Below are positions 1-64,000 of a stretch of DNA of 64,000 nt, piece after piece (the first letter of the stretch is position 1; every line of letters begins with the position of its first letter). The stretch is from positions 1 through 64,000 of the forward strand of contig JAIETI010000144.1 in the NCBI GenBank assembly GCA_019745365.1, given 5' to 3'. The position numbers and the translations under genes are program-made. Origin of the DNA: Gemmatimonadaceae bacterium (GTDB lineage Bacteria; Gemmatimonadota; Gemmatimonadetes; Gemmatimonadales; Gemmatimonadaceae). The notes under the pieces were generated by a model that searched no databases, was not told where the DNA came from, and was given only the letters and a program-made list of their open reading frames with translations.

Positions 1-1
1 G

Positions 2-529
2 CCGGATTCGTCCAACGCGGCCGCGCTCGGCTTCGCCGATGAAGCGGACCTGCCGCTCGAGCATGCGCTCATCCGCAATCACTACGTCGGGCGCACGTTC
101 ATCCAGCCTACGCAGGCGGGTCGCGATGCGAAGGTGAAGGTGAAGTACAACCCGGTACGCGAGATCCTCGAGGGGAAGAAGGTCGTCATGGTCGACGACT
201 CGATCGTGCGTGGGACGACGACGCGTGGCCTCGTCGCGCTGTTGCGCGCGGCCGGCGCGGCGGAGGTGCACATGCGGATCTCGTCGCCGCCGATCACCGG
301 GCCGTGCTACTATGGGATCGACACACCAGAGCGCGACCAGCTGATCGCGGCGCGCCTGTCGCACGCGGAGATCGAACGGCAGCTCGGGGTCGATTCGCTC
401 GGCTACCTCTCGCTCGACGGGATGTTGAATGCCGTGCCGACCGGCCCGGACGGGTTCTGCCACGCCTGTTTCAGCGGGAAGTACCCGACCTCGCCGCCGT
501 CGATCGTGGCGAAGCAGCGGATGGGGTAG
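2..529 (+). CDS. purF: Amidophosphoribosyltransferase, C-terminal part
   Basis: This is the 3' end of purF; the N-terminal Ntn glutaminase domain lies before the window. PurF transfers ammonia from glutamine to PRPP in the first step of de novo purine synthesis. The visible 175 residues belong to the phosphoribosyltransferase domain. They begin with PDSSN, continue with RNHYVGRTFIQP, and contain the PRPP-binding loop VVMVDDSIVRGTT, all typical of PurF. The C-terminal CHACFSGKYP segment is also a family feature. The reading frame is open from base 2 and stops at TAG 527-529. The next gene follows after 71 bases on the same strand. Confidence 0.96.
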   Translation, partial: PDSSNAAALGFADEADLPLEHALIRNHYVGRTFIQPTQAGRDAKVKVKYNPVREILEGKKVVMVDDSIVRGTTTRGLVALLRAAGAAEVHMRISSPPITGPCYYGIDTPERDQLIAARLSHAEIERQLGVDSLGYLSLDGMLNAVPTGPDGFCHACFSGKYPTSPPSIVAKQRMG

Positions 530-600
530 CGGCACGCGTCCGGCCCGCTCGCGGGTGCGGCGGGTCGCCTCATGGCGTTCCGCCGCGCATTGTTTCTCGC

Positions 601-990
601 ATGTCGTCTTCGCCACCCCTGCTGCTCTACGACGGTCACTGCCCGCTCTGCGCACGGGCCGTGCGCGGGGTCCTCGCGGCGAACCGCGCACGGCGATGGA
701 CCTTCGCGCCGTTGGGCTCGGCGGCCGCGCAGTCGGTGCGGGCGGTTCTCCGATCCGTCGACAGTGTGGTCGCGGTCGTCGACGGTGCGGTCTACGCTGA
801 GAGCGACGCGATCATCGCGGTCGCCCGCACCCTGCCGCTCCCCTGGCGACTTCTCGCGGGCGGCGCGGTGCTCCCACGCGCGTGGCGCGACGGGCTCTAC
901 CGTGCCGTCGCGACGCGTCGGCGGCGCTGGTTCCCGCCGACCGCGTGCGATGTGCCGCCGGCAGCCGCGCGGCATCGCTTCCTGGACTGA
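601..990 (+). CDS. DCC-family (DUF393) thiol-disulfide oxidoreductase-like protein
   Basis: A 129-residue protein that starts at ATG 601 with LLLYDGHCPLCARAV, the DGxCxxC signature that names the DCC (DUF393) family. These small soluble proteins have a thioredoxin-like CxxC and are predicted redox proteins; their substrates are generally unknown. The length is usual for the family. It sits between purF and a methyltransferase gene with no overlap, so context does not define its job. The start was chosen because the family motif begins about ten residues after this ATG; the longer upstream frame runs through purF. Confidence 0.85.
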   Translation: MSSSPPLLLYDGHCPLCARAVRGVLAANRARRWTFAPLGSAAAQSVRAVLRSVDSVVAVVDGAVYAESDAIIAVARTLPLPWRLLAGGAVLPRAWRDGLYRAVATRRRRWFPPTACDVPPAAARHRFLD

Positions 991-1011
991 CCCCCGCGTC
1001 GAGCGCTCCGC

Positions 1012-1017
1012 TAGGTT
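1012..1017 (+). promoter_or_regulatory. -10-like hexamer TAGGTT just before a start codon
   Basis: TAGGTT lies 5 nt before the ATG at 1023. With normal promoter geometry the transcript would begin at or next to that ATG, giving a leaderless mRNA. No clear -35 is visible. The call rests on the repeated pattern in this window. Confidence 0.25.
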
Positions 1018-1022
1018 GTGGG

Positions 1023-1661
1023 ATGCCTCCGCTCCCGCCGTTCCGGGCCCCGCTCCCGCGGACCAGTGTGCTCGCCCCCGAGCACGCCGCGCGGTTGCAC
1101 GCACTGATCGAGGAGGGGCGTGACCTGTTCGAGCGCTTCGACCTCGAGGTCCGCGACCGCGAGTTCCACCCCTTCATCCCGGCCGACTTCCAAGTTGTGC
1201 TCGAGTCGCTGCTCGAGCACTATCGCCCGGGCGCGCGGTTCCTCGAGTGGGGCTCGGGGATGGGGGTCATCACCATTCTCGCCGACCTCGTGGGATACGA
1301 GGCAAGTGGGATCGAGCTCGATGCCAGCCTCGTCCGGCAGTCGCGCGCGCTCGCGACGAAGTACGAGTCGCGCGCGCGCTTCGCGGCCGCGTCCTTCTTC
1401 CCGACCGGCTACGTCTTTCGCCCCGCCGACGGCGATGCCCGCGCCGGCACCCTCGGCGAGGGAGTCTCGGGATACCTCGAGCTCGGCCACCCGCTGGAGG
1501 ATTTCGACGTGGTGTTCGGCTACCCGTGGGGAGGCGAGGCTCCGCTGATGCACGATCTCATGCATCGGTACGGGCGCGCGGATGCCCTCCTGCTCCTCGC
1601 CACGGTGAACGACGGCGTGAAGGGATACCGCGCGGGTCGGCAGGTGTGCGGCGTGCGCTGA
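1023..1661 (+). CDS. Class I SAM-dependent methyltransferase-like protein
   Basis: A 212-residue soluble protein with a Rossmann SAM-binding motif I, FLEWGSGMGVITILA, followed by an acidic motif II in GIELD. It therefore looks like a class I SAM-dependent methyltransferase. The substrate cannot be told: a later segment, DVVFGYPWGGE, is not a classical NPPY/DPPY nucleobase-methylation motif. The start is ATG 1023; no Shine-Dalgarno sequence is visible and a TAGGTT hexamer lies 5 nt upstream, so translation may be leaderless. It converges on the PP2C gene, with 9 bases between the two stop codons. Confidence 0.75.
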   Translation: MPPLPPFRAPLPRTSVLAPEHAARLHALIEEGRDLFERFDLEVRDREFHPFIPADFQVVLESLLEHYRPGARFLEWGSGMGVITILADLVGYEASGIELDASLVRQSRALATKYESRARFAAASFFPTGYVFRPADGDARAGTLGEGVSGYLELGHPLEDFDVVFGYPWGGEAPLMHDLMHRYGRADALLLLATVNDGVKGYRAGRQVCGVR

Positions 1662-1670
1662 CGCGCGCGA

Positions 1671-2534
1671 TCAGGGTGGCGCGGGTTGCGTCGGCGTCCG
1701 GCCAGCGATGATCGTGATGTTGTCCGTACCGCCCGCGTCGAGCGCATCCTGCAACAACTGCTCGCAGAGTTGCTTCGCGGAGCTCATCGTCTCGATGCGT
1801 GCGGCGATCTGCTCGTCACTCACGTGCTTCGTGAGTCCGTCGGTGCAGAGCAGATGCAGCTGCCCCCATTCTGAGCGGAGCCGCGTCACGACCGGCATCA
1901 GTTGGTCGCTCCCAAGCGCGCTGGAGAGGACGTTGGCGAGCGGCGTGCGCGCGGCCGCGGTCCGGGTGAGGACACCGGCATCGACGAGTTCCTGCGCCAT
2001 CGTCTGATCCCGCGAGAGCTGGGTCAGCTGCCCGTTGCGATGGAGGTAGTATCGCGAGTCGCCGACCTGCAGGAGATAGTAGTTCGGCCAGACGCCCATG
2101 TAGAGTGTCAAGGTGGTGGCCATCTTCCCGGCGAAATCGTCGCCCGCCCGACGCGCGAGCAACGCCTCGTGCACGCCCATCGCCGCGCGTTGTAGCTCCT
2201 CGATGAAGGTCGCCTCGCCCGCGTCGGCGCGGTAATAGCAGTTCATGCTCTCCGTGACGTAGCGCATGACCATCTCGACGGCCGTGGCACTCGCTTCCTC
2301 ACCGGCTTTCAGTCCGCCGACACCGTCCGCGACCATCGCGAGGAAGGCGAGGCGCTCGTCCTCGAGCGGGAGCCGCTGCGCCCCGGTCAGACTCGTGGCC
2401 TGGACGACGACGCGCTTGTGGATACTGGCGAGAAGGAACTGATCCTCGTTGTTCGCCCGCACCTTCCCGGGGTGCGTGAGGCCGTACACGTCGATCTCCG
2501 CGTCCCGCGGCTTCCGTGCCACCGTCGGTTCCAT
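1671..2534 (-). CDS. PP2C-family serine/threonine protein phosphatase
   Basis: A 287-residue protein phosphatase of the PPM/PP2C (PrpC/Stp1) type, which removes phosphate from Ser/Thr residues and usually opposes Hanks-type kinases. Family motifs appear in order: GLTHPGKVRANNEDQF near the N-terminus, MVADGVGG with a metal-binding Asp, VGDSRYYLHR, LLCTDGLT, and GGTDNITII at the C-terminus. The start at 2534 gives MEPTVARKPR and matches the family length; the frame stays open much further upstream but that part overlaps the divergent acylase gene. No partner kinase is visible in the window. A TATATT hexamer 6 nt upstream suggests a leaderless start. Confidence 0.93.
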   Translation of the reverse strand: MEPTVARKPRDAEIDVYGLTHPGKVRANNEDQFLLASIHKRVVVQATSLTGAQRLPLEDERLAFLAMVADGVGGLKAGEEASATAVEMVMRYVTESMNCYYRADAGEATFIEELQRAAMGVHEALLARRAGDDFAGKMATTLTLYMGVWPNYYLLQVGDSRYYLHRNGQLTQLSRDQTMAQELVDAGVLTRTAAARTPLANVLSSALGSDQLMPVVTRLRSEWGQLHLLCTDGLTKHVSDEQIAARIETMSSAKQLCEQLLQDALDAGGTDNITIIAGRTPTQPAPP

Positions 2535-2540
2535 AGCGCG

Positions 2541-2546
2541 AATATA
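2541..2546 (-). promoter_or_regulatory. -10-like TATATT for the PP2C gene, probably leaderless
   Basis: TATATT on the minus strand is 6 nt from the ATG at 2534, inside an AT-rich island in otherwise GC-rich DNA. Transcription would start at or beside the ATG. The -35 region is not convincing. Confidence 0.35.
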
Positions 2547-2594
2547 CGGCGTCGCGCGACGGCTGGTGTGCCCCTGCCCCGGCCGCCAGCCCTG

Positions 2595-2600
2595 TAGATT
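2595..2600 (+). promoter_or_regulatory. -10-like TAGATT upstream of the acylase gene
   Basis: TAGATT lies 24 nt before the ATG at 2625 in the 90-bp divergent region shared with the PP2C gene. It is the only -10-like hexamer on the plus strand there. No clear -35 was found. Confidence 0.3.
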
Positions 2601-2624
2601 CTCACCGACCCTCTCCCCGAATCC

Positions 2625-4787
2625 ATGCTTCGTCGCGCCGCCTTCCTCGTTTCGCTGATTCCTGCGCTCCTCACGGCGCAACCGACGGCGGCGGCGCGTG
2701 CCGCACGCGTCACGATCACTCGCGACGACTGGGGGATCGCGCACGTGCACGGCCCCACCGATTCCGACGCGGTGTTCGGGATGATCTACGCGCAGGCCGA
2801 GGACGACTTCCCACGGATCGAAGCGAACTACCTCTCCGCACTCGGGCGACTCGCGGAGGCGGAGGGAGAGCGCGCGCTCTGGCGCGACCTGCGGATGCGG
2901 CTCTTCATCAACCCCGACACCCTTCGCGTTCTCTACGCGCGCGCACCGCAGGAGATGCGCACGCTGATGGACGCGTGGGCCGAGGGACTCAACTATTTCC
3001 TCGCCACCCATCCGACGGTGCGTCCGCGCGTGCTCACGCGATTCGAGCCGTGGATGGCGCTCGCGTTCAGCGAGGGGAGTATCAGTGGCGATATCGAGAA
3101 AGTCGCGCTCGGACCACTGCAGCGCTTCTACGCACCGCAGGCCGCGACCCCGCGCGATGACGAGGACGCGTTCGTTGACGGCCTGCCCCGCGAACCCGGC
3201 GGATCGAACGGGATCGCGATCGCGCCGCAGAACACCCGCGACGGGCACGCGCTGTTGCTCATCAACCCGCACACGTCGTTCCATTTCCGCTCGGAACTGC
3301 AGATGACGAGCGACGAGGGGTTGAACGCCTACGGCGCGGCGACATGGGGGCAGTTCTTCATCTATCAGGGCTTCAATGCGCGCGTGGGCTGGATGCACAC
3401 CACCAGCGGAGTGGATGCCGTCGACGAGTACGCCGAGTCCATCGTCGGCGCGGAGGAGGATCGCCGCTATCGCTACGGGAGTGGGACGCGCCCCTTCGGG
3501 CGCGAAACGATCACCCTCCGCTACAAGGACGGCACAGGGTTCGCGACGCGCACGATCACCGTGTTCCGGAGCCATCACGGGCCGATCATCCGCGAGCAGG
3601 ACGGGAAGTGGATCGCGATCCGCATCATGCAGGAGCCAGTCAAGGCGCTGACCCAGTCCTTCACGCGCACCAAGGCGCGCGATCTGGCAGCGTTCCGCAC
3701 GTCGATGGAGTTCCACACCAATTCGTCAAACAACACCATCTACGCTGACGCGGACGGACGGATCGTGTTCTTCCATGCGAACTTCGTGCCGAAGCGCGAC
3801 ACGCGCTTCGACTGGTCGCGCCCGGTGGATGGCAGCGACCCCGCGACCGAGTGGGGCCCCGTGCACGGCGTCACGGAGAGTCCGTATCTGCAAGACCCGG
3901 CCACCGGGTTCATCCAGAACACGAACAACTGGCCCTACTCGGCGGCCGGAAGCGCCAGCCAGAAGGCCGACGCGTTCGCCGCGTACTTTGACAATGCCGG
4001 GGAGAATCCCCGGGGTATCCACGCGCTCCGCGTGCTGGAGGGTCGCCGAGACTTCACCCTCGAGTCGCTACGCGCGGCGGCCTACGACTCGTACCTCCCC
4101 GCGTTCGCCGACCTGATCCCGACCCTGCTCGCTGCGTGGGACGCCGCGCCGGACTCGAGTGCGCTTCGCGCGCAGGTCGCCCCAGCCATCGCGCGACTGC
4201 GGGCGTGGGATTTCCGTTGGGGCGCTGGCTCAGTGCCGACGACGCTCGCGGTGTTCTGGGGCGAGGAGATGTGGAGACGCGTCCGTGCGGATGCCGAGAG
4301 CGAAGAGATGAAGGTGTACGACTACATCCGGACGCGGACCGCGCCGACGCTGCGACTCCAGGCCCTCGCTGCGGCGATGCAAGCCATCGCCACAGACTTC
4401 GGTCGCTGGGACACCCCATGGGGCGAGGTCAACCGATTCCAGCGGCTGACTGGCGACATCGTGCAACCGTTCGCGGATACCGGACGCAGTATCGCGGTTC
4501 CGTTCACCTCATCACAGTGGGGCTCCCTCGCCTCCTTCGGCGCGCAGCGCTACCCGGGGACCAAGCGCCGCTACGGGACGAGTGGGAACTCGTTCGTTGC
4601 CGTCGTCGAGTTCGGCCCGCGCGTACGCGCCATCGCGGTGTCAGCAGGCGGGGAGCACAACGACCCGGCGAACGCGCACTTCAACGATCAGGCACAGCGA
4701 TACGCGGATGGGGCGTTGCGGGAGGTGTACTTCTATCCCGAGCAGCTGCAGGGGCATTCGCAGCGTCGGTATCGGCCGGGGCCCTAG
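2625..4787 (+). CDS. Secreted penicillin acylase-type Ntn hydrolase
   Basis: A 720-residue precursor of the penicillin amidase family (peptidase S45), which includes penicillin G acylases and acyl-homoserine-lactone acylases. These enzymes are exported, self-cleave, and use the new N-terminal Ser of the beta chain to hydrolyse an amide. Residues 1-24 form a signal peptide ending near LLTAQPTAAA. The alpha chain holds TRDDWGIAHVHG. The autoprocessing site is at EPGGSNGIAIAP, with Ser194 as the predicted nucleophile. The C-terminal part contains GNSFVAVVEFG and HFNDQAQRYADG, typical of the family. The substrate is unknown; AHL, a lipopeptide or another N-acyl compound is possible. Its TAG shares the palindrome CTAG (4784-4787) with the stop of the next, convergent gene. 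Confidence 0.9.
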   Translation: MLRRAAFLVSLIPALLTAQPTAAARAARVTITRDDWGIAHVHGPTDSDAVFGMIYAQAEDDFPRIEANYLSALGRLAEAEGERALWRDLRMRLFINPDTLRVLYARAPQEMRTLMDAWAEGLNYFLATHPTVRPRVLTRFEPWMALAFSEGSISGDIEKVALGPLQRFYAPQAATPRDDEDAFVDGLPREPGGSNGIAIAPQNTRDGHALLLINPHTSFHFRSELQMTSDEGLNAYGAATWGQFFIYQGFNARVGWMHTTSGVDAVDEYAESIVGAEEDRRYRYGSGTRPFGRETITLRYKDGTGFATRTITVFRSHHGPIIREQDGKWIAIRIMQEPVKALTQSFTRTKARDLAAFRTSMEFHTNSSNNTIYADADGRIVFFHANFVPKRDTRFDWSRPVDGSDPATEWGPVHGVTESPYLQDPATGFIQNTNNWPYSAAGSASQKADAFAAYFDNAGENPRGIHALRVLEGRRDFTLESLRAAAYDSYLPAFADLIPTLLAAWDAAPDSSALRAQVAPAIARLRAWDFRWGAGSVPTTLAVFWGEEMWRRVRADAESEEMKVYDYIRTRTAPTLRLQALAAAMQAIATDFGRWDTPWGEVNRFQRLTGDIVQPFADTGRSIAVPFTSSQWGSLASFGAQRYPGTKRRYGTSGNSFVAVVEFGPRVRAIAVSAGGEHNDPANAHFNDQAQRYADGALREVYFYPEQLQGHSQRRYRPGP

Positions 4788-6742
4788 AAGGGCGGACGGA
4801 CCCGATTCTGTTCGACGAGCGCTCCCCACGCGTTGATCCAATCCGTGAGGCGACGCGGATCGTCGGGTGCGAACGGTGTGGCGTGCAACGGGAGCGGCGT
4901 CGGACGCTCCCCGGTGAAGCTCTTCCACGCGTAGTGGATCTGTGGGTCGTCCCGAGAGACCACAAGCGTGTAGCCGTCGCGGTCGAGGCGGTACCCGCGC
5001 CCGTTGATCGCGACGACGTCGCGGCGCAGGGGCGTCGCGGGATCGAACAGATCGCGTCCCATAGTGGTCACCGGCGTCGTGTCGCCGATCCATCCCATCA
5101 CCGTCGGGAGCAGGTCGACGTGGCTCACCGTGGCGTCGACGGTGCGCGGCTCACCGATCAGCGCGCGCGGACCCGAAATGAAGGCGGCCGTCGCTACGGC
5201 CGCGTCGGTGGGGAGACCGCGCCACCGGGGGTCGGAGGGCTCGTTCGTGACATCGGAGTGATCGCCGAGGACTACGACGATCGTCTCGCGCCATCGCGGA
5301 CGCGCCCGGAGCGCGGCGATGACGCGACCGATCTGTGCATCGGCTTCGCGGAGGACGCGGTCGTAGCGCGCTTGGCGGTCAGCGGGCGGGGACGGATCGC
5401 CGTCGAGGACGAACGGGGTGTGGGTGCCATTGGACGCGACGTAGGCGAAGAACGGCTGACTGGAGTGATCGCGATCATGCGCGGCGATCGCCGCGCGGAC
5501 CTTCGCCATGACCATGGCATCCGGCTGCGGACGGAAATAGAACGCCTCGTTCCCCGACCGCTCGAAGGCGACCGTGTCATACCACTGCCTCGCTCGCGTC
5601 AGCTGCCCGTCGAAACTCGGGTTGCCTCCCCAGAAGGCATAGTTGCGATATCCGCGCGCCCGTAACCGGGCGGGAAGCGCGTCCAGTCGCGTATTCGGGA
5701 AGTTGGACACGATGAAACCCCACGAGTGCTCCCACACGCCTGAGTGCAGCGTGATGAAACCTCGCGGCGACGGATCCCCATTCGAGATCCAGTGAGGGAA
5801 GCGCACCCCCGTGGCCGCCAGCGAGTCGAGATGTGGTGTGCGCGTCGGACCGCGTTCCGCACCGAACCCCCACCCGACGTCCCGACCGCGCAGTGACTCC
5901 ACCATGAACACGATGATGTCGGGGGTGGCCGCTGGGCGCGCGGCGGGCACCTGCATTCTCGGGCTGAAGCGAAGCCCCCAGAGCGGGTACGTGGAATCGA
6001 TCCACGGGCTGGCGGAACCACCACCAATCGCCGCCCGAAGCGCTTGATCGGCCGCTCGACGCCCTGCGCCATCGACGGGACGTCTCCGCGCACGCCATTC
6101 CCCCACCAACCGCGACTGCGGCGGCATCGCCATTTCGCGCTGATGGAAGTACGCGAACATCGTCGGCGCGAAGCACATCGCCGCCGCGGCACACAGGGCC
6201 CCCGGATGCCACCAGTCGGAGGCGCGGGCGGTCGTGCGCACACTTCGCCACACGAGGACCCCCAGCCCGACGGCCGCTCCGACCAGGACCGCGACCTGCA
6301 GCCCCAGCAGAATGCCCCCCTCGCGGACGGGATCAAGCCAGTCCGCGTTGAGGACGCCCGCGCCGTCGTACGAGGTGAAGTGATTCCATCCGAGCCGCTC
6401 GCCTCGGAATTGCTGGAGGCCGAGATCAAATGCGCTGAGCGCCACGCTCAGCAAGAGCCCGAGGATCATCACGGGATCCACCACGCGTCGCGCGACGGGG
6501 ACGAGCCGTCGCATCGCGACCCAGAGTCCAGCTTGGAGGAGGAGGGCGGTCGCGTACAATGGGAGTTGCAGCATCAGCGCATTCACTGGCGCGACTTCGA
6601 GCGGGTGCCCGGCGGGGTCTCGAGCTAGGTCGTGCAGGATGAGCCCGATGCTCTGTGCGGACAGCGCGGCCGCGATCGCCGGGCCGACCACGCCCGGCGC
6701 CGCCGCCGCCACAGACGCACTCCCCCGCGCGTCGGCGCTCAC
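4784..6742 (-). CDS. LTA synthase-like membrane phosphoglycerol/phosphoethanolamine transferase
   Basis: A 652-residue membrane enzyme of the alkaline phosphatase/sulfatase superfamily. About five hydrophobic segments fill residues 20-205, followed by a periplasmic catalytic domain. PDIIVFMVESLRGRDVG carries the first metal-binding acidic residue, the nucleophile should lie in SNGDPSPRGFITLHSG, and VVVLGDHSD provides later metal ligands. LtaS/MdoB-type relatives move glycerol phosphate from lipids to polymers or sugars; the substrate here is not known. The start is GTG 6742 (MSADARGS). The neighbouring secreted-protein gene diverges with only 14 bases between the start codons, so their promoters must overlap each other's coding region or leader. 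Confidence 0.8.
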   Translation of the reverse strand: MSADARGSASVAAAAPGVVGPAIAAALSAQSIGLILHDLARDPAGHPLEVAPVNALMLQLPLYATALLLQAGLWVAMRRLVPVARRVVDPVMILGLLLSVALSAFDLGLQQFRGERLGWNHFTSYDGAGVLNADWLDPVREGGILLGLQVAVLVGAAVGLGVLVWRSVRTTARASDWWHPGALCAAAAMCFAPTMFAYFHQREMAMPPQSRLVGEWRARRRPVDGAGRRAADQALRAAIGGGSASPWIDSTYPLWGLRFSPRMQVPAARPAATPDIIVFMVESLRGRDVGWGFGAERGPTRTPHLDSLAATGVRFPHWISNGDPSPRGFITLHSGVWEHSWGFIVSNFPNTRLDALPARLRARGYRNYAFWGGNPSFDGQLTRARQWYDTVAFERSGNEAFYFRPQPDAMVMAKVRAAIAAHDRDHSSQPFFAYVASNGTHTPFVLDGDPSPPADRQARYDRVLREADAQIGRVIAALRARPRWRETIVVVLGDHSDVTNEPSDPRWRGLPTDAAVATAAFISGPRALIGEPRTVDATVSHVDLLPTVMGWIGDTTPVTTMGRDLFDPATPLRRDVVAINGRGYRLDRDGYTLVVSRDDPQIHYAWKSFTGERPTPLPLHATPFAPDDPRRLTDWINAWGALVEQNRVRPPF

Positions 6743-6744
6743 GA

Positions 6745-6750
6745 TAGCTT
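6745..6750 (+). promoter_or_regulatory. -10-like TAGCTT before the TPR-like gene
   Basis: TAGCTT lies 6 nt before ATG 6757. The space between the divergent starts is only 14 nt, so a normal leader cannot fit. A leaderless transcript is the simplest explanation. Confidence 0.3.
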
Positions 6751-6756
6751 CCGGGC

Positions 6757-7542
6757 ATGAGACTCAGTCGCAGTGTCCGCTTGGCGTGCATCCTCCTCGT
6801 CGCCCCGATGACGCGGACACACGCGCAGCGCCTGCCGACCGATGCCACCATCGATTCCCTCTGGGCCGTCGATCCCGCCGCCTCGCTCGCGGCTGCCCTC
6901 GTGCGCATCCGCCGCGCCCCGAATGACCACCCCGCGCTCTGGCGTGCCGCCCGCGCCGAAGCGACGGCGGGCATCTTGTCGCATGAGCCTCAAGCGGTGA
7001 AGGCCGCGATGTACCGTCGTGGGGCTGACTACGCCCGTCGCGCGATCGCCGTCGGTCCCGCCGACGCGACGTCGCACTATTGGCTCGCCGCCGCCCTCGG
7101 GCGACACGCGATGATCACGGAGTTTCGCGAGAGCGCCCGACTCGCCGACGCCACGCTGGCCGCCGCGCGAGCGACCATCGCGACGGATTCCCTCTTCGCC
7201 GGTGGCCACGCCATCCTCGGACGGCTCCACGGTGAAGCGCGGGCGCTGCCGCTCCCGATCCGGATCCTCGCTGGCCGTCTGTTCGGGGTGCAAGCCGTTC
7301 GTGAAGCGTCGTGGGAGACAGGCGAGCGGGAGCTGAGGCGCGCGGTGGCGCTCGACCCGAAGGCCGTCGGCTACCGGCTGGACCTCGCGTTCCTCCTGGT
7401 ACAGCGCGAGCGATGGAATGACGCCTACGCCGAACTCAAGACGGCGCAGGCACTCCCGATCCGCTCCGTGCTTGACTCCGCCCTCATGCATGAGATCGGC
7501 GGAAAAGTCCTCAACGCCCATCGGACTCGGCGCGCACCGTAG
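6757..7542 (+). CDS. Secreted TPR-like protein
   Basis: A 261-residue protein with a signal peptide (SVRLACILLVAPMTRTHAQ, cleavage probable after about residue 24) and an all-helical, alanine-rich body. Segments such as ADYARRAIAVGPADATSHYWLAAALG and LRRAVALDPKAVGYRLDLAFLL look like degenerate tetratricopeptide repeats, and the whole resembles the RMD/TPR-type proteins of many diderms. It is probably periplasmic and may be a scaffold. No enzymatic motif is visible. It converges on the desaturase gene and the two coding regions overlap by 32 bases at their 3' ends. Confidence 0.7.
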   Translation: MRLSRSVRLACILLVAPMTRTHAQRLPTDATIDSLWAVDPAASLAAALVRIRRAPNDHPALWRAARAEATAGILSHEPQAVKAAMYRRGADYARRAIAVGPADATSHYWLAAALGRHAMITEFRESARLADATLAAARATIATDSLFAGGHAILGRLHGEARALPLPIRILAGRLFGVQAVREASWETGERELRRAVALDPKAVGYRLDLAFLLVQRERWNDAYAELKTAQALPIRSVLDSALMHEIGGKVLNAHRTRRAP

Positions 7543-8587
7543 CGACCCGCTCCTTCGGCAAGAGCTCGCGTGCCGCGTCCTGATCCGGCGTCGGATCCGC
7601 GTGGAAGCGCACCCGTCCCCGATCGCGTCGGACCATACGCCGAAACAGCGTGACCTCCTGATCGAACAGAAACCGGAGGAGTAATCGGGTCCACGAGTGA
7701 TGCGCCTGAAGGGCGTCATACGCCTCTGGGGCCGTCGCCCGAAGTTGCGGGAGGCGGTTCCACGGAATGGACGGAAAATCGTGATGCTCGTTGTGGTATC
7801 CGACGTTGAGCGCGACGAGGTTCCCCGCCCCGTAGTAGCTCGACGTCTCCTGCTGGCCATGCAGCAGGAAATGCTCTTGGACCCAACGCGCCCCAAGCGG
7901 ATGCAGTCCGATCGAGCACGAGAAGCTCACCGCAAGGTAGGCGACCGCGCTGCCTCCCATCCACCGCCAGACCATCGCAATCACCGCCAACTGCACCAGC
8001 CAGTTCGCCGCGATCCACCGATCGATGATCGCGATCTCCCGCAGGCGTCCGGTTCGAGCGACCTGGAACAGGGGGAAGCCGAGCAACCAGAGCGCCTTGC
8101 CGATTGACCAGCCTCGGATGAGTCGCGCCTCCCATCGGCTTGGTAGGTCCGCGTCCAGCTCATGCACGCCTTGGAAGGCGTGGTGTTTCAGGTGATATCG
8201 ACGAAAAGAGATCGCGGTCGGCATCAGCTGCGGGAGGTTGGCCACCAGCGCGGCGACCTGATTCTGCCACGTGCGCGGGAACACGAGGTTGTGTGCGCAC
8301 TCATGCACCATGACGAAGAGGGCGTGATCCGCCACCGCACCGACGGTGTACGCCGCGCCGAGGATCATCCACGACGAGGCGTCACGCAGCGCCCACGCCA
8401 GCACGAACTGGAGCGCGACCGTCACCACGATCAGCGCCGCCGTACGCGGATTTCGACCGATCAGCGCACGAATCTCCGGGTGCGTCGCGAGGATCTGACG
8501 AGTGCGCGCCGCGTGCGGCTCCGGCTCCGTCGACCAGACGAAGTCATCCGAGGGGGCTACGGGGGCTCCGCTGACGGGGATCGGCAT
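7511..8587 (-). CDS. Sphingolipid delta-4 (dihydroceramide) desaturase homologue
   Basis: A 358-residue membrane fatty acid desaturase that resembles the eukaryotic DEGS/DES1 family along its length. Eukaryotic enzymes introduce the 4,5-trans double bond of ceramide. The N-terminus has the family pattern DFVWSTEPEPHAARTR...HPEIRALIG (eukaryotic DES1 has DFEWVYTDQPHADRRREIL). Three di-iron histidine boxes are present: HECAH (95-99), HLKHH (132-136) and HNEHH (265-269), the last within NVGYHNEHHDFPSIP, which is almost the DEGS signature. SYYGAGNL matches SYYGPLNL of DEGS1. Hydrophobic segments lie near 50-90 and 185-230. It diverges from the acyl ligase/ACP/SPT fusion gene, which strongly suggests a sphingoid-base substrate; a plain fatty-acid substrate is less likely. 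The start is ATG 8587. Confidence 0.85.
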   Translation of the reverse strand: MPIPVSGAPVAPSDDFVWSTEPEPHAARTRQILATHPEIRALIGRNPRTAALIVVTVALQFVLAWALRDASSWMILGAAYTVGAVADHALFVMVHECAHNLVFPRTWQNQVAALVANLPQLMPTAISFRRYHLKHHAFQGVHELDADLPSRWEARLIRGWSIGKALWLLGFPLFQVARTGRLREIAIIDRWIAANWLVQLAVIAMVWRWMGGSAVAYLAVSFSCSIGLHPLGARWVQEHFLLHGQQETSSYYGAGNLVALNVGYHNEHHDFPSIPWNRLPQLRATAPEAYDALQAHHSWTRLLLRFLFDQEVTLFRRMVRRDRGRVRFHADPTPDQDAARELLPKERVATVRAESDGR

Positions 8588-8595
8588 CTAATGGC

Positions 8596-8625
8596 ATTAT
8601 ATTCCCATCGCACGACTGCCGTCAG
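8596..8625 (-). promoter_or_regulatory. Promoter of the desaturase gene (CTGACG-N18-TATAAT)
   Basis: On the minus strand a -35-like CTGACG (8620-8625) is followed after 18 bp by a perfect TATAAT (8596-8601). The hexamer ends 8 nt before the ATG at 8587, so the mRNA is probably leaderless or nearly so. The same AT-rich patch reads TATATT on the plus strand and may also serve the divergent sphingolipid operon. Confidence 0.55.
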
Positions 8626-8663
8626 TCGCGGCCCCGTCCCTTCTCCCTGTCGCCCCCCCAGGC

Positions 8664-11600
8664 GTGACCGATTCCCCACTGAAAATCGATGACGCGAAAC
8701 GAGCGGGGGTGCAGTCCCTCCTCGATGTCCTCGATTTTCGGGCTGGCGACCTCCCCGACGCCGTCGTGTTTCGTGCCCTGCGTGGCGACGGGACGGAGTC
8801 CGGGTCGCTCACGTTCTCGGCGTTGCAAGCGCGAGCCCGGGCCATTGCCGCCGGACTCGCGGACCACGTCCTCCCCGGGGACCGGGTCGTGCTGTTGGTG
8901 CCCCCGGGGCTGGACTACATCGCCGCCTTCTTCGGGTGTCTCTACGCCGGCGCCATCGCGGTACCGGCGTACCCTCCGAATCCCCGCCGTGCCGATCAAC
9001 GGGTCACGCGGATCTTCGAGGATTGTGGGGCGCGCGTGGCGCTCGTGGCCGCCGACTTCCGCGCGCGGCTGGAAGACTGGCTCGCAGTCGCTCCGCGGCT
9101 CGCGCATGTCACGTGGCTCGACGTCGAACGCCTGCGCGACCTCCCGGACGCCGGAGCGCCGTCGATCGCGATTCGCCGCAGTGACCTCGCGATGTTGCAA
9201 TACACCTCTGGCTCCACCGCCGAGCCGCGCGGTGTGATGCTGACGCACGCGAATCTCCTCCACAATCTCGCCGTCATCCATCGCGTCACCGCGCACCGTG
9301 AGGGCGACGCGGCAGTCTTCTGGCTGCCCCCCTTCCATGACATGGGGCTCATCGGGGGGATCCTCGAACCGATCTACGCCGTCGTCCCCACCGTGCTCAT
9401 GGCACCAGCGACGTTCTTGCAGCGCCCGGTCCGCTGGCTGGAGGCCATGAGCCAGTATCGGGCGACGACGTCAGGCGCCCCGAACTTCGCGTACGACCTA
9501 TGCGTGGATCGCATCACACCCGCCGAGTGCGATGGAATCGACCTATCGCGGCTGCGGACGCTGTTCAACGGTGCTGAACCGGTACGGGCGGATGCGATCG
9601 AGCGGTTCGTCCGCGCGTTCACCCCGCTCGGCCTTCGCGATGACGTCTTCGTGCCGTGCTACGGGCTCGCGGAAGCGACGCTGCTGGTCTCGGGAGGACC
9701 TGAGCGGGCGCCGATCAGCGTGGTGCGCGCGGACCGTGCCGCACTCCAGAGCGCGTGGCTGCGCGCGACAGCGGAGTCTGCCGCCGACGATTTGGTCCCG
9801 AGTGGAGCACCTGACCCTGAGGTCACCGTCGCGATCGTGGATCCGGACGCGCTCACGCCGAGCGCGGACGGGCAGATCGGCGAGATCTGGGTCGCGAGCG
9901 AGAGCGTCGCGCAGGGATACTGGAATCGCCCGGGGCTGAGCGAGATGACGTTCGGCGCCTCGCTTCTTGGCTCGCCGCATCGCTGGCTCCGCACCGGCGA
10001 CCTCGGCGTCTTCGTGGGCGGGCGACTGCTCGTCACCGGGCGGCTGAAGGATATGGTGATTCTCGAGGGGCGGAATCACTATCCGCACGACCTCGAGATC
10101 GCGGTACATCGATCGCACGCGGCGATTCGCGCGAACGGCGTGGCCGCCTTCGCGGTCCCGGGCCCTCGACGCGAGCGACTCGTGATCGTCGCCGAGGTCG
10201 CGCGACATCATGCACCGGAGGACGAAGAAGCCATCTTCCGCGCCGCGCGCGCGGCTTTGGCGGAACGCGCAGGCGTCGCGCCAGATACGATCGTGCTCGT
10301 GCGCTCCCACACCCTGCCGCGGACGTCGAGCGGCAAGCTGCAACGACGGGCCACGCGACGGGCATTCCTTGAGAATCAGCTCGTCGAAGTCGCTGCGTGG
10401 CGCGTACCCTCGTCCGATACGCCGACGCTCAGCGAGTCGCTCCTCGCCTTCCTTATAGACTGGATCGTCAGCGAGGGTCCCCGCTCCGACGCGCCGCCGG
10501 ACGCCGCGCGCTCGGTCCGCGACCACGGACTGGACTCCCTCAGCGTCACCCGGCTCGCCGTCGCGCTCGAGGAGCGGCTTGGGCGCCGCGTGACCCCCGC
10601 CGAGCTGTGGCAAGCCGCTGACCTCCGGTCGCTCGCGCGGCAGCTGAGTCAGTCGGGCAACCCGAGTCGGCAAGACGAGGGGGCCCTCCTTCGAACGGAC
10701 TTCGGTCCCCCCGGCCCAGCCTCCACCGAGGTGCACGCCTGGCCCGAGGTGCGCGCACTGCACGAGCGGCTCGACGCCGTGCGCGCGCACGAGGTCGCCC
10801 TGCCCTTCTTCATCCCCCAGGACGGCATCGCCGGGCGCACTGCCAGCGTTCGCGGGCGCACGCTCATTAACTTCGCGGGCTACGACTATCTCGGCTTGAG
10901 CGGAGATCCCCGCGTCGCGTCCGCCGCAACCGCTGCGATCGAGACGTACGGAACCTCCGTCAGTGCCAGCCGACTCGTGGCGGGCGAACGACCCCTGCAC
11001 GCGATTCTGGAACGGGAGATCGCCTCCGTTATTGGCACCGAGGCGGCGCTCACCTTCGTCGGGGGGCATCAGACGAACACGGGCACGATTTCTCATCTTG
11101 TCGGTCCCGACGACGTCGTCCTCTGCGACGAGTTCGTCCACAACAGTGCGATGCAGGGGACGGAGTTCTCGGGTGCTCGGCGGCTCCTCTTTCAGCACAA
11201 TGATTGGCGAGAGCTCGACGCGATATTCCAGCGCGTGCGGCACCAGCATCGCCGCGCGTTGGTCGTGATCGAGGGGGCGTACAGCGCCGACGGCGACATC
11301 CCTGACCTCGCCCGTTTCGTCGATGTGAAGCGGCGCAACCACGCGCTCCTCATGGTCGATGAGGCCCACTCCATCGGCGTGCTCGGCCCGACCGGCCGCG
11401 GCCTCGCGGAGCACGCGGGGGTCGCCGCGACCGATGTGGACATCTGGATGGGCACGCTCAGCAAAGCCTTGGCGAGTTGTGGCGGCTACATCGCCGGCTC
11501 CGCGGCGCTCATCGAGTACCTCCGGTTCACCGCGTCGGCCTTCGTGTACAGTGTGGGACTCGCCCCCGCCAACGCCGGCGCTGCCCTCGCGGCATTGCGC

Positions 11601-11942
11601 ATCCTCCAGGCGGAGCCCGAGCGCGTGCAGCGTCTGCGCGCGCGCGCGGCGCAGCTGGCGGAGGCGCTCCGCGCCGAAGGGTTCGACATCGGGGCGAGCG
11701 CCGGGACGCCGGTCGTTCCGGTGATCCTCGGCGACTCGTTGCGCGCATTCCGCTACGCCGCGGTGCTGCAGGACGCTGGATTCCTCGTCGCCCCCATGGT
11801 GTCACCAGCCGTTCCCGACGCGGCGGCGCGGCTCAGGTTCTTCGTGTCGGCGCTGCACACTGAGGCCGACATCACCTCCGCCGTGGCGGCGGTCGTCGCA
11901 ACGCGGACGCTCGTCGGATCGCCGGCCTCCGCGCGTACATGA
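8664..11942 (+). CDS. Three-domain fusion: fatty acyl-AMP ligase, acyl carrier protein, serine palmitoyltransferase
   Basis: A 1092-residue fusion. Residues 1-590 form a fatty acyl-AMP ligase (FAAL): LQYTSGSTAEPRGVMLTH (P-loop at 181-190), LPPFHDMGLIGG, VPCYGLAEATLLVSGG and the C-terminal Lys558 in SSGKLQRR. Residues 595-665 are a carrier protein with the phosphopantetheine Ser625 in DHGLDSLS. Residues 700-1092 are a PLP-dependent alpha-oxoamine synthase of serine-palmitoyltransferase type, with NFAGYDYLGLSGDP, VDEAHSIGVLG and the Schiff-base Lys934 in GTLSKALASCGGY. The predicted reaction chain is activation of a fatty acid, transfer to the ACP, and condensation with serine to 3-ketosphinganine. 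Separate acyl-ligase, ACP and Spt proteins do this in Caulobacter. The start is GTG 8664; the next gene overlaps by ATGA. Biotin or polyketide roles for the last domain are less likely given the neighbours. Confidence 0.88.
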   Translation: MTDSPLKIDDAKRAGVQSLLDVLDFRAGDLPDAVVFRALRGDGTESGSLTFSALQARARAIAAGLADHVLPGDRVVLLVPPGLDYIAAFFGCLYAGAIAVPAYPPNPRRADQRVTRIFEDCGARVALVAADFRARLEDWLAVAPRLAHVTWLDVERLRDLPDAGAPSIAIRRSDLAMLQYTSGSTAEPRGVMLTHANLLHNLAVIHRVTAHREGDAAVFWLPPFHDMGLIGGILEPIYAVVPTVLMAPATFLQRPVRWLEAMSQYRATTSGAPNFAYDLCVDRITPAECDGIDLSRLRTLFNGAEPVRADAIERFVRAFTPLGLRDDVFVPCYGLAEATLLVSGGPERAPISVVRADRAALQSAWLRATAESAADDLVPSGAPDPEVTVAIVDPDALTPSADGQIGEIWVASESVAQGYWNRPGLSEMTFGASLLGSPHRWLRTGDLGVFVGGRLLVTGRLKDMVILEGRNHYPHDLEIAVHRSHAAIRANGVAAFAVPGPRRERLVIVAEVARHHAPEDEEAIFRAARAALAERAGVAPDTIVLVRSHTLPRTSSGKLQRRATRRAFLENQLVEVAAWRVPSSDTPTLSESLLAFLIDWIVSEGPRSDAPPDAARSVRDHGLDSLSVTRLAVALEERLGRRVTPAELWQAADLRSLARQLSQSGNPSRQDEGALLRTDFGPPGPASTEVHAWPEVRALHERLDAVRAHEVALPFFIPQDGIAGRTASVRGRTLINFAGYDYLGLSGDPRVASAATAAIETYGTSVSASRLVAGERPLHAILEREIASVIGTEAALTFVGGHQTNTGTISHLVGPDDVVLCDEFVHNSAMQGTEFSGARRLLFQHNDWRELDAIFQRVRHQHRRALVVIEGAYSADGDIPDLARFVDVKRRNHALLMVDEAHSIGVLGPTGRGLAEHAGVAATDVDIWMGTLSKALASCGGYIAGSAALIEYLRFTASAFVYSVGLAPANAGAALAALRILQAEPERVQRLRARAAQLAEALRAEGFDIGASAGTPVVPVILGDSLRAFRYAAVLQDAGFLVAPMVSPAVPDAAARLRFFVSALHTEADITSAVAAVVATRTLVGSPASART

Positions 11943-13087
11943 CGCTGGTCGTGCGCGAGGCGCGCTCCCGTGTCGACGAACGCACCTTCATCGCCTTTCC
12001 GTACACGCTGTACGACGCGACACGCTTCCCGAACTGGGTCGCCCCGCTGCGGATGACGGTCGAGGACGCCCTCGACCGCGCGCGCAATCCGTTCTATCGC
12101 GACGCCGACCGTGCCCTCTTCCTCGCGGAGCGCGATGGCTTGGTCGTCGGCCGCATCGCCGCCATCGAGAATCGAGCGGCCAATCGTTTCCGGAGCGACC
12201 ACACGGGGTTCTTCGGCTTCTTCGAGTGCCACGACGACGTCGAGACGGCGCGCGCCTTGTTCGACGCCGCCGGCACCTGGCTGCGCGCCCGCGGTCTCAC
12301 CGAGATGCTCGGCCCCGTGAACCCGAGCACAAACTACGAGTGCGGACTGCTCGTACACGGCTTCGAACAGCGGCCGACGTTTATGACGCCGTGGAACCCG
12401 CCCTACTACGATCCGTTGTGCCATGCCGCGGGACTGACCAAGGCGAAGGACCTCCTCTCGTTCTGGTTCGCCGTCGACGCGCCCGACTTCGATCCTCCCG
12501 AACTCGTGGCCCGTCACGCGGCGCGGGCGACTCGGGGCGCAACCCTCACGTTTCGCGATCTCGATCTCCGCGATTTCGAGCGCGAAGCCGCCCTCCTCTG
12601 GGAGTTGTATAACGCCGCATGGGAGGACAACTGGGGGTTCGTGCCGATGACCCAGGCCGAGTTCCTCCACTCGGCGAAGGGGCTGCGGGCGCTCCTCCGA
12701 CCAGCGTGGTCGTTCGTGGCGTCGATCGACGGCGTCCCGGTCGGATTTATGCTCGCGGTACCCGACTACAACGAGGTCTTGCGGCATCATCGGTCGGGGC
12801 GACTGCTCCCGTTCGCGGTGCCCCACATGCTCTGGCACAAGAACCGAGCGCGGTCCGCTCGCGTGCTCGCACTCGGCGTCCGACGAGAGGCGCGCGCGCG
12901 CAGTCTCCTCCCGCTCTTCACCCACGAGATCATGCGCCGCGGCCGGGCGCGCCATGCGATTGGCGCTGAGGCGTCCTGGCTCTTGGAAGACAATCATCTC
13001 ATCGTGAAGCCGATGCGTACCATGGGCGCGACGGAGCGGATGACGTGGCGCTTATACAGCCGCCCGCTCATCCCGACGACGGCATGA
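11939..13087 (+). CDS. GNAT-type N-acyltransferase, candidate bacterial ceramide synthase
   Basis: A 382-residue protein with two GNAT-like halves. The N-terminal half has FIAFPYTLYDATRFPNWVAPLR followed by FLAERDGLVVGRIAAIEN and an LGPVNPSTNYECG loop. The C-terminal half has FVASIDGVPVGFMLAVPDYNEV, a GNAT beta-strand pattern. Large two-lobed GNAT-like proteins with this N-terminal layout occur in bacterial sphingolipid loci, and the Caulobacter bCerS that N-acylates sphingoid bases belongs to the GNAT superfamily. Position two in this operon, overlapped by ATGA on both sides, supports the role of adding the second acyl chain. The function is inferred from fold and context. Confidence 0.65.
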   Translation: MTLVVREARSRVDERTFIAFPYTLYDATRFPNWVAPLRMTVEDALDRARNPFYRDADRALFLAERDGLVVGRIAAIENRAANRFRSDHTGFFGFFECHDDVETARALFDAAGTWLRARGLTEMLGPVNPSTNYECGLLVHGFEQRPTFMTPWNPPYYDPLCHAAGLTKAKDLLSFWFAVDAPDFDPPELVARHAARATRGATLTFRDLDLRDFEREAALLWELYNAAWEDNWGFVPMTQAEFLHSAKGLRALLRPAWSFVASIDGVPVGFMLAVPDYNEVLRHHRSGRLLPFAVPHMLWHKNRARSARVLALGVRREARARSLLPLFTHEIMRRGRARHAIGAEASWLLEDNHLIVKPMRTMGATERMTWRLYSRPLIPTTA

Positions 13088-14331
13088 CGCGGAGACGCAC
13101 CGTAGTCACCGGGATCGGAGTCCTCTCACCGATCGGGATCGGGCACCAGGCGATGTGGGACGCAGCGATGGCGGGAGCAAGCGGCGTCGCACCCATCACC
13201 CTGTTTGATGCATCGCCTCTCGCGACGCGCTTCGCCGCAGAGGTGAAGGGCTTCGTGCCGGAAGACTTCATGGAACGCAAGCAGGCGCGCCGATTTGATC
13301 GATATCAACAGTTCTCGATGGCGGCTGGCGAACTCGCGATGCGCGACGCAGGGCTCACCGCGGCCCCGGGCGATGGCACGCGCGCCGCCATCGTCGTCGG
13401 TTCGTGCGTCGGTGGCCTTAGCTGCGCGGAGACGGCGGTTCATGAGACGGGACTTCGGGATCCGCGCTCCGTCACCCCGTTCTTCATCCTGAACGTGCTG
13501 GCGAACATGGCCGCGAGCCATCTGTCGATCCGCTTCGGCTTTCGTGGCCCCTGTTGGTCGACAAACTCCGCCTGCGCCACCTCGACGCACTCGCTGGGCG
13601 ACGCGGCGCGCCTCATCGAACGAGGCGATGCGGATGTCGTCCTCGCGGGCGGCGCCGAGGCGCCGATCGGATTCATGTGCATCGCCGGATTCAATGCCAT
13701 CCGGGCACTCTCCACGCGCAACGACGAACCCGCGACCGCCTGCCGTCCGTTCGATGTGACACGCGATGGATTCGTGCTGGGTGAAGGCGCAGCCGTGTTC
13801 GTCCTCGAATCTGCCGAGCACGCGGCGGAGCGCGGCGCGAGGGTACACGCGGAGCTCGCCGGCTATGGCTCGAGCGCCGACGCCTTTCATCTCACGTCGC
13901 CGGCCCCTGAGCACGATGGGGCGCAGCGCTGCATGCGGGCGGCGCTCGCGGACGCCGCGCTTGCGCCCTCAGACATCGACTACATCAACGCGCACGCGAC
14001 CGGCACGCCACAGGGTGATATCGCCGAGGCGACCGCGATCCGTGCGGTGTTCGGCGCGCACGCCGAAAGGATCCCCGTGTCGGCGTCCAAGTCGATGATC
14101 GGTCACCTGACCGGCGCCGCGGGCGCCGCGGAGGCCGCGCTTGCGATCCTCTCGATGACGCACGGGCGATTGCCGCCGACCATCAACCTGACCTCGCAGG
14201 ACCCCGCCGTCGCACTCGACTGTGTACCCAATGTGCCGCGCACCGCGCACCCGTGTGCCGTGCTCACCAACTCGTTCGGCTTTGGCGGCACGAATGCTTC
14301 GCTGGTTTTCCGCGCGCCGCACGAGCGCTGA
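13084..14331 (+). CDS. Beta-ketoacyl-ACP synthase (KAS I/II type)
   Basis: A 415-residue condensing enzyme like FabF/FabB, which extends an acyl-ACP with malonyl-ACP. The catalytic triad is complete: Cys164 in NSACATSTHS, His304 in NAHATGTPQGD and His341 in KSMIGHLTGAAG. The thiolase-fold C-terminus NSFGFGGTNASLVF is also present. The start is ATG 13084 (MTRRRTVVTGIGV), which overlaps the previous stop in ATGA. The operon gives it a likely role in making or elongating an acyl chain for the sphingolipid, possibly on the carrier domain of the upstream fusion, but it could be an ordinary FabF paralogue. No partner such as a ketoreductase of FabG type or a malonyl transferase lies nearby. Confidence 0.9.
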   Translation: MTRRRTVVTGIGVLSPIGIGHQAMWDAAMAGASGVAPITLFDASPLATRFAAEVKGFVPEDFMERKQARRFDRYQQFSMAAGELAMRDAGLTAAPGDGTRAAIVVGSCVGGLSCAETAVHETGLRDPRSVTPFFILNVLANMAASHLSIRFGFRGPCWSTNSACATSTHSLGDAARLIERGDADVVLAGGAEAPIGFMCIAGFNAIRALSTRNDEPATACRPFDVTRDGFVLGEGAAVFVLESAEHAAERGARVHAELAGYGSSADAFHLTSPAPEHDGAQRCMRAALADAALAPSDIDYINAHATGTPQGDIAEATAIRAVFGAHAERIPVSASKSMIGHLTGAAGAAEAALAILSMTHGRLPPTINLTSQDPAVALDCVPNVPRTAHPCAVLTNSFGFGGTNASLVFRAPHER

Positions 14332-14333
14332 GC

Positions 14334-15320
14334 GTGGCTGATCTTCGGCAGATGATCGCGGTCGTCACTGGCGGGTCGGGGTTCATCGGGTCACACCTGA
14401 TCGACGCCCTGCTTGAGACCGGCGCGGTTGTCCGCCAAGTGCTCCATACCCCCGCCGCCGCGGCGGACGTTCGCTCGCGACTCACACAGCTGACGGCGCG
14501 CCTCGATAATCCGAGCGCGCTCCGCGCGTCAGGAGTGCTCGACGGCGTCACGCACGTGTTCCACCTCGCCGGTCGCACGCGTGCGCATCGGGCGCAGGAG
14601 CTCTTCCGTGCGAACGAAGCCACCTCCGCCGCGCTCGCGCGCGCGCTGGCGGCCACCACGCCTCAGGCGCGCCTCATCGCCGTGTCGTCCCTCGCCGCTC
14701 GAGGACCGAGCGCACCGGCGCAGCCTCACCACGGCGCGGACGCACCGATCGAGTCCTACGGCGCGAGCAAGCTCGCAGCCGAGCGAGCCCTGTTCGCCGC
14801 AGGCCTCGGGTCGATCACGATCGTGCGACCGGGCGCCGTGTACGGACCGCGTGATCGCGACCTCCTCGCGGCGTTCCGCACCGCGCGCGCCTCCACCGCG
14901 TGGCACCCCGCGTCGCCGGACCAACCCTTTGCCCTCATCCATGTTGCGGACCTTGTCCGCGCACTGATCCACGTTGCATCCGTCTCCGCGACTGCCACCG
15001 TGCCACTCGAGGTCGCGGGCGCCACCACGACCTGGCGCGCCCTGTACGAGGAGATCGCCCTCGGTGCCGGACGGCGACCGCGACATCGACAAATCCCTGT
15101 GCGAGTCCTGAAAGCGGCGGCGAGCCTCGCGCCGGCGTTCGACCGACTCCGGGGACGCACCTCGCTGCTCACGGCACAGAAACTCGCGCTCGCACTGGCG
15201 CCTGGATGGACGGGAGACGACGCGCCCCTCCGGGCGCTCGGCTGGGCGCCCTGCATTTCGCTCACCGATGGCGTCCGCGACACACTCGCGTGGTATCGAG
15301 CAGCGGGGTGGTGCGAATGA
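14334..15320 (+). CDS. Extended SDR, candidate 3-ketosphinganine/ketoceramide reductase
   Basis: A 328-residue NAD(P)-dependent epimerase/dehydratase-family protein. It shows the extended-SDR nucleotide motif VTGGSGFIGSH, the HLAGRT loop, and the catalytic YGASK (YxxxK) after AVSSLA. FIVRPGAVYGPRD-like text (TIVRPGAVYGPRD) is usual for the family. In Caulobacter the ceramide reductase CerR is an epimerase-like SDR rather than a classical KDSR, so this gene is the best candidate for reducing the 3-keto group. GTG 14334 lies 2 bases after the upstream stop; ATG 14352 (MIAVVTGG) is an alternative start. It overlaps the following glycosyltransferase in ATGA. Confidence 0.72.
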   Translation: MADLRQMIAVVTGGSGFIGSHLIDALLETGAVVRQVLHTPAAAADVRSRLTQLTARLDNPSALRASGVLDGVTHVFHLAGRTRAHRAQELFRANEATSAALARALAATTPQARLIAVSSLAARGPSAPAQPHHGADAPIESYGASKLAAERALFAAGLGSITIVRPGAVYGPRDRDLLAAFRTARASTAWHPASPDQPFALIHVADLVRALIHVASVSATATVPLEVAGATTTWRALYEEIALGAGRRPRHRQIPVRVLKAAASLAPAFDRLRGRTSLLTAQKLALALAPGWTGDDAPLRALGWAPCISLTDGVRDTLAWYRAAGWCE

Positions 15321-16450
15321 CAACGGGATGGCTCTACGTCATCGCTGGATGGGTCACCCTCTACTTCCCGGCGGCCTGGCTCCTCCTGGTCGGCACACGA
15401 CGCCACCGCACGCGTCCGGACGACGGGGATCCGGAGGCCCCATCCGTCTCGGTGGTTGTGAGCGCTCGCAACGAGGCCAAGGACATTCGCCGGTGCATCG
15501 CCTCGCTCGCCGCGCTCGACTATCCCGGGGATCGACTGGAGATCGTGCTCGTCAACGACTTTTCCACGGACGAGACCGGCACCATCTGCGACGAGGCCGC
15601 TGCCGCCGACCCGCGCATCCGAGTGCTCCACTCAGCAGCCCTCCCGCCGAACGGACTCGAGGCGAAGGCGCGCGGCATCGCGCACGGCATCGCCGCGGCA
15701 CGGCACGACTGGATCCTCATCACCGACGCCGATGCGGTCGTGCCGACGCAGTGGGCTCGGCGCATGCTGAGCGGGCTCTCCGACGATGTGGGCATCGTGG
15801 GCGGACCGATCGTGGTTGCCCGCGACCGATGGTGGAGCGCACCCGAGCGTATGTCATGGGCCTTCTTGCAGCTCGTCGCCATCGGCTTTGCAGGATGGGG
15901 TCTTCCGTTCATCGTGTTCGGTCCGAACATGGGGATCAGGCGATCGGCGTATCTCGACGCGGGGGGTCTTGCCGCGAGCCCGGTACGCATCGCCGAGGAT
16001 CTCGGCTTGTTCCTCCTGGCGACGCGCCGAGGGTGGCGTACGGTCTTGCACTACTCTGCGGAGACCGCCGCGACCGTTCACCCCGTCCCGACTGCTGGGC
16101 ATCTCTTCAGTCAGCACCGCCGATGGCTCGGCGGTGGGATCGAAGTCGGATGGCAATACGCCGTCCCCCTCTTCGCCGCGCTATTCTGGGGACTCGGGAT
16201 CGCCGCCTTCCTGGTTGCTGGTTGGGCGCTCTCCCCGTTCTGGTGGACCGTATTCCTGGTTGCCAAACTCGCCACCGACGGTTTGCATCTGCACTGGCAG
16301 GCCCAGCGGCTCGCCCTGCGTGATCACGTCACGCTGCTCGGCGTGCTTCAGCTGTACAAGATCGTGACCCTGGCCTATCTCCCCCTCTCATTCGTCTTCG
16401 ATCGACGCGTGCGGTGGCGTGGAGCGGGCTACGTCGTTCGCTACGACTGA
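15317..16450 (+). CDS. Membrane GT2/GT21-like glycosyltransferase, candidate ceramide glycosyltransferase
   Basis: A 377-residue membrane glycosyltransferase. An N-terminal helix (residues 5-27) precedes a GT-A catalytic domain, and three hydrophobic segments follow at about 282-305, 306-320 and 338-360. The motif series D80 (VNDFS), D137xD139 (ITDADAV), E227-D228 (RIAEDLG) and QHRRW (266-270) is the D,D,D,(Q/R)xxRW pattern of ceramide glucosyltransferase (GT21) and related GT2 enzymes. It is the last gene of the sphingolipid operon and is coupled to the reductase gene by ATGA, so a sugar head group on ceramide is a reasonable prediction. The donor sugar is unknown. Its 3' end overlaps the convergent nucleotidyltransferase by 10 bases. 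Confidence 0.75.
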   Translation: MTTGWLYVIAGWVTLYFPAAWLLLVGTRRHRTRPDDGDPEAPSVSVVVSARNEAKDIRRCIASLAALDYPGDRLEIVLVNDFSTDETGTICDEAAAADPRIRVLHSAALPPNGLEAKARGIAHGIAAARHDWILITDADAVVPTQWARRMLSGLSDDVGIVGGPIVVARDRWWSAPERMSWAFLQLVAIGFAGWGLPFIVFGPNMGIRRSAYLDAGGLAASPVRIAEDLGLFLLATRRGWRTVLHYSAETAATVHPVPTAGHLFSQHRRWLGGGIEVGWQYAVPLFAALFWGLGIAAFLVAGWALSPFWWTVFLVAKLATDGLHLHWQAQRLALRDHVTLLGVLQLYKIVTLAYLPLSFVFDRRVRWRGAGYVVRYD

Positions 16451-17157
16451 GCACCCAAGTCCCTCGCGAGTGCCTCCGCACAAACGCGATCGTCAGGAAC
16501 GTCGATCTCGGTCCACGGCTCCCCCGCGGTGGGGATCACCATCGTCGGTTGAGTCGTGATTGCGCGAGCGAGCGCATCTTCGTAGCCACCCTCGATCTCG
16601 CCACGGGAGATCTGATCGGAGACCTCCCGTCTCAGGCGCTCGACAGACGCCGCCGTGAGCGTCGCGAATCCGACCCATTCCCCTCCCGATTCGCTGAGCG
16701 GCAATGCCGCGCGCTGCAGTCGCCGCACGTGGCCGTCCTCGACGCCTGCCATGTACTCTTCGCCCGTGAAGGCATGGTCGAGGTCCACCAAGAGCGCATC
16801 GCGATCTCCCGGCGCAAGGAGTGCATCCAGCAGCGCGGGAGCGAAGAACACATCGCCATCCATCAGCAGCAATGGCCCCTCATGATCACGTAGCCCCGCC
16901 GCGATCGAGAGGATGCTCCCGTGCTCGAACTCAGCGTTCTCGACCCACTCGACGGTCGGCATGCTCGCGCCCATGGCCGCCCGGACCGTGTCGGACTGAT
17001 GACCGACCACCACACGGATCGTGGAAACACGGTCCCGCAGCGCCGCGTGATACCGTTGCAAGAGCGGCACCCCGCCGATCGGAAGCAGGCACTTGGGAGC
17101 GCGCCAGTCCGGACCAAGCCGTGTGCCGCGCCCAGCGGCAAGGATCAACGCGCGCAT
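16441..17157 (-). CDS. Sugar-1-phosphate or phospho-alcohol nucleotidyltransferase
   Basis: A 238-residue NTP transferase (GT-A-like Rossmann fold). The N-terminus MRALILAAGRGTRLG is the nucleotide-binding signature, with Lys22 in PKCLLPIGG. Asp100-x-Asp102 in LLLMDGDVFF is the metal-binding DxD. It makes an activated NDP- or CDP-compound from a phosphorylated head group. Short proteins of this type include CTP:phosphocholine and CTP:inositol-phosphate cytidylyltransferases, which fits the CDP-alcohol phosphotransferase encoded next door. The exact substrate is not visible. The start at ATG 17157 has a GAGG Shine-Dalgarno about 6 nt upstream. The upstream-extended frame was not accepted. Confidence 0.8.
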   Translation of the reverse strand: MRALILAAGRGTRLGPDWRAPKCLLPIGGVPLLQRYHAALRDRVSTIRVVVGHQSDTVRAAMGASMPTVEWVENAEFEHGSILSIAAGLRDHEGPLLLMDGDVFFAPALLDALLAPGDRDALLVDLDHAFTGEEYMAGVEDGHVRRLQRAALPLSESGGEWVGFATLTAASVERLRREVSDQISRGEIEGGYEDALARAITTQPTMVIPTAGEPWTEIDVPDDRVCAEALARDLGAQS

Positions 17158-17247
17158 CTGTGCCTCATCCGGGTAAGGTCGCGACCATAGCTCCACCGAG
17201 GCAAGCACCCGTGGTAGTGGCTTGAGCACGCCGCTAGTGTTCGGAGC

Positions 17248-17274
17248 ATGCCACCCGCAAGCACCCCGCCGTGA
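17248..17274 (+). CDS. Possible 8-codon leader ORF before the CDP-alcohol phosphotransferase
   Basis: ATG 17248 opens a mini-ORF encoding MPPASTPP whose TGA overlaps the GTG start of the next gene as GTGA. A TAGTGT hexamer lies 7 nt before its ATG. If the transcript is leaderless, ribosomes would enter here and reach the main gene by coupling. This rests only on the arrangement. Confidence 0.3.
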   Translation: MPPASTPP

Positions 17275-18290
17275 CACGTCAGTCGACCGATCAGCAGCCG
17301 CGCGTCGGGAAGTACGCCTTCAGCGATGGCTCACTCGCGCGCCCGATCCTCACGCGCTGGTGGTTCACCACGCTCTTCCGGCTGACCCCGCGGTGGCTCG
17401 CAGCGAACACGATTACGCTCGTCTCCACCGGCGTCCTCCTCTCGGTTGCTGCCCTCGCCATCTCCCCGCCCGCCTCGCCCGGTGTGCACGCGCTCGTAGT
17501 CCTCGCCGCGCTGCAGCTGTATGTCGCGGGGGACCACATCGACGGGATGCAGGCGAAGGCGACCGGCACGGCAGGACCGTTGGGGGATTGGCTTGACCAC
17601 TATTGTGATTACTGGGCCGGCGCGATCCTCATCCTCGGCTACTGGTCGCTCGTCAGTCGGCATGATGAACGCGTGCTCTTCGGCCTGTGCGCCGTGCTCG
17701 GCTTCGGATTCGCGATCACCTTTGCGGAACGCGAAGCGCGTCAGGCGCTACGGTTCACGGCCCTCGGCACCCTCGAAGCGATCGTCCTGTTGAGCGCGGT
17801 GCTCCTCTCCTGGGCATTCGCGCCGACGCGCGCGCTCTGGCAGCGCGAGGCGATCGCGGGATTCGCGTTCGCCACGATTCCCACGGCGATGGGCGCGGGA
17901 ATGGGACTCATGGCGATCATCGAGATCGCTCGGCGACTCGGTGGGATCCCGCCGCGCGTCGCGCTCGTCGCGGCGGAGTTCACCGGCCTCGCGTGGCTCC
18001 TCCCGCAACTCACACATATCTCGGTGTTTGAGCGGTGGCTGCTGATGCCGCTCATCGGCGCTGAGTATGTTGCCCGCGTGATGCGCGGCCACCTTGTACG
18101 GGGCGCCCACACGCGACCCGACCCGACCGGTGTCTTCGGCGTCGCGTTCTTGATCGCCCTCTGGGGGTGGCCGGCGACCCAAGGCGCGGTGCCGCCCGCC
18201 ATGCGGCTGCTCGGGGCCTATCTCTTCATGCGCCTAATGCTCATCCTGCCGGGCGTGCTCCGCTCGTTGCGGGTCCCGAACGCGTCATGA
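17271..18290 (+). CDS. CDP-alcohol phosphatidyltransferase-family enzyme
   Basis: A 339-residue polytopic membrane protein of the CDP-alcohol phosphotransferase family. The catalytic motif is D88xxD91G92xxA95K96...G105xxxD109xxxD113, that is DHIDGMQAKATG followed by PLGDWLDHYCD. The usual Arg after Ala is Lys here. The GPLGDWLDHYCD segment resembles eukaryotic choline/ethanolamine phosphotransferases (PLGELFDHGCD) more than bacterial PgsA or PssA. Enzymes of this group move a phospho-alcohol from a CDP carrier to a lipid hydroxyl, so ceramide or diacylglycerol is a plausible acceptor. The start is GTG 17271. Its 3' end overlaps the opposite-strand gene by 50 bases. Confidence 0.82.
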   Translation: MTRQSTDQQPRVGKYAFSDGSLARPILTRWWFTTLFRLTPRWLAANTITLVSTGVLLSVAALAISPPASPGVHALVVLAALQLYVAGDHIDGMQAKATGTAGPLGDWLDHYCDYWAGAILILGYWSLVSRHDERVLFGLCAVLGFGFAITFAEREARQALRFTALGTLEAIVLLSAVLLSWAFAPTRALWQREAIAGFAFATIPTAMGAGMGLMAIIEIARRLGGIPPRVALVAAEFTGLAWLLPQLTHISVFERWLLMPLIGAEYVARVMRGHLVRGAHTRPDPTGVFGVAFLIALWGWPATQGAVPPAMRLLGAYLFMRLMLILPGVLRSLRVPNAS

Positions 18291-20322
18291 GCAGCGCCGC
18301 GATGGCGAAGAGGAGCGCGTACCCTGCCTGTTCTGCCACGGGCCACACCTCGGCCATCGGTGCGTCGGCGAGCCCGATGACCACCGCGCCGCTCACTCGC
18401 ACGGCGAGATAACTCAACGCCGCCGGGACCAGTGCCGACGAGTGCCACCAGCGCAGGGTCCACACGGTGATGAGGAGGAGAAGCGGTGTCTTGGCCGCGA
18501 TCAACGGCGCGAACCACCCCACGCGGAACTCTACGAGATACGCAGGCACAGTGCGGTACAGGAATCCCCACTCGATCCCGCCCGGTTGCCAGCCTGACGT
18601 GAGCGCAAAGGTCCCACTCACCACCAACGCGGTGACCCACGGATCATCCTGCTCCGGCCGCAGCAGCACCAGCGCGCCGATCAGCAGGTCGGCCCACGCA
18701 TACTGGTACAGCGGTAGTTGATGGGTGAAGGTGAACAGACACCACGCCGAGGCGAGGCCGCAGATGCGGCGCCATGCGGGGACTGTGGTGCGCCACGAGG
18801 CGATGGCGAACGCGCACGTGGCCGCGAGAAACACGATCGGTTCATCCCAGACGCGCAAGCCGATCACCGACACGACGATCGCCACCGCTACCGCGAGCGC
18901 ACGCTGTCGCGCGCCCGAGACGACGGCTGCGAAGACCACGCTCTTGGCGAAGATCCCGACGACATACAGTGTGCCGACCGAGATCGCACCGAGCGGCGCA
19001 CGCGGGATCACGCCGTCGGCGCCCGGCCATTCCCGGCTGAAGAGACAGACTGCGAGCACGCCGAGTGCGATCGACGGGAGCGTCCCACGCGACCATCCAC
19101 GGAGCGCCACGACGATCGCAAGGATCGGGAAGACGGCGAGCGCCGGATCACCGAGCCGCTGCGCCGCCAGCTCGGCGGCGAAGATCATCACGATCATCAT
19201 CTGCGACCCGGCGGCGGGCCCCGTCGTCGGTGCGCGGTTCCCCGCACGCACTGTCTGCCAGCAGCACCCGAGGAACACGCCCAACAGCGCGAGGATCAGC
19301 GCAACGCGCCCGACGGCGCGTTGGGACCCCGGAACCGCCTCGCCGGCCGGCACGCCCGCGCGTAGACGATCACGGAAGAGCACGCTGAGCCGTGAGACGA
19401 GCGCTGGCGACGCGACGACTGGCAATCCCAGGAGATGGGCCAGCACCGGGTGCATCGCGGCGATCGGAAGCGGCGCCGCGACCGCCCCGACCGAGGCGCG
19501 CGGGCCCACAATGATCGCCGCGGTCGGCAAATCGAGCCCGGTCTTATGTTCGCCGCGCGGGTCATGGCCGTGATCACCCATCACGACGAGGTGATCCTCC
19601 GGACGGCGCGCGCTCGCGACGCGCGCCACTACCGAGTCCACCGCCGCGTAGGCAGCGCGATACTCCGCACGCGCGATCCCGTACTCGTGGGCGCGCCAAT
19701 CCGTCGAGTTGATGTGCAGAATGACCAACGACCAAGACGAGTCTCGGTACATGCGCATGGCAAGCGGCTCGCGGGCGGCGTCGCGGGCGTACTGATCGCC
19801 GACCGACTCCGGTGGCACGTGCTGTGACAGTGCACGCCCGAACTGAACGAACGCATCGTCACCGATCACGACCGCATGGCGTCCGTCAGACTCCAACTCA
19901 GTGAAGAGACTCGCCGTCGGTAGTGCACGGACGCGGAAATTCCGGATGACGTTGATGAGTTGTGCGTCTGCTCGCCCAGTGAAGGCCGCTCGCATCGCCG
20001 GGATCGAGAACCCCTCGAACACCGTCTCCACCCGTGCCGAGGCGCCCGATCGGCGGAGCCGCGCGAGCGTCGGCATCGTGACGGAGTCCATCGAGGTCTC
20101 ATAGCGCAGACCATCGAGAATCACCATCAGGACGCGCCCGCGCGCCGGGCCGCCCGCGCGAGTCGCCGTCGCCCTGCCGCCGCCGGGTGACAGAGGCGGG
20201 GGTGAGCGATCGAGCGCAAAGAGAGTGGCGATCGCGCTACCCGCGAGCGCCACCACGGCGACCCAGCGCTGCCGGAGCAGCAAGGTCACGGAGGCGTGGT
20301 CCGGGGGTGGGCGTCTGCGCAT
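18241..20322 (-). CDS. Alkaline phosphatase-superfamily membrane protein resembling GPI ethanolamine-phosphate transferases
   Basis: A 693-residue protein with one N-terminal transmembrane helix (about residues 17-33), a periplasmic alkaline-phosphatase-type domain to about residue 330, and a long polytopic C-terminal half with perhaps ten helices. VLMVILDGLRYETSMDSVTMPTL carries the first metal ligand and the region of the nucleophile; HINSTDWRAHEYG and VVMGDHGHDPRGEH carry further ligands. Domain order and motifs recall the eukaryotic PIG-O/PIG-G/Mcd4 enzymes that add phosphoethanolamine to GPI glycans. It might put a phospho-head group on the glycolipid made by the adjacent genes; this is inference. 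The ATG at 20322 was preferred because the residues before it lack family similarity. Confidence 0.7.
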   Translation of the reverse strand: MRRRPPPDHASVTLLLRQRWVAVVALAGSAIATLFALDRSPPPLSPGGGRATATRAGGPARGRVLMVILDGLRYETSMDSVTMPTLARLRRSGASARVETVFEGFSIPAMRAAFTGRADAQLINVIRNFRVRALPTASLFTELESDGRHAVVIGDDAFVQFGRALSQHVPPESVGDQYARDAAREPLAMRMYRDSSWSLVILHINSTDWRAHEYGIARAEYRAAYAAVDSVVARVASARRPEDHLVVMGDHGHDPRGEHKTGLDLPTAAIIVGPRASVGAVAAPLPIAAMHPVLAHLLGLPVVASPALVSRLSVLFRDRLRAGVPAGEAVPGSQRAVGRVALILALLGVFLGCCWQTVRAGNRAPTTGPAAGSQMMIVMIFAAELAAQRLGDPALAVFPILAIVVALRGWSRGTLPSIALGVLAVCLFSREWPGADGVIPRAPLGAISVGTLYVVGIFAKSVVFAAVVSGARQRALAVAVAIVVSVIGLRVWDEPIVFLAATCAFAIASWRTTVPAWRRICGLASAWCLFTFTHQLPLYQYAWADLLIGALVLLRPEQDDPWVTALVVSGTFALTSGWQPGGIEWGFLYRTVPAYLVEFRVGWFAPLIAAKTPLLLLITVWTLRWWHSSALVPAALSYLAVRVSGAVVIGLADAPMAEVWPVAEQAGYALLFAIAALLMTRSGPATSGARPAG

Positions 20323-20390
20323 CGGGGCACGGGGCGGAAAGGAATCCTGCCGCGCGCGCCCACGCAATCGCCACGCCAGCCTCGATCCGG

Positions 20391-20396
20391 TAGATT
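20391..20396 (+). promoter_or_regulatory. -10-like TAGATT before the 2OG oxygenase gene
   Basis: TAGATT lies 8 nt before ATG 20405 and 5 nt before an in-frame GTG at 20402. It fits the leaderless pattern seen elsewhere here. No good -35 was found. Confidence 0.28.
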
Positions 20397-20404
20397 GCGC
20401 CGTG

Positions 20405-21145
20405 ATGACGCACTCCTCGTCCCTCACCGCTGCGCTCTCCCGCGTCGACCTCCCGTCGGCGAGAGCGACCTTCGTCGAGCAGGACGAGGCTATCTGGTTC
20501 CCCGACCTCTTCGCACCGGAGGAACTCCGTGCGATGATCGACGCGCTCCCAGCGGCGCGCGCTCACGTGCACCGCAGCTACGTGCCGACGAAGCGGAAGG
20601 GCGGCAGCGTCTCCATCACGGCGTTGCAAGCACACACCCCCGCGCTGGTGTCGTGGTATCAAGAGCCGAGCTTCGTCGCGTTCCTCGAAGCGCTCACCGG
20701 CGAACGGCTGCTCCCCTGCCCGCCGAGCGACCCCCACGGCTGCGCCCTCTACGTCTACGAGGAAGCGGGCGACCACATCGCGGGGCACTACGACACCTCG
20801 TTTTATCGTGGCAAACGCTTCACCGTGTTGCTCGGCCTCGTCGACGACTCGAGCACTCGCCTGGGATGCGAGTTCTACACCCGCGACAAGAGGCGGCTGC
20901 GGCGCGTCGAGCGCATTGCCACCACACCCGGCACCCTCGTGGTGTTCAATGGCGATCGGCTCTGGCATTCCGTGAGTCCCCTCGGGGCAAACGAGCTCCG
21001 GATCAGCCTCGCCATGGAGTACGTGACGGACCAACGCATGTCGCGCCTCAACCGCGTTATTTCTGATGTGAAGGACGCCGTCGCGTATTTCGGACTCCGC
21101 GGACTGCTGCGGACCCGGCGCAGCATGCCCCCCGCGCCGCGCTGA
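20405..21145 (+). CDS. 2-oxoglutarate/Fe(II)-dependent oxygenase
   Basis: A 246-residue soluble dioxygenase with the double-stranded beta-helix signature HxD...H...R: His128-Tyr-Asp130 in IAGHYDTSFY, His188 in DRLWHSVSP, and Arg199 in NELRISLAMEY for 2-oxoglutarate. It should hydroxylate its substrate with O2 and 2-oxoglutarate. The closest look is to prolyl-4-hydroxylase-like and other small HxD oxygenases; the substrate is not identifiable. It borders the sphingolipid locus and could hydroxylate an acyl chain or sphingoid base, but nothing in the sequence proves it. The start is ATG 20405 or the in-frame GTG 20402; the upstream frame runs antisense through the neighbouring gene. Confidence 0.8.
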   Translation: MTHSSSLTAALSRVDLPSARATFVEQDEAIWFPDLFAPEELRAMIDALPAARAHVHRSYVPTKRKGGSVSITALQAHTPALVSWYQEPSFVAFLEALTGERLLPCPPSDPHGCALYVYEEAGDHIAGHYDTSFYRGKRFTVLLGLVDDSSTRLGCEFYTRDKRRLRRVERIATTPGTLVVFNGDRLWHSVSPLGANELRISLAMEYVTDQRMSRLNRVISDVKDAVAYFGLRGLLRTRRSMPPAPR

Positions 21146-21179
21146 CCCGCCGCCGAATCCACATGCGAAGCGTCTAGGC

Positions 21180-21213
21180 TTGCCATATCAATCCATCTAG
21201 ATACCTTTATGTA
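21180..21213 (+). promoter_or_regulatory. ars operon promoter/operator region
   Basis: An AT-rich island directly before arsR contains TTGCCA (21180), TAGATA (21198-21203) and an imperfect dyad TATC-N10-GATA (21186-21203). TAGATA is 10 nt from the arsR ATG and may be the -10. A dyad over the promoter is where ArsR repressors usually bind. Confidence 0.42.
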
Positions 21214-21561
21214 ATGACGCCCGCGATCCGTACCCCTGCCAAGCCCGCCCCCCTCCCCGCGACCGCCACGCTCTTTTCGGCGCTCGCGGACCCGACCCGC
21301 CTCCGGATCCTCGCCCTCCTCCGCGACGGCGAGACCTGCGTCTGTGACTTGCAGCGCCCGCTCGGGATCGCACAACCGCTCCTCTCCTTCCACCTCCGCG
21401 CCCTGCGCGACGCTGGGCTCGTGACGACCCGGCGGGAGGGTCGGTGGGCGTACTACGCGATCGCCCCCGACGCGCTGACAGCCGCGCACGACGCCGTGAC
21501 CGACCTCCTGCGACCCCGCACCCGCGGCCGCTCACTCCCGAACCTCCCATCCTGCTGCTGA
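21214..21561 (+). CDS. arsR: ArsR-family arsenite-responsive repressor
   Basis: A 115-residue winged-helix repressor. The helix-turn-helix segment contains DPTRLRILALL and LLSFHLRALRDAGLV. The metalloid site is ETCVCDL with Cys42 and Cys44, the ELCVCDL-type motif of classical arsenite sensors; two further cysteines (114, 115) end the protein and could be the third ligand. In family members, As(III) binding releases the operator. It is the first gene of an operon with arsM, an arsN-like gene and aqpS, so it should control its own cluster. The start ATG 21214 is directly behind the AT-rich promoter island. Confidence 0.93.
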   Translation: MTPAIRTPAKPAPLPATATLFSALADPTRLRILALLRDGETCVCDLQRPLGIAQPLLSFHLRALRDAGLVTTRREGRWAYYAIAPDALTAAHDAVTDLLRPRTRGRSLPNLPSCC

Positions 21562-21578
21562 CCCACACTGCCACGGCC

Positions 21579-22409
21579 ATGACCACGAACCACATCGAGC
21601 TCCATGATCTCGTCCGCGCCCGTTACGGCGCCATCGCCACCGACGTCGCCGCTGGCACGACCACGAGTGGCTGCTGCGATAGCAGCTGTTGTGGCGGCGG
21701 CGACACTGACCCCATCACCCGCGGCCTTTACTCCGCTGCCGAGACACAGGGGATCCCCGCGGCGGCGGTGCTCGCCTCGCTCGGTTGCGGCAACCCGACC
21801 GCACTCGCCGAACTCGCGCCCGGCGAGGTCGTCCTCGACCTTGGATCGGGAGGGGGCATCGATGTCCTCCTCTCGGCGCAGCGCGTCGGACCCACGGGCA
21901 AGGCGTTCGGCCTCGACATGACCGATGAGATGCTCGCCCTCGCGCGCACGAACGCCGCCGCAGTGGGTGCCACCAATGTGGAGTTCCTGCGCGGCCACAT
22001 CGAAGCGATCCCGCTCCCTGACGCCTCGGTCGACGTGATCATCTCGAACTGCGTCGTGAACCTCGCCGCCGACAAGCACGCGGTCGTGCGCGAGGCGTTT
22101 CGCGTCTTGAAGCCCGGTGGACGTCTCGCAATCAGCGATGTCCTCACGCGGAACGACCCTCCGGCCGCCGTTCGACAGTCGATGGAGCTCTGGGTCGGCT
22201 GCATCGCCGGTGCGCTCGAGGAGCGCGCACTGCTGCAGCTGTTACGCGACGCCGGATTCATCGACGCGAGCATCGACCCGACGCGCGAGTATCGCGCCGA
22301 TGATGCCCGGACCTTTCTCGAAGGGGCCGGGCTCGACGCCTCCGCGTTGGCGCCCGAGATCGACGGCGCCTTCTTCAGCGGGTTCATCCGCGCCACCAAG
22401 CCCGCGTGA
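21579..22409 (+). CDS. arsM: Arsenite S-adenosylmethionine methyltransferase
   Basis: A 276-residue class I methyltransferase of the ArsM type, which methylates As(III) to mono-, di- and trimethyl arsenicals. SAM motif I is VLDLGSGGGIDVLLSA. Three cysteines match the conserved As(III)-binding positions of ArsM: Cys70 in SLGCGNP, Cys158 in ISNCVVNL and Cys208 in WVGCIAG. An extra Cys cluster, SGCCDSSCCGGGD (residues 30-42), sits near the N-terminus as in many bacterial homologues. The start is ATG 21579, 17 bases after the arsR stop. The downstream gene overlaps as GTGA. Confidence 0.95.
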   Translation: MTTNHIELHDLVRARYGAIATDVAAGTTTSGCCDSSCCGGGDTDPITRGLYSAAETQGIPAAAVLASLGCGNPTALAELAPGEVVLDLGSGGGIDVLLSAQRVGPTGKAFGLDMTDEMLALARTNAAAVGATNVEFLRGHIEAIPLPDASVDVIISNCVVNLAADKHAVVREAFRVLKPGGRLAISDVLTRNDPPAAVRQSMELWVGCIAGALEERALLQLLRDAGFIDASIDPTREYRADDARTFLEGAGLDASALAPEIDGAFFSGFIRATKPA

Positions 22410-22873
22410 GCACCATGCCGAGCATCCGCGCCGCACGCGCTGAGGATCGTCCGGCGATCGCCACGCTCCTCACCGAGTCAGCGCTCCCCCTCGCCGGGCT
22501 TCCGGACCCACTCGACGCCTTCGTCGTCGCGGAGGACGAGACCGGCATCGTCGGCGCGATGGGGCTGGAACTCTTCGCGCCGTATGCGCTTCTCCGCTCC
22601 GCCGCGGTGCACCCGCGCCAGCGCGGGAGCGGGCTCGGTACGCGGCTCGCCGAGGCGACCATCGCACTCGCACGATCACGGCAGCTCACGGCGCTCTACC
22701 TGCTCACCACGACGGCCGCCGAGTGGTTTCCTCGCTTCGGATTCCGATCGATCACACGTGCCGAGGTCCCACCGTCGGTGCGCGCGTCGGCGGAGTTCGT
22801 GGAGGCCTGTCCCGCGAGCGCCACGGTGATGCATCTTCTGTTGCATCCCCAAGAGGAGCGCACGGCCCCGTGA
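22406..22873 (+). CDS. GNAT acetyltransferase of arsenic-resistance (ArsN) type
   Basis: A 155-residue single-domain GNAT protein with the acetyl-CoA loop HPRQRGSGLGTRL (Q/RxxGxG/A) and the C-terminal segment LYLLTTTAAEWFPRFGF. The LTTTA..WF.R.GF pattern and the position in an ars operon are characteristic of the ArsN2 group. ArsN1 acetylates the arsenic antibiotic arsinothricin; the substrate of ArsN2-type enzymes is less clear. The GTG 22406 start overlaps the arsM stop (GTGA), with ATG 22415 as an alternative. The aquaporin gene follows through another GTGA. Confidence 0.82.
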   Translation: MSTMPSIRAARAEDRPAIATLLTESALPLAGLPDPLDAFVVAEDETGIVGAMGLELFAPYALLRSAAVHPRQRGSGLGTRLAEATIALARSRQLTALYLLTTTAAEWFPRFGFRSITRAEVPPSVRASAEFVEACPASATVMHLLLHPQEERTAP

Positions 22874-23532
22874 TCCCCCTTCCCCGCCGCCTCGCCGCTG
22901 AGTTCCTTGCCGCGGCCCTCCTGCTCTTCCTCGGGATCGGGAGTGTGTTGGCCAACACGCAGCAACCCGGGTCGCTCGGCCTAGTCGGCGTCGGACTCGC
23001 GTGGGGCGCCGTGGTGGCCGGCCTCGCGTACGCGTTCGGGCCCGTGAGTGGCGCGCACTTCAACCCCGCGGTGACGATCGCGCACGCCGTGATTGGGCGC
23101 TTCCCGCGCGCGGAGGTGCTCCCCTACATCGGAGCGCAGCTCGCGGGAGCGATCGCGGGAACGTGGGCGACGCAGAAGATCTGGGGTCCGCTCAACGGCA
23201 TCGGAACGACCACGACGACGCTCGCGCCCCTCAATGCCGTCGCACTCGAGTTCGCCCTCAGCTTCGCGATCATGGCCGTCATCATGGGCTCCGCCACGGA
23301 CGAGCGAGCGACGTCCGGATTCACCGGGCTCGCCGTCGGCGGCGTGGTGGCCGCCGACGTCATGATCGGCGGCGCGCTCACGGGCGCGTCGATGAACCCG
23401 GCGCGATCATTCGCCCCGGCGCTCGTGACGGGCGTGTGGACATCCCACTGGCTCTACTGGGTCGGTCCGGTCGCGGGGATGGTCAGCGCGGCGTGGATCT
23501 ACGAGCGACTCCGCGCCACCCCACCGCGCTAG
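22870..23532 (+). CDS. aqpS: Aquaglyceroporin/aquaporin channel of the ars operon
   Basis: A 220-residue MIP-family channel with six hydrophobic segments and both NPA half-helices, HFNPAVTIAH and SMNPARSFAPA. In Sinorhizobium and others an ars-operon aquaporin (AqpS) lets arsenite or methylated arsenicals leave the cell passively. Here it replaces the usual ArsB/Acr3 pump, which is absent from the operon. The GTG start 22870 gives VIPLPRRLAAEF and avoids an extension that overlaps the GNAT gene. Its stop shares the palindrome CTAG (23529-23532) with the convergent histidine kinase gene. Confidence 0.9.
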   Translation: MIPLPRRLAAEFLAAALLLFLGIGSVLANTQQPGSLGLVGVGLAWGAVVAGLAYAFGPVSGAHFNPAVTIAHAVIGRFPRAEVLPYIGAQLAGAIAGTWATQKIWGPLNGIGTTTTTLAPLNAVALEFALSFAIMAVIMGSATDERATSGFTGLAVGGVVAADVMIGGALTGASMNPARSFAPALVTGVWTSHWLYWVGPVAGMVSAAWIYERLRATPPR

Positions 23533-25214
23533 GCGGGCTTCGCTCGCCGGAGGGCGATCAGCTCCGCCGCGGCGGACAGGAGTGCGTCGCGCGCGATCGG
23601 TTTCGCCAGCCAGCGGACCTGCGCTCCGAGTGCGGCGAGTCGCTCGACGCGCTCGACATCGGGCTCGTAGCCACTCACGAAGACGACCGGCAGGTCGGGC
23701 ACTTGCGCCCGCATCAGCAGGTACGCCGACGGCCCATCCAGCGCCGGCATGGAGACGTCACTGACGAGGAGCTCGAAGTTCGTCGGGGCGCGCAGGAAGG
23801 TCTCGACCGCCTCATCTCCGTTCGCGACCGCGACGACATCGAACCCGGCGACGCGTAGCGTGCGTGTGAACGTGGACCGCAGGGCGGGCTCATCTTCCGC
23901 CAGGAGCACGCGCCCTTGCAGCGGCACCGAGCGCGGCGGGGTCTTCGGTCGCGTCTCGGCGGCGATCGGGTCGCGTGAGAGGGGGAACTGGATCCGGAAG
24001 GTCGTGCCGACACCCGGATCGCTCGTCACATGGACCGAGCCCCCCATCTGTCGTACGGCCCCGTGCACGATCGAGAGCCCAAGGCCGGAACCGAAGTTTC
24101 GCGTGGTGAAGAACGGTTCCCAGATCCGGGCGAGCACCTCCGGCGCCATCCCAACACCGGAGTCGGCCACGAGGAGTTCGGCCTGCGGCACGGCACCTTC
24201 GGCGCGGCGGACGATCACATCCAACGTGCCGCCATCCGGCATGGCGAACTTCGCGTTGAACACGAGATTGAGGATGACCTGTTCGATCAAGGTCGCGTCG
24301 CCCACGACGGGGAGGAGCTGCCCCGCGCGTTCCATCCGGAGCGCGATCGGCGCATCGAGGACGCGCCGCACGAGTCGCTCGAATCCGCCGACGACCGCGT
24401 CGAGGTCGAGCGTCTCGAGGGCGACCGGTCGTTGCCGAGAGAACGTCAGGAGCTTGCGGGTAAGGCCGGTCGCGCGTGCGGCCTCGCGACGGATCGCATC
24501 CGCGGCCGCGAGGCGCGCCTCCCGATCATCGATGTCGGACGCGAGCTGTTCGGCCTCGCCGAGGATCACGCTGAGGACGTTGTTGAAGTCGTGCGCGATC
24601 CCCCCGGCCAGCAGCCCGATCGCCTCCATCTTCTGCGCCTGGCGCAACTGGGCTTCGAGGTCTCGCTGTCGTTCGAGGGTGAACGCGATCGCGAGCATTG
24701 ACGCACTCGAGAGGACCAGTTCCTGATCGGCGAGTGTCCACTCGCGCGGCGCACCGATGTGCTCCACGCAGAGGATGCCGATGGGCGCGCCGGAGACTTC
24801 GATCGATACATCGAGCATCGCGGCGATGCCGAGCGGCCGGAGGTACCCGTCCGCGAACTCGGAGGTACGCGGATCGTGGAGGGCATCAGCCGCATCGATC
24901 ACGATCCCCTCGCGGAGCGCAGCGAAGTACCGCGGATACGTCGCATCATCCAAGCGCAACGCGTCGCCGCTAAACGCGCCGCGATCGATGAGATCTAGGC
25001 AGCGGATCGCGCGATCCTCCGCCTCGTACCGCCAGACACTCACGCGAGCGACCTCGAGCGCCGCTGCGAGGATCGCGAGCCCGGACTGCACCGCCCGATG
25101 CAGATCGGTGTAGTCCAACGCCGCCAGCTTCCGCAAGGCACGCTGGTTCCGAAACAACGCGTTGTTCTGCGCCAGCAGCTGCGCCGACGCGGCGTGGGGA
25201 TCGTCGAAGGTCAC
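23529..25214 (-). CDS. Hybrid sensor histidine kinase (GAF-HisKA-HATPase-REC)
   Basis: A 561-residue soluble hybrid kinase without transmembrane segments. A GAF domain covers about residues 35-180 and includes MLDVSIEVSGAPIGILCVEH. The dimerisation/H-box GGIAHDFNNVLS contains the phosphorylated His208. The ATPase has NLVFNAKFAMPDGG (N box), DSGVGM (G1), FGSGLGLSIV (G2). The C-terminal receiver domain (from about 436) has LLAEDEPALR and the phospho-acceptor Asp486 in VSDVSMP. There is no output domain, so it should pass phosphate on or signal to a partner elsewhere. The GTG at 25214 was chosen because the open frame beyond it reads through the tmRNA and its terminator. Confidence 0.9.
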   Translation of the reverse strand: MTFDDPHAASAQLLAQNNALFRNQRALRKLAALDYTDLHRAVQSGLAILAAALEVARVSVWRYEAEDRAIRCLDLIDRGAFSGDALRLDDATYPRYFAALREGIVIDAADALHDPRTSEFADGYLRPLGIAAMLDVSIEVSGAPIGILCVEHIGAPREWTLADQELVLSSASMLAIAFTLERQRDLEAQLRQAQKMEAIGLLAGGIAHDFNNVLSVILGEAEQLASDIDDREARLAAADAIRREAARATGLTRKLLTFSRQRPVALETLDLDAVVGGFERLVRRVLDAPIALRMERAGQLLPVVGDATLIEQVILNLVFNAKFAMPDGGTLDVIVRRAEGAVPQAELLVADSGVGMAPEVLARIWEPFFTTRNFGSGLGLSIVHGAVRQMGGSVHVTSDPGVGTTFRIQFPLSRDPIAAETRPKTPPRSVPLQGRVLLAEDEPALRSTFTRTLRVAGFDVVAVANGDEAVETFLRAPTNFELLVSDVSMPALDGPSAYLLMRAQVPDLPVVFVSGYEPDVERVERLAALGAQVRWLAKPIARDALLSAAAELIALRRAKPA

Positions 25215-25275
25215 GGCGCGATTGGCATCGGGAAGAGCGGAGGTCCGTGCCCAAAAAGGGTGGGAAAACGTAACG

Positions 25276-25315
25276 CCATCGCCCCCACCTTGGGATGCCA
25301 AGGTGGGGGCGATGG
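25276..25315 (-). terminator. Terminator hairpin overlapping the tmRNA 3' end
   Basis: A perfect 18-bp inverted repeat (25276-25293 and 25298-25315) with the loop GATG forms a very stable hairpin. On the minus strand it is followed by a short T-run (TTTT at 25264-25267). Its first three bases are the last three of mature tmRNA, so RNA folding at the terminator competes with the acceptor stem. Confidence 0.8.
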
Positions 25316-25685
25316 AGGCGGGGAGATTCGAACTCCCGTCTTGCGTGAGATCTTCCGCAGCGTCTACGTGCGTAGCGCATCGATTGGTGTTTCCAGCCGC
25401 TGGCCGATGCGCCGCCCACGGATGGATGAGCCCTCTGAATCTCGTCGGCGCCACGAAGGCGATGGCGACGACCAACCCGGCTTTGCGATACCGACCAATC
25501 GCCCCGGGTGGGCTACTGGACCGGCACTGCTACGGACGCGGCTTACGCCGTGTTACGCAGCGAGAGCGAAGTTGTTGTTCGCAGTTGAGAATGTGCCGAG
25601 TGTTTTACCTGGGGCTCGACTTCCAGGGCACGCTGCTACGAGGCCACCCATACAATCGATACCGGTCGCCCCCGACAGCACCTCC
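25313..25685 (-). ncRNA. ssrA: Transfer-messenger RNA (tmRNA)
   Basis: A 373-nt tmRNA that rescues stalled ribosomes by trans-translation. The 5' strand GGAGGTG pairs with the 3' strand CGCCTCC (one G-U pair) to form the 7-bp acceptor stem, with A as discriminator. The T arm GGGAG-TTCGAAT-CTCCC precedes it. The 5' part has the tmRNA consensus GACCGGTATCGATTG. The tag ORF is at 25582-25553 and codes ANNNFALAA, ending in the LAA degron and TAA. The CCA end is not encoded and must be added. It is one-piece, not permuted. No good promoter was found upstream: the TAGATT hexamer abuts the mature 5' end. Confidence 0.97.
25553..25582 (-). CDS. tmRNA-encoded proteolysis tag ORF
   Basis: Resume codon GCG (25582-25580) starts a nine-codon tag A-N-N-N-F-A-L-A-A followed by TAA (25555-25553). 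The LAA end is what ClpXP and related proteases recognise in other bacteria. The tag is one residue set away from the E. coli-type ANDENYALAA, with NNN where Asp/Glu are common. Confidence 0.9.
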   Translation of the reverse strand, partial: ANNNFALAA

Positions 25686-25710
25686 AATCTAACCGATCGA
25701 GAGGCGCGCG

Positions 25711-27240
25711 TCATCCCTCCGCGAGCTCGACGCGGTTCCGGCCCCCGGACTTGGCGCGGTAGAGCGCACGGTCCGCGCGCTTGAAGAGCGTGGGCCCGTC
25801 GTCACCGGGGCGGCGCACCGCGACGCCGACACTCGCCGTCACGCGCACCTCGACCCCGCCCGCCCGCGTGACCCGTGCCTCGATCCGCTGGCGCAGCCGC
25901 TCCGAGAGCTCCCGGGCGCCTTCCGCATCGGTCTGCGGCGAGAGCACGGCGAGCTCTTCACCACCCAGCCGCGCGACGAGATCAACCTCGCGGATCCCCT
26001 CTTGCAGCGCATGCGCGACGGTCTGCAGCACCGCGTCGCCCACGTCGTGCCCGTGCGTGTCGTTGACGCGCTTGAAGTGGTCGATGTCGATCACCGCGAG
26101 CGCGCAACTCGTGCCGAACCGCGTAGCCTCGGCCAGGACCCGTTGCAGCAACTCCTCGAAGGCACGGCGATTCGCCAAGCCGGTCAGCGGATCGGTGCGT
26201 GAGCGTCGCGTCGCCTCCTCCATCTCCCACGCCGTCTCCAGCGCGGTCGCCGCGATCGCGGCCAACAACCCGATGAGCCGCGCCTCTCGCGCACGCACGC
26301 TGTGCGGCGCATCGCCACCCACGACGACCGCGCCCACCACCGCATCGTGCAGTCGGATCGGCACCACCAGCGCCGACGCCGGCTGCCAGGGCGCGGCCGC
26401 GCCGAGGAAGCCGGCCGCAGGCACCGCGCGCGCGTCCTCCCAGACCCGGGGCTGTCCGTCGCGGCAACACTCCGCCACTGCGCCCTCTCCATCGATCGCC
26501 GTCCCGATGAAGGCCGCCATCCCCTCCGCGGCGCCGGACACGCTCCCGTGACCTCCGATGGGATCCCACCGCACGACGCACGCGGTCGATCCGCCCGCGA
26601 CCTCCAGCGCGGCGTGGGCCACGGCCGCCTCGAGCGCGCGCGGTTCCCGTTGCTGCTGAAACGCCTGCGCCGCACGCAGGAGCGCCCGCGTCTGGCGATT
26701 CTGCCGCGCCGACTCGTCGCGGGTCAGGAGCAGCTCGATCCACTCACCGACCCGCCGAGCGTGACGCGCCGCCCATTCCTTGAGCGTCTGGTCGCCGGGC
26801 ACGAGCACGCGCGGGCCACCGAGCACGAGCGCGGCGAGCCCGTCGTTCGCGAGCGCGATCGGCGCCGCGACGAGAACGTCGGCACCCGGGCGCTGATCGA
26901 TGAGAGTGACCTGCTCCCGCGCCGCCCACAGGGCGAAGGCGCGCACGCGCGCGTCGCTGCGCTGCTCAGCATCGGCGAGCGCCTCACTCGCGCCAAGAAG
27001 TTCAGGGGTGCTCTCCGCCTCGAGCCACCGGAGGACGAGCACCCACTCCGCCTCGTGCTGCGTGGCGATGTCGCCGAGCACCCCGACGAGCGAGTGCGCC
27101 AGACTCGCCCGCTGCGCCTCGGCGAGGGGCTCGATCTGGAGCGCGCCGCGTAACGCGAGGGCATCGGGAGACGCCGGCCGTGCGGACGCCGCCGCGGGCG
27201 CAGCGAGGAGGCGCGCCCACCACGCGCGCCAACCACGCAT
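25711..27240 (-). CDS. GAF-GGDEF diguanylate cyclase
   Basis: A 509-residue cytoplasmic protein. The N-terminal 340 residues hold one or two GAF-like regions (for example TACVVRWDPIGGHGSV and PASALVVPIRLHDAVVGAVVV). The C-terminal GGDEF domain starts near RTDPLTGLANRRAFEELL. The active site is LGGEELAVL (GGEEL for the usual GGEEF), with the metal-binding DIDHFKRVND. An inhibitory I-site RxxD (REVD) stands five residues before GGEEL, so product feedback by c-di-GMP is likely. The ATG at 27240 lies 1 base after the larB stop, so the gene is probably the last of a dusB-larB operon. Confidence 0.9.
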   Translation of the reverse strand: MRGWRAWWARLLAAPAAASARPASPDALALRGALQIEPLAEAQRASLAHSLVGVLGDIATQHEAEWVLVLRWLEAESTPELLGASEALADAEQRSDARVRAFALWAAREQVTLIDQRPGADVLVAAPIALANDGLAALVLGGPRVLVPGDQTLKEWAARHARRVGEWIELLLTRDESARQNRQTRALLRAAQAFQQQREPRALEAAVAHAALEVAGGSTACVVRWDPIGGHGSVSGAAEGMAAFIGTAIDGEGAVAECCRDGQPRVWEDARAVPAAGFLGAAAPWQPASALVVPIRLHDAVVGAVVVGGDAPHSVRAREARLIGLLAAIAATALETAWEMEEATRRSRTDPLTGLANRRAFEELLQRVLAEATRFGTSCALAVIDIDHFKRVNDTHGHDVGDAVLQTVAHALQEGIREVDLVARLGGEELAVLSPQTDAEGARELSERLRQRIEARVTRAGGVEVRVTASVGVAVRRPGDDGPTLFKRADRALYRAKSGGRNRVELAEG

Positions 27241-27241
27241 C

Positions 27242-27997
27242 TCAGCCTCCGAGGATGCGCGCCGCAGCCACCGCAGCGCCGAACCCGTTATCGATATTGC
27301 AGACGGTGACGCCGGCCGCACACGAGTTCAGCATCGTGAGGAGCGGCGCGAGGCCATGGAACGCCGCCCCATACCCCACGCTCGTGGGGACGGCGATCAC
27401 CGGGACACGCACCAAACCACCGACCACGCTTGGCAGCGCCCCGTCCATCCCCGCGACGACGATCACGACGGCGGCGCGCTGCAAGAGCTCGTGATTGGCG
27501 AGCAACCGATGCAAGCCGGCGACGCCGACGTCCGTCAGGCGCTCAACGCGCTGTCCGAACGCCGTGAGCGTCAGCGCCGCCTCGTCGGCGACCGGCAGGT
27601 CGGTCGTGCCTGCCGTGATCACGAGTGCCAATCGCGCGTCGGCCGCCGGCAGCACGCGGTCCGCCCGCGCGAGTTCAACGATCCGTCCCCGCTCGTGCAC
27701 CACCGCGGCTGGGAAGCGTGCCGCGAGCGCCGCGCGTTGCACGGGATCCGTGCGCGTCACCAGGAAACTCCCGCTCCGCTCCGCGAGCGCCGCGCAGATC
27801 GTGAGCGTCTGCTCGACAGTCTTCCCTTCTCCGTACACGACTTCCGGGTAGCCCTGTCGCAACGCCCGATGATGATCGACGGTGGCGAACTCGAACGACT
27901 CGAGCGGCGCCGCGGTCAGCCGATCGAGCGCCGAAGCAGCGCTCACGCGCCCGGCCGCGATCTCGTCGAGGAGCGCGTGGACCTCGGCGCGGTTCAC
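27242..27997 (-). CDS. larB: LarB-type NCAIR mutase-like protein
   Basis: A 251-residue protein of the LarB/PurE-like family. LarB carboxylates nicotinate adenine dinucleotide in synthesis of the nickel-pincer cofactor of lactate racemase. Features are the LarB N-terminus LLDEIAAGRVSAASALDRL, VDHHRALRQGYPEVVYGEGK, VITAGTTDLPVADEAA, and the PurE-like C-terminus VVAGMDGALPSVVGGLV...VPTSVGYG and NIDNGFGAAVAAARI. The start GTG 27997 overlaps the dusB stop (GTGA). No larC, larE or lactate racemase gene is in the window, so its cofactor partners must lie elsewhere if the pathway is complete. Confidence 0.92.
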   Translation of the reverse strand: MNRAEVHALLDEIAAGRVSAASALDRLTAAPLESFEFATVDHHRALRQGYPEVVYGEGKTVEQTLTICAALAERSGSFLVTRTDPVQRAALAARFPAAVVHERGRIVELARADRVLPAADARLALVITAGTTDLPVADEAALTLTAFGQRVERLTDVGVAGLHRLLANHELLQRAAVVIVVAGMDGALPSVVGGLVRVPVIAVPTSVGYGAAFHGLAPLLTMLNSCAAGVTVCNIDNGFGAAVAAARILGG

Positions 27998-29016
27998 GCG
28001 ACCGCCTCGGCATCGAGCGGGGCGGTATCGCGATCCGCCCACCCGGACGCGAGGTAGTCGCTGAAGATCCCCTCGACTTCGTCGAACGAGTTCACCGCGT
28101 GCAACTTCTTGCGGAGTTCCGCGCTGTTGGGGAGTCCCTTCACGTACCAGCCGAGGTGCTTGCGGAACTCCAACGCCGCCCCGACAGAATCGAGCTCATA
28201 GCTTTGCACCATGCGTGCGTGCGACAACGCGATCGCGAAGCGCTCCGAGACACCCGGGGTCGGGGGCACGGGCGTCCCATCGATGAGGGCGCGCGCCTGC
28301 TTGAACACCCACGGTTGCCCGAACGATCCGCGCGCGATCATCACCCCGGCGCACCCGGTCTCGCGCCGCATGCGCGCGGCGTCCTCCGCCGTCTTGATAT
28401 CGCCGTTCCCGATCACGGGGATGTCGAGCGCGTCCACCAGTGCGGCGATCTCCTCCCACCGCGCGCTCCCGGTGTACATCTGCGTGCGCGTGCGCGGATG
28501 GAGTGCGATCGCACGCACTCCCGCGTCCTGACAGCGTAGCCCGATCTTCACCGGATCGCGCATCTCCTCGCTCCAGCCGCTGCGGATCTTGCACGTGACG
28601 GGGAGATGCGTCCCGCTGATCACCGCCCGGATCACCTCCTGGACGAGATCGAGGTCCTTGAGGCACCCGGACCCACCGTTGCGGCGCACGACCTTCTTGA
28701 CCGGACACCCAAAGTTGATGTCGATGAACTCAGGCTGGAACACGTCCGTCACGAGTGCCGCCGCGTCGCGCATCGCCGCCGGTTCCGCACCGAAGATCTG
28801 CACGCCGATCGTCCGCTCATCCGCGCCAAAGCGCAGCTTCGCGAGCGTGGCCTCGTTCTCGCGACGGATTCCCTCGGCACTCAGGAACTCCGTGACGACG
28901 ACGTCCGCCCCCCACTGTCGGCAGAGGCGCCGGAAGGGCGATTCCGACACCCCGGCCATCGGCGCGAGGAAGAGCGGAATCTCATGGTCGACGGGATACG
29001 GGAACGCGGGCATCAT
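27994..29016 (-). CDS. dusB: tRNA-dihydrouridine synthase
   Basis: A 340-residue FMN enzyme that reduces uridines in tRNA D-loops. The N-terminus LFLAPMAGVSESPFRRLCRQWGAD is the DUS signature; FIDINFGCPVKKVVRRNGGSGCL carries the catalytic Cys (GCPVKKV) and the flavin region; ALHPRTRTQMYTGSARW and NGDIKTAEDAARM complete the TIM barrel. The best match by motif is the DusB subgroup. ATG 29016 or 29013 can serve as start. It is the first gene of a minus-strand group with larB and the GGDEF gene. The divergent ptsN region lies upstream. Confidence 0.93.
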   Translation of the reverse strand: MMPAFPYPVDHEIPLFLAPMAGVSESPFRRLCRQWGADVVVTEFLSAEGIRRENEATLAKLRFGADERTIGVQIFGAEPAAMRDAAALVTDVFQPEFIDINFGCPVKKVVRRNGGSGCLKDLDLVQEVIRAVISGTHLPVTCKIRSGWSEEMRDPVKIGLRCQDAGVRAIALHPRTRTQMYTGSARWEEIAALVDALDIPVIGNGDIKTAEDAARMRRETGCAGVMIARGSFGQPWVFKQARALIDGTPVPPTPGVSERFAIALSHARMVQSYELDSVGAALEFRKHLGWYVKGLPNSAELRKKLHAVNSFDEVEGIFSDYLASGWADRDTAPLDAEAVA

Positions 29017-29057
29017 CGCAAGCTACACGGACGCGGAAATCGTTGCAATATCAGGAT

Positions 29058-29086
29058 TTGACACGCTTTCGACGGGCGGTTACCTT
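29058..29086 (+). promoter_or_regulatory. Promoter TTGACA-N17-TACCTT before ptsN
   Basis: A consensus -35 TTGACA (29058-29063) and TACCTT (29081-29086) are separated by 17 bp. The hexamer ends 6 nt before ATG 29093, which opens a 40-codon ORF out of frame with ptsN. ptsN itself starts at 29148 with its own AGGA Shine-Dalgarno. Confidence 0.55.
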
Positions 29087-29147
29087 CGAAAAATGAGCGA
29101 CCGCGACCGCGGTCGGCTCGCGCCGCTCGTGCCGCCACAGGACCGCA

Positions 29148-29600
29148 ATGGAACTCCGCGAATTCTTCTCCGAGGACGCTGTCAAGCTCGAACTCGAAGG
29201 GACCTCGAAGGATGACATCCTTCGGGAGCTGATCGCGCTCCTGCAACTCGACGAGAAGAACGACGCCATGCTCTTCAAGATGCTGAAGCGTCGGGAGAAC
29301 CTCGGCTCGACCGGGATCGGACGCGGCATCGCGATCCCTCACTGCCGCTCGCTCGTCGTGTCCAAGCTGCGTGTCGCCTTCGGGCGTAAGCGCAGCGGAT
29401 TGGACTTCAAGGCGATCGACGAGAAGCCGGTGCACTTCTTCTTCCTGATCGTCGCACCGCCGCTCGAGGTGTCGAACCAGTATCTCCCCGTGCTCGGGAA
29501 GATCGCGCAGTTCTCGAAGGAGGCAGACGTGCCGGAGCGGCTCCTCGCCTTGGAATCACCCGCCGAGTTCATGCGACTCCTCGAAGAGAAGGGTGTGTAG
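29148..29600 (+). CDS. ptsN: PTS IIA-like nitrogen-regulatory protein
   Basis: A 150-residue EIIA(Ntr/fructose)-type domain protein. The phosphorylated residue is His65 in GIAIPHCRS. The family core MELREFFSEDAVKLELEGTSKDDILREL is complete at the N-terminus. It takes phosphate from an NPr/HPr-like protein and regulates, rather than transports sugar; no PTS permease is next to it. An AGGA sequence lies 5 nt before ATG 29148. The promoter TTGACA-N17-TACCTT is upstream at 29058. An out-of-frame ORF beginning at ATG 29093 overlaps the first 68 bases. Confidence 0.9.
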   Translation: MELREFFSEDAVKLELEGTSKDDILRELIALLQLDEKNDAMLFKMLKRRENLGSTGIGRGIAIPHCRSLVVSKLRVAFGRKRSGLDFKAIDEKPVHFFFLIVAPPLEVSNQYLPVLGKIAQFSKEADVPERLLALESPAEFMRLLEEKGV

Positions 29601-29660
29601 TCTCACCGTGCGCTCGGATCCCCGAGCGCGCGGCTCGGCTCCTTTGCCCGGGCCTCACGC

Positions 29661-30994
29661 GTGACCGACCGTCGCGGCTCCACCTCCGACGCCACGCCCC
29701 CTCCCGCGTCGACACCGTTGGCGCTGGTGCATCGCATGGTCTCGCGCTTCGCGGGGAACGCGATCATCTTGGCGTGGACGCCGCTCGCCGTGCTGGACGC
29801 GATGGTGCTGAATGCGACTCGGGCCCGCGAGCATCCCGCGTTGTTTGCGTTGCCCATCGCCTCGTTGCTCTCGGGAGCCGTGCTGCGCTACTTCGCCGAC
29901 CGCGCGCCGCGCGTGGGCGCCGCGCTCTTCCTCGCTGCGGGCGGTACTGGCGTCGCGATCGGAATGCTCATCAATGGGCTGATGGCGGCCAACTCGATCG
30001 CCGCCGCCGTGCTCGTGGTCTGGGCGGCGCTGTTCTTCGGACCTCGCGGCCTGACCCTCGCGATCGCGAGCTACCTCGCGATCGCCGCGACCGAGGTCGT
30101 CCTGGTACTGCGCGCGCCGAGCGTCCTTCCCGCCCCACTCGCACCGAACATGCGCGACCCGGTCACCTGGTTGCGGCTCAGTATCTGGGGCGCGAGCGGG
30201 CTCGCGATCGTGGGGATCATCGTGCTGCAGGTCATCCGCATCTACCGCGACGGCGCCGAGCGTGAGGCGCAAGCGCGACGCGATCTGGAGGCACAGAACG
30301 CGGCGCTACGTGCGGCCCGAGTGAAGCGCTGCAGCGGCGCGAGCTGGTCTCCGGCCTCGCCGCCGGCGTCGCGCACGACCTCGTCAATGTGGTGCAGGCC
30401 ATCACCGCGAACGCGGAGATCCTCGACGAACACGTCGCGAACGGCGAGGGTCGCCAGGCGCTCGACGACATCCGCGCGGTCGGGGAGCGTGCGCGCGTGA
30501 TGGTGCGCCGACTCCTCGAAGTCGGGAGGTCGCGAGGGCCCACGATCGCCCCGGTCGGCGCCCCCGAGTTCCTCGCGCGACTCGCCCCGCTCGTGACGCC
30601 GCTGCTGGAGGGGCGCATCCAGTACCTGCCCACCGCCACGGCGCAGCGACGCCTGCTGATCGACGCACCGCGGCTCGAGCACGCACTCCTCAACCTCGCG
30701 GTGAACGCGCGCGACGCGATGCCCACGGGGGGAACGCTCGCGATCACCATCAGTGATGCGCGGGACTCGGGGCGCGTGGTCATCGCAGTGAGCGACACGG
30801 GGAGCGGGATCCCGTCCGAGCTGCACGAGCGAATCTTCGACCCCTTCTTCACCACGAAAGATGCGACATCCGGATCAGGGCTTGGGCTCGCGATGGTCCG
30901 CCGGATCGTCGCCGAAGCGGGTGGGACGCTCACGTTGCAGAGTCGCGTCGACGAGGGGACCACCTTCTCGGTCTCCCTCCCGGCAACGGCCTAG
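29661..30994 (+). pseudogene. Sensor histidine kinase split by an apparent frameshift
   Basis: The first 220 codons (GTG 29661, frame 0) encode six membrane helices (residues 30-195) and a coiled coil ending in NAALRAAR. The kinase core continues in another frame from about 30320: SEALQRRELVSGLAAGVAHDLVNVVQ has the H-box His, DSGRVVIAVSDTGSGIP the G1 box, and SGSGLGLAMV the G2 box, with the ORF stopping at TAG 30992-30994. The two parts meet exactly at 30318-30322, where one base appears missing (or a -1 shift is needed). Separately, each part would be useless, so this is either a recent mutation or a sequencing error. Its stop shares CTAG (30991-30994) with the convergent MATE gene. Confidence 0.8.
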
Positions 30995-32358
30995 ATCCGA
31001 AGGCGCGCGACTCCGGCGCGAAAGCGCGCACGAATCCGCCACACCTGGAGCACCCCCGCCGTCGCGAGCCCGGCGGTGAGCCCCCACCAGAGGCCGCGCG
31101 CGCCGAGGCCGAGCGGGAAGGCCAGCCAGAGTGCGACGGGAATTCCCACCGCCCAAAACCCCGCGAGGTGGAGGACCATCGGCACACGGGTGTCGCCGGC
31201 GCCGCGCAGCACCCCGGCCGCGACGGCCTGCGTGCCGTCGAACACCTGGAAGGCACCCGCGATCGGGATGAGCGACGCCGCCACCGCGAGCGTGGCCGCG
31301 TCCGTGGTGAACCGTGACCCAAGCCACCCCGGCAAGCCGATCATCACCAGCGCGCTCAGTAGCATGAACCCAACACCGATCACAAAGGCGGCGACGACAT
31401 CCTCGCGTGCCGTCTCCAGATCGCCGGCGCCCACGGCGCGCCCGACCAACGCCGCTGCGGCACTCGACACCCCCACCGGCACCATGAACGTCAGCGACGC
31501 GAGCGAGAGCGTGATCTCGTGTCCCGCGAGCGTGACGGTCCCCAGCCACCCCGTGAAGACGGTGACCAGCGCGAACGCGCCCGCCTCGAAGAACCATTGC
31601 AGTCCGATGGGCACGCCCACCGCGCTCATTCGCGCGAGCGGACCCCACGCACGGGCCGCCGCATGCCACGGCCGCAGTCGCGGCGCGAGCACCGGCCACG
31701 CGCGCAAGGCGAGGACCCCGAGCATCACCCAGCGCGCGAGCACCGTACTCAACGCCGACCCGGTCACGCCGAGCGCCGGGAGCCCGAACGCCCCGAAGAT
31801 CAGCACGCGGTTCGCGGCGAGATTCACGATGTTGCCGACGATGATCGCCTCGAGCACCGGGCGCACCGTCCCCATCGCCTGCACCGACTGCCGAAGGGCG
31901 ATGAAGAGGAAGAACGGGAGCATACCGGGGATGCTCCACCGAACGAACGCGGTGGCGATCGGCACGACGTCCGTGGGTTGGTCGAGCATGCCGAGCGCCG
32001 CAGGAACCGGCCACATGGCAAGCGAGATCACGACGGTCACCGCGACCGCGAGGACGACCCCTCGTTGCACACCGAGCGCGATCCCCGCGTCATCGCGCGC
32101 ACCGACGGCCTGCGCCACGACGGGGTCGAGCGCCATCAGGAATCCCATCCCGAAGATGGCGATGTTGAAGAAATAGAGATTCCCGAGCGCCACGCCACCG
32201 AGCGCCGCCGGCCCGAGGCGCCCGACCATCAGGTTGTCGACGAAGCCCATGAGCTGCAGCCCGACCTGCACCGCGACGATCGGGGCGGCGAGCGCCAGCA
32301 TCTCCCGCAGCTCTGCCGCGCGTGGCCACGGCAGCCGCCGCGGCCGCGCCGGGATCAC
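30991..32358 (-). CDS. MATE-family multidrug efflux transporter
   Basis: A 455-residue, 12-TM antiporter of the MATE (NorM-like) family that exports cationic compounds in exchange for Na+ or H+. The two MatE repeats begin at [35 protein letters not shown] and about [26 protein letters not shown]. The GTG start 32358 gives a family-length protein and overlaps the guaA stop as GTGA. It is the last gene of the long minus-strand series, and its stop overlaps that of the frameshifted kinase gene. Confidence 0.9.
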
Positions 32359-33899
32359 TCCCACTCGATCGTCGCGGGCGGCTTCGAGCTCACGTCGTAC
32401 ACGACGCGATTGATCCCGCGGACCTCGTTGATGATCCGGTTCGAGATCCGCCCCAGCACTTCCGGCGGGAATGCGAACCAATCCGCCGTCATCCCATCGG
32501 TACTCGTCACCGCGCGGAGCGCGATCACGTGCTCGTAGGTACGGCCGTCGCCCATCACCCCTACCGACCGGACCGGGAGGAACACCGCGAACGCCTGCCA
32601 GATCTCCTGATACAACCCGGCGGCGCGGATCTCCTCGAGGTAGATCGCGTCGGCACGCCGGAGCAGATCGACCGACACACGATCCACCGCGCCGAGCACA
32701 CGGATGCCGAGCCCTGGTCCAGGGAACGGATGCCGCCCGACCATCTCCTCGGGAAGCCCGAGCTCGCGACCGACGTTGCGCACTTCGTCTTTGAAGAGTT
32801 CGCGCAGTGGCTCGATCAGCTTGAACTTCATGTCCGGCTTCAGCCCGCCCACGTTGTGGTGCGTCTTGATCGTGGCACTCGGCCCACCCTTCGCACTCAC
32901 ACTCTCGATCACATCAGGGTAGAGCGTCCCCTGCACGAGGAACGCCGCGTCCTCACCCGCCGCCGCGCTCGCGTCCTCGAACACATCGATGAACGTGTGG
33001 CCGATGATCTTCCGCTTCTCCTCCGGATCACCCTTACCCGAGAGTGCGTCGAGGAACCGATCCTCGGCGCGGATCGTGACGAGCTTGATTCCGAGATGGG
33101 CCTTGAACGTGCGCTCGACCTGCTCACGCTCGTGCAATCGCAGGAGCCCGGTGTCGACGAAGATGCAGGTGAGCTGCTCGCCGATGGCGCGATGCACGAG
33201 CGCCGCCGCCACCGATGAATCCACCCCGCCGGAAAGCCCGCAGATCACCTTGCGATCCCCGACGAGCGCCCGGATCCGTGCGACCTCGTCGGTGATAAAG
33301 TGCCCCGGCGTCCACCCCGGCTCGCAGTGACAGATCTCGAACAGGAAGTTCGCGAGCAGATCCGCGCCGCGCGCCGTGTGATGCACCTCGGCGTGGAACT
33401 GCACGGCGTGGATCGGCTTCGACTCGTGACGCATCGCGACCACGGGATTGTCCGCGCTCGACGCGGTGACAACGTAGCCGGGAGGCGGTGCATCGACGTG
33501 GTCGCCATGACTCATCCAGACCGTGGTGCGCTCACCACGATCGAACCCGGCGAACAGCCCGCTCGCCTCGCCGACCACCACCTCGGCGCGCCCGTATTCG
33601 CGGCGTCCCCCGCCCCGCACGACCGCGCCCGCGTGGTGGGCCAGCCACTGCATCCCGTAGCAGACGCCGAGCACCGGCGCGACGTCGAGGATCGCCGGGT
33701 CGAACGTCGGCGCACCCTCATCTGTCACCGAACTCGGCCCCCCGGAAAGAATGATCCCCGTCGGCTTCCACTCGCGCACCCATGCCGCGGTCACCGTGGG
33801 CGGATGGATCTCCGAGAAGACCCGTGCCTCCCGCACGCGACGCGCGATGAGCTGCGTGAACTGCGAGCCGCAATCGAGGATCAGGATCCGAGAACTCAC
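32355..33899 (-). CDS. guaA: GMP synthase (glutamine-hydrolysing)
   Basis: A 514-residue GuaA that converts XMP to GMP. The N-terminal class I glutaminase has [13 protein letters not shown] with nucleophile Cys80 and [12 protein letters not shown] with the His of the triad. The ATP pyrophosphatase P-loop is [17 protein letters not shown], and the C-terminal dimerisation domain ends with [11 protein letters not shown]. The GTG at 33899 ([13 protein letters not shown]) is the right start; it overlaps the stop of the phosphodiesterase gene as GTGA. The length matches the family. Confidence 0.97.
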
Positions 33900-34405
33900 G
33901 TCTGCCACTCCGGGCCATCGAGTTTGACGAACTCCACATGCTTCGTCTGCAGGTCGATCAACGCGCCACCGGGCGATCCGTGCAACCACCCGCACGCCTC
34001 GCCGGGGTTCACGATCAAGGTGTTCCCGCGCGTCTTCATCTCCTGGCGATGCAGATGCCCATGGACCACCACGTCGTGGGCCGCGATCGAGCGGTCACTG
34101 GCATCGGTGATGTCGTGCACGAGCAGCACCTTGTGATCGCCGATCGTCAGACTGTGCGGCGACTCGAACAGCTCGTGCCCCATCCCCTGCTGTGCGATCG
34201 CCCGCAGTCCTTCATGATCGCCATCGTTCCGCCCGAAGATCCCCGCGAGTGCGACGCCCGCATCCTGGAACGGGAGGAGCGAGAAGGGGGAGCAGAAATC
34301 GCCCGCGTGCAGGACCAACCCCACACCGCGTTCGTTGAACTTCGCGAGCAGCGCCGCCACCGCCGGCACGCGGTCATGCGTATCCGAGAGCACTCCGACC
34401 AGCAT
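33896..34405 (-). CDS. YfcE-like metallophosphoesterase
   Basis: A 169-residue calcineurin-type phosphoesterase. Metal-binding motifs occur in order: GVLSDTHD (DxH), LHAGDF (GDxx), FGRNDGD (GNHD variant with Arg/Asp), LLVHD and [11 protein letters not shown] (GHxH). It is a small MJ0936/YfcE-type enzyme that hydrolyses phosphodiesters in vitro; the natural substrate is unknown. It lies between lysA, whose stop codon shares one base with this ATG (TGATG), and guaA, which overlaps it by four bases. Confidence 0.88.
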
Positions 34406-35667
34406 CAGGCATCCCTCCACTGGGGGTTCTCGACATCGAGGTGCACGAGTTCCGCATAGGATTCGCGCGCCGTGACCGTCGCCCATCGCGAGCCATCGAC
34501 CATCACTTCGGCGGCACGCGGCCGCGCATTGTAGTTCGAGGCCATCACGTACCCATACGCGCCCGTCGTGTGCACCGCCAGCAGATCTCCGGGCTCCACC
34601 GCGTCCATCTCGCGGCCGAGGGCAAGGAAGTCGCCCGTCTCGCACACCGGGCCGACCACGTCCGCCGTCGTCCGCGCGCCGCGCGGCGCGACCGCTTCGA
34701 TCTTGTGGTACGCATCGTAGTGCGAGGGGCGCAACAACTCGGTCATCCCCGCGTCGCAGATGACGAACGTGGTCCCGCCGCTCTGCTTCACATACAGCAC
34801 GCGCGTGAGCAAGCCACCCGTCGCAGCGGCGAAGAATCGACCGGGCTCCACGAGCAGTTCGAGACGGAGTCGCTGCGCCACCGGGACCACGAGCGCCGCG
34901 AACGCCGCCAGATCCGGCTCCGCCTCACGCTCGTACGGCACGGGGAGTCCGCCGCCGACATCGAGGTACCGCAGCGGGGCCCCCGCGGCGCGCAACCGCT
35001 CCGCCAACTCGCCCAAGCGTCGCGCACCGTCCGCGTAGGCGTCGAATGCGTGCAGCTGCGAGCCCACATGCATGTCGAGCCCGACCAACCGCAGCGCGGG
35101 ATGCGCCAACACCGACTCCCCCGCCGCGAAGGCCTCGTCGTAGGGGATGCCGAACTTGTGCCCCTTCTCGCCGGTCGCGATGTAGTGGTGCGCGTTCGAG
35201 ACCGCGACCTCCGGGTTCACGCGCAAGCCGACGGCCGGCGTCGCGCCGAGCGATGCGGCGATCGCCGCGATGCGCTCGATCTCCGCCACCGACTCGACAT
35301 TGATCATCTTCACGCCGGCGACGATGGCGTCGCGCAGTTCCGCGTCGCTCTTCCCCACGCCTCCGAAGAGGATGTCGCTCGCCGGGAACCCAGCGCGGAG
35401 CGCCTTGAACAGCTCCCCGCCTGACACCACATCCACGCCGGAGCCCACAGCACGCAATTGATCGAGGATCCCACGTGAGGCGTTCGCCTTCAGCGAGTAG
35501 TGGATCCGATGCGGCACGCCACCGAGCGCCGCATCGAGCCTCTGATAGCGATCACGGAGTGTGCCAGCGCCGTACACATACAGCGGCGTCCCCGCGGCCT
35601 CGGCCAGCGCCGCGGCGCGCACACCTTCGACATACAGCACGCCGTCGCGACGCGTGAACGCGGTCAT
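34405..35667 (-). CDS. lysA: Diaminopimelate decarboxylase
   Basis: A 420-residue PLP enzyme (alanine-racemase fold type III) that decarboxylates meso-diaminopimelate to L-lysine. The cofactor lysine is Lys60 in IHYSLKANA. Also visible are LDVGGGLPVPYE, the EPGRFF motif, and VGPVCETGDFLA with the C-terminal active-site Cys, followed by GAYGYVMASNYNARPRAAEV. The length is normal. The gene begins 1 base after the proS stop and leads into the phosphodiesterase gene. Confidence 0.96.
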   Translation of the reverse strand: MTAFTRRDGVLYVEGVRAAALAEAAGTPLYVYGAGTLRDRYQRLDAALGGVPHRIHYSLKANASRGILDQLRAVGSGVDVVSGGELFKALRAGFPASDILFGGVGKSDAELRDAIVAGVKMINVESVAEIERIAAIAASLGATPAVGLRVNPEVAVSNAHHYIATGEKGHKFGIPYDEAFAAGESVLAHPALRLVGLDMHVGSQLHAFDAYADGARRLGELAERLRAAGAPLRYLDVGGGLPVPYEREAEPDLAAFAALVVPVAQRLRLELLVEPGRFFAAATGGLLTRVLYVKQSGGTTFVICDAGMTELLRPSHYDAYHKIEAVAPRGARTTADVVGPVCETGDFLALGREMDAVEPGDLLAVHTTGAYGYVMASNYNARPRAAEVMVDGSRWATVTARESYAELVHLDVENPQWRDA

Positions 35668-35668
35668 C

Positions 35669-37141
35669 CTAGTAGCTCTTCGCCCAGATGACCTGATGCT
35701 TCGCCGGCTCGCCGGTCACCATGCAGGTCGTCGGTCCGTTCGGCGTGCGGAACTCCTCGTCAGGGATACACCGGATCGTCGCCTTCGTCTCTTCCTTCAC
35801 CCGGGCTTCGATCGCCGGATCGGCGTTCCACCCCGCGTAGACGAACGCGCCCTCTCCGGCCATCACCTCTTTGAATCGGTCGTACGAGATCGGCTCACGA
35901 ATAGAGTTCGCCTCACGACGCGCCCGCGCCGCCTCCTTCATGTCGGCTTGGATCCGCTCTAGGAGTGCCGCCGCGGTCGCGGGGAGCCCCTCCATTGCCA
36001 ACGACTGCTTCTCCTTCGTGTCGCGGCGCGCCGCGAACACCGCCGTCTTCTCAAGATCCTTCGGGCCGAGCTCGAACCGGAGCGGCACGCCGCGCAGTTC
36101 CCACTCGTAGTACTTCGCGCCAGGCTTCATCCCATCGCGCGCATCCACGTGGACGCGCAAGCGATCGGTCGCGCCTCGCCCCGTCCAATCGGTCAGCTGC
36201 GCCTTGAGCGCCATTGCGGCCTCGGTCATCCGCCCGCGCTCCTCATCGCTCTTCCAGATCGGAACGATCACGATCTCGATCGGCGCTAAGCGTGGTGGGA
36301 TCCGCAGCCCGTTGTCGTCGCCGTGCGTCATCACGAGTCCACCGATCATGCGGGTGGACACGCCCCACGAGGTATTCCAGGCGTGCGCCATCTCGCCGCT
36401 CTCCGTCTGGAACGTCAGGTCGAACGCCTTCGCGAAGTTCTGGCCGAGGTTGTGCGAGGTCCCCGCCTGCAACGCCTTGTTGTCCTGCATCATCGCTTCG
36501 CACGAGTAGGTGCGCAGTGCGCCGGCGAACCGCTCGCTGTCGGTCTTCCGTCCCGTCACGACCGGCATCGCCATCCAGTCATCCATGAAGCTGCGATAGA
36601 TGCCGAGGATCTTGAGCGTCTCCTCCTCCGCCTCCGCCTCGGTGACGTGCGCGGTGTGCCCCTCCTGCCAGAGGAACTCGAGCGTGCGCAGGAACAACCG
36701 CGTGCGCATCTCCCAGCGCACGACGTTCGCCCACTGGTTCATGAGGATGGGGAGATCGCGGTACGACTGCACCCACTTGGCGAACATGTGGTAGATGATC
36801 GTCTCGCTCGTCGGGCGGACGATCAGCGGTTCCTCGAGCTTCTTTCCGCCACCATGAGTGACGACCGCCACCTCCGGCGCGAACCCTTCCACATGGCTCG
36901 CTTCCTTCTTGAGGAAGCTCTCGGGGATGAAGAGCGGAAAGTAGGCGTTCTGATGCCCCGTCGCCTTGAACATGTCGTCGAGCGCACGCTGCATGCGCTC
37001 CCAGATCCCATACCCGTTCGGACGGATCACCATCGACCCCTTCACCGGGCTGTAGTCCGCGAGCTGCGAGCGCAGCACGAGTTCGTTGTACCACTCCGAG
37101 AAATCGGCCGCTCGGGTGGTCAGCTTCTTATCGTCAGCCAT
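35669..37141 (-). CDS. proS: Prolyl-tRNA synthetase, archaeal/eukaryal-type (short)
   Basis: A 490-residue class II aminoacyl-tRNA synthetase. Motif 1 is in the [19 protein letters not shown] region, motif 2 in [30 protein letters not shown], and motif 3 near [15 protein letters not shown]. There is no editing (INS) insertion between motifs 2 and 3, unlike E. coli ProRS of 570 residues. This is the ProS type 3 form shared with archaea and eukaryotes. It charges tRNA-Pro. The ATG at 37141 is 18 bases after the hisS stop and the next gene starts 1 base after its own stop. Confidence 0.96.
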
Positions 37142-37159
37142 CGTCGTTGATCCTGGGAA

Positions 37160-38494
37160 CTAGTCGCGCCCGTGGGCGCGACGGAAAGCCTGCAGAACCG
37201 CCTCGAGCTCCAACACATGCTCCCCCTGCTCCGGGAGCCCACGCAGCGGCGCACGCGCCGCCACGCGCTTGTACCCGATCATCCCTTCCATCGCCGGATC
37301 GCCGCTCAGAAAGCAGACGTGCTCCGACTCCGCCGTGTGTGACACCTTCCGCTGCTTGTTCATCGTCGCGTCGCCGATCGCGTACTCCACGGCGGCGCCG
37401 GCCGCGCGCAGCGCCTGCCCCACGCGGATCACCTCCGCCGGCGACACGCGCTCCTCCGCGATGAGCCATACCTCAGGCGTCGCGGCCTTCACACCGTCGA
37501 GTTTGCCACGCGCGGCGAGCAGTTCGCCGAGGACGACATCACCCATCCCGAAACCGAGCGCCGGGAGGTCGACGCCGCCGAGCGCCTGCAAGAGATTGTC
37601 GTAGCGGCCACCGCCGGCCACCGCGCGGAACTCCCCCTGCGCATCGAACAGCTCGAAGACGATTCCGGTGTAGTACGCGAGCCCACGCACGATCGTCAGA
37701 TCGAGCACCACCCAATCGCGATAACCGTACGCATCCATCAGGCCGAGGTACCGCTCCAGTCGATCGAGCGCCTCCACCACTGCCACATGCGCACCGAACC
37801 GCGCCCGCAATGCCTCTACCGTCGTGGCGCCGACGGTCGCGAGCAGTGCCTCGGCGGCCTCAGCGGTCACGCCCGCTTCGGTGAGTTTCGCCATCGACGA
37901 CTCACGCGACGCGCGCTCGACCTTGTCGATCACCGCGTACGCGACCCCGTGCTGCGCGTCGGTCAGACCGAGCGCGTTCAGGATCGCACTCAGCAGACGC
38001 CGGTCAGAGACGCGCGCGCGGATGTCCGCCGCACCCAGCTCGAGCTCAGCGCAGATCTCGAGTGCCACCGCGAGCAACTCCGCATCGGCGCGCTCGCTCG
38101 TCTCGCCGACGATATCGACGTTCAGCTGGAAGTGCTCGCGCAACCGCCCCTTCTGCGCCCGCTCATAGCGAAAGAGCTGCGGGAGCGAGAACCAGCGCAC
38201 GGGCTTCCGTAATGCGTTCGCCTTGGCGGCGACCATGCGGGCGAAGGTCGGCGTCATCTCGGGCCGGAGCGAGACCTCGCGCGCGCCTTTGTCCGTGAAC
38301 GCGTACAGTTGCGTGACGATCTCCTCGCCACTCTTCTGCGTGTAGAGCTCGAGGGGCTCTAACGGCGGGCCATCGTACTCGACGAAGGCGAAACGCCGCG
38401 CGACCGCCCGCCAAGCACGCGCGATGTGCGCGCGCCGCGCGAGATCGTCCGGATAAAAGTCCCGGAATCCCGGGAGAGGAAGTGCGCCCTTCAT
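37160..38494 (-). CDS. hisS: Histidyl-tRNA synthetase
   Basis: A 444-residue class II synthetase that charges tRNA-His. The N-terminus LPGFRDFYPDDLARR, motif 2 RWFSLPQLFRYERAQKGRLREHFQLNVDIVG and the histidine-binding GGGRYDNLLQALGG are diagnostic. A C-terminal anticodon-binding domain (LIAEERVSPAEVIRVGQALR) completes it. ATG 38494 was used; a TTG one codon earlier is the open-frame start. It is 9 bases downstream of the folC stop and 18 bases before proS. Confidence 0.95.
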   Translation of the reverse strand: MKGALPLPGFRDFYPDDLARRAHIARAWRAVARRFAFVEYDGPPLEPLELYTQKSGEEIVTQLYAFTDKGAREVSLRPEMTPTFARMVAAKANALRKPVRWFSLPQLFRYERAQKGRLREHFQLNVDIVGETSERADAELLAVALEICAELELGAADIRARVSDRRLLSAILNALGLTDAQHGVAYAVIDKVERASRESSMAKLTEAGVTAEAAEALLATVGATTVEALRARFGAHVAVVEALDRLERYLGLMDAYGYRDWVVLDLTIVRGLAYYTGIVFELFDAQGEFRAVAGGGRYDNLLQALGGVDLPALGFGMGDVVLGELLAARGKLDGVKAATPEVWLIAEERVSPAEVIRVGQALRAAGAAVEYAIGDATMNKQRKVSHTAESEHVCFLSGDPAMEGMIGYKRVAARAPLRGLPEQGEHVLELEAVLQAFRRAHGRD

Positions 38495-38503
38495 CAAAGG
38501 AAT

Positions 38504-39781
38504 TTACCCGGCGGTCGGAGACACCGCCAACAGCGCCATCGCGTCGCCCACGGTGTGGAACGAGCCGGTGATCAGCGTCGTGCTGCCCAGACGATCGGCG
38601 CGCGCGATCGCCGCGCCGAGGTCGGTCTCCACCTCCGCGGGGATCCCCTCGGCGGCGCAGTGCGCCGCCACCTCGCGCACCCGCCACGCCCGGCTCGCCG
38701 GCGCACTCGGCGCCTCCGTCAGCACGAAGCGCGAGACCACCGGCGCGAGCCGCGCGAGGATCCCAGCCCAATCCTTGTCGCCCAACACGCTCAACACGGC
38801 CGTCACGGCACCCGCGGGGCGGACCGCCCGCAACGTGTCCGCCAGCACCTGCGCCCCATCCGGATTGTGCGCCACGTCGAAGATCGTTCGCCCAACGTGA
38901 TGGAAACGTCCCGGCAGTCGCACCGCGCGCAGTCCACGGTCGACGGCCTCCGTCGTCGGTCGCAGCGATGTCGGGAGCGCGTTAAGCATCGCGAGCGCGG
39001 TCGCCGCATTCGCCGCTTGGTGCGCGCCAACGAGCGGGGTGCGATAGCCGCGCCCCCGCCAGCGGAACGATGTTCCCAGCGCGTCGGTGACGACGTCGCT
39101 CACCCCTGCGCCCCCCTGCACCTCGTCGATCGACGACGCGCCGTGCATCGCCGCGAGCTCCATGAGTTGCGCGCGGATCGCGGACTCCGGCTCACCGACG
39201 ACGGCGGGACGGCCGGGCTTGAAGATCCCCGCCTTCTCGGCCGCGATCAGCTCCCGTGTCGCGCCGAGGAACTCCTGATGGTCCAGTCCGATGTTCGTCA
39301 CCCCGGCCACAAGCGGATCGACGACGTTCGTCGCATCGAGACGGCCGCCCATCCCCGTCTCGATCACCGCGACATCCACCCCCGCGCGCGCGAAGAAGGT
39401 GAACGCCATCGCCGTGGTCGCCTCGAAGAAGGTCGCGCCGGTCGCCTCGACATCCCCCGTCCACTCGCGGATCCACGCGGTGATCCACTCGGCGGGAACG
39501 GGGGCGCCATCGATCAAGAAGCGCTCGGTGAAATCGACGAGATGCGGCGAGGTGTAGCGGGCGACCCGGAGACCGCGCGCGCGGAGCACCGCATCAAGCG
39601 TCGCGCAGACGCTCCCCTTCCCGTTCGTCCCGGCGATGTGCACGACGGGGACCGCCCGATGCGGATCGCCCATCCGATGGAGGAACGCCTCCACCCGATC
39701 CAGTCCAAGCTTCCACTGACCGGTGGTGCGCGCGAAAAGGAACTCGAGCGCGCGCCGGTAGTCGCTCAGCTCGTCTCCCAT
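38504..39781 (-). CDS. folC: Folylpolyglutamate/dihydrofolate synthase
   Basis: A 425-residue Mur-ligase-like enzyme that adds glutamate to folates and, in bacteria, often to dihydropteroate. The ATP loop is VHIAGTNGKGSVCATL, and RYTSPHLVDFTERFLID, FFEATTAMAF, GVTNIGLDHQEFLG and FDVAHNPDGAQ are family motifs. The length is standard. Its ATG overlaps the end of accD by 16 bases, as seen in other bacteria with an accD-folC pair. Confidence 0.95.
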   Translation of the reverse strand: MGDELSDYRRALEFLFARTTGQWKLGLDRVEAFLHRMGDPHRAVPVVHIAGTNGKGSVCATLDAVLRARGLRVARYTSPHLVDFTERFLIDGAPVPAEWITAWIREWTGDVEATGATFFEATTAMAFTFFARAGVDVAVIETGMGGRLDATNVVDPLVAGVTNIGLDHQEFLGATRELIAAEKAGIFKPGRPAVVGEPESAIRAQLMELAAMHGASSIDEVQGGAGVSDVVTDALGTSFRWRGRGYRTPLVGAHQAANAATALAMLNALPTSLRPTTEAVDRGLRAVRLPGRFHHVGRTIFDVAHNPDGAQVLADTLRAVRPAGAVTAVLSVLGDKDWAGILARLAPVVSRFVLTEAPSAPASRAWRVREVAAHCAAEGIPAEVETDLGAAIARADRLGSTTLITGSFHTVGDAMALLAVSPTAG

Positions 39782-40629
39782 CCGGCGGCCGCGGGCTTGC
39801 CGCTCATGTGCCGGAGCAACTGTCCGACCGTCTTCTTCAGCTGGTGACGATGCACCACCTGATCGACCATCCCGCGATCAAGGAGGAACTCTGCCGTCTG
39901 GAATCCTTCCGGGAGATCCTGCCCCAGCGTCTGGCGGATCACGCGAGGGCCCGCAAAGCCGATCACCGCGCCCGGTTCGGCGAGGATCGCGTCGCCGAGC
40001 ATCGCGTAGCTCGCACTCACGCCACCCGTCGTTGGATTCGTGAGGATCGACACGTACGGGATGCGCCGATCGTGCAGCTGCGAGAGCACCGCGGCAGTCT
40101 TCGCCATCTGCATCAACGAGAGCACGCCTTCCTGCATGCGGGCGCCGCCGGATGCCGAGATGATCACGAGCGGGAACTTCCGCTCGAGCGAGAGCTCACC
40201 GAGCCGCGCGATCTTCTCGCCGACGACCGATCCCATCGACCCGCCCATGAACGCGAAGTCCATGACGGCGAGATTCACCGGCATCTTCTCCATCGTGCCG
40301 GTCGCGGTGAGGATGGCGTCCGACTCGCCCGCCGCACCGAGCGCCTTCTTCAGGCGCGCCGGATACTCGGGGAAGTTCAGCGGATCGACCGATCGCAGAT
40401 CGGCTTCGGTCTCTTCCCAGGAGTCGGTATCGAGGAGGATCCCGACATACTCGTGGGCCCGCATCCGCCGGTGGAAGTCACAACTCGGACACACGTGGGC
40501 GTTCCGCACGAACTTCTCGCGGATGTCCGTGTGCCCGCACGCCTCGCACTTCTCCCACACATCGGGAGGGATCTCGAGGCGCTCGCGCCGCGGCTCGCGC
40601 GGTTTCTTCTCCTTGCGAAACCAAGCCAT
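39766..40629 (-). CDS. accD: Acetyl-CoA carboxylase carboxyltransferase beta subunit
   Basis: A 287-residue AccD, which with AccA transfers carboxylate from biotin to acetyl-CoA to give malonyl-CoA. An N-terminal four-Cys zinc finger is present (Cys28, 31, 47, 50 in CEACGH and CPSCDF). The crotonase-like carboxyltransferase core contains PLVIISASGGARMQEG and NPTTGGVSASYAMLGD. The start is ATG 40629 and the gene is 82 bases from the rodA stop, the widest gap in this part of the series, so a new promoter is possible here. Confidence 0.96.
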   Translation of the reverse strand: MAWFRKEKKPREPRRERLEIPPDVWEKCEACGHTDIREKFVRNAHVCPSCDFHRRMRAHEYVGILLDTDSWEETEADLRSVDPLNFPEYPARLKKALGAAGESDAILTATGTMEKMPVNLAVMDFAFMGGSMGSVVGEKIARLGELSLERKFPLVIISASGGARMQEGVLSLMQMAKTAAVLSQLHDRRIPYVSILTNPTTGGVSASYAMLGDAILAEPGAVIGFAGPRVIRQTLGQDLPEGFQTAEFLLDRGMVDQVVHRHQLKKTVGQLLRHMSGKPAAAGWETS

Positions 40630-40711
40630 AGACTAGGTAATGTGACGCCCATCACGCATCGGGGCAAGCGCAAACCGCGCAACACATTGCCCAGCTGAGA
40701 CTTACCTCACG

Positions 40712-41962
40712 TCAGATGACGAGCGTATCCGCCTTTCCACGTCCTTCGCTCGAGATCCGCACGAGCATCCCCACCGCGAGCCAGCAGGAGAGCATGAAGG
40801 AGCCGCCATACGAGAAGAACGGCAGCGGGATCCCCGTGATGGGCATGAGGTTCAGTGTCATCCCCACGTTCACTAGGATGTGCACGAACCAACTCGCCAT
40901 CAGTCCGAAGGCCACGAGACTTGGGAATGCCGAGGGCGCGCGCCCCGCGACGCGTGTGGACCGAAGCAGCAACCAGGTGAAGAGGATGAGCGCCACGCTC
41001 ACGCCGAGGAAGCCGAGCTCCTCACCGACCACGGGGAAGATGAAGTCGGTATGTTGCGCGGGAAGGAACGCCAGCCGCTTCTGCGTTCCGAGCGTGAACC
41101 CCTTTCCGAACCACCCCCCCGAGCCGATCGCCACTTGCGACTGGATCACGTGATACCCGGAGGCCCGCGGGTCGGCCTGCGGGTCGAGGAACACCTGTAG
41201 CCGGCGCTGCTGATACGGCTGCAGCTGTTCCCAGAGCAGCGGTGCGACGACGCCCATCGCAACATTCGCGGCGACGACCAGGGCTCCTTCGAGCAGATAG
41301 GGTCGCGCCCACAGCACCAGCGCGATGAGAAGGATGAACCACGCGCCCCAGAGCCCGGTGCTGAACGCCAACACAAGACTCACCGCAGGGCTGGCCAGGA
41401 GCACGAGCAGCGGCCACGAGACGCCGCTCCAGAAGAGCATCGCGAAGAGGATGCCGATGAAGACGATCGCGGTGCCGAGGTCAGGCTGCCCCATGATCAG
41501 CAGCCAGGGCACGAGCACGACGACCACGGGTGGCCAGAGCTCGAAGAGCGACTTCGGCGCGTCCTTCCGCGACGAGAGCACCTTGGCAAGACAGAGCACG
41601 ACCGCGAGCTTCGCCAGCTCCGAGGGCTGGCCGAGCCGCACCCCACCGATCGCCAACCAGCTCTTCGTGCTCGCCGCCGTGCCCGCGCCCGTGCCGACGA
41701 AGAGCAGGAGGAAGAGGAGCGCCGTGCTGAGCGCATACACCGGCACACTCGCCCACTCCAGCAGGCGCACCGACGCGCGCGTCGTGAGCCACGCCGCGCC
41801 GATGCCGAGCACGCACCACATCAGCTGCGTGCGCCAGATCCGCGCCACCATCGTCGGCGCATCGGTCTGCCCCGCCGAGAACACCATCGCGATCCCGTAC
41901 ACCGAGAGCGCGAGCGCCAGCGCGACGAGCGTCCAGTCGGCCACCTGCCGCCGCGCCCTCAT
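40712..41962 (-). CDS. rodA: RodA, SEDS-family peptidoglycan glycosyltransferase
   Basis: A 416-residue SEDS protein with about ten transmembrane helices. RodA polymerises lipid II in the elongasome together with PBP2. Typical elements are TKSWLAIGGVRLGQPSELAKLAVVLCLAKVL, GQPDLGTAIVFIGILFAMLF and the large periplasmic loop with SGYHVIQSQVAIGSGGWFGKGFTLGTQ, followed by PAQHTDFIFPVVGEELGF and GIPLPFFSYGGS. The ATG 41962 start overlaps the mrdA stop (ATGA). It ends the mreBCD-mrdA-rodA group. Confidence 0.96.
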   Translation of the reverse strand: MRARRQVADWTLVALALALSVYGIAMVFSAGQTDAPTMVARIWRTQLMWCVLGIGAAWLTTRASVRLLEWASVPVYALSTALLFLLLFVGTGAGTAASTKSWLAIGGVRLGQPSELAKLAVVLCLAKVLSSRKDAPKSLFELWPPVVVVLVPWLLIMGQPDLGTAIVFIGILFAMLFWSGVSWPLLVLLASPAVSLVLAFSTGLWGAWFILLIALVLWARPYLLEGALVVAANVAMGVVAPLLWEQLQPYQQRRLQVFLDPQADPRASGYHVIQSQVAIGSGGWFGKGFTLGTQKRLAFLPAQHTDFIFPVVGEELGFLGVSVALILFTWLLLRSTRVAGRAPSAFPSLVAFGLMASWFVHILVNVGMTLNLMPITGIPLPFFSYGGSFMLSCWLAVGMLVRISSEGRGKADTLVI

Positions 41963-43737
41963 GGACCGGCCGTCCCCACCGCCTCCACCGGCGTCGCCTT
42001 GAGATAGCGCTCCACGATCTTCGACGCGATGCGCGCCGCGCGTGACCCGTGCAGCCCGAACTCCAACATCACCGCGACGACGATCGTCGGCTCTTCCGCC
42101 GGTGCGAACCCTGCGAACCACGCGTGGTCACGCTTCGCGTCCTGCGCATTCTGGGCGGTCCCCGTCTTTCCCGCGAGCACCAGCCCTTCGATGCGCGAGC
42201 CCGCGGCCGTACCGCGGCCGACGACGCCTGCGAGTGCCGCGCGCAGGCCATGGAGACGCGCGGAGTCGAGCGTGAAGAGCGCCACGCGCTCCGGCGCGCC
42301 GCGCACCACCTCCGGCTTCGCCGCGCTCCCGTCGGTCGCGAGCGCGGTGTAGAACCGGGCGAGGTTCACGACCGTCTGGGAATTCTCCCCCTGCCCGATC
42401 GCCAGATTGAGCGCGTTCGCCTGCGTCCACCCACGCGGCCCGTAGAGGCGATCGTAGTAAGCCGTCGCGGGTGCCGTCGGAAAGCGAGGACGCGTCTCGT
42501 TCGGGAGATCGATCCCGCTCCGCTCGCGACTCCCGAGCTGGATACCGCCCGCCACGAGCTTCGTGAGGCCAAGCTTCAGTCCGAGCTGATAGAAGTACAC
42601 ATCGCACGAGACCTCAATGGCGCGCGCGAGCGAGGTGTAGCCGTGCCCCTTCTTCTCCCAGCACTTGAACCGACGGTTTCCGAACTGGAACCCGCCGGTG
42701 CATGGCGTCGGCATCACATCCTCGAGCTTTACCAGCCCCTGCTCCATCGCCATCACCGCCGTTGCCAGCTTCCACGTCGAGCCCGGCGGGTACGTCCCTT
42801 GGATCGCTTTGTTGTAGAGCGGACGCCGTGGATCCTCGTTCAGCTCCTTCCAATAGTCCGTCGGGATCCCACCGATGAACCGGTTCGGATCGAAGCTCGG
42901 AGCCGAGTGCAGCGCGAGTACTTCCCCCGTGCGCGGGTCCATCGCGACCGCCGCACCGATCAACGAGTCGCCGAACAGCGCCACGACGAAGCGCTGCAGA
43001 TCGAGGTCGATGTTCGTGCGGAGCGCTGGTGCCGCCTCCGGCGAAAGGTCCTGCCGTGCACCCGCCTCGCGCACGACGCGGTTGCGCGCGTCCACCTCGA
43101 CGAAGCGCACCCCTTCGCGCCCGCGGAGGCGCCCCTCATACTGCCGCTCGAGCCCACCCTTCCCGATCTGTTGCCCCGCCTTGTAGCCGCGATACTCCGG
43201 CGTCGCGAGTTCCCCTTCGGTGATCTCGCCGGTGTACCCGACCAGCGCCGCGACGCCCGCGCCATCGGGATAGTGACGCTTCGGCGCCGACTGGATGATC
43301 AACCCGGGGAACTCGACCCGATGCTCTTCGAGCACACTCACCAACTCGAACGACGCGTCGCCGAAGATCACCGTCGGGCGGTTCGGGTTCCGCCGGAACC
43401 GTCGCAGCGCCGCCTCGATCTGCTCCGCGCTGAGCGGCACGGTGCCCGAGAGCCGCGTCAGGACCGCACGGAGTGAATCGGCCCGCGGCGTCAGGATCGA
43501 CACCGAGTACCCGGGGAGGTTCTCCGCGATGATCCGTCCCGCGCGGTCGTAGATCACACCGCGCGGTGCGGGAAGTGGGACCTCTCGCAAGCGGTTCTCC
43601 TCGGACTGCAGCACATACTGCGCGTGCTGCAACACCTGCGCCCGGAAGAACGATCCACCGAGGAAGAGCGTCGCCACCACGACGACGCCCGCGGCCACGC
43701 GAGCGCGGCGCTGAACGTCGTTCGGGTGGAAGCTCAT
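41959..43737 (-). CDS. mrdA: Penicillin-binding protein 2 (elongasome transpeptidase)
   Basis: A 592-residue class B PBP. One transmembrane helix (about residues 14-30) anchors it. A dimerisation/pedestal domain (residues 45-220) precedes the transpeptidase, where Ser320 in PPGSTWKLAT is the acylated serine, SCDVYFY is the SxN variant, and GKTGTAQN is the KTG motif. It cross-links peptidoglycan with RodA as partner. The start at ATG 43737 overlaps the mreD stop (ATGA). Length and motifs match PBP2 of diderm rods. Confidence 0.95.
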   Translation of the reverse strand: MSFHPNDVQRRARVAAGVVVVATLFLGGSFFRAQVLQHAQYVLQSEENRLREVPLPAPRGVIYDRAGRIIAENLPGYSVSILTPRADSLRAVLTRLSGTVPLSAEQIEAALRRFRRNPNRPTVIFGDASFELVSVLEEHRVEFPGLIIQSAPKRHYPDGAGVAALVGYTGEITEGELATPEYRGYKAGQQIGKGGLERQYEGRLRGREGVRFVEVDARNRVVREAGARQDLSPEAAPALRTNIDLDLQRFVVALFGDSLIGAAVAMDPRTGEVLALHSAPSFDPNRFIGGIPTDYWKELNEDPRRPLYNKAIQGTYPPGSTWKLATAVMAMEQGLVKLEDVMPTPCTGGFQFGNRRFKCWEKKGHGYTSLARAIEVSCDVYFYQLGLKLGLTKLVAGGIQLGSRERSGIDLPNETRPRFPTAPATAYYDRLYGPRGWTQANALNLAIGQGENSQTVVNLARFYTALATDGSAAKPEVVRGAPERVALFTLDSARLHGLRAALAGVVGRGTAAGSRIEGLVLAGKTGTAQNAQDAKRDHAWFAGFAPAEEPTIVVAVMLEFGLHGSRAARIASKIVERYLKATPVEAVGTAGP

Positions 43738-44222
43738 CCGCGCTCCGGGAGCGCTAACGGACGCGCGATCAGCAGGACCACGATACCCACCACCGCCGTC
43801 ACCGCGGCGGCGAGCGGCGACCAGAGCACCAACTGCAGGACGAGCTCCTGTCCACCGAGGCGATGCTCCGCGAGCACCGTGATCAGGTCGGCCATCCACT
43901 TCCCCGCGAAGACGAACACCGCGTTTAGGAGGATGTTATCGGCGAAGAACGCCGCCTTCAGCCAGCTCGCCGTGTAGCCCACGATCGTCAGCGCGAGCGC
44001 ACCCGCGCCGAACGCCTCCGGCACCATCGCGTCGGCGACGATGCCGATGGCGAAGCCGATGAGCGCCGCCGCCCCGGGACGCGTCCGCACCGCGACGAGC
44101 AGGAGCGCGACGACGAGGAAGTCGATCCCGGCACGCCAGCCGAGCGCCGGTCGCAACGAGTAGTGCAGCGCGATCAGCGTGAAGAAGAAGAGCGCGAGCA
44201 GCACCCGACGGGCGAACGTCAT
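43734..44222 (-). CDS. mreD: Rod shape-determining protein MreD
   Basis: A 162-residue membrane protein with about five hydrophobic segments (for example VLLALFFFTLIALHYSL and FLVVALLLVAVRT). No enzymatic motif is present; the family is a membrane scaffold between MreC, PBP2 and RodA. Identity comes mainly from position, size and hydrophobicity, with the FGIGIVADAM-like segment (GFAIGIVADAMVPEAFG) usual in MreD. The start overlaps the mreC stop and its stop overlaps mrdA, both by ATGA. Confidence 0.88.
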   Translation of the reverse strand: MTFARRVLLALFFFTLIALHYSLRPALGWRAGIDFLVVALLLVAVRTRPGAAALIGFAIGIVADAMVPEAFGAGALALTIVGYTASWLKAAFFADNILLNAVFVFAGKWMADLITVLAEHRLGGQELVLQLVLWSPLAAAVTAVVGIVVLLIARPLALPERG

Positions 44223-45187
44223 AGACGCCGCCGTGCGCTGGTGTCCACCCGCACGCTGCTGTCGCGCCGCGTCGTGCTATCGCGCGGCAGCAGCGTGTCG
44301 CGCCGTGCCAACGAATCGCCGGCGTGCACCACGCCGCGCGCCGCCGAATCCACGGCCGTGGCCCAGACACTCGCCACGCCGACCTTCGCGCGCTCGGGCG
44401 TCAAGACCATCACGGTCGTGACGTCCGCCGCGCGCACGATCGGACGCAGGAGATAGGTGCGCGCCCACCCTTCCGTCGTGCGCACCTCACCCATCACCGT
44501 CCCGATCGGGATCCCGCGCGGGAACACCCCGCCGAGCCCCGCGCTCACGATCAGCGTGCCTGGCTTCAGCGCGTTGCGGAACGGGACGCCGCGGAGCTCG
44601 AGGAGAAATCGCGTTGCCGCGTTCCCCAAGTGCGGGTACACGATCCCGAACGCGTTCCCATCCGCGCTGATCGCACTCACGCGGAAGTCAGGGTGCGGCC
44701 ATGCGACTGCCACGCTCGTCGTGGCCTCGACGCGATCGACCATCCCCACCAACCCTTCGGGCGCGATCACCGGACTGAAGCGCCGCACGCCATCGCGCGC
44801 GCCGGCACCGAGGGCGACGGTATGATCGTCGCCGAAGGCACGCCCCTGCAGTGCCTCAGCGGGCACGAAGCCCCATTTGAGCGCACTCCCCAATCCCAGG
44901 AGTGCGCGAAGGCGTGCGTTCTCGGCCTCGACCGCGTCGAGGCGCACGGCACGGAGCCGCACGCTGTCGGCGACGCGCGTCGCGGTGCCGAAATCGAGCA
45001 CCGCGCGCCGCGACGTCTCGGCCTTCTCTTGGAGGAGCGCGAGCGGAGCGATCACACTCGCGCGCAACGCGCCGGCGACGCGCCCGCGCGGCGCTGCGGG
45101 AAGGACAAGCAGGGCCGCCGACGCGACCACGCCCAAGGCGGCTAGCGCCAGATCGACGCGCGGATCGTGCCGAGCTTGCCGACGCAC
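44219..45187 (-). CDS. mreC: Cell shape-determining protein MreC
   Basis: A 322-residue periplasmic bitopic protein. One helix lies at residues 14-32; a coiled coil (about 55-100) with LDAVEAENARLRALLGL follows, then two beta-barrel domains. A conserved GLVGMVDRVEATTSVAV segment marks the family. The last 40 residues are Arg/Asp/Ser/Thr-rich (DSTTRRDSSVRVD) and look disordered. The start is GTG 45187, 7 bases after the mreB stop. mreD follows by ATGA. Confidence 0.92.
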   Translation of the reverse strand: MRRQARHDPRVDLALAALGVVASAALLVLPAAPRGRVAGALRASVIAPLALLQEKAETSRRAVLDFGTATRVADSVRLRAVRLDAVEAENARLRALLGLGSALKWGFVPAEALQGRAFGDDHTVALGAGARDGVRRFSPVIAPEGLVGMVDRVEATTSVAVAWPHPDFRVSAISADGNAFGIVYPHLGNAATRFLLELRGVPFRNALKPGTLIVSAGLGGVFPRGIPIGTVMGEVRTTEGWARTYLLRPIVRAADVTTVMVLTPERAKVGVASVWATAVDSAARGVVHAGDSLARRDTLLPRDSTTRRDSSVRVDTSARRRL

Positions 45188-45194
45188 CGCGCCG

Positions 45195-46235
45195 TCAGGT
45201 CGCGAGGACCGACCAGTACTTCTCCTCGTCGTCGAGGATGCGTCCGGTGCCGCGCACCACGCAGGTCAACGGATCCTCATCGACGTGGATCGGGAGTCCC
45301 GTCTCCTGCGTGAGCAGCACGTCGAGCCCACGGATGAGCGCGCCACCGCCCGTCATCACGATCCCACGATCGACGATATCGGACGCGAGTTCCGGCGGCG
45401 TGATCTCCAGTGCGCGACGCACCGCGTCGACGATCTGCTGGATCGGCTCTTGGATTGCTTCGCGGATCTCCACCGAGTTCACGCGCACCGTCTTCGGGAT
45501 CCCCGACACGAGGTCGCGCCCCTTCACTTCCATCTCGCGCTCTTCGCCGAGCGGCGCCGCCGACCCGATCTGACACTTGATCAACTCCGCGGTCGGCTCA
45601 CCGATCAGCAGGTTGTACGCCTTCCGCATGAACTGCACGATCGCGAGGTCGAGTTCGTCGCCACCGGTGCGGATCGAGGTGTCCGACACGATCCCGGAGA
45701 GCGCGATGACCGCAATCTCCGTCGTACCGCCGCCGATGTCGATCACCATGTTCCCCGTCGGCGTCTCCACCGGGAGCCCCACGCCGATCGCCGCCGCCAT
45801 CGGCTCGGCGACCATGAACACTTCCTTTGCGCCCGCGCCGAGGGCCGAGTCACGCACCGCGCGCTTCTCCACCTCGGTGATCCCCGACGGCACGCACACG
45901 ATCACGCGCGGCTTCACCTTGAAGACGTGCTTATCGATGATGAGCGTGAGGAAGTAGCGGAGCATCTTCTCGGTCACGTCGAAGTCGGCGATCACGCCGT
46001 CCTTCATCGGCCGCACCGCGATCACGCCTTCGGGCGTGCGCCCCAGCATCCGCTTCGCTTCGAGCCCGACGCCCTTGATCTTCTTCGTCTCGCGATCGAT
46101 CGCGACGACGCTCGGCTCGTTGAGCACGATCCCTTGCCCCTGCACGTACACGAGCGTGTTCGCCGTGCCGAGGTCGACTGCGATCGCGTTCGCAGGGAAC
46201 GCGTTCTTCAAGAACGTGGAGAAGGGCCAGGCCAT
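45195..46235 (-). CDS. mreB: Actin-like cell shape protein MreB
   Basis: A 346-residue bacterial actin that forms membrane-attached filaments guiding peptidoglycan elongation. The phosphate loops are [15 protein letters not shown] and [17 protein letters not shown]; the adenosine motif is [14 protein letters not shown]. An N-terminal segment [11 protein letters not shown] is amphipathic and probably binds the membrane. ATG 46235 was selected instead of an upstream codon as it gives the family N-terminus. A probable promoter lies at 46305-46334 after the ald terminator hairpin, so the mre group starts its own transcript. Confidence 0.97.
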
Positions 46236-46304
46236 TTTTGCTCGACGCGCCTCCGCGCAGAACGCGGGCACGAGGGTCGGCTACATTAGAGCGGGAGAGC
46301 GTGT

Positions 46305-46334
46305 AAGATAGCCGCGTGTCGTGAGGCCGGGCAA
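46305..46334 (-). promoter_or_regulatory. Probable mreB operon promoter (TTGCCC-N18-TATCTT)
   Basis: On the minus strand TTGCCC (46329-46334) and TATCTT (46305-46310) are 18 bp apart. The same -10 hexamer TATCTT is used in the strong rplM promoter. The leader to mreB would be about 60 nt. Confidence 0.45.
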
Positions 46335-46356
46335 GGAAACGCCGACACCAACGCGA

Positions 46357-46386
46357 GCGGGCGGCTCCCGTGTGGAAGCCGCCCGC
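46357..46386 (-). terminator. GC-rich hairpin after ald
   Basis: Perfect 10-bp arms GCGGGCGGCT/AGCCGCCCGC (46357-46366, 46377-46386) with a 10-nt loop lie 22 bases after the ald stop. There is no T-run on the minus strand, so it may need Rho or act as a 3' stabiliser. Confidence 0.5.
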
Positions 46387-46408
46387 CGGACCGCACCGTG
46401 AGGCGCGC

Positions 46409-47524
46409 CTACTTCACGAACTGCATCGGGTCGTGGAAGGTCATCCCAAAGGCGTCCGCGACACCCTGATAGGTCACCTTCCCGTCGACCACGTTCAGCC
46501 CCTTCAGGAGTGCCGGATCGGCCGCCAGCGCGGCCTTCCACCCCTTGTTCGCGAGCTTCATCGCGTACGGGAAGGTCGCGTTCGTGAGCGCGAGCGTCGA
46601 GGTGCGCGGCACGCCCCCCGGCATGTTGGCCACGCCGTAGTGGATGATCCCGTCGACCGTGTACACCGGGTTCTCGTGCGTGGTCGCATGGATCGTCTCC
46701 ACGCACCCGCCCTGATCGATCGCGACGTCGACGATCACCGACCCCAGCTTCATGAGCTTCAGGTCCTCCTTGCGGATCAGCTTCGGCGCCTTGGCACCCG
46801 GGATCAGCACGCCACCGACGACGAGGTCCGCGGTCGAGATCTGTTCGAGCACGTTATGACGGTTCGAGTAGATGCAGGTCACGTTGGCCGGCATCACGTC
46901 GCTGAGATAGCGGAGGCGCGGGAGCGAGAGGTCCATGATTGTGACCTTCGCGCCCATCCCCGCCGCCATCTTCGCCGCGTTGATGCCGACGATCCCGCCG
47001 CCGAGCACCACCACCTTGGCCGGCGGCACGCCCGGCACGCCACCGAGGAGCACGCCACGGCCGCCGAAGAGCTTCTCGAGGTACTTCGCGCCTTCCTGCA
47101 CCGCCATACGCCCCGCCACTTCCGACATCGGCGTGAGGAGCGGGAGTTCGCCATTGGCGAGCTCGACCGTCTCGTACGCGATGCAGGTCGCCCCGGAATC
47201 GATGTGCGCCTTCGTCAGCTTCTCGTCCGCAGCGAAGTGGAAGTAGGTGAAGATCGTCTGCCCTTTGCGCATCCGCTTCCACTCGGGCTCGATCGGCTCC
47301 TTCACCTTGATGATCATGTCCGCCTGCGCCCAGACGTCATCGACGTTGGGGACGATCTTCGCGCCGACCGCGGTGTACTGCGCGTCGTCGAAGCCACTGC
47401 CGAGTCCACCGCCCTGCTCCACGAACACCTCGTGGCCGGCGGAGACGAGCGCCTCGGCCCCAGCGGGGACGAGCGCGATACGATTCTCGTTGGTCTTGAT
47501 TTCCTTCGGGATACCGATGCGCAT
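46409..47524 (-). CDS. ald: Alanine dehydrogenase
   Basis: A 371-residue NAD-dependent enzyme that interconverts L-alanine and pyruvate plus ammonia. The N-terminus MRIGIPKEIKTNENRIALVPAGA is the AlaDH/PNT signature. Lys74 in IIKVKEP and His95 in FTYFHFA are the substrate-binding residues; KVVVLGGGIVGINAAKMAAGMGA is the NAD Rossmann loop; VVDVAIDQGGCVET is the second family signature. The ATG 47524 start is 100 bases after the M16 peptidase stop, and a terminator-like hairpin follows. Confidence 0.96.
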   Translation of the reverse strand: MRIGIPKEIKTNENRIALVPAGAEALVSAGHEVFVEQGGGLGSGFDDAQYTAVGAKIVPNVDDVWAQADMIIKVKEPIEPEWKRMRKGQTIFTYFHFAADEKLTKAHIDSGATCIAYETVELANGELPLLTPMSEVAGRMAVQEGAKYLEKLFGGRGVLLGGVPGVPPAKVVVLGGGIVGINAAKMAAGMGAKVTIMDLSLPRLRYLSDVMPANVTCIYSNRHNVLEQISTADLVVGGVLIPGAKAPKLIRKEDLKLMKLGSVIVDVAIDQGGCVETIHATTHENPVYTVDGIIHYGVANMPGGVPRTSTLALTNATFPYAMKLANKGWKAALAADPALLKGLNVVDGKVTYQGVADAFGMTFHDPMQFVK

Positions 47525-47624
47525 GACGGGAGTGAAGACGAGGTGAGAGTGGACTGCCTAGTTCGTGAACGAAACTCAGGCGCTCGCCGTCCCGGCGCGC
47601 GGCCTGCCCAGCACTGAAAGATAG

Positions 47625-48893
47625 CTAGACCTGAGGCCCCAAGCGAAGCAGCGTCTGCGCTTCCGGACGGAAGAACTGCTGACAGGCCGCGTGGACCTCG
47701 CCGCCGTCGAGCCCCTCGATCTCTTCCAAGAGCGTGTCGATCGGCGTCGGTGTCTCCCCGAACAGCTCGAAGGTCGCCGCACGGTACATCCGCGACCCCA
47801 CCCCTTCGAGCGAGAGGACGATCTGCCCCTTGAGCTGCTGCTTCGCGGTCGCGAGCTCCGCTGCGGGGATGCCGTCGTCCACCAGCTTCTGCAGCTCCGT
47901 GCGTACCGCAGCGACCGCGGCATCCGCCGTCTCCGGCGCAGTCGCGACGTACACGCCGTGCGATCCCGCATGCTGATGGAAGCTCTGGAACGCATAGACG
48001 CTGTAGGCGAGCCCCAGCTCCTCCCGCACGCGCTGGAACAGGCGCGAACTCATCCCACCCCCGAGCACGGTGTCGATCAGCATCAGCGCGTGCCGCCGAG
48101 GATCGCGATGCGGGATCGTCGCGCTCCCGAACACCAGATGCGTCTGCGCCCCATCGCGCGCCACCCGCTCCTCGGTGGGCGCCACCAGCGAAGGCGTCGC
48201 GACCTCGGGCACACCGGTCGCCCCAGCGGGACGGTCCGCCCACCCCGCCTCGGTGAGCTGCGCCAAGAGTTGCGCGTGCGTCACGTTCCCCGCCGCGCCC
48301 ACCACGAGACGTCCCGGATGGTACGCGGCCGCGTGCAGCGCTCGCAGATCATCGGTCCGCATCCGCCCCACGGTCTCACGGGTCCCGAGGATCGAGTACC
48401 CGAACGGGTGCGCGCCCCAGAGCTGCTCATTGTGCAACTCGAAGACAAGATCGTCCGGCGCGTCCTCCATCATCCCGATCTCCTCGAGCACCACCTTCCG
48501 CTCGAGCGCGAGGTCGGACTCCCGCAGCAGCGGCGAGAACACCAGGTCCGCGAGGACGTCCGCCGCCTGCGGGAGATGCTCATCGAGCACGCGCGCCTGA
48601 TAGCTCGTGTGCTCGCGCGACGTAAACGCGTCGAGCGACCCGCCAAGCGCCTCGAGCGACTGCGCGAGCTGCGCCGCGCTCCGCTTGGCCGTCCCCTTGA
48701 ACACCATGTGCTCAAGGAGATGCGAGACGCCCATCACGTCGCGGGCCTCATGCACGCTCGCCGCCCGGACCCAGGCCCCCAAAGCGACCGACCGCACGCC
48801 CGGAACGAATTCCGAGAGTACGGTCAGTCCGTTCGGGAGAACGGTGCGCTCGATCCCCGTGGTGCGGGCGAGATCAGCCGGCGTCGCGATCAC
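47625..48893 (-). CDS. M16-family zinc peptidase
   Basis: A 422-residue processing-peptidase-like protein. The inverted zinc motif HxxEH is HLLEH (residues 58-62) in MGVSHLLEHMVFKGT, and the distal glutamate is in ERKVVLEEIGMMED. The second half (LGGGMSSRLFQRVREELGLAYSVYAF) is the inactive M16 repeat. Such soluble M16B proteins occur beside pnp and rpsO in many bacteria; their function is not well known. The start is GTG 48893, overlapping the pnp stop. Confidence 0.92.
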   Translation of the reverse strand: MIATPADLARTTGIERTVLPNGLTVLSEFVPGVRSVALGAWVRAASVHEARDVMGVSHLLEHMVFKGTAKRSAAQLAQSLEALGGSLDAFTSREHTSYQARVLDEHLPQAADVLADLVFSPLLRESDLALERKVVLEEIGMMEDAPDDLVFELHNEQLWGAHPFGYSILGTRETVGRMRTDDLRALHAAAYHPGRLVVGAAGNVTHAQLLAQLTEAGWADRPAGATGVPEVATPSLVAPTEERVARDGAQTHLVFGSATIPHRDPRRHALMLIDTVLGGGMSSRLFQRVREELGLAYSVYAFQSFHQHAGSHGVYVATAPETADAAVAAVRTELQKLVDDGIPAAELATAKQQLKGQIVLSLEGVGSRMYRAATFELFGETPTPIDTLLEEIEGLDGGEVHAACQQFFRPEAQTLLRLGPQV

Positions 48894-51127
48894 TCGCGGC
48901 CACGGCCCCCACGCCCACCACGCCCACCGCGGCTGCCACCCTCACGACGCGGCTTCTCGCTCGCGCCCTCGGCGGCCGGCTCGGCGTACGCGTCGCCCGC
49001 GGGCGCCGCACCCTCAGCCGCCGGCGCCGACGCGTCCGCGCCCGGCTTCGGCAGCAACACCTTGCGCGACAGGCGCAGGCGGCCGCGCTCATCGCGCTCG
49101 ATCAGCTTGACCTGCACGATGTCGCCGACCTTCATCACGTCCTCGACCTTGTCCGTGCGGCCGTGCTGCATCTCGGAGATGTGCAGGAGCGCTTCGGTAC
49201 CCGGGATGAGCTCGATGAACGCGCCGAACGCGGTCGTGCTCTTCACCTTCCCGTCGTACACGGTGCCGATCTCCGGCTCCGCCGTGATCGCCTGCACCAT
49301 CTGGCGCGCACGCTCCATCGCCTCGGCGCCGACCGCAGCGATCGTGACGAGACCGCTGTCGTCGACCGTGAGCTCGGCCCCGCTCTCTTCTTGGATCCCG
49401 CGGATCGTCTTCCCCTTCGGCCCGATGAGCTCGCCGATCTTCTCCGGGTTGATCTGCACCGTGACGATGCGCGGCGCCCACGGCGACAGGTCGGCGCGCG
49501 GCGCGGAGAGCGCCTTCTCCATCTCCCCGAGGATGTGCATGCGGCCGACCTTCGCCTGCGCGAGCGCTTCGGTCATCAGCTGCAGGTCGAGCCCCTGGAT
49601 CTTGATGTCCATCTGGATCGACGTGATCCCGGCCGCCGTCCCCGCAACCTTGAAGTCCATGTCGCCAAGGTGGTCTTCGGTGCCCAGGATGTCGGTGAGG
49701 ATCGCGTAGCGCTCCCCTTCCTTGATGAGTCCCATCGCCACACCGGCGACGGCACCCGCGATCGGCACACCCGCGTCGTAGAGCGCGAGCGATCCACCGC
49801 ACACCGACGCCATCGACGACGACCCGTTCGACTCAAGGATCTCCGACACGATGCGGATCGTGTACGGGAAGCTCGCGTGCTCGGGGAGCACGGCCTGCAG
49901 CGCGCGCTCGGCGAGGTTGCCGTGACCGATCTCGCGACGGCTCGTGCCGCGCACCGGGCGCACCTCACCCGTGGAGAAGGGCGGGAAGTTGTAGTGGAGC
50001 ATGAAGGTCCGCTCCGTCTCCGCCTTCGCGTCGATCGTGTCGAGGCGCTGCGCATCCTTGCCCGTGCCGAGCGTCACGCTCACGAGCGACTGCGTCTGCC
50101 CACGCGTGAAGAGCGCCGACCCGTGCACGCGGGGCAGGAGCCCCGCCTCGATCGAGATCTGACGCACTTCGGTCGGCTTGCGGCCGTCCACGCGGAGCCC
50201 CGTGTCGAGCACCTGCGAGCGAAGCGCCGTGTACTCCAGATCGCCGAGCACCGCCCCGATGAAGCCGTGCTGCGCCTCGGGGAGCGTCGCCTTCAGCTCG
50301 TCCTTCGTGCTCTTCTTGACCGCCTCGACCGCCTCGATGCGCGTGTGCTTGTCCTTCTGGTTGATCGCCGTGAGGATCTTCGACTCGGCCGCCTTCGTGA
50401 CCGCGGTCGTGACCTCGGCCGGGATCTCGGTCTTGGTCCAGCTCATCTTCTCGACGGCGCTCTTCGCGAGCACCTCGTTCTGGATGCCGATGAGCTCACG
50501 GATGCCGCGCTGCGCGATCCCGAGCGCGTCGACCACGTCCTGCTCGCTCACTTCCAGCGCGCCACCCTCGACCATCACGATCGAGTCCTGCGAGCCCGCG
50601 ACGACGAGGTCGAGGTCGGAGAAGTCGAGCGCCTGGAAGGTCGGGTTCAGCACCCACTTCCTTTCGACGCGACCCACACGTACGCCCGCGATCGGACCGG
50701 CGAAGGGGATCTTCGAGGTGTTGAGCGCGAACGACGCCGCGAGGAGACCGAGCACGTCGGCGTCATTCTCCTGGTCGGCGCTGATCACATAGACGAAGAC
50801 CTGCACTTCGTTCTGGAAGCCTTCCGGGAAGAGCGGACGGATCGAGCGATCGATGATGCGCGCTGCGAGGATCTCGCCATCGTTCGGGCGCCCTTCGCGC
50901 TTGATGAATCCGCCCGGGATCTTGCCGGCCGCGGAGGTCTTCTCGCGGTACTCGACCGTGAGCGGGAAGAACGGAAGCGTGCTCCGGTTCTCCGAGACGG
51001 TGACGGCGGCGAGCACCATGGTGTCGCCGTACCGGACGAGCGCGGACCCAGCGGCCTGCTTCGCCATGCGCCCGGTCTCGAGCGAGAGCGTGCGGCCAGC
51101 GAAGGTCTTCTCAATGCGATGCATCAT
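48890..51127 (-). CDS. pnp: Polyribonucleotide nucleotidyltransferase
   Basis: A 745-residue PNPase that degrades RNA 3'-5' by phosphorolysis. Two RNase PH domains, a KH domain (QINPEKIGELIGPKGKTIRGI) and an S1 domain (GTVYDGKVKSTTAFGAFIEL) occur in order. The first RNase PH part begins MMHRIEKTFAGRTLSLETG. After the S1 domain a 50-residue tail is Ala/Gly/Glu-rich and ends with RGGRGGRGGRG, resembling RGG RNA-binding tails. ATG 51127 has GAGAGAA about 8 nt upstream. The gene follows rpsO, with a hairpin in between. Confidence 0.96.
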   Translation of the reverse strand: MMHRIEKTFAGRTLSLETGRMAKQAAGSALVRYGDTMVLAAVTVSENRSTLPFFPLTVEYREKTSAAGKIPGGFIKREGRPNDGEILAARIIDRSIRPLFPEGFQNEVQVFVYVISADQENDADVLGLLAASFALNTSKIPFAGPIAGVRVGRVERKWVLNPTFQALDFSDLDLVVAGSQDSIVMVEGGALEVSEQDVVDALGIAQRGIRELIGIQNEVLAKSAVEKMSWTKTEIPAEVTTAVTKAAESKILTAINQKDKHTRIEAVEAVKKSTKDELKATLPEAQHGFIGAVLGDLEYTALRSQVLDTGLRVDGRKPTEVRQISIEAGLLPRVHGSALFTRGQTQSLVSVTLGTGKDAQRLDTIDAKAETERTFMLHYNFPPFSTGEVRPVRGTSRREIGHGNLAERALQAVLPEHASFPYTIRIVSEILESNGSSSMASVCGGSLALYDAGVPIAGAVAGVAMGLIKEGERYAILTDILGTEDHLGDMDFKVAGTAAGITSIQMDIKIQGLDLQLMTEALAQAKVGRMHILGEMEKALSAPRADLSPWAPRIVTVQINPEKIGELIGPKGKTIRGIQEESGAELTVDDSGLVTIAAVGAEAMERARQMVQAITAEPEIGTVYDGKVKSTTAFGAFIELIPGTEALLHISEMQHGRTDKVEDVMKVGDIVQVKLIERDERGRLRLSRKVLLPKPGADASAPAAEGAAPAGDAYAEPAAEGASEKPRREGGSRGGRGGRGGRGRE

Positions 51128-51153
51128 CAGGGTTCTCTCAGGGGAAACGCAAA

Positions 51154-51183
51154 CCGCGCGGGTCGCCAAGGACGCCCGCGCGG
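51154..51183 (-). promoter_or_regulatory. Hairpin between rpsO and pnp
   Basis: Nine-base arms (CCGCGCGGG and CCCGCGCGG) surround a 12-nt loop. In E. coli the rpsO-pnp region has a hairpin cut by RNase III that allows PNPase to repress itself; this position is the same, the function here is inferred. It could also be a partial terminator. Confidence 0.5.
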
Positions 51184-51201
51184 AAAGCTGATCAAGTGGT
51201 C

Positions 51202-51462
51202 TTAGTAGCGGAGCCCAAGGGTCGAGACGACCTTGCGGTACGACTCGAGATCCGTGCGCTGCAGGTAGTTGAGGTGCCGACGGCGCCGGCTCACGAGCTT
51301 CAGGAGCCCGCGGCGACCGTGGTGATCCTTCTTGTGCGCCCGAAAATGCTCGGTGAGGTAGTTGATCCGCTCGGTGAGCATCCCGATCTGCACTTCGGAC
51401 GAGCCCGTGTCGGTCTCGTGCAGGCGATTCTTCTCCATCGCCGAGGTCTTGTCAAACGCCAT
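51202..51462 (-). CDS. rpsO: 30S ribosomal protein S15
   Basis: An 86-residue S15 that binds the central domain of 16S rRNA. The sequence contains [24 protein letters not shown] and [21 protein letters not shown], the S15 signature. The start is ATG 51460-51462. A TTGACA (51509-51514 on the minus strand) lies upstream in an AT-rich patch, but no convincing -10 is seen. rpsO is followed by pnp as in most bacteria. Confidence 0.97.
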
Positions 51463-51623
51463 TTCGCCCTGCGCTGCTAAGCCGTTAACTGGTTGATTTA
51501 TCGTAGCTTGTCAAAATAACCCACCGGGTCGCGGAGGTAAAGCCCCCACCCCGCGCCCCACCGTGGTTCCTGTTCTTGCTGTTGTTCCTTTCGTTCCGGC
51601 GCTCTCTCCCTTCGAGCCGTCCC

Positions 51624-52781
51624 CTATCGCCCGATCAGCGCCCACACATCATTCCACGTGATCGTCAGAAACAAGCCCAGCACGATCGCAATCCCCGCAT
51701 ACCCGAGCAATCCGCGGGTCCGGAGGCTGAACGGGCTCCCCTTGATCCCTTCGGCAACCGTGATGAGCACCTGCCCGCCGTCGAGCACGGGGATCGGCAG
51801 GAGATTCAGCACCGCGAGGTTGATGCTCAGGAACGCGATCAACCCGACGAGCGCTTCGACGCCGTTCTGCGCGGCGACCACAGAGACCTGCGCGATCCGC
51901 ACGGGGCCACCGAGGTTCTTCACGCTCACGTCGCCCGCCACGAGTCCCCGCACCACCTTCACGATGCTCGTCGCCATGGTCCAGGTGAGCTCAGCCCCCG
52001 CGGCGAGGCTGCCACCGATGCCGAGCGACTCGCGGACCACGCGGTTCGCCGGGCCGAGCCCGATGCGCCCCGCTTTCGCCGCGGTACCGGTCGCCGGGTC
52101 GGTCACCGCCTGCGTCTCTGGCGTCACCGTCAGGGTGACCTCCTGCCCACCGCGGAGGACCACGAACGCGAGCGGGGCCCCCGCCGACGCCGAGACGCGT
52201 TCGAGCATCGACCCCCAGTCCTTCACCGGTGCGCCGTTGATGCGCATCACCGAGTCGCCGCGCTGAAAGCCGACACGCGCGGCGGGGCGATCCGCCACGA
52301 CGGAATCGACCACGGCGGGGACATAGGGACGGCCGTTCACGGCGAACATCGCCACACTCGCGCCCCACGCGAGCAGCACGTTCGCGATCACCCCCGCGAG
52401 CAGGATGAACACGCGTCCCCCCACCGGTTTCGATTCGAACCATCGGTCACTCGGCACAGGCTTCGGGCCGAACGGGGCGATCCCCTCAGGGTCCCAGTAC
52501 TTCCCCGCCTCGGCGCGTGCGGCCGGCGTCTCACCGCCCCCTTCGAGCAGCGCTTGCGCCTCGTCCTCTCGCGACGCCATGCGTACGTAGCCGCCCACCG
52601 GAAAGGCGTTCACGACGTACTCGGTCTCGCCGCGGCGCCACCGGAAGAGTGTCGGCCCGAAGCCGAGCGCGAAGCGCGGCGCATACACCCCCACCCAGCG
52701 GGCGGCCCAGAGATGCCCGAGCTCGTGGATCGCGACGATCAGGCCGAAGACGATCAGCGGGGCTAACCAAGAGAGAATCAC
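51624..52781 (-). CDS. rseP: RseP-family site-2 intramembrane protease
   Basis: A 385-residue zinc metalloprotease of the RseP/SpoIVFB family that cleaves membrane-embedded anti-sigma factors and remnant signal peptides. The metal site is HELGH (residues 19-23) in VAIHELGHLWAARW, with the third ligand in NLLPIPVLDGGQ. One PDZ domain (about residues 160-235) includes VVADRPAARVGFQRGDSVMRINGAPV, where E. coli RseP has two. The start is GTG 52781, overlapping the dxr stop. An approximately 160-bp region follows before rpsO. Confidence 0.94.
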   Translation of the reverse strand: MILSWLAPLIVFGLIVAIHELGHLWAARWVGVYAPRFALGFGPTLFRWRRGETEYVVNAFPVGGYVRMASREDEAQALLEGGGETPAARAEAGKYWDPEGIAPFGPKPVPSDRWFESKPVGGRVFILLAGVIANVLLAWGASVAMFAVNGRPYVPAVVDSVVADRPAARVGFQRGDSVMRINGAPVKDWGSMLERVSASAGAPLAFVVLRGGQEVTLTVTPETQAVTDPATGTAAKAGRIGLGPANRVVRESLGIGGSLAAGAELTWTMATSIVKVVRGLVAGDVSVKNLGGPVRIAQVSVVAAQNGVEALVGLIAFLSINLAVLNLLPIPVLDGGQVLITVAEGIKGSPFSLRTRGLLGYAGIAIVLGLFLTITWNDVWALIGR

Positions 52782-53911
52782 AACTGCTCCTCAACGAATG
52801 TCCGGGCCGCCGCATCGGCGGCCATCAGTGCATCGCGCGTCGCGTGCGGGGCGTCGCCGAGTCGGTCGAGTGCGGCGCCGACGACCTCCGCGATCCGCCC
52901 AAAGGCACACCGGCCCGTCAAGAACGCGGCGACGGCGGCCTCGTTCGCCGCGTTGAAGACGGCCGGCGCGGCGCCGCCCCGGCGACCGGCACTGATGCCA
53001 AGATCGAGCATCGGGAACTCGCGCCGTCGCACGGCCTCGAACGTCAGCGCCCCCGAGGCGACGGGGTCGTAGCGCGGTACCCCTGCATCCGCGAGTCGTT
53101 CCGGATGACTCAGCGCATAGAGCACCGGGAGCTCCATCGATGGCACCCCGAGTTGCGCCACGACGCTGCCATCATGGAACTCGACCATCGAATGCACCAC
53201 GCTCTGCGGGTGGACCACGACCTCGATCCGATCGTACGGCACGCCGAAGAGATGGTGCGCCTCGATGACTTCCAGCGCCTTGTTCGCGAGTGAGGCGCTA
53301 TCGACGGTGATCTTCGCGCCCATCGACCAGGTCGGATGCTTGAGCGCGTCCTCCCGCGTGGCGGTCGCGATCCGCGCTGACTCCCATTGCCGGAAGGGGC
53401 CGCCGCTCGCGGTGATGATCAACCGCCGGACCGCCGCTGCGCCGCGGGGATGCAGACACTGCAGGATCGCGCTATGCTCGCTGTCCACCGGGATGATCGT
53501 CCCGCCTCCGGCGCGTGCCGCCTCGAGCACCAAGGCGCCGCCCACGACCAGCGATTCCTTGTTCGCCAAGGCCACGCGCTTCCCCGCGCGCAACGCTGCC
53601 AGCGTCGCATCGAGCCCCGCGGCGCCGACCACCGCATTCACCACCACATCCACATCCGCGCGCGTCGCCGCCGCGATCAACGCCTCGGGCCCACGCGTCC
53701 ACTCGGCCTGCGCCGACGCGGTCGGTGCCGTGGAGACGAGCCCGACGAAGGCGGGAGCCCACCGCGCCGCGAGCGACGCGAGCGCGGGCGCGCTCGAATG
53801 CGCGGTGATCGCGCGCAACACGAAGCGCTCCGGATGCCGCCCGATGACCGCCAACGTCGAGGCCCCGATCGACCCCGTGGCGCCCAAGAGCGCCACGCCC
53901 TGCGGCCTCAT
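52778..53911 (-). CDS. dxr: 1-Deoxy-D-xylulose 5-phosphate reductoisomerase
   Basis: A 377-residue NADPH enzyme that makes MEP in the non-mevalonate isoprenoid pathway. The NADPH loop is ALLGATGSIGASTL. ALANKESLVVGG, PVDSEHSAILQCL, ITASGGPFR and HPTWSMGAKITVDSASLANKALE are conserved metal and substrate segments. ATG 53911 is the start that overlaps the cdsA stop as ATGA. It supplies isoprenoid precursors that uppS next door uses. Confidence 0.96.
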   Translation of the reverse strand: MRPQGVALLGATGSIGASTLAVIGRHPERFVLRAITAHSSAPALASLAARWAPAFVGLVSTAPTASAQAEWTRGPEALIAAATRADVDVVVNAVVGAAGLDATLAALRAGKRVALANKESLVVGGALVLEAARAGGGTIIPVDSEHSAILQCLHPRGAAAVRRLIITASGGPFRQWESARIATATREDALKHPTWSMGAKITVDSASLANKALEVIEAHHLFGVPYDRIEVVVHPQSVVHSMVEFHDGSVVAQLGVPSMELPVLYALSHPERLADAGVPRYDPVASGALTFEAVRRREFPMLDLGISAGRRGGAAPAVFNAANEAAVAAFLTGRCAFGRIAEVVGAALDRLGDAPHATRDALMAADAAARTFVEEQL

Positions 53912-54765
53912 CGAACGCCCAGCCACACGTCGAGCAGGACGTACGCCGTCGGCAGCGCGAACAACACCGAGTCGATGCGATCGAGCACGCCCCCATGCCC
54001 CGGGATCAGGGCCGAGCTGTCCTTCACCCCGGCCTCACGCTTCCACGACGATTCCACGAGGTCGCCGAGCTGCGCGGCGATGCTGACGCCAACCGCGAAT
54101 CCGAGAGTCCCGCCGAGCGAGAAGCCGAGGTGCGCCTGCGGTGCGAGCAGCCAGCGGTTGTAGGCGAACGCCACCGCGACCGCGAGCAGCGCGCCGCCGA
54201 CCGCCCCCGCGATCGTCTTGTTCGGCGAGATGCTCGGCGCGAGCTTCGGGCCACCGATCGTCCTCCCGAACAGATAGCCGCCCACATCGGTCGCCCAGGT
54301 GAGCAACAAAGGGAGCATCACCAAGAGCGTGCCGCTCATCGGTCCGGCGCCACTCGCGTACGGGTGGTAGCGCAGCCCATACGCGAACGCGAGCAGCCCA
54401 CCCGTCGCGAGCGCCCCGAGCAATGTGGTCGCGCTCGCCTCGATCGGCTTCCCGCCGCCCCGCCGCCGGAGCATGGCGACGATCCCCAGCAGCGGGATCC
54501 CGAGGACGACCAGCGATAGGCGCGGCACGGCGAGGCCGATCGCGAAGGCGTGCACCGCGAGCGGGAGGGCTGCGGCAAGGCCGATCGTCGTGCGCGAGAG
54601 CGGCTGCATCCCCGACGCGCGGACCAGCTTCGCGAACTCCCACGCCGCGAGCGCACTCACCCCGGCGAGCAGCAGCGCCAGCACGAGGTCGCCCACCCAG
54701 ACCGCCGCGACGACGAGCGGGATCGCCACGAGGGCGAACAGAAGGCGCTGCACGAAATTCGACAT
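53908..54765 (-). CDS. cdsA: Phosphatidate cytidylyltransferase
   Basis: A 285-residue polytopic enzyme that makes CDP-diacylglycerol from phosphatidate and CTP. The C-terminal signature region has LTWATDVGGYLFGRTIGGPKLAPSISPNKTIAGAVGG and DLVESSWKREAGVKDSSALIPGHGGVLDRIDS, typical of CdsA. About eight helices precede and surround it. Its ATG directly follows the uppS TAG with no gap. Confidence 0.95.
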   Translation of the reverse strand: MSNFVQRLLFALVAIPLVVAAVWVGDLVLALLLAGVSALAAWEFAKLVRASGMQPLSRTTIGLAAALPLAVHAFAIGLAVPRLSLVVLGIPLLGIVAMLRRRGGGKPIEASATTLLGALATGGLLAFAYGLRYHPYASGAGPMSGTLLVMLPLLLTWATDVGGYLFGRTIGGPKLAPSISPNKTIAGAVGGALLAVAVAFAYNRWLLAPQAHLGFSLGGTLGFAVGVSIAAQLGDLVESSWKREAGVKDSSALIPGHGGVLDRIDSVLFALPTAYVLLDVWLGVR

Positions 54766-55527
54766 CTAGACCGAGACGCGCCCGAAGCGCCGATCGCGCG
54801 ATTGGAAGTCGAGGATCGCGGTGTAGAGATCCGCGCGCGTGAAGTCCGGCCAGAGCACCGGCGAGATGTGCAACTCGGTGTAGGCCACCTGCCAGAGCAG
54901 GAAGTTCGAGATGCGCTGCTCCCCGGACGTCCGGATCAGGAGGTCCGGATCCGGACACCCAGCCGTGAGCAGCCGCGACGCGATCGCCGCATCATCGATC
55001 TGCGCGGGGTCGATCTTCCCCGCGATCGCGTCCGCGACCAGGGCGCGCGTCGCCTGCACGATCTCGGCACGGGAGCCGTACGAGATGAAGAGGTTGAGGC
55101 GCAGCTTCGTCCCCTGTGCCGTCACCTCCTGCACATGCGCCACGGCGCGCGCTGCGGGCGGGGTCAGTCGCTCCAGCTCACCGAGGACGTGCACCCGCAC
55201 CCCCTGCCCCGCGAGCTCACTCGCTTCCTTCGCGATGTACTCCTCGAGCAGGTGCATCAACGCCGACACTTCGTCCGAGGGGCGTGTCCAGTTCTCACTC
55301 GAGAAGGCGAAGAGCGAGAGCACCTCGACCCCGACCTCGATCGCGCCTTCGACGACCTCCCGCACCGCCTTCATCCCTGACCGATGGCCGAGCGGACGCG
55401 GGAGCATCCGCCCCTGCGCCCAGCGCCCGTTCCCATCCATGATGATCGCCACGTGCCGGGGCAACGCGCCGTCGGCACGCACACGCGCCAGGAGCTCTGG
55501 CGCGGTCGCCGCGGCCGATCGACTCAA
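54766..55527 (-). CDS. uppS: Undecaprenyl diphosphate synthase
   Basis: A 253-residue cis-prenyltransferase that makes the C55 lipid carrier for cell-wall synthesis. The catalytic Asp31 is in HVAIIMDGNGRWAQ; SLFAFSSENWTRP and LLIRTSGEQRISNFLLWQVAYTEL are the other family motifs. The start is probably TTG 55527 overlapping the frr stop as TTGA, though an internal GTG (codon 16) is possible. It sits between frr and cdsA. Confidence 0.95.
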   Translation of the reverse strand: MSRSAAATAPELLARVRADGALPRHVAIIMDGNGRWAQGRMLPRPLGHRSGMKAVREVVEGAIEVGVEVLSLFAFSSENWTRPSDEVSALMHLLEEYIAKEASELAGQGVRVHVLGELERLTPPAARAVAHVQEVTAQGTKLRLNLFISYGSRAEIVQATRALVADAIAGKIDPAQIDDAAIASRLLTAGCPDPDLLIRTSGEQRISNFLLWQVAYTELHISPVLWPDFTRADLYTAILDFQSRDRRFGRVSV

Positions 55528-56078
55528 ACCTCGAGGATCTCCGCTTCCTTCGCCTTCATCAGGGTGTCGATCTTCCCGATGAACTCGTCGTGCATCTTCT
55601 GCAGATCCTTCTCGGCGTGCTTCACATCGTCCTCACTCACACCGCTGAGCTTCTTGAGCAGGTCGCGCGCATGCGTCCGCGCATGCCGCACCGCGATGCG
55701 GCCGTCTTCCGCGTACTTGTGCACGATCTTCACGAGCTCCTTACGGCGCTGCTCGTTCATCGACGGGAGCGGCACGCGGATCACGCCACCCTGCGTCGAG
55801 GGCTCGAGGCCTAGGTCCGCATCGCGGATCGCCTTCTCGATGACCTTCGTCTGGCCCTTGTCGAACGGCGTCACAAGCAACACCCGCGGCTCCGGTGCGC
55901 TCACTTGGGCCACCTGTTGCATCGACATCATCGAGCCGTACATCTCGACCTTCACCGTGTCGAGCATCGTCGGCGACGCTTTGCCGCTGCGGACGGACGC
56001 GAACTCGCGCTTCGCGGCCTCGACGCCCTTCTCCATCGCCGTACGGCTGTCCTTCGTGATCTGCGGGATCGTGCTCAT
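55524..56078 (-). CDS. frr: Ribosome recycling factor
   Basis: A 184-residue protein that splits post-termination ribosomes with EF-G. The sequence includes [48 protein letters not shown] and [26 protein letters not shown], the RRF core. The length is the family norm. It is coupled to pyrH upstream by ATGA and to uppS downstream by TTGA. Confidence 0.97.
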
Positions 56079-56791
56079 GAGACGAGGGTCCCCACCTGCT
56101 CGCCGCGGAGCGCTGCCGCGACCGAGCCTGATTGGTTGATGTCGAGGACGATCAGCGGAAGCGAGTTCTCCTTGCAGAGCGTGATGGCGGTCTGATCCAT
56201 CACCCCGAGCTCTTCCAGCATCACGTCCCGGTAACTGATACGCTCATAGCGCGTCGCATCAGGTACCTTCTTCGGATCGGCGGAGTAGATCCCATCGACG
56301 CTCGTCGCCTTGATGATGACGTTCGCCTTCATCTGAATCGCGCGCAGGACCGCCGCCGTGTCCGTGCTAAAGTACGGATTCCCGGTGCCGGCGGCAAAGA
56401 TCACGAGCCGCCCCTTCTCAAGATGGCGCAACGCCCGACGGCGGATATAGGGCTCGGCGAGCTCCTCCATCCGGATCGCGGTCATCACGCGCGTCTCGAT
56501 GCCATCGCGCTCCAACACATCCTGGAGCGCGAGGGCGTTGATCACGGTGCCGAGCATCCCCATGTAGTCGGCGCTCACCCGGTCCATCCCCATCTTCGAG
56601 ATCTGCGACCCGCGGACGATGTTCCCGCCGCCGATCACCAACCCGATCTGCGCACCCGACGACGCGATCGCACGCAGCTCATGGGCGAACCGGGTGATCG
56701 TCTCGAAATCGAAGCCGAACCCCTTCTCACCCGCCAGCGCTTCGCCGGAGAGCTTCAGGAGCACACGGGGATAGCGGAGCGCCGAGGTCAC
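56075..56791 (-). CDS. pyrH: Uridylate kinase
   Basis: A 238-residue UMP kinase of the amino-acid-kinase fold. [32 protein letters not shown] and [14 protein letters not shown] are ATP/UMP-binding segments. It phosphorylates UMP to UDP. The GTG 56791 start is 7 bases after the tsf stop. It is followed by frr (ATGA), the usual order tsf-pyrH-frr. Confidence 0.97.
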
Positions 56792-56798
56792 GAGTGGC

Positions 56799-57677
56799 TC
56801 ACCCCATCTTGAAGCGGGCGAAGCGCGCGACGGCCAGTCCGGCGCCCGCTTCCTTCACGATCTGCCCGATGGTCTTGCTGTCATCGCGCACCCACGGCTG
56901 TTCGGTGAGCACGATCTCGGCGAAGTACTTCGCCACACGCCCCTCGACCATCCTTGCGATGATGTTGTCGGGCTTGCCGCTCTCCTTGGCCTGCGCCGCG
57001 AAGATCTCGCGCTCGCGCGCCACCGCATCCGCGGGCACGCCGTCACGATCGACCGCGAGCGCCGGCGCCGGCACCGCGGCGGCCACATGCTCCGCCACCG
57101 TTCCGGCGAGCGCCTTGGCGGCATCGTCCGCACCGCCCGTCACCGCGACGAGCACGCCGACCTTCCCATTGAAGTGCAGGTACGAGCCGACCGTGCCGGT
57201 CGCCACGAAGCGCGCGACGTGCTTGAGCACCACGTTCTCGCCGGTCTTGGCCGAGGCCGCCTTCACGACCTCACCGACCGTCCCCGCGCCCTGCGACCAC
57301 GGCGATTTGAGATACGCGCCCTCGGCGCCCACCGTCACCACGCCATCGACACTCGCGTCCTGGAGCACATGCGCGGCGATCGACTTCGAGAGCGCGACGA
57401 ACTCGTCGTTGCGGCCCACGAAATCCGTCTCGCAGTTGAGCTCGATCATCGCGCCGGTCGTGCCGTCGGCGGAGAGGAGCGTGACGATCTGTCCCTCGCT
57501 CGCGGCGCGATCCGCGCGCTTCTCGGCCTTGGCGATCCCCTTCTTGCGAAGGAAATCCACCGCCTTGTCCATGTCGCCGCCCGTCTCGTCGAGCGCCTTC
57601 TTGCAATCCATCATCCCGGCGCCCGTGCGCGCGCGGAGTTCGGCCACATCCTTCGCCGTGATCGTCATCGTGGTCAT
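56799..57677 (-). CDS. tsf: Elongation factor Ts
   Basis: A 292-residue guanine-nucleotide exchange factor for EF-Tu. The N-terminal UBA-like segment [23 protein letters not shown] and the core [16 protein letters not shown] are diagnostic, with a typical dimerisation region and C-terminus. ATG 57677 or the second ATG 57668 may be used. It follows rpsB after about 100 bases that could fold a short G/C hairpin. Confidence 0.97.
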
Positions 57678-57780
57678 CGTGGGATCGTAGGGTCACACGA
57701 ACGCCGCCAGCAGCTGCCGGCGGCGCTCGAAAGGTATCGGGTCACTCGGGGGCCATCCATCCACCCCCGGCAGATCGTCC

Positions 57781-58707
57781 TTACTCGGCCGCGCCACCCT
57801 CTGCCGGCTTGGCATCGGGCGTTCCCTTCAGGTGCGCCGCGATCGCTTCCGGCTTGGCGCGACGACGACGGCGCTGACCGCCGCCCGCCCCGCCACCCGC
57901 ACCACCGCGCGGCGCACCGCCACCCTGCCCGCCGCGACGGCGGCGGTCGTCGCCTTCCGGCTCCGCCCCGCGCTCGCTCGACCAGGTGTAGCTCTCGCCT
58001 TCGTCCTTCGCCTCGCGCACCGGCGCTTCGCGACGGGCCTCGACGATCGTGTCGGCGAGCGTCTTCGCGATCAACTCCACCGAGCGGATCGCATCGTCGT
58101 TGCCGGCGATCGGCACCGTGATGAGGTCCGGGTCCGAGTTCGTGTCGCAGATCGCGATGATCGGGATCCCGAGCTTGTTCGCTTCATCCACCGCGATGCG
58201 CTCCTTCTTGGCATCGACGACGAACATCAGCCCCGGCAGGCGCGTCATCGACTTGATGCCCGAGAGGTTCTTCAGGAGCTTGTCGCGCTGACGGCCCATC
58301 ATCAGCTGTTCCTTCTTCGTGTAGTTCTCGAAGCCGCCACCCGCCTCGGAGCCCGCCTCGAGCTCCTTCAGGCGCTTGATCTGCTTCTTGACCGTCGAGA
58401 AGTTCGTGAGCAACCCGCCGAGCCAGCGCTCGGTCACCGAGAGCGCACCCGCGCGCTCGGCTTCGCTCGCCACGAGCGAGGCGACCTGCTGCTTGGTGCA
58501 GACGAAGAGGACCTGCTCGCCGCGCAACACGACCTCGCGCGCCAGCTTCTGCGCGAGCTCGATCTGCCGCAGCGTCTTCGCGAGATCGATGATGTGGATC
58601 CCGTTGCGTTCCGCGAAGATGAACTTGCGCATCTTCGGGTTCCAACGGCGGGTCTGGTGTCCGAAGTGGACACCGGCTTGCAGAAGATCGTCGAGCGTGA
58701 TGGACAT
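57781..58707 (-). CDS. rpsB: 30S ribosomal protein S2 with a basic C-terminal extension
   Basis: A 308-residue S2, of which residues 1-230 are the normal fold: LLQAGVHFGHQTRRWNPKM, LGGLLTNFSTVKKQIKRL and DLITVPIAGNDDAIRS. About 75 extra residues follow. They are Arg/Gly-rich (GDDRRRRGGQGGG..., QRRRRRAKPE) and probably disordered. Many S2 proteins end near residue 240-260, so this tail is unusual. The gene follows rpsI after a long hairpin. Confidence 0.95.
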   Translation of the reverse strand: MSITLDDLLQAGVHFGHQTRRWNPKMRKFIFAERNGIHIIDLAKTLRQIELAQKLAREVVLRGEQVLFVCTKQQVASLVASEAERAGALSVTERWLGGLLTNFSTVKKQIKRLKELEAGSEAGGGFENYTKKEQLMMGRQRDKLLKNLSGIKSMTRLPGLMFVVDAKKERIAVDEANKLGIPIIAICDTNSDPDLITVPIAGNDDAIRSVELIAKTLADTIVEARREAPVREAKDEGESYTWSSERGAEPEGDDRRRRGGQGGGAPRGGAGGGAGGGQRRRRRAKPEAIAAHLKGTPDAKPAEGGAAE

Positions 58708-58753
58708 CGGTCAGGTGGAGAAAAGGGATGGTTGGTCGTCGGGCCGCTTCGCG

Positions 58754-58794
58754 GTCGCTCCCGCACCGCGCGAACGCGGCACCACGGGAGCGAC
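58754..58794 (-). promoter_or_regulatory. Long hairpin between rpsI and rpsB
   Basis: Ten-base outer arms GTCGCTCCCG/CGGGAGCGAC and a five-base inner stem CCGCG-TTCG-CGCGG form a stable structure between the rpsI stop and the rpsB start. It may end the rplM-rpsI transcript or be an S2 leader element. No T-run follows at once. Confidence 0.5.
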
Positions 58795-58823
58795 TCCACG
58801 ACCCTGCGGAGTGGACTGCAGGT

Positions 58824-59216
58824 CTAGCGCTTGCTGAACTGGAACTTCTTACGCGCCTTCGGACGGCCGGGCTTCTTGCGCTCGACCGCACGCGCATCAC
58901 GCGTGAGCAGGCCGAGCTCGCGAAGCTTGCGGCGGTGCGTCTCGTCGATCTGCACGAGCGCACGCGACACGGCGAGGCGGAGCGCGCCGGCCTGGCCGGT
59001 CATCCCGCCGCCTTCACAGTTCGCCGAGACGTCGAAGCGGCCGAGCGTGTCGGTCGCGGTGAAGGGCTGCTGGATCGAGGTCACGAGCGTCGGGCGCGGG
59101 AAATAATCGCCAAGCGTCCGTCCGTTGACGGACCACTTCCCCGAGCCGGGCTTCACGTAGACGCGGCACACCGCTTCCTTCCGGCGGCCGATCGTGTGGA
59201 TGGTCTGGTCGGCCAT
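58824..59216 (-). CDS. rpsI: 30S ribosomal protein S9
   Basis: A 130-residue S9 with the family signature GGGMTGQAGALRLAVSRAL and the basic C-terminus ERKKPGRPKARKKFQFSKR that reaches the P-site tRNA. The start is ATG 59216, 3 bases after the rplM stop. Confidence 0.98.
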   Translation of the reverse strand: MADQTIHTIGRRKEAVCRVYVKPGSGKWSVNGRTLGDYFPRPTLVTSIQQPFTATDTLGRFDVSANCEGGGMTGQAGALRLAVSRALVQIDETHRRKLRELGLLTRDARAVERKKPGRPKARKKFQFSKR

Positions 59217-59219
59217 CGG

Positions 59220-59669
59220 TTACTTCGCCTCCGCCGTCTTCAGGGTGAGTGGCTTGGGCTGCTGCGCCACGTGCGGATGATCGCCGCCGGCATACACGCG
59301 GAGCTTCAACCGCAGCTTCTGGCGCGCGAGCGTGGACTTCGGGAGCATCCCGTAGACCGCCTTCTCGATCACGCGCTCGGGGTGCTTCGCGAGCATCGTG
59401 CCGAGCGAGGTATAGCGCTCGTGACCCATGTACCCCGTATGACGGAAGTACTGCTTCTGCTCGATCTTCTTCCCCGTCACCTTCACCTTGGCGGCGTTGA
59501 TGACGATGACGAAATCGCCGGTATCCATGTGCGGCGTGAACGTCGGCTTGTGCTTCCCGCGGAGGATCTTGGCGACCTCGGCCGCCAGTCGTCCCAGGAC
59601 CAAGCCTTCGGCATCGACCACGAACCACTCGTGGCGGATGTCCGATGGTGTGGCAGTGAACGTCTTCAT
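59220..59669 (-). CDS. rplM: 50S ribosomal protein L13
   Basis: A 149-residue L13 with [46 protein letters not shown] and [10 protein letters not shown] near the middle. It is the first gene of the minus-strand series. A strong promoter lies upstream, with a roughly 90-nt leader containing a small hairpin (59732-59747, arms CGCCC/GGGCG). Confidence 0.98.
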
Positions 59670-59765
59670 CAGTAGAGCACTCAGAAAAGGTCCTGCGCCT
59701 CACCGGTGCGTTGTGCAACCCGGGTCTCGGCCGCCCGAACAGGGGCGATTTTTGCGCAGACTTTC

Positions 59766-59794
59766 AAGATACACAACGAGTTAGCTCAGGTCAA
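59766..59794 (-). promoter_or_regulatory. rplM promoter (TTGACC-N17-TATCTT)
   Basis: TTGACC (59789-59794) and TATCTT (59766-59771) on the minus strand are exactly 17 bp apart in an AT-rich island upstream of rplM. It is the clearest promoter in the window. The leader is about 90 nt. Confidence 0.68.
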
Positions 59795-59863
59795 CGGACC
59801 CCAGCACGCAGGAACGGACGGCCCTTGTGCCCTCCGGGGATCGGGGGGTACCCTCCCGCAGCC

Positions 59864-62389
59864 GTGACCTCCCCCCCTTCTCCTTCGCCGGCCGCCGGGC
59901 GCCGCCCGGCCCGCCTGCCGCCTGCGCGCCGGCAAGGGGACCGCGTCGCGATCGCGTTCACGGCGTACTTCGTCGCCTACGCCGTCTGGGTGCTCCTCGC
60001 GCCCTTTGAACAGCACGCCGCGGCGCTGATCAACGATTTCGTCTACCTGCCGTTTCGCCTCACCGGCTTCGCGCTCCTCTGGCGTACGGCCCGGGCCGCG
60101 CCTGCGGGTCCGATCCGCGCCGGGTGGCACGGGATCGCGATCGCGGCGCTCTTCAATGCGTTCGGCGCCACCGTCTGGCTCGGGTCGGACCTCTGGCCCA
60201 CGAGCTGGTTCACGCTCGATCTCGGCTACTGGGTCCCGCTGTCGTATGCCGCGATGATCTATGGCCTCTGGCGGTTCATACCACGCGAGGCGGAAGCGGC
60301 GCGACGCCTCCTGGCGTGGATCGATGCGTTCATCGCCGTCGTCGCCGGATTCATCGTCGCGTGGTTCTTCGCGGTGCGCGTGCTGGTCACCACCGACCTC
60401 GAGCTCCCGAACGACCGCCTCTGGTTCATCTTCGCCACCGCCGGCGATTTCATCGCGCTGCTGCTCAGCATCTCCGCGCAGCGACTCCGGGCGCCGGGCC
60501 TCGACCGGCGCGCGGCAGTGTTCCTCACCGCCGCACTCGCGCTCACGGCGGCCACCGACGTTACCTACGAGCTCGCGGCCGTGAAGGGGACGTACGTGAA
60601 CGGCGGCTGGCTCGACATTCTGTATGCGGCCACGAGCGTCCTGTTCGGCCTCGCCGCGATCCTGCAGCGCCAGGGACGCGCGACGCCGCCCGAGGACGCG
60701 CTCGTCCTCCCGCGGTTCGGGCTTTCGTCGTTCGCGGTGGCGATCGCGGTGGTCCCGCTCGCGGTCGAGACGCTCACGGACGTCGCCGACTCCGGGCTCC
60801 GCGACGTCGTGTTCGCGTATGGGATCCTCGTCTCCCTCGTCGTCGTGCACCAGTGGCTGGCGCTGCGCCACGCGGGACAGGTCGCCCTCGAACGGCTGCG
60901 CCAGGACGCGCGGTTCCGGTCGTTCGTGCAGCGGAGCCCGGACCTCCTGCTCGTCGTCGGCGCGCACGGGGCCGTGCAGTTCGCCAGCCCCAGCGCGGTC
61001 GAGGCCTTCGGAGACACCCCCCCGCTCACGGGCCGACCACTCACCTCGCTCGCGCACGATGCGGATGCCGCCGCGACGCTGGCGAACGTCGCAGAACAGC
61101 CGACGCGTGCCCCCATCGTGCGCTGGCGTGCCGCGACGACCGCAGGCGTCCGCGACCTCGAGTCCGTGGTCACCGACCTCCGCGACGACGTCAGCGTCGC
61201 CGGGATCGTCCTCAACACGCGCGACATCACCGAACGCACCCAGCTCGAGCAGCAGCTCGCGCGCGCCCAGAAGATGGAGTCGCTTGGCCGCCTCGGGGCA
61301 GGACTCGCCCACGACTTCAACAATCTGCTCGCCGTCGTGCGCGGCTCCGCCGACGCGCTCCGTCGCCATCGGGGCGACGCCCCGCGACTCCTCGACGACA
61401 TCGATCACGCGGCCACGCGGGGCGCGGCCATCACGCGACAGCTCCTCTCGCTCGGCCGCAGCGACGCGGCGCACCCGGCGCCCCTCGACTGCGCCGAGAG
61501 CGTGCGCGCGATGACGACGATGATCGAGCGGCTCGCGGGGCCACGCATCGCCGTGCGCGTGGACGCCCCAGCACCCTGCTGGGTGCAAGCGCCGGAAGGG
61601 TTGATCGAGCAGATCCTGCTCAATCTCGCGCTCAATGCCAAGGACGCGCTCGCGGAAGGCGGGATGCTCCGGATCGCCCTCACGACCGAGCACACGACGC
61701 GCGACACGGCGGAACTCGCGAGGGGGACGTACGTCGTGCTCCGCCTCAGCGACGACGGGCCCGGCATTCCCGCCGATGTGCATCGGCGTCTCTTCGAACC
61801 GTTCTTCACCACCAAACCGCGCGGACAAGGCACGGGACTCGGACTCTTCACCTCGCGCCAACTCGTGCAGTCGCTCGGTGGGGAGCTCGTCGTGCAGTCG
61901 CAGGAAGGGATCGGCACGACGGTCGAGGTGTGGATCCCGTCGCATGCCGCGCCGGCGGCTCTCCCGCCGACGGCCGCCGCCGACGACGACGCGCCGCTCC
62001 CGCCGACGGTGCTAATCGTCGAGGATGAACCGGCGATCCGGGAGACCATCGCGCTCGTGCTCGCGGCGCTCGACGTGGGCGTGATCCAGGCCGCGGACGG
62101 CATCGAGGCGCTGGCCGCGCTCGAGGCCAACTCCACGATCGAGGTGATCCTCGCCGATCTCACGATGCCACGGATGGACGGACCGGCGCTGCTCGCGGCG
62201 CTCGGGGCGCGTCGTGCGGACTACACCGTCATCGGGATGTCGGGGGTCCCCGATGCGCCCCTCGACGTCGGCGATGCTGCACCGGAGCACTGGGCGCCAT
62301 GGCGTGCGGGCGCGGTGCTACAGAAACCATTCGCGATGGAGCTGTTGATCACGCGGCTCCGGGCGCTCGGACGCCGCGCCTCAGCGTAG
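59864..62389 (+). CDS. Membrane hybrid sensor histidine kinase
   Basis: An 841-residue protein. About ten hydrophobic segments cover residues 30-360; a PAS domain (about 380-490, with RSPDLLLVVGAHGAVQFASPSAVEAFG) follows. The H-box is GLAHDFNNLLAVV, the ATPase has NLALNAKDALAEGG, LSDDGPGIP and GTGLGLFTS, and the C-terminal receiver has LIVEDEPAIR and a phospho-acceptor Asp in LADLTMPRMDG. The GTG 59864 start leaves the preceding 50 codons as likely noncoding. Its stop overlaps the convergent carrier-protein gene by 9 bases. Confidence 0.88.
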   Translation: MTSPPSPSPAAGRRPARLPPARRQGDRVAIAFTAYFVAYAVWVLLAPFEQHAAALINDFVYLPFRLTGFALLWRTARAAPAGPIRAGWHGIAIAALFNAFGATVWLGSDLWPTSWFTLDLGYWVPLSYAAMIYGLWRFIPREAEAARRLLAWIDAFIAVVAGFIVAWFFAVRVLVTTDLELPNDRLWFIFATAGDFIALLLSISAQRLRAPGLDRRAAVFLTAALALTAATDVTYELAAVKGTYVNGGWLDILYAATSVLFGLAAILQRQGRATPPEDALVLPRFGLSSFAVAIAVVPLAVETLTDVADSGLRDVVFAYGILVSLVVVHQWLALRHAGQVALERLRQDARFRSFVQRSPDLLLVVGAHGAVQFASPSAVEAFGDTPPLTGRPLTSLAHDADAAATLANVAEQPTRAPIVRWRAATTAGVRDLESVVTDLRDDVSVAGIVLNTRDITERTQLEQQLARAQKMESLGRLGAGLAHDFNNLLAVVRGSADALRRHRGDAPRLLDDIDHAATRGAAITRQLLSLGRSDAAHPAPLDCAESVRAMTTMIERLAGPRIAVRVDAPAPCWVQAPEGLIEQILLNLALNAKDALAEGGMLRIALTTEHTTRDTAELARGTYVVLRLSDDGPGIPADVHRRLFEPFFTTKPRGQGTGLGLFTSRQLVQSLGGELVVQSQEGIGTTVEVWIPSHAAPAALPPTAAADDDAPLPPTVLIVEDEPAIRETIALVLAALDVGVIQAADGIEALAALEANSTIEVILADLTMPRMDGPALLAALGARRADYTVIGMSGVPDAPLDVGDAAPEHWAPWRAGAVLQKPFAMELLITRLRALGRRASA

Positions 62390-62881
62390 CTCGACGAGGA
62401 CCGCGCCCTTCTCCACCGCGCTCCCCGGCGTCGCGCGGATCGCATGGACCGTCCCCGCACTCGGCGCGCGCAGCTCGTTCTCCATCTTCATCGCTTCCAT
62501 CGCGACCACCGGCTGCCCGGCCGTGACGACATCGCCGACCGCGACGTGGACCTTCACCACGAGCCCCGGCATCGGCGCGACGACGGGCTGTGGTCCCCGC
62601 GCACCCTCGGCAGCCGCACTGAGATCGCGGATCGCGCGCGACCGTTCATCGAGCGCTTCAACGGCGTAACGCGCCCCATCGACCCGCAGCACATAACTTC
62701 CGCGCGCGCCGCTGCGGCGCGCGACCACACGGTGCACCGCATCGCCGATGGTGACCACCTGCACCGGCGTGCCTTCGATCGTCGACAGGTGTACGAGATA
62801 CGCCGCCGTCCCGACGCGGGCGTGCTCCCCCTCGAGGTCGACCTCGACGCGCGTCCCCTCGACATCGACGATGTACTTCAC
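62381..62881 (-). CDS. Biotin carboxyl carrier protein-like subunit
   Basis: A 166-residue protein whose last 75 residues form a biotinyl domain with the biotinylated Lys132 in AMEAMKMENELRAP. The N-terminal 90 residues (MKYIVDVEGTRVEVDLEG) are an acyl-carboxylase-like linker region with no catalytic motif. It is likely the carrier subunit of an acyl-CoA (propionyl/acetyl) carboxylase or a decarboxylase; the carboxylase subunits are not in the window. It starts at GTG 62881, overlapping the methyltransferase stop (GTGA). Confidence 0.85.
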   Translation of the reverse strand: MKYIVDVEGTRVEVDLEGEHARVGTAAYLVHLSTIEGTPVQVVTIGDAVHRVVARRSGARGSYVLRVDGARYAVEALDERSRAIRDLSAAAEGARGPQPVVAPMPGLVVKVHVAVGDVVTAGQPVVAMEAMKMENELRAPSAGTVHAIRATPGSAVEKGAVLVELR

Positions 62882-64000
62882 GCGGCTCCCTCCGGGGTGA
62901 GCACCGCGACGGTCTCCACATGCGCCGTCTGCGGGAACATGTCGAACGCCTGCACCGTCTCCACGCGCCAGTGCGGAAGGCGCCCCACGTCGCGCGCGAG
63001 CGTGGCAGGATCGCAGCTGACGTAGACGAGTCGCTTCACCCCCACCGCCCGGTCGAGCGCGGTCGTAACCGCGGCATCGACGCCCGCGCGCGGCGGATTG
63101 ACGACCACGACGTCCGCAGGCAGGTGCGAGTGGATGACATCCTCCACGCGCGCCGCGATCGCGCGCGACGGCGGCGGGAGGTGGGCCGCGGCCCACGCCG
63201 TGGCGTCGGGGTCGAGCTCCACCGCCGTCACGCGCACCCCATCTCCGGCACACGCGATCGCGAGCGCCCCGGTCCCGCTATACGCGTCGAGCAGCGTGCG
63301 CGGCGCAGCGGCACGGACGGCCGCGAGCACCTCCGCATGCATCGCCGCGCCCACCGCCGCATTCACCTGCGCGAAGCTCGCGCCCGGATGCGCCGCCGCG
63401 CGACGTTCGATCACCACGCGCCGACCGCCCTGCTCGGGGGTCCACCAGATCGCCGCGACCTGCGGGAGTGCATCGGCGAACTCCGCGAGGGTGTTCCACG
63501 TGCGCGCGCCCTCGACGTGCACCAGCACATCGTCGCCGTCGACGCGCACCGACGCCCGGAGCGACGGCGCGTGGGGGAGCTGGATCGACACATCGAGGAT
63601 CGCCCGCCACACCGCGAGCACGCGCGGATCGGTGATCGCACAATCATCGAATGGCACCAGGGTGTCCGGCGCGTCGAAGCGATGCAGCCCCGCGATGTAG
63701 CGCGATCCGGCGCGACGCAGCTCCATCGTGAGCTTGAGTCGGTACCCCCAGGGCGCGCCGACGGTCGCCATCGGCGGCAACGGGATCGTGCGCCGCGCGA
63801 TCCGCGCGAACGCGTCGACGATCATCATCTGCTTCGCCGCGCGCTGGGCATCGAGCGTGAGGTGCTGCAACTGACACCCGCCGCACGCGGCGCCGTCGTA
63901 TGACGGACAGGGCGCCGTGATCCGATCCGGTCCCGCCGCCTCCACCTGTTCGACGATCCCCCGAGCGAAGCGGCGCTCGCGCCGCAAACGCACGCGCACG
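62878..64000 (-). CDS. 23S rRNA/tRNA (uracil-5-)-methyltransferase, 5' part missing
   Basis: The C-terminal 373 residues of an RlmD/TrmA-family RNA methyltransferase; the N-terminus, probably with a TRAM domain, lies beyond the window edge. An Fe-S cysteine cluster is seen in CPSYDGAACGGCQLQH, SAM motif I in TLLDAYSGTGALAIAC, and the NPPRAG motif. The catalytic Cys is in VYVSCDPATLARD. It makes m5U in rRNA or tRNA. A cysteine cluster usually marks RlmC/RlmD types rather than TrmA, but the subfamily is not certain. Confidence 0.9.
   Translation of the reverse strand, partial: VRVRLRRERRFARGIVEQVEAAGPDRITAPCPSYDGAACGGCQLQHLTLDAQRAAKQMMIVDAFARIARRTIPLPPMATVGAPWGYRLKLTMELRRAGSRYIAGLHRFDAPDTLVPFDDCAITDPRVLAVWRAILDVSIQLPHAPSLRASVRVDGDDVLVHVEGARTWNTLAEFADALPQVAAIWWTPEQGGRRVVIERRAAAHPGASFAQVNAAVGAAMHAEVLAAVRAAAPRTLLDAYSGTGALAIACAGDGVRVTAVELDPDATAWAAAHLPPPSRAIAARVEDVIHSHLPADVVVVNPPRAGVDAAVTTALDRAVGVKRLVYVSCDPATLARDVGRLPHWRVETVQAFDMFPQTAHVETVAVLTPEGAA

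Follow-up and report, generated by a model that had tools for sequence, protein, structure and literature searches.

Beside a ceramide operon in a 64,000-nt stretch of DNA from a Gemmatimonadaceae bacterium (contig JAIETI010000144.1; hereafter the window), three genes for a nucleotidyltransferase (NTP), a CDP-alcohol phosphotransferase and a membrane enzyme raise the question of which head group this locus attaches, and to which lipid. The initial annotation read them as a head-group module and nominated choline-, ethanolamine-, inositol- and glycerol-phosphates as candidates. We retain the NTP and the CDP-alcohol enzyme as a likely ceramide head-group pair and revise the head group itself: instead of pointing to any of those phosphates, the pair is conserved with biosynthesis of 2-aminoethylphosphonate (AEP).

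Three genes beside a ceramide operon

All three genes are real, showing codon bias and conserved homologues, and lie on alternating strands (-/+/-) adjoining the ceramide operon (8664-16450), as first described. The stand-alone, PntC-type NTP occupies 16441-17157 (minus strand, 238 aa, PF12804), the class II (CPT1/CEPT1-type) CDP-alcohol phosphotransferase 17271-18290 (plus strand, 339 aa, GTG start, identified by PDB profile match), and the PIG-O-like membrane enzyme 18241-20322 (minus strand, 693 aa, PF01663). Their ends were said to overlap, which holds for the second and third genes (50 bp, tail to tail) but not for the first two, which diverge across a 113-bp gap (17158-17270). This gap is probably a shared promoter region; a sigma-70 promoter scan of it gave no match above chance. 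It is the upstream glycosyltransferase gene that the NTP gene overlaps, tail to tail, by 10 bp.

The operon lies on the plus strand and begins with a FAAL-ACP-serine palmitoyltransferase (SPT) fusion (8664-11942; PF00501, PF00550 and PF00155, with NCBIfam FAAL and SPT models). It continues with a GNAT-like putative bacterial ceramide synthase (CerS, 11939-13087), which has a weak PF00583 match, is named by its cluster position and is 61-66% identical to the copies in clustered relatives. Beta-ketoacyl-ACP synthase II (FabF, 13084-14331; TIGR03150 over cut-off), an SDR/epimerase-family reductase (14352-15320; PF01370) and a PgaC/HpnI-like GT2 membrane glycosyltransferase (15317-16450; PF00535, with TIGR03937/TIGR03472 below cut-off) complete it. 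On the minus strand nearby are a sphingolipid delta4-desaturase-type fatty acid desaturase (7511-8587; PF08557 Lipid_DES, PF00487) and a sulfatase/LtaS-type membrane alkaline-phosphatase-superfamily protein (4784-6742; PF00884), whose gene recurs beside that for the NTP (G115), the PIG-O-like enzyme (G381) or the CDP-alcohol enzyme (Opitutaceae locus L064). A 2OG-Fe(II) oxygenase gene (20405-21145, plus strand; PF23169/PF13640) also adjoins the PIG-O-like gene in G115, G243, G277 and G381; because it keeps the HxD motif (H128-Y-D), its product is assigned to the hydroxylase rather than the halogenase type.

A PntC-like cytidylyltransferase and a CPT1/CEPT1-like phosphotransferase

The best profile match of the NTP, over its full length, was the PntC structure 6PD1 (1.9e-32, 115.9 bits), followed by an inositol-phosphate enzyme (IPCT, 65.7 bits) and LicC (51.9 bits), with Thermotoga maritima 4JD0 at 34 bits. 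PntC is the AEP cytidylyltransferase of Treponema denticola (Tde1415, PDB 6PD1/6PD2), and its catalytic and binding residues were taken for comparison (Rice et al., 2019; PMC6697681). The GXG(T/S)RX4-8PK motif is present as GRGTRLGPDWRAPK, with catalytic R13 and K22, and R13, K22, D102 and E193 align with PntC Arg15, Lys25, D106 and Glu196. The position of PntC Lys153 is held by R149. Around the AEP amine, where PntC places Glu104 and Glu196, the NTP has the equivalent of the latter but Asp (D100) for the former, a residue also found in LicC. These comparisons suggest that the NTP is most likely a PntC-type CTP:phosphonoalkyl (AEP) cytidylyltransferase. An NTP domain fused to PEP mutase (PepM) was rejected as the AEP activator, as its catalytic motif is lost: GxG(T/S)R..PK is kept by the stand-alone NTP but absent from the fused domain in the window genome (G000), G110, G115 and G381; for G381, the gene call did not reach the motif's first half.

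For the CDP-alcohol enzyme, a PDB profile search returned CPT1/CEPT1 as best match (1e-17), and Foldseek placed its AlphaFold model (pLDDT 88.6) on CEPT1 (8GYW) with a TM score of 0.78. In the signature D1xxD2GxxA(R)...GxxxD3xxxD4, the four Asp, both Gly and the Ala are present and Arg is replaced by Lys; D88, D91, D109 and D113 and the D106-H110 pair are conserved in an alignment of 13 homologues. D106 and H110 form the catalytic pair of G(E/D)xxDHxxD, in which the His is invariant and Glu or Asp is found in 13/13. The (E/D)xxDH pair is conserved in eukaryotic enzymes and absent from most bacterial ones (PMC10182977). Since the protein has the eukaryotic choline/ethanolamine phosphotransferase fold together with the Asp/Glu-His pair, its acceptor should be a lipid. 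The Lys-for-Arg change pointed out earlier in DGMQAK (17541-17558, plus strand; residues 91-96, Lys96) is present but not peculiar to this gene. As a trait of the subfamily, it is shared by 6/6 closest orthologues, by 11 of the 13 aligned homologues (two myxococcal ones have Arg) and, in a family scan, by most of the wider subfamily.

PE, PG and PI-phosphate are already served in this genome by PgsA, PssA/Psd and PIP-synthase-like genes of their own, and the CDP-alcohol enzyme is therefore free for another product; inositol and glycerol head groups were rejected on this ground. CHPT1 Glu43, a choline contact, was set aside as a specificity marker since the Treponema homologue seems to lack the Glu and the helix alignment is uncertain. 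A tblastn search of plasmids with the protein gave no match. No orthologue was found in the fifty-eight closest relatives, and a wider survey was therefore made.

Association with aminoethylphosphonate genes

Another contig of the window genome (C81), unlinked to the NTP/CDP-alcohol pair, carries a PepM-Ppd-PhnW operon for PEP mutase, phosphonopyruvate decarboxylase and AEP transaminase. The PEP mutase has the EDKXXXXXNS motif (EDKCFPKTNS), and Ppd scores 384.7 bits against a cut-off of 312.5. PepM scores 276 bits, below the NCBIfam TIGR02320 cut-off of 319.55, yet TIGR02320 is its best family and 4/5 of the homologues in clusters are likewise under the cut-off; PhnW reaches 270 bits against an NCBIfam cut-off of 361. 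Orthologues of all five genes occur in one cluster in four Gemmatimonadota genomes (G115, G381, G110 and G298). Among 395 genomes of the phylum, Ppd is over cut-off in nine and the CDP-alcohol orthologue is present in six, with both in five (Fisher 9.6e-9, or 3.5e-7 without the window genome, shared ancestry uncorrected). AEP genes also adjoin remoter homologues at five non-seed loci of Verrucomicrobiota and Myxococcota (L059, L062, L069, L078 and L083). The linkage argument draws on these loci and on the Fisher tests, neither of which corrects for shared ancestry; a chance estimate for the AEP linkage was set aside for it, as that figure counted seed loci and took its background rate as an assumption. 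Conserved association with a different pathway, which the initial annotation had taken as speaking against a head-group role, was thus found in part: the partner is AEP biosynthesis, together with ceramide genes in the Gemmatimonadota clade.

We therefore consider it probable, at roughly two chances in three, that the NTP and the CDP-alcohol enzyme catalyze the final two reactions in the making of a sphingophosphonolipid, ceramide 2-aminoethylphosphonate (CAEP), with AEP rather than phosphoethanolamine most likely the head group. The main counter-evidence comes from a 99% complete genome (G173). Its trio is arranged as in the window and adjoins a ceramide operon, but PEP mutase is absent, with a best match of 58 bits against a cut-off of 320; its sole related gene set is a split sulfopyruvate/phosphonopyruvate-decarboxylase-like pair. 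A genome can evidently retain the NTP/CDP-alcohol pair while making no AEP itself; the alternatives are AEP import or a PEP mutase gene missed by the assembly.

AEP and phosphoethanolamine are almost isosteric, and the persistence of the pair in G173 would also follow if the NTP made CDP-ethanolamine, the CPT/EPT-like enzyme then formed ceramide phosphoethanolamine and the AEP operon served another product. The fold and signature of the CDP-alcohol enzyme, which match choline/ethanolamine phosphotransferases, agree with such a route. We nonetheless regard it as unlikely: the NTP profile is PntC-like and not LicC-like, the pair clusters with AEP genes in four relatives, no choline/ethanolamine kinase family match over cut-off was found in six genomes, and the window genome has an AEP pathway and no LicD sink. 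Transfer of AEP to diacylglycerol, giving a glycerophosphonolipid, is less likely again. Sequence does not tell ceramide and diacylglycerol apart as acceptors. Diacylglycerol would suit the homologues in Verrucomicrobiota, Treponema and Myxococcota, around which no ceramide genes were seen, and the characterized CDP-choline pathway enzyme of Treponema denticola uses it (PMC8590670). Against it, the CDP-alcohol gene is 4.2-10.9 kb from the ceramide synthase gene in 5/5 genomes of the window's clade (support 100/100), and in G381 ceramide synthase and FabF adjoin the AEP genes, away from SPT. A pathway like that for ceramide phosphoglycerate, with the NTP as a CpgD-type CTP:phosphoglycerate cytidylyltransferase, has a precedent in Caulobacter, which joins CpgD, CC_1159 (CDP-alcohol-type) and CC_1158 (phosphoesterase) with ceramide genes (PMC12275187, PMC11324152). 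It appears very improbable here, given that the linkage is to AEP genes and that 4JD0, the CpgD-resembling structure through which CpgD was judged, scores only 34 bits against 116 for PntC.

A candidate sphingophosphonolipid pathway and its known counterparts

In the CAEP pathway that we favor, PEP would be converted to AEP by the three enzymes of the separate contig, and the stand-alone NTP would join AEP and CTP to give CMP-AEP. In the CPT1/CEPT1-type membrane enzyme, Lys96 and a pair of metal ions bound to D88/D91/D109/D113 would hold CMP-AEP, and the ceramide C1 hydroxyl, deprotonated by D106-H110, would attack it to form CAEP and release CMP. Ceramide, possibly delta4-desaturated, would come from the adjoining FAAL-ACP-SPT/CerS operon.

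The third enzyme combines an NPP-like extracytoplasmic domain (Pfam PF01663, Phosphodiest) with a multi-TM C-terminus. The name PIG-O-like stands at the superfamily level but not for the PIG-O family, since no PIG-O, PIG-N or PIG-G family model or structure matched, only PF01663 and NPP-type phosphodiesterase folds; phmmer gave no match in the PDB. Metal ligands D70, D208, H212, D250, H251 and H259 are invariant among eight homologues, and the nucleophile position (S/T106) is Ser or Thr in 8/8. By sequence, the protein is an enzyme of the alkaline-phosphatase superfamily anchored in the membrane; its gene is tied to those for ceramide and glycolipids, and it is probably a phosphotransferase or phosphodiesterase acting on a sphingolipid or glycolipid. 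It would probably face the periplasm and move phospho-/phosphonoethanolamine between CAEP (or PE) and GT2-glycosylated ceramide, or hydrolyze it. That it decorates glycosylated ceramide with a unit taken from completed CAEP or PE, much as PIG-O and EptA draw on PE, is compatible with CAEP synthesis by the pair and can be put forward tentatively. The conserved ligands and nucleophile position are consistent with it, as is gene context: the gene is usually near ceramide/GT2 genes, shows a statistical link to the NTP/CDP-alcohol pair, being linked to the CDP-alcohol gene in 5/6 genomes, and directly adjoins its homologue in Opitutaceae L064. However, its Foldseek neighbours (NPP, PbgA, ENPP6 and ENPP7), from a low-confidence model (pLDDT 64) used for superfamily assignment only, are mainly phosphodiesterases, and two genomes (83% and 87% complete) carry the gene with ceramide-type genes but without the CDP-alcohol gene. 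It is conceivable, if short of probable, that a traceable CAEP route runs from the Lys-signature CPT/EPT enzyme through periplasmic head-group transfer or hydroxylation (third enzyme, 2OG oxygenase) to a phosphonate (glyco)sphingolipid coat in Gemmatimonadota.

Sphingophosphonolipids are known chemically from molluscs, cnidarians, Trypanosoma cruzi and Bacteriovorax stolpii. Our literature search found no described enzyme that joins AEP to ceramide, and the steps downstream of PntC's CMP-AEP were described as unknown in 2019 (PMC6697681). If correct, the proposal provides candidate genes for a bacterial lipid class so far without known attachment enzymes and gives a widespread, little-cultured phylum a C-P-bonded lipid. 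The compact two-gene candidate makes both the joining of AEP to ceramide and the steps after CMP-AEP testable by expression in E. coli.

With PntC, the NTP shares the NTP_transf_3 fold, GxG(T/S)R..PK, the Arg15/Lys25/Glu196 equivalents and a genomic association with the genes for PEP mutase, Ppd and AEP transaminase. PntC is fused to a transaminase and has Glu104 and Lys153, whereas the NTP stands alone, has D100 and R149 and, in the window genome, sits by ceramide genes away from the AEP operon. The CDP-alcohol enzyme resembles CHPT1/CEPT1 in fold, CDP-binding signature, (E/D)xxDH pair and its class of polar donor and lipid acceptor. It differs from them and from T. denticola CPT, compared through the T. 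putidum homologue, by Lys for Arg in the signature and by its pairing with PntC and AEP genes, with CMP-AEP the likely donor and ceramide the likely acceptor. The Caulobacter CpgD/CC_1159/CC_1158 set similarly unites a cytidylyltransferase, a CDP-alcohol-type enzyme and a phosphoesterase for a ceramide head group (CPG/CPG2), but that head group is phosphoglycerate, AEP linkage is absent and the route starts from the ceramide kinase CpgB; no CpgB or CpgC annotation was present among the genes read at 4784-21145. Lastly, the head group of the Bacteriovorax (Bdellovibrio) stolpii sphingophosphonolipid is 1-hydroxy-2-aminoethylphosphonate (Watanabe, 2001, cited in PMC4642753; PMC6148460). No B. 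stolpii homologue occurs among 60 confirmed loci, and that lipid is known from chemistry; our literature search turned up no description of genes for attaching its head group. If our proposal is true, the two belong to the same class, ceramide with a C-P-bonded aminoethyl head group, and the neighbouring 2OG oxygenase could be the source of a hydroxyl.

Layout of the trio and its neighbors

The window comes from a Gemmatimonadota metagenome-assembled genome of 2.83 Mb (193 contigs, 91% complete), whose phylum was assigned through named relatives. Three genes, read in the initial annotation as a head-group module with overlapping ends, encode a nucleotidyltransferase (NTP; 16441-17157, - strand), a CDP-alcohol enzyme (17271-18290, + strand) and a PIG-O-like enzyme (18241-20322, - strand). 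Overlap holds for the last two, which share 50 bp, but not for the NTP and CDP-alcohol genes, which are divergent and separated by a 113-bp gap; the NTP gene shares 10 bp with the preceding glycosyltransferase gene. Upstream of the trio is a + strand ceramide operon. Its first gene encodes a FAAL-ACP-SPT fusion (8664-11942) and its second a GNAT-like protein (11939-13087) interpreted as ceramide synthase; genes for FabF, an SDR and a GT2 glycosyltransferase follow, the last of them ending at 16450. At 7511-8587 there is a gene of the sphingolipid delta4-desaturase type. A sulfatase/LtaS-like membrane enzyme (4784-6742) recurs elsewhere adjoining the NTP gene (G115), the PIG-O-like gene (G381) or the CDP-alcohol gene (Opitutaceae locus L064). 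On the other side, an apparent arsenic operon (21214-23532) would comprise an ArsR-type regulator, an ArsM-type methyltransferase, a small GNAT and an aquaporin.

Predicted functions of the encoded enzymes

When a profile built from five NTP orthologues was searched against the PDB, the best match by a wide margin was PntC, the 2-aminoethylphosphonate (AEP) cytidylyltransferase (115.9 bits), vs. 65.7 bits for inositol-1-phosphate cytidylyltransferase and 51.9 for the phosphocholine enzyme LicC. Mapping on PntC (residues from PMC6697681) places Arg15, Lys25 and Glu196 at R13, K22 and E193 of the window NTP, and Lys153 and Glu104 at R149 and D100. The NTP is probably PntC-type at the family level, the level to which this evidence applies.

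The generic Pfam model scarcely detects the CDP-alcohol enzyme, which groups with eukaryotic CPT1/CEPT1 (1.5e-12 in a single-sequence search, 1e-17 in a profile search) and whose AlphaFold model (pLDDT 88.6) matches human CEPT1 with a TM of 0.78. The four metal-binding aspartates are present, as is a D106/H110 pair at the positions of CHPT1 Glu129/His133, which are reportedly kept in eukaryotic enzymes and missing from most bacterial ones (PMC10182977). Because of this match, the fold and the D106/H110 pair, the protein looks like a member of the class whose CDP-linked donor is polar and whose acceptor is a lipid (PMC10156783). Unlike CHPT1, in which Arg119 contacts the diphosphate, the window enzyme has Lys96 at that position; an equivalent Lys occurs in 6/6 closest orthologues and 11/13 wider homologues, and is therefore a subfamily trait. 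Phylogenetically, the enzyme falls within a Gemmatimonadota clade of five (support 100/100).

The third enzyme consists of an NPP-like alkaline-phosphatase-superfamily domain followed by many predicted helices, with all metal ligands and the Ser/Thr nucleophile position found in 8/8 homologues. Its assignment as PIG-O was not borne out, as no PIG-O family model matched; it may move an ethanolamine-type group onto a glycolipid, or it may simply hydrolyse. Of the six CDP-alcohol genomes, five have it, as do two incomplete genomes that lack the CDP-alcohol gene. Usually its gene adjoins 2OG oxygenase and ceramide/glycosyltransferase genes and, at L064, a CDP-alcohol homologue. The window's 2OG-Fe(II) oxygenase (20405-21145) belongs to the HalD/BesD neighborhood, has a hydroxylase-type HxD and is recurrently found beside the PIG-O-like gene. 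By analogy with Bacteriovorax stolpii, whose head group is cited as hydroxylated, either the AEP head group or ceramide is a possible hydroxylation target of this oxygenase.

Linkage to phosphonate and ceramide genes

CDP-alcohol orthologues are rare, occurring in 6/395 genomes of the phylum, window genome included. In G110, G115, G298 and G381, the gene clusters with those for PEP mutase (carrying EDKxxxxxNS), phosphonopyruvate decarboxylase, AEP transaminase and an NTP orthologue. The window genome has a PEP mutase-decarboxylase-transaminase operon on another contig, C81, without adjoining NTP or CDP-alcohol genes, both of which are located in the window instead. The C81 PEP mutase (L042:7670-9325) is fused to an NTP_transf_3 domain that has lost its catalytic motif (PK to PL, GxGTR gone), as also in G110, G115 and G381. 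All four genomes have a stand-alone NTP, with the full motif kept in three and the G381 gene call beginning inside it. The decarboxylase exceeds its cut-off in 9/395 genomes, including 5/6 CDP-alcohol genomes (Fisher 9.6e-9; 3.5e-7 without the window genome), a set that shares ancestry and is not independent. In Verrucomicrobiota and Myxococcota, more distant CDP-alcohol homologues adjoin AEP genes (L059, L062, L069, L078 and L083 in a scan of named genomes, likewise of shared ancestry), and the tree indicates that AEP linkage was gained or lost several times over the wider family. NTP genes paired with R-signature CDP-alcohol genes occur in Myxococcales (L072-L076 and L082, except L075, which is Treponema), where AEP genes are absent within 10 kb of each pair.

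Regarding ceramide, the CDP-alcohol gene lies 4.2-10.9 kb from a ceramide synthase gene in 5/5 genomes of the Gemmatimonadota clade; in G381, the AEP genes are accompanied by ceramide synthase and FabF, with SPT on another contig. G298, whose CDP-alcohol enzyme groups with Verrucomicrobiota, gave no ceramide synthase match. Its AEP cluster and CDP-alcohol enzyme (L026/L067) group with Opitutae (PEP mutase 93% and transaminase 80% identical to those of L059), which suggests horizontal transfer or a mis-binned contig.

A candidate route to ceramide 2-aminoethylphosphonate

We consider a route to ceramide 2-aminoethylphosphonate through the NTP and the CDP-alcohol enzyme most likely. PEP would be converted to AEP by three enzymes encoded in trans, and the NTP would form CMP-AEP from AEP and CTP, early steps that are suggested by gene content and motifs. 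The CDP-alcohol enzyme would then transfer the head group to ceramide, releasing CMP, with linkage pointing to the acceptor. An optional subsequent modification of the lipid, outside the inner leaflet, is conjecture. As for other lipids, the window genome has separate synthase genes for PE, PG and PI-phosphate and no detected LicD, and no choline/ethanolamine kinase family member exceeded the cut-off in six genomes.

Two observations count against the AEP reading. The window-genome PEP mutase and transaminase score below NCBIfam cut-offs, although in each case the best-scoring family is the expected one. Furthermore, G173 (L024) has the trio arranged as in the window beside a ceramide operon, with NTP pocket residues conserved, yet its 99% complete genome contains no PEP mutase. 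This organism could use either phosphoethanolamine or imported AEP.

Related systems are known. Bacteriovorax stolpii is cited as a sphingophosphonolipid producer (PMC6148460, PMC5648825, PMC4642753), Caulobacter follows a similar logic but with phosphoglycerate (PMC12275187, PMC11324152), and a bacterial CDP-choline pathway that includes a CPT is known from Treponema denticola (PMC8590670). No description of enzymes that attach AEP to ceramide turned up in a limited literature search. Relative to the B. stolpii lipid and the Caulobacter and T. denticola pathways, what the sequences would add is a set of candidate enzymes for attaching AEP to ceramide.
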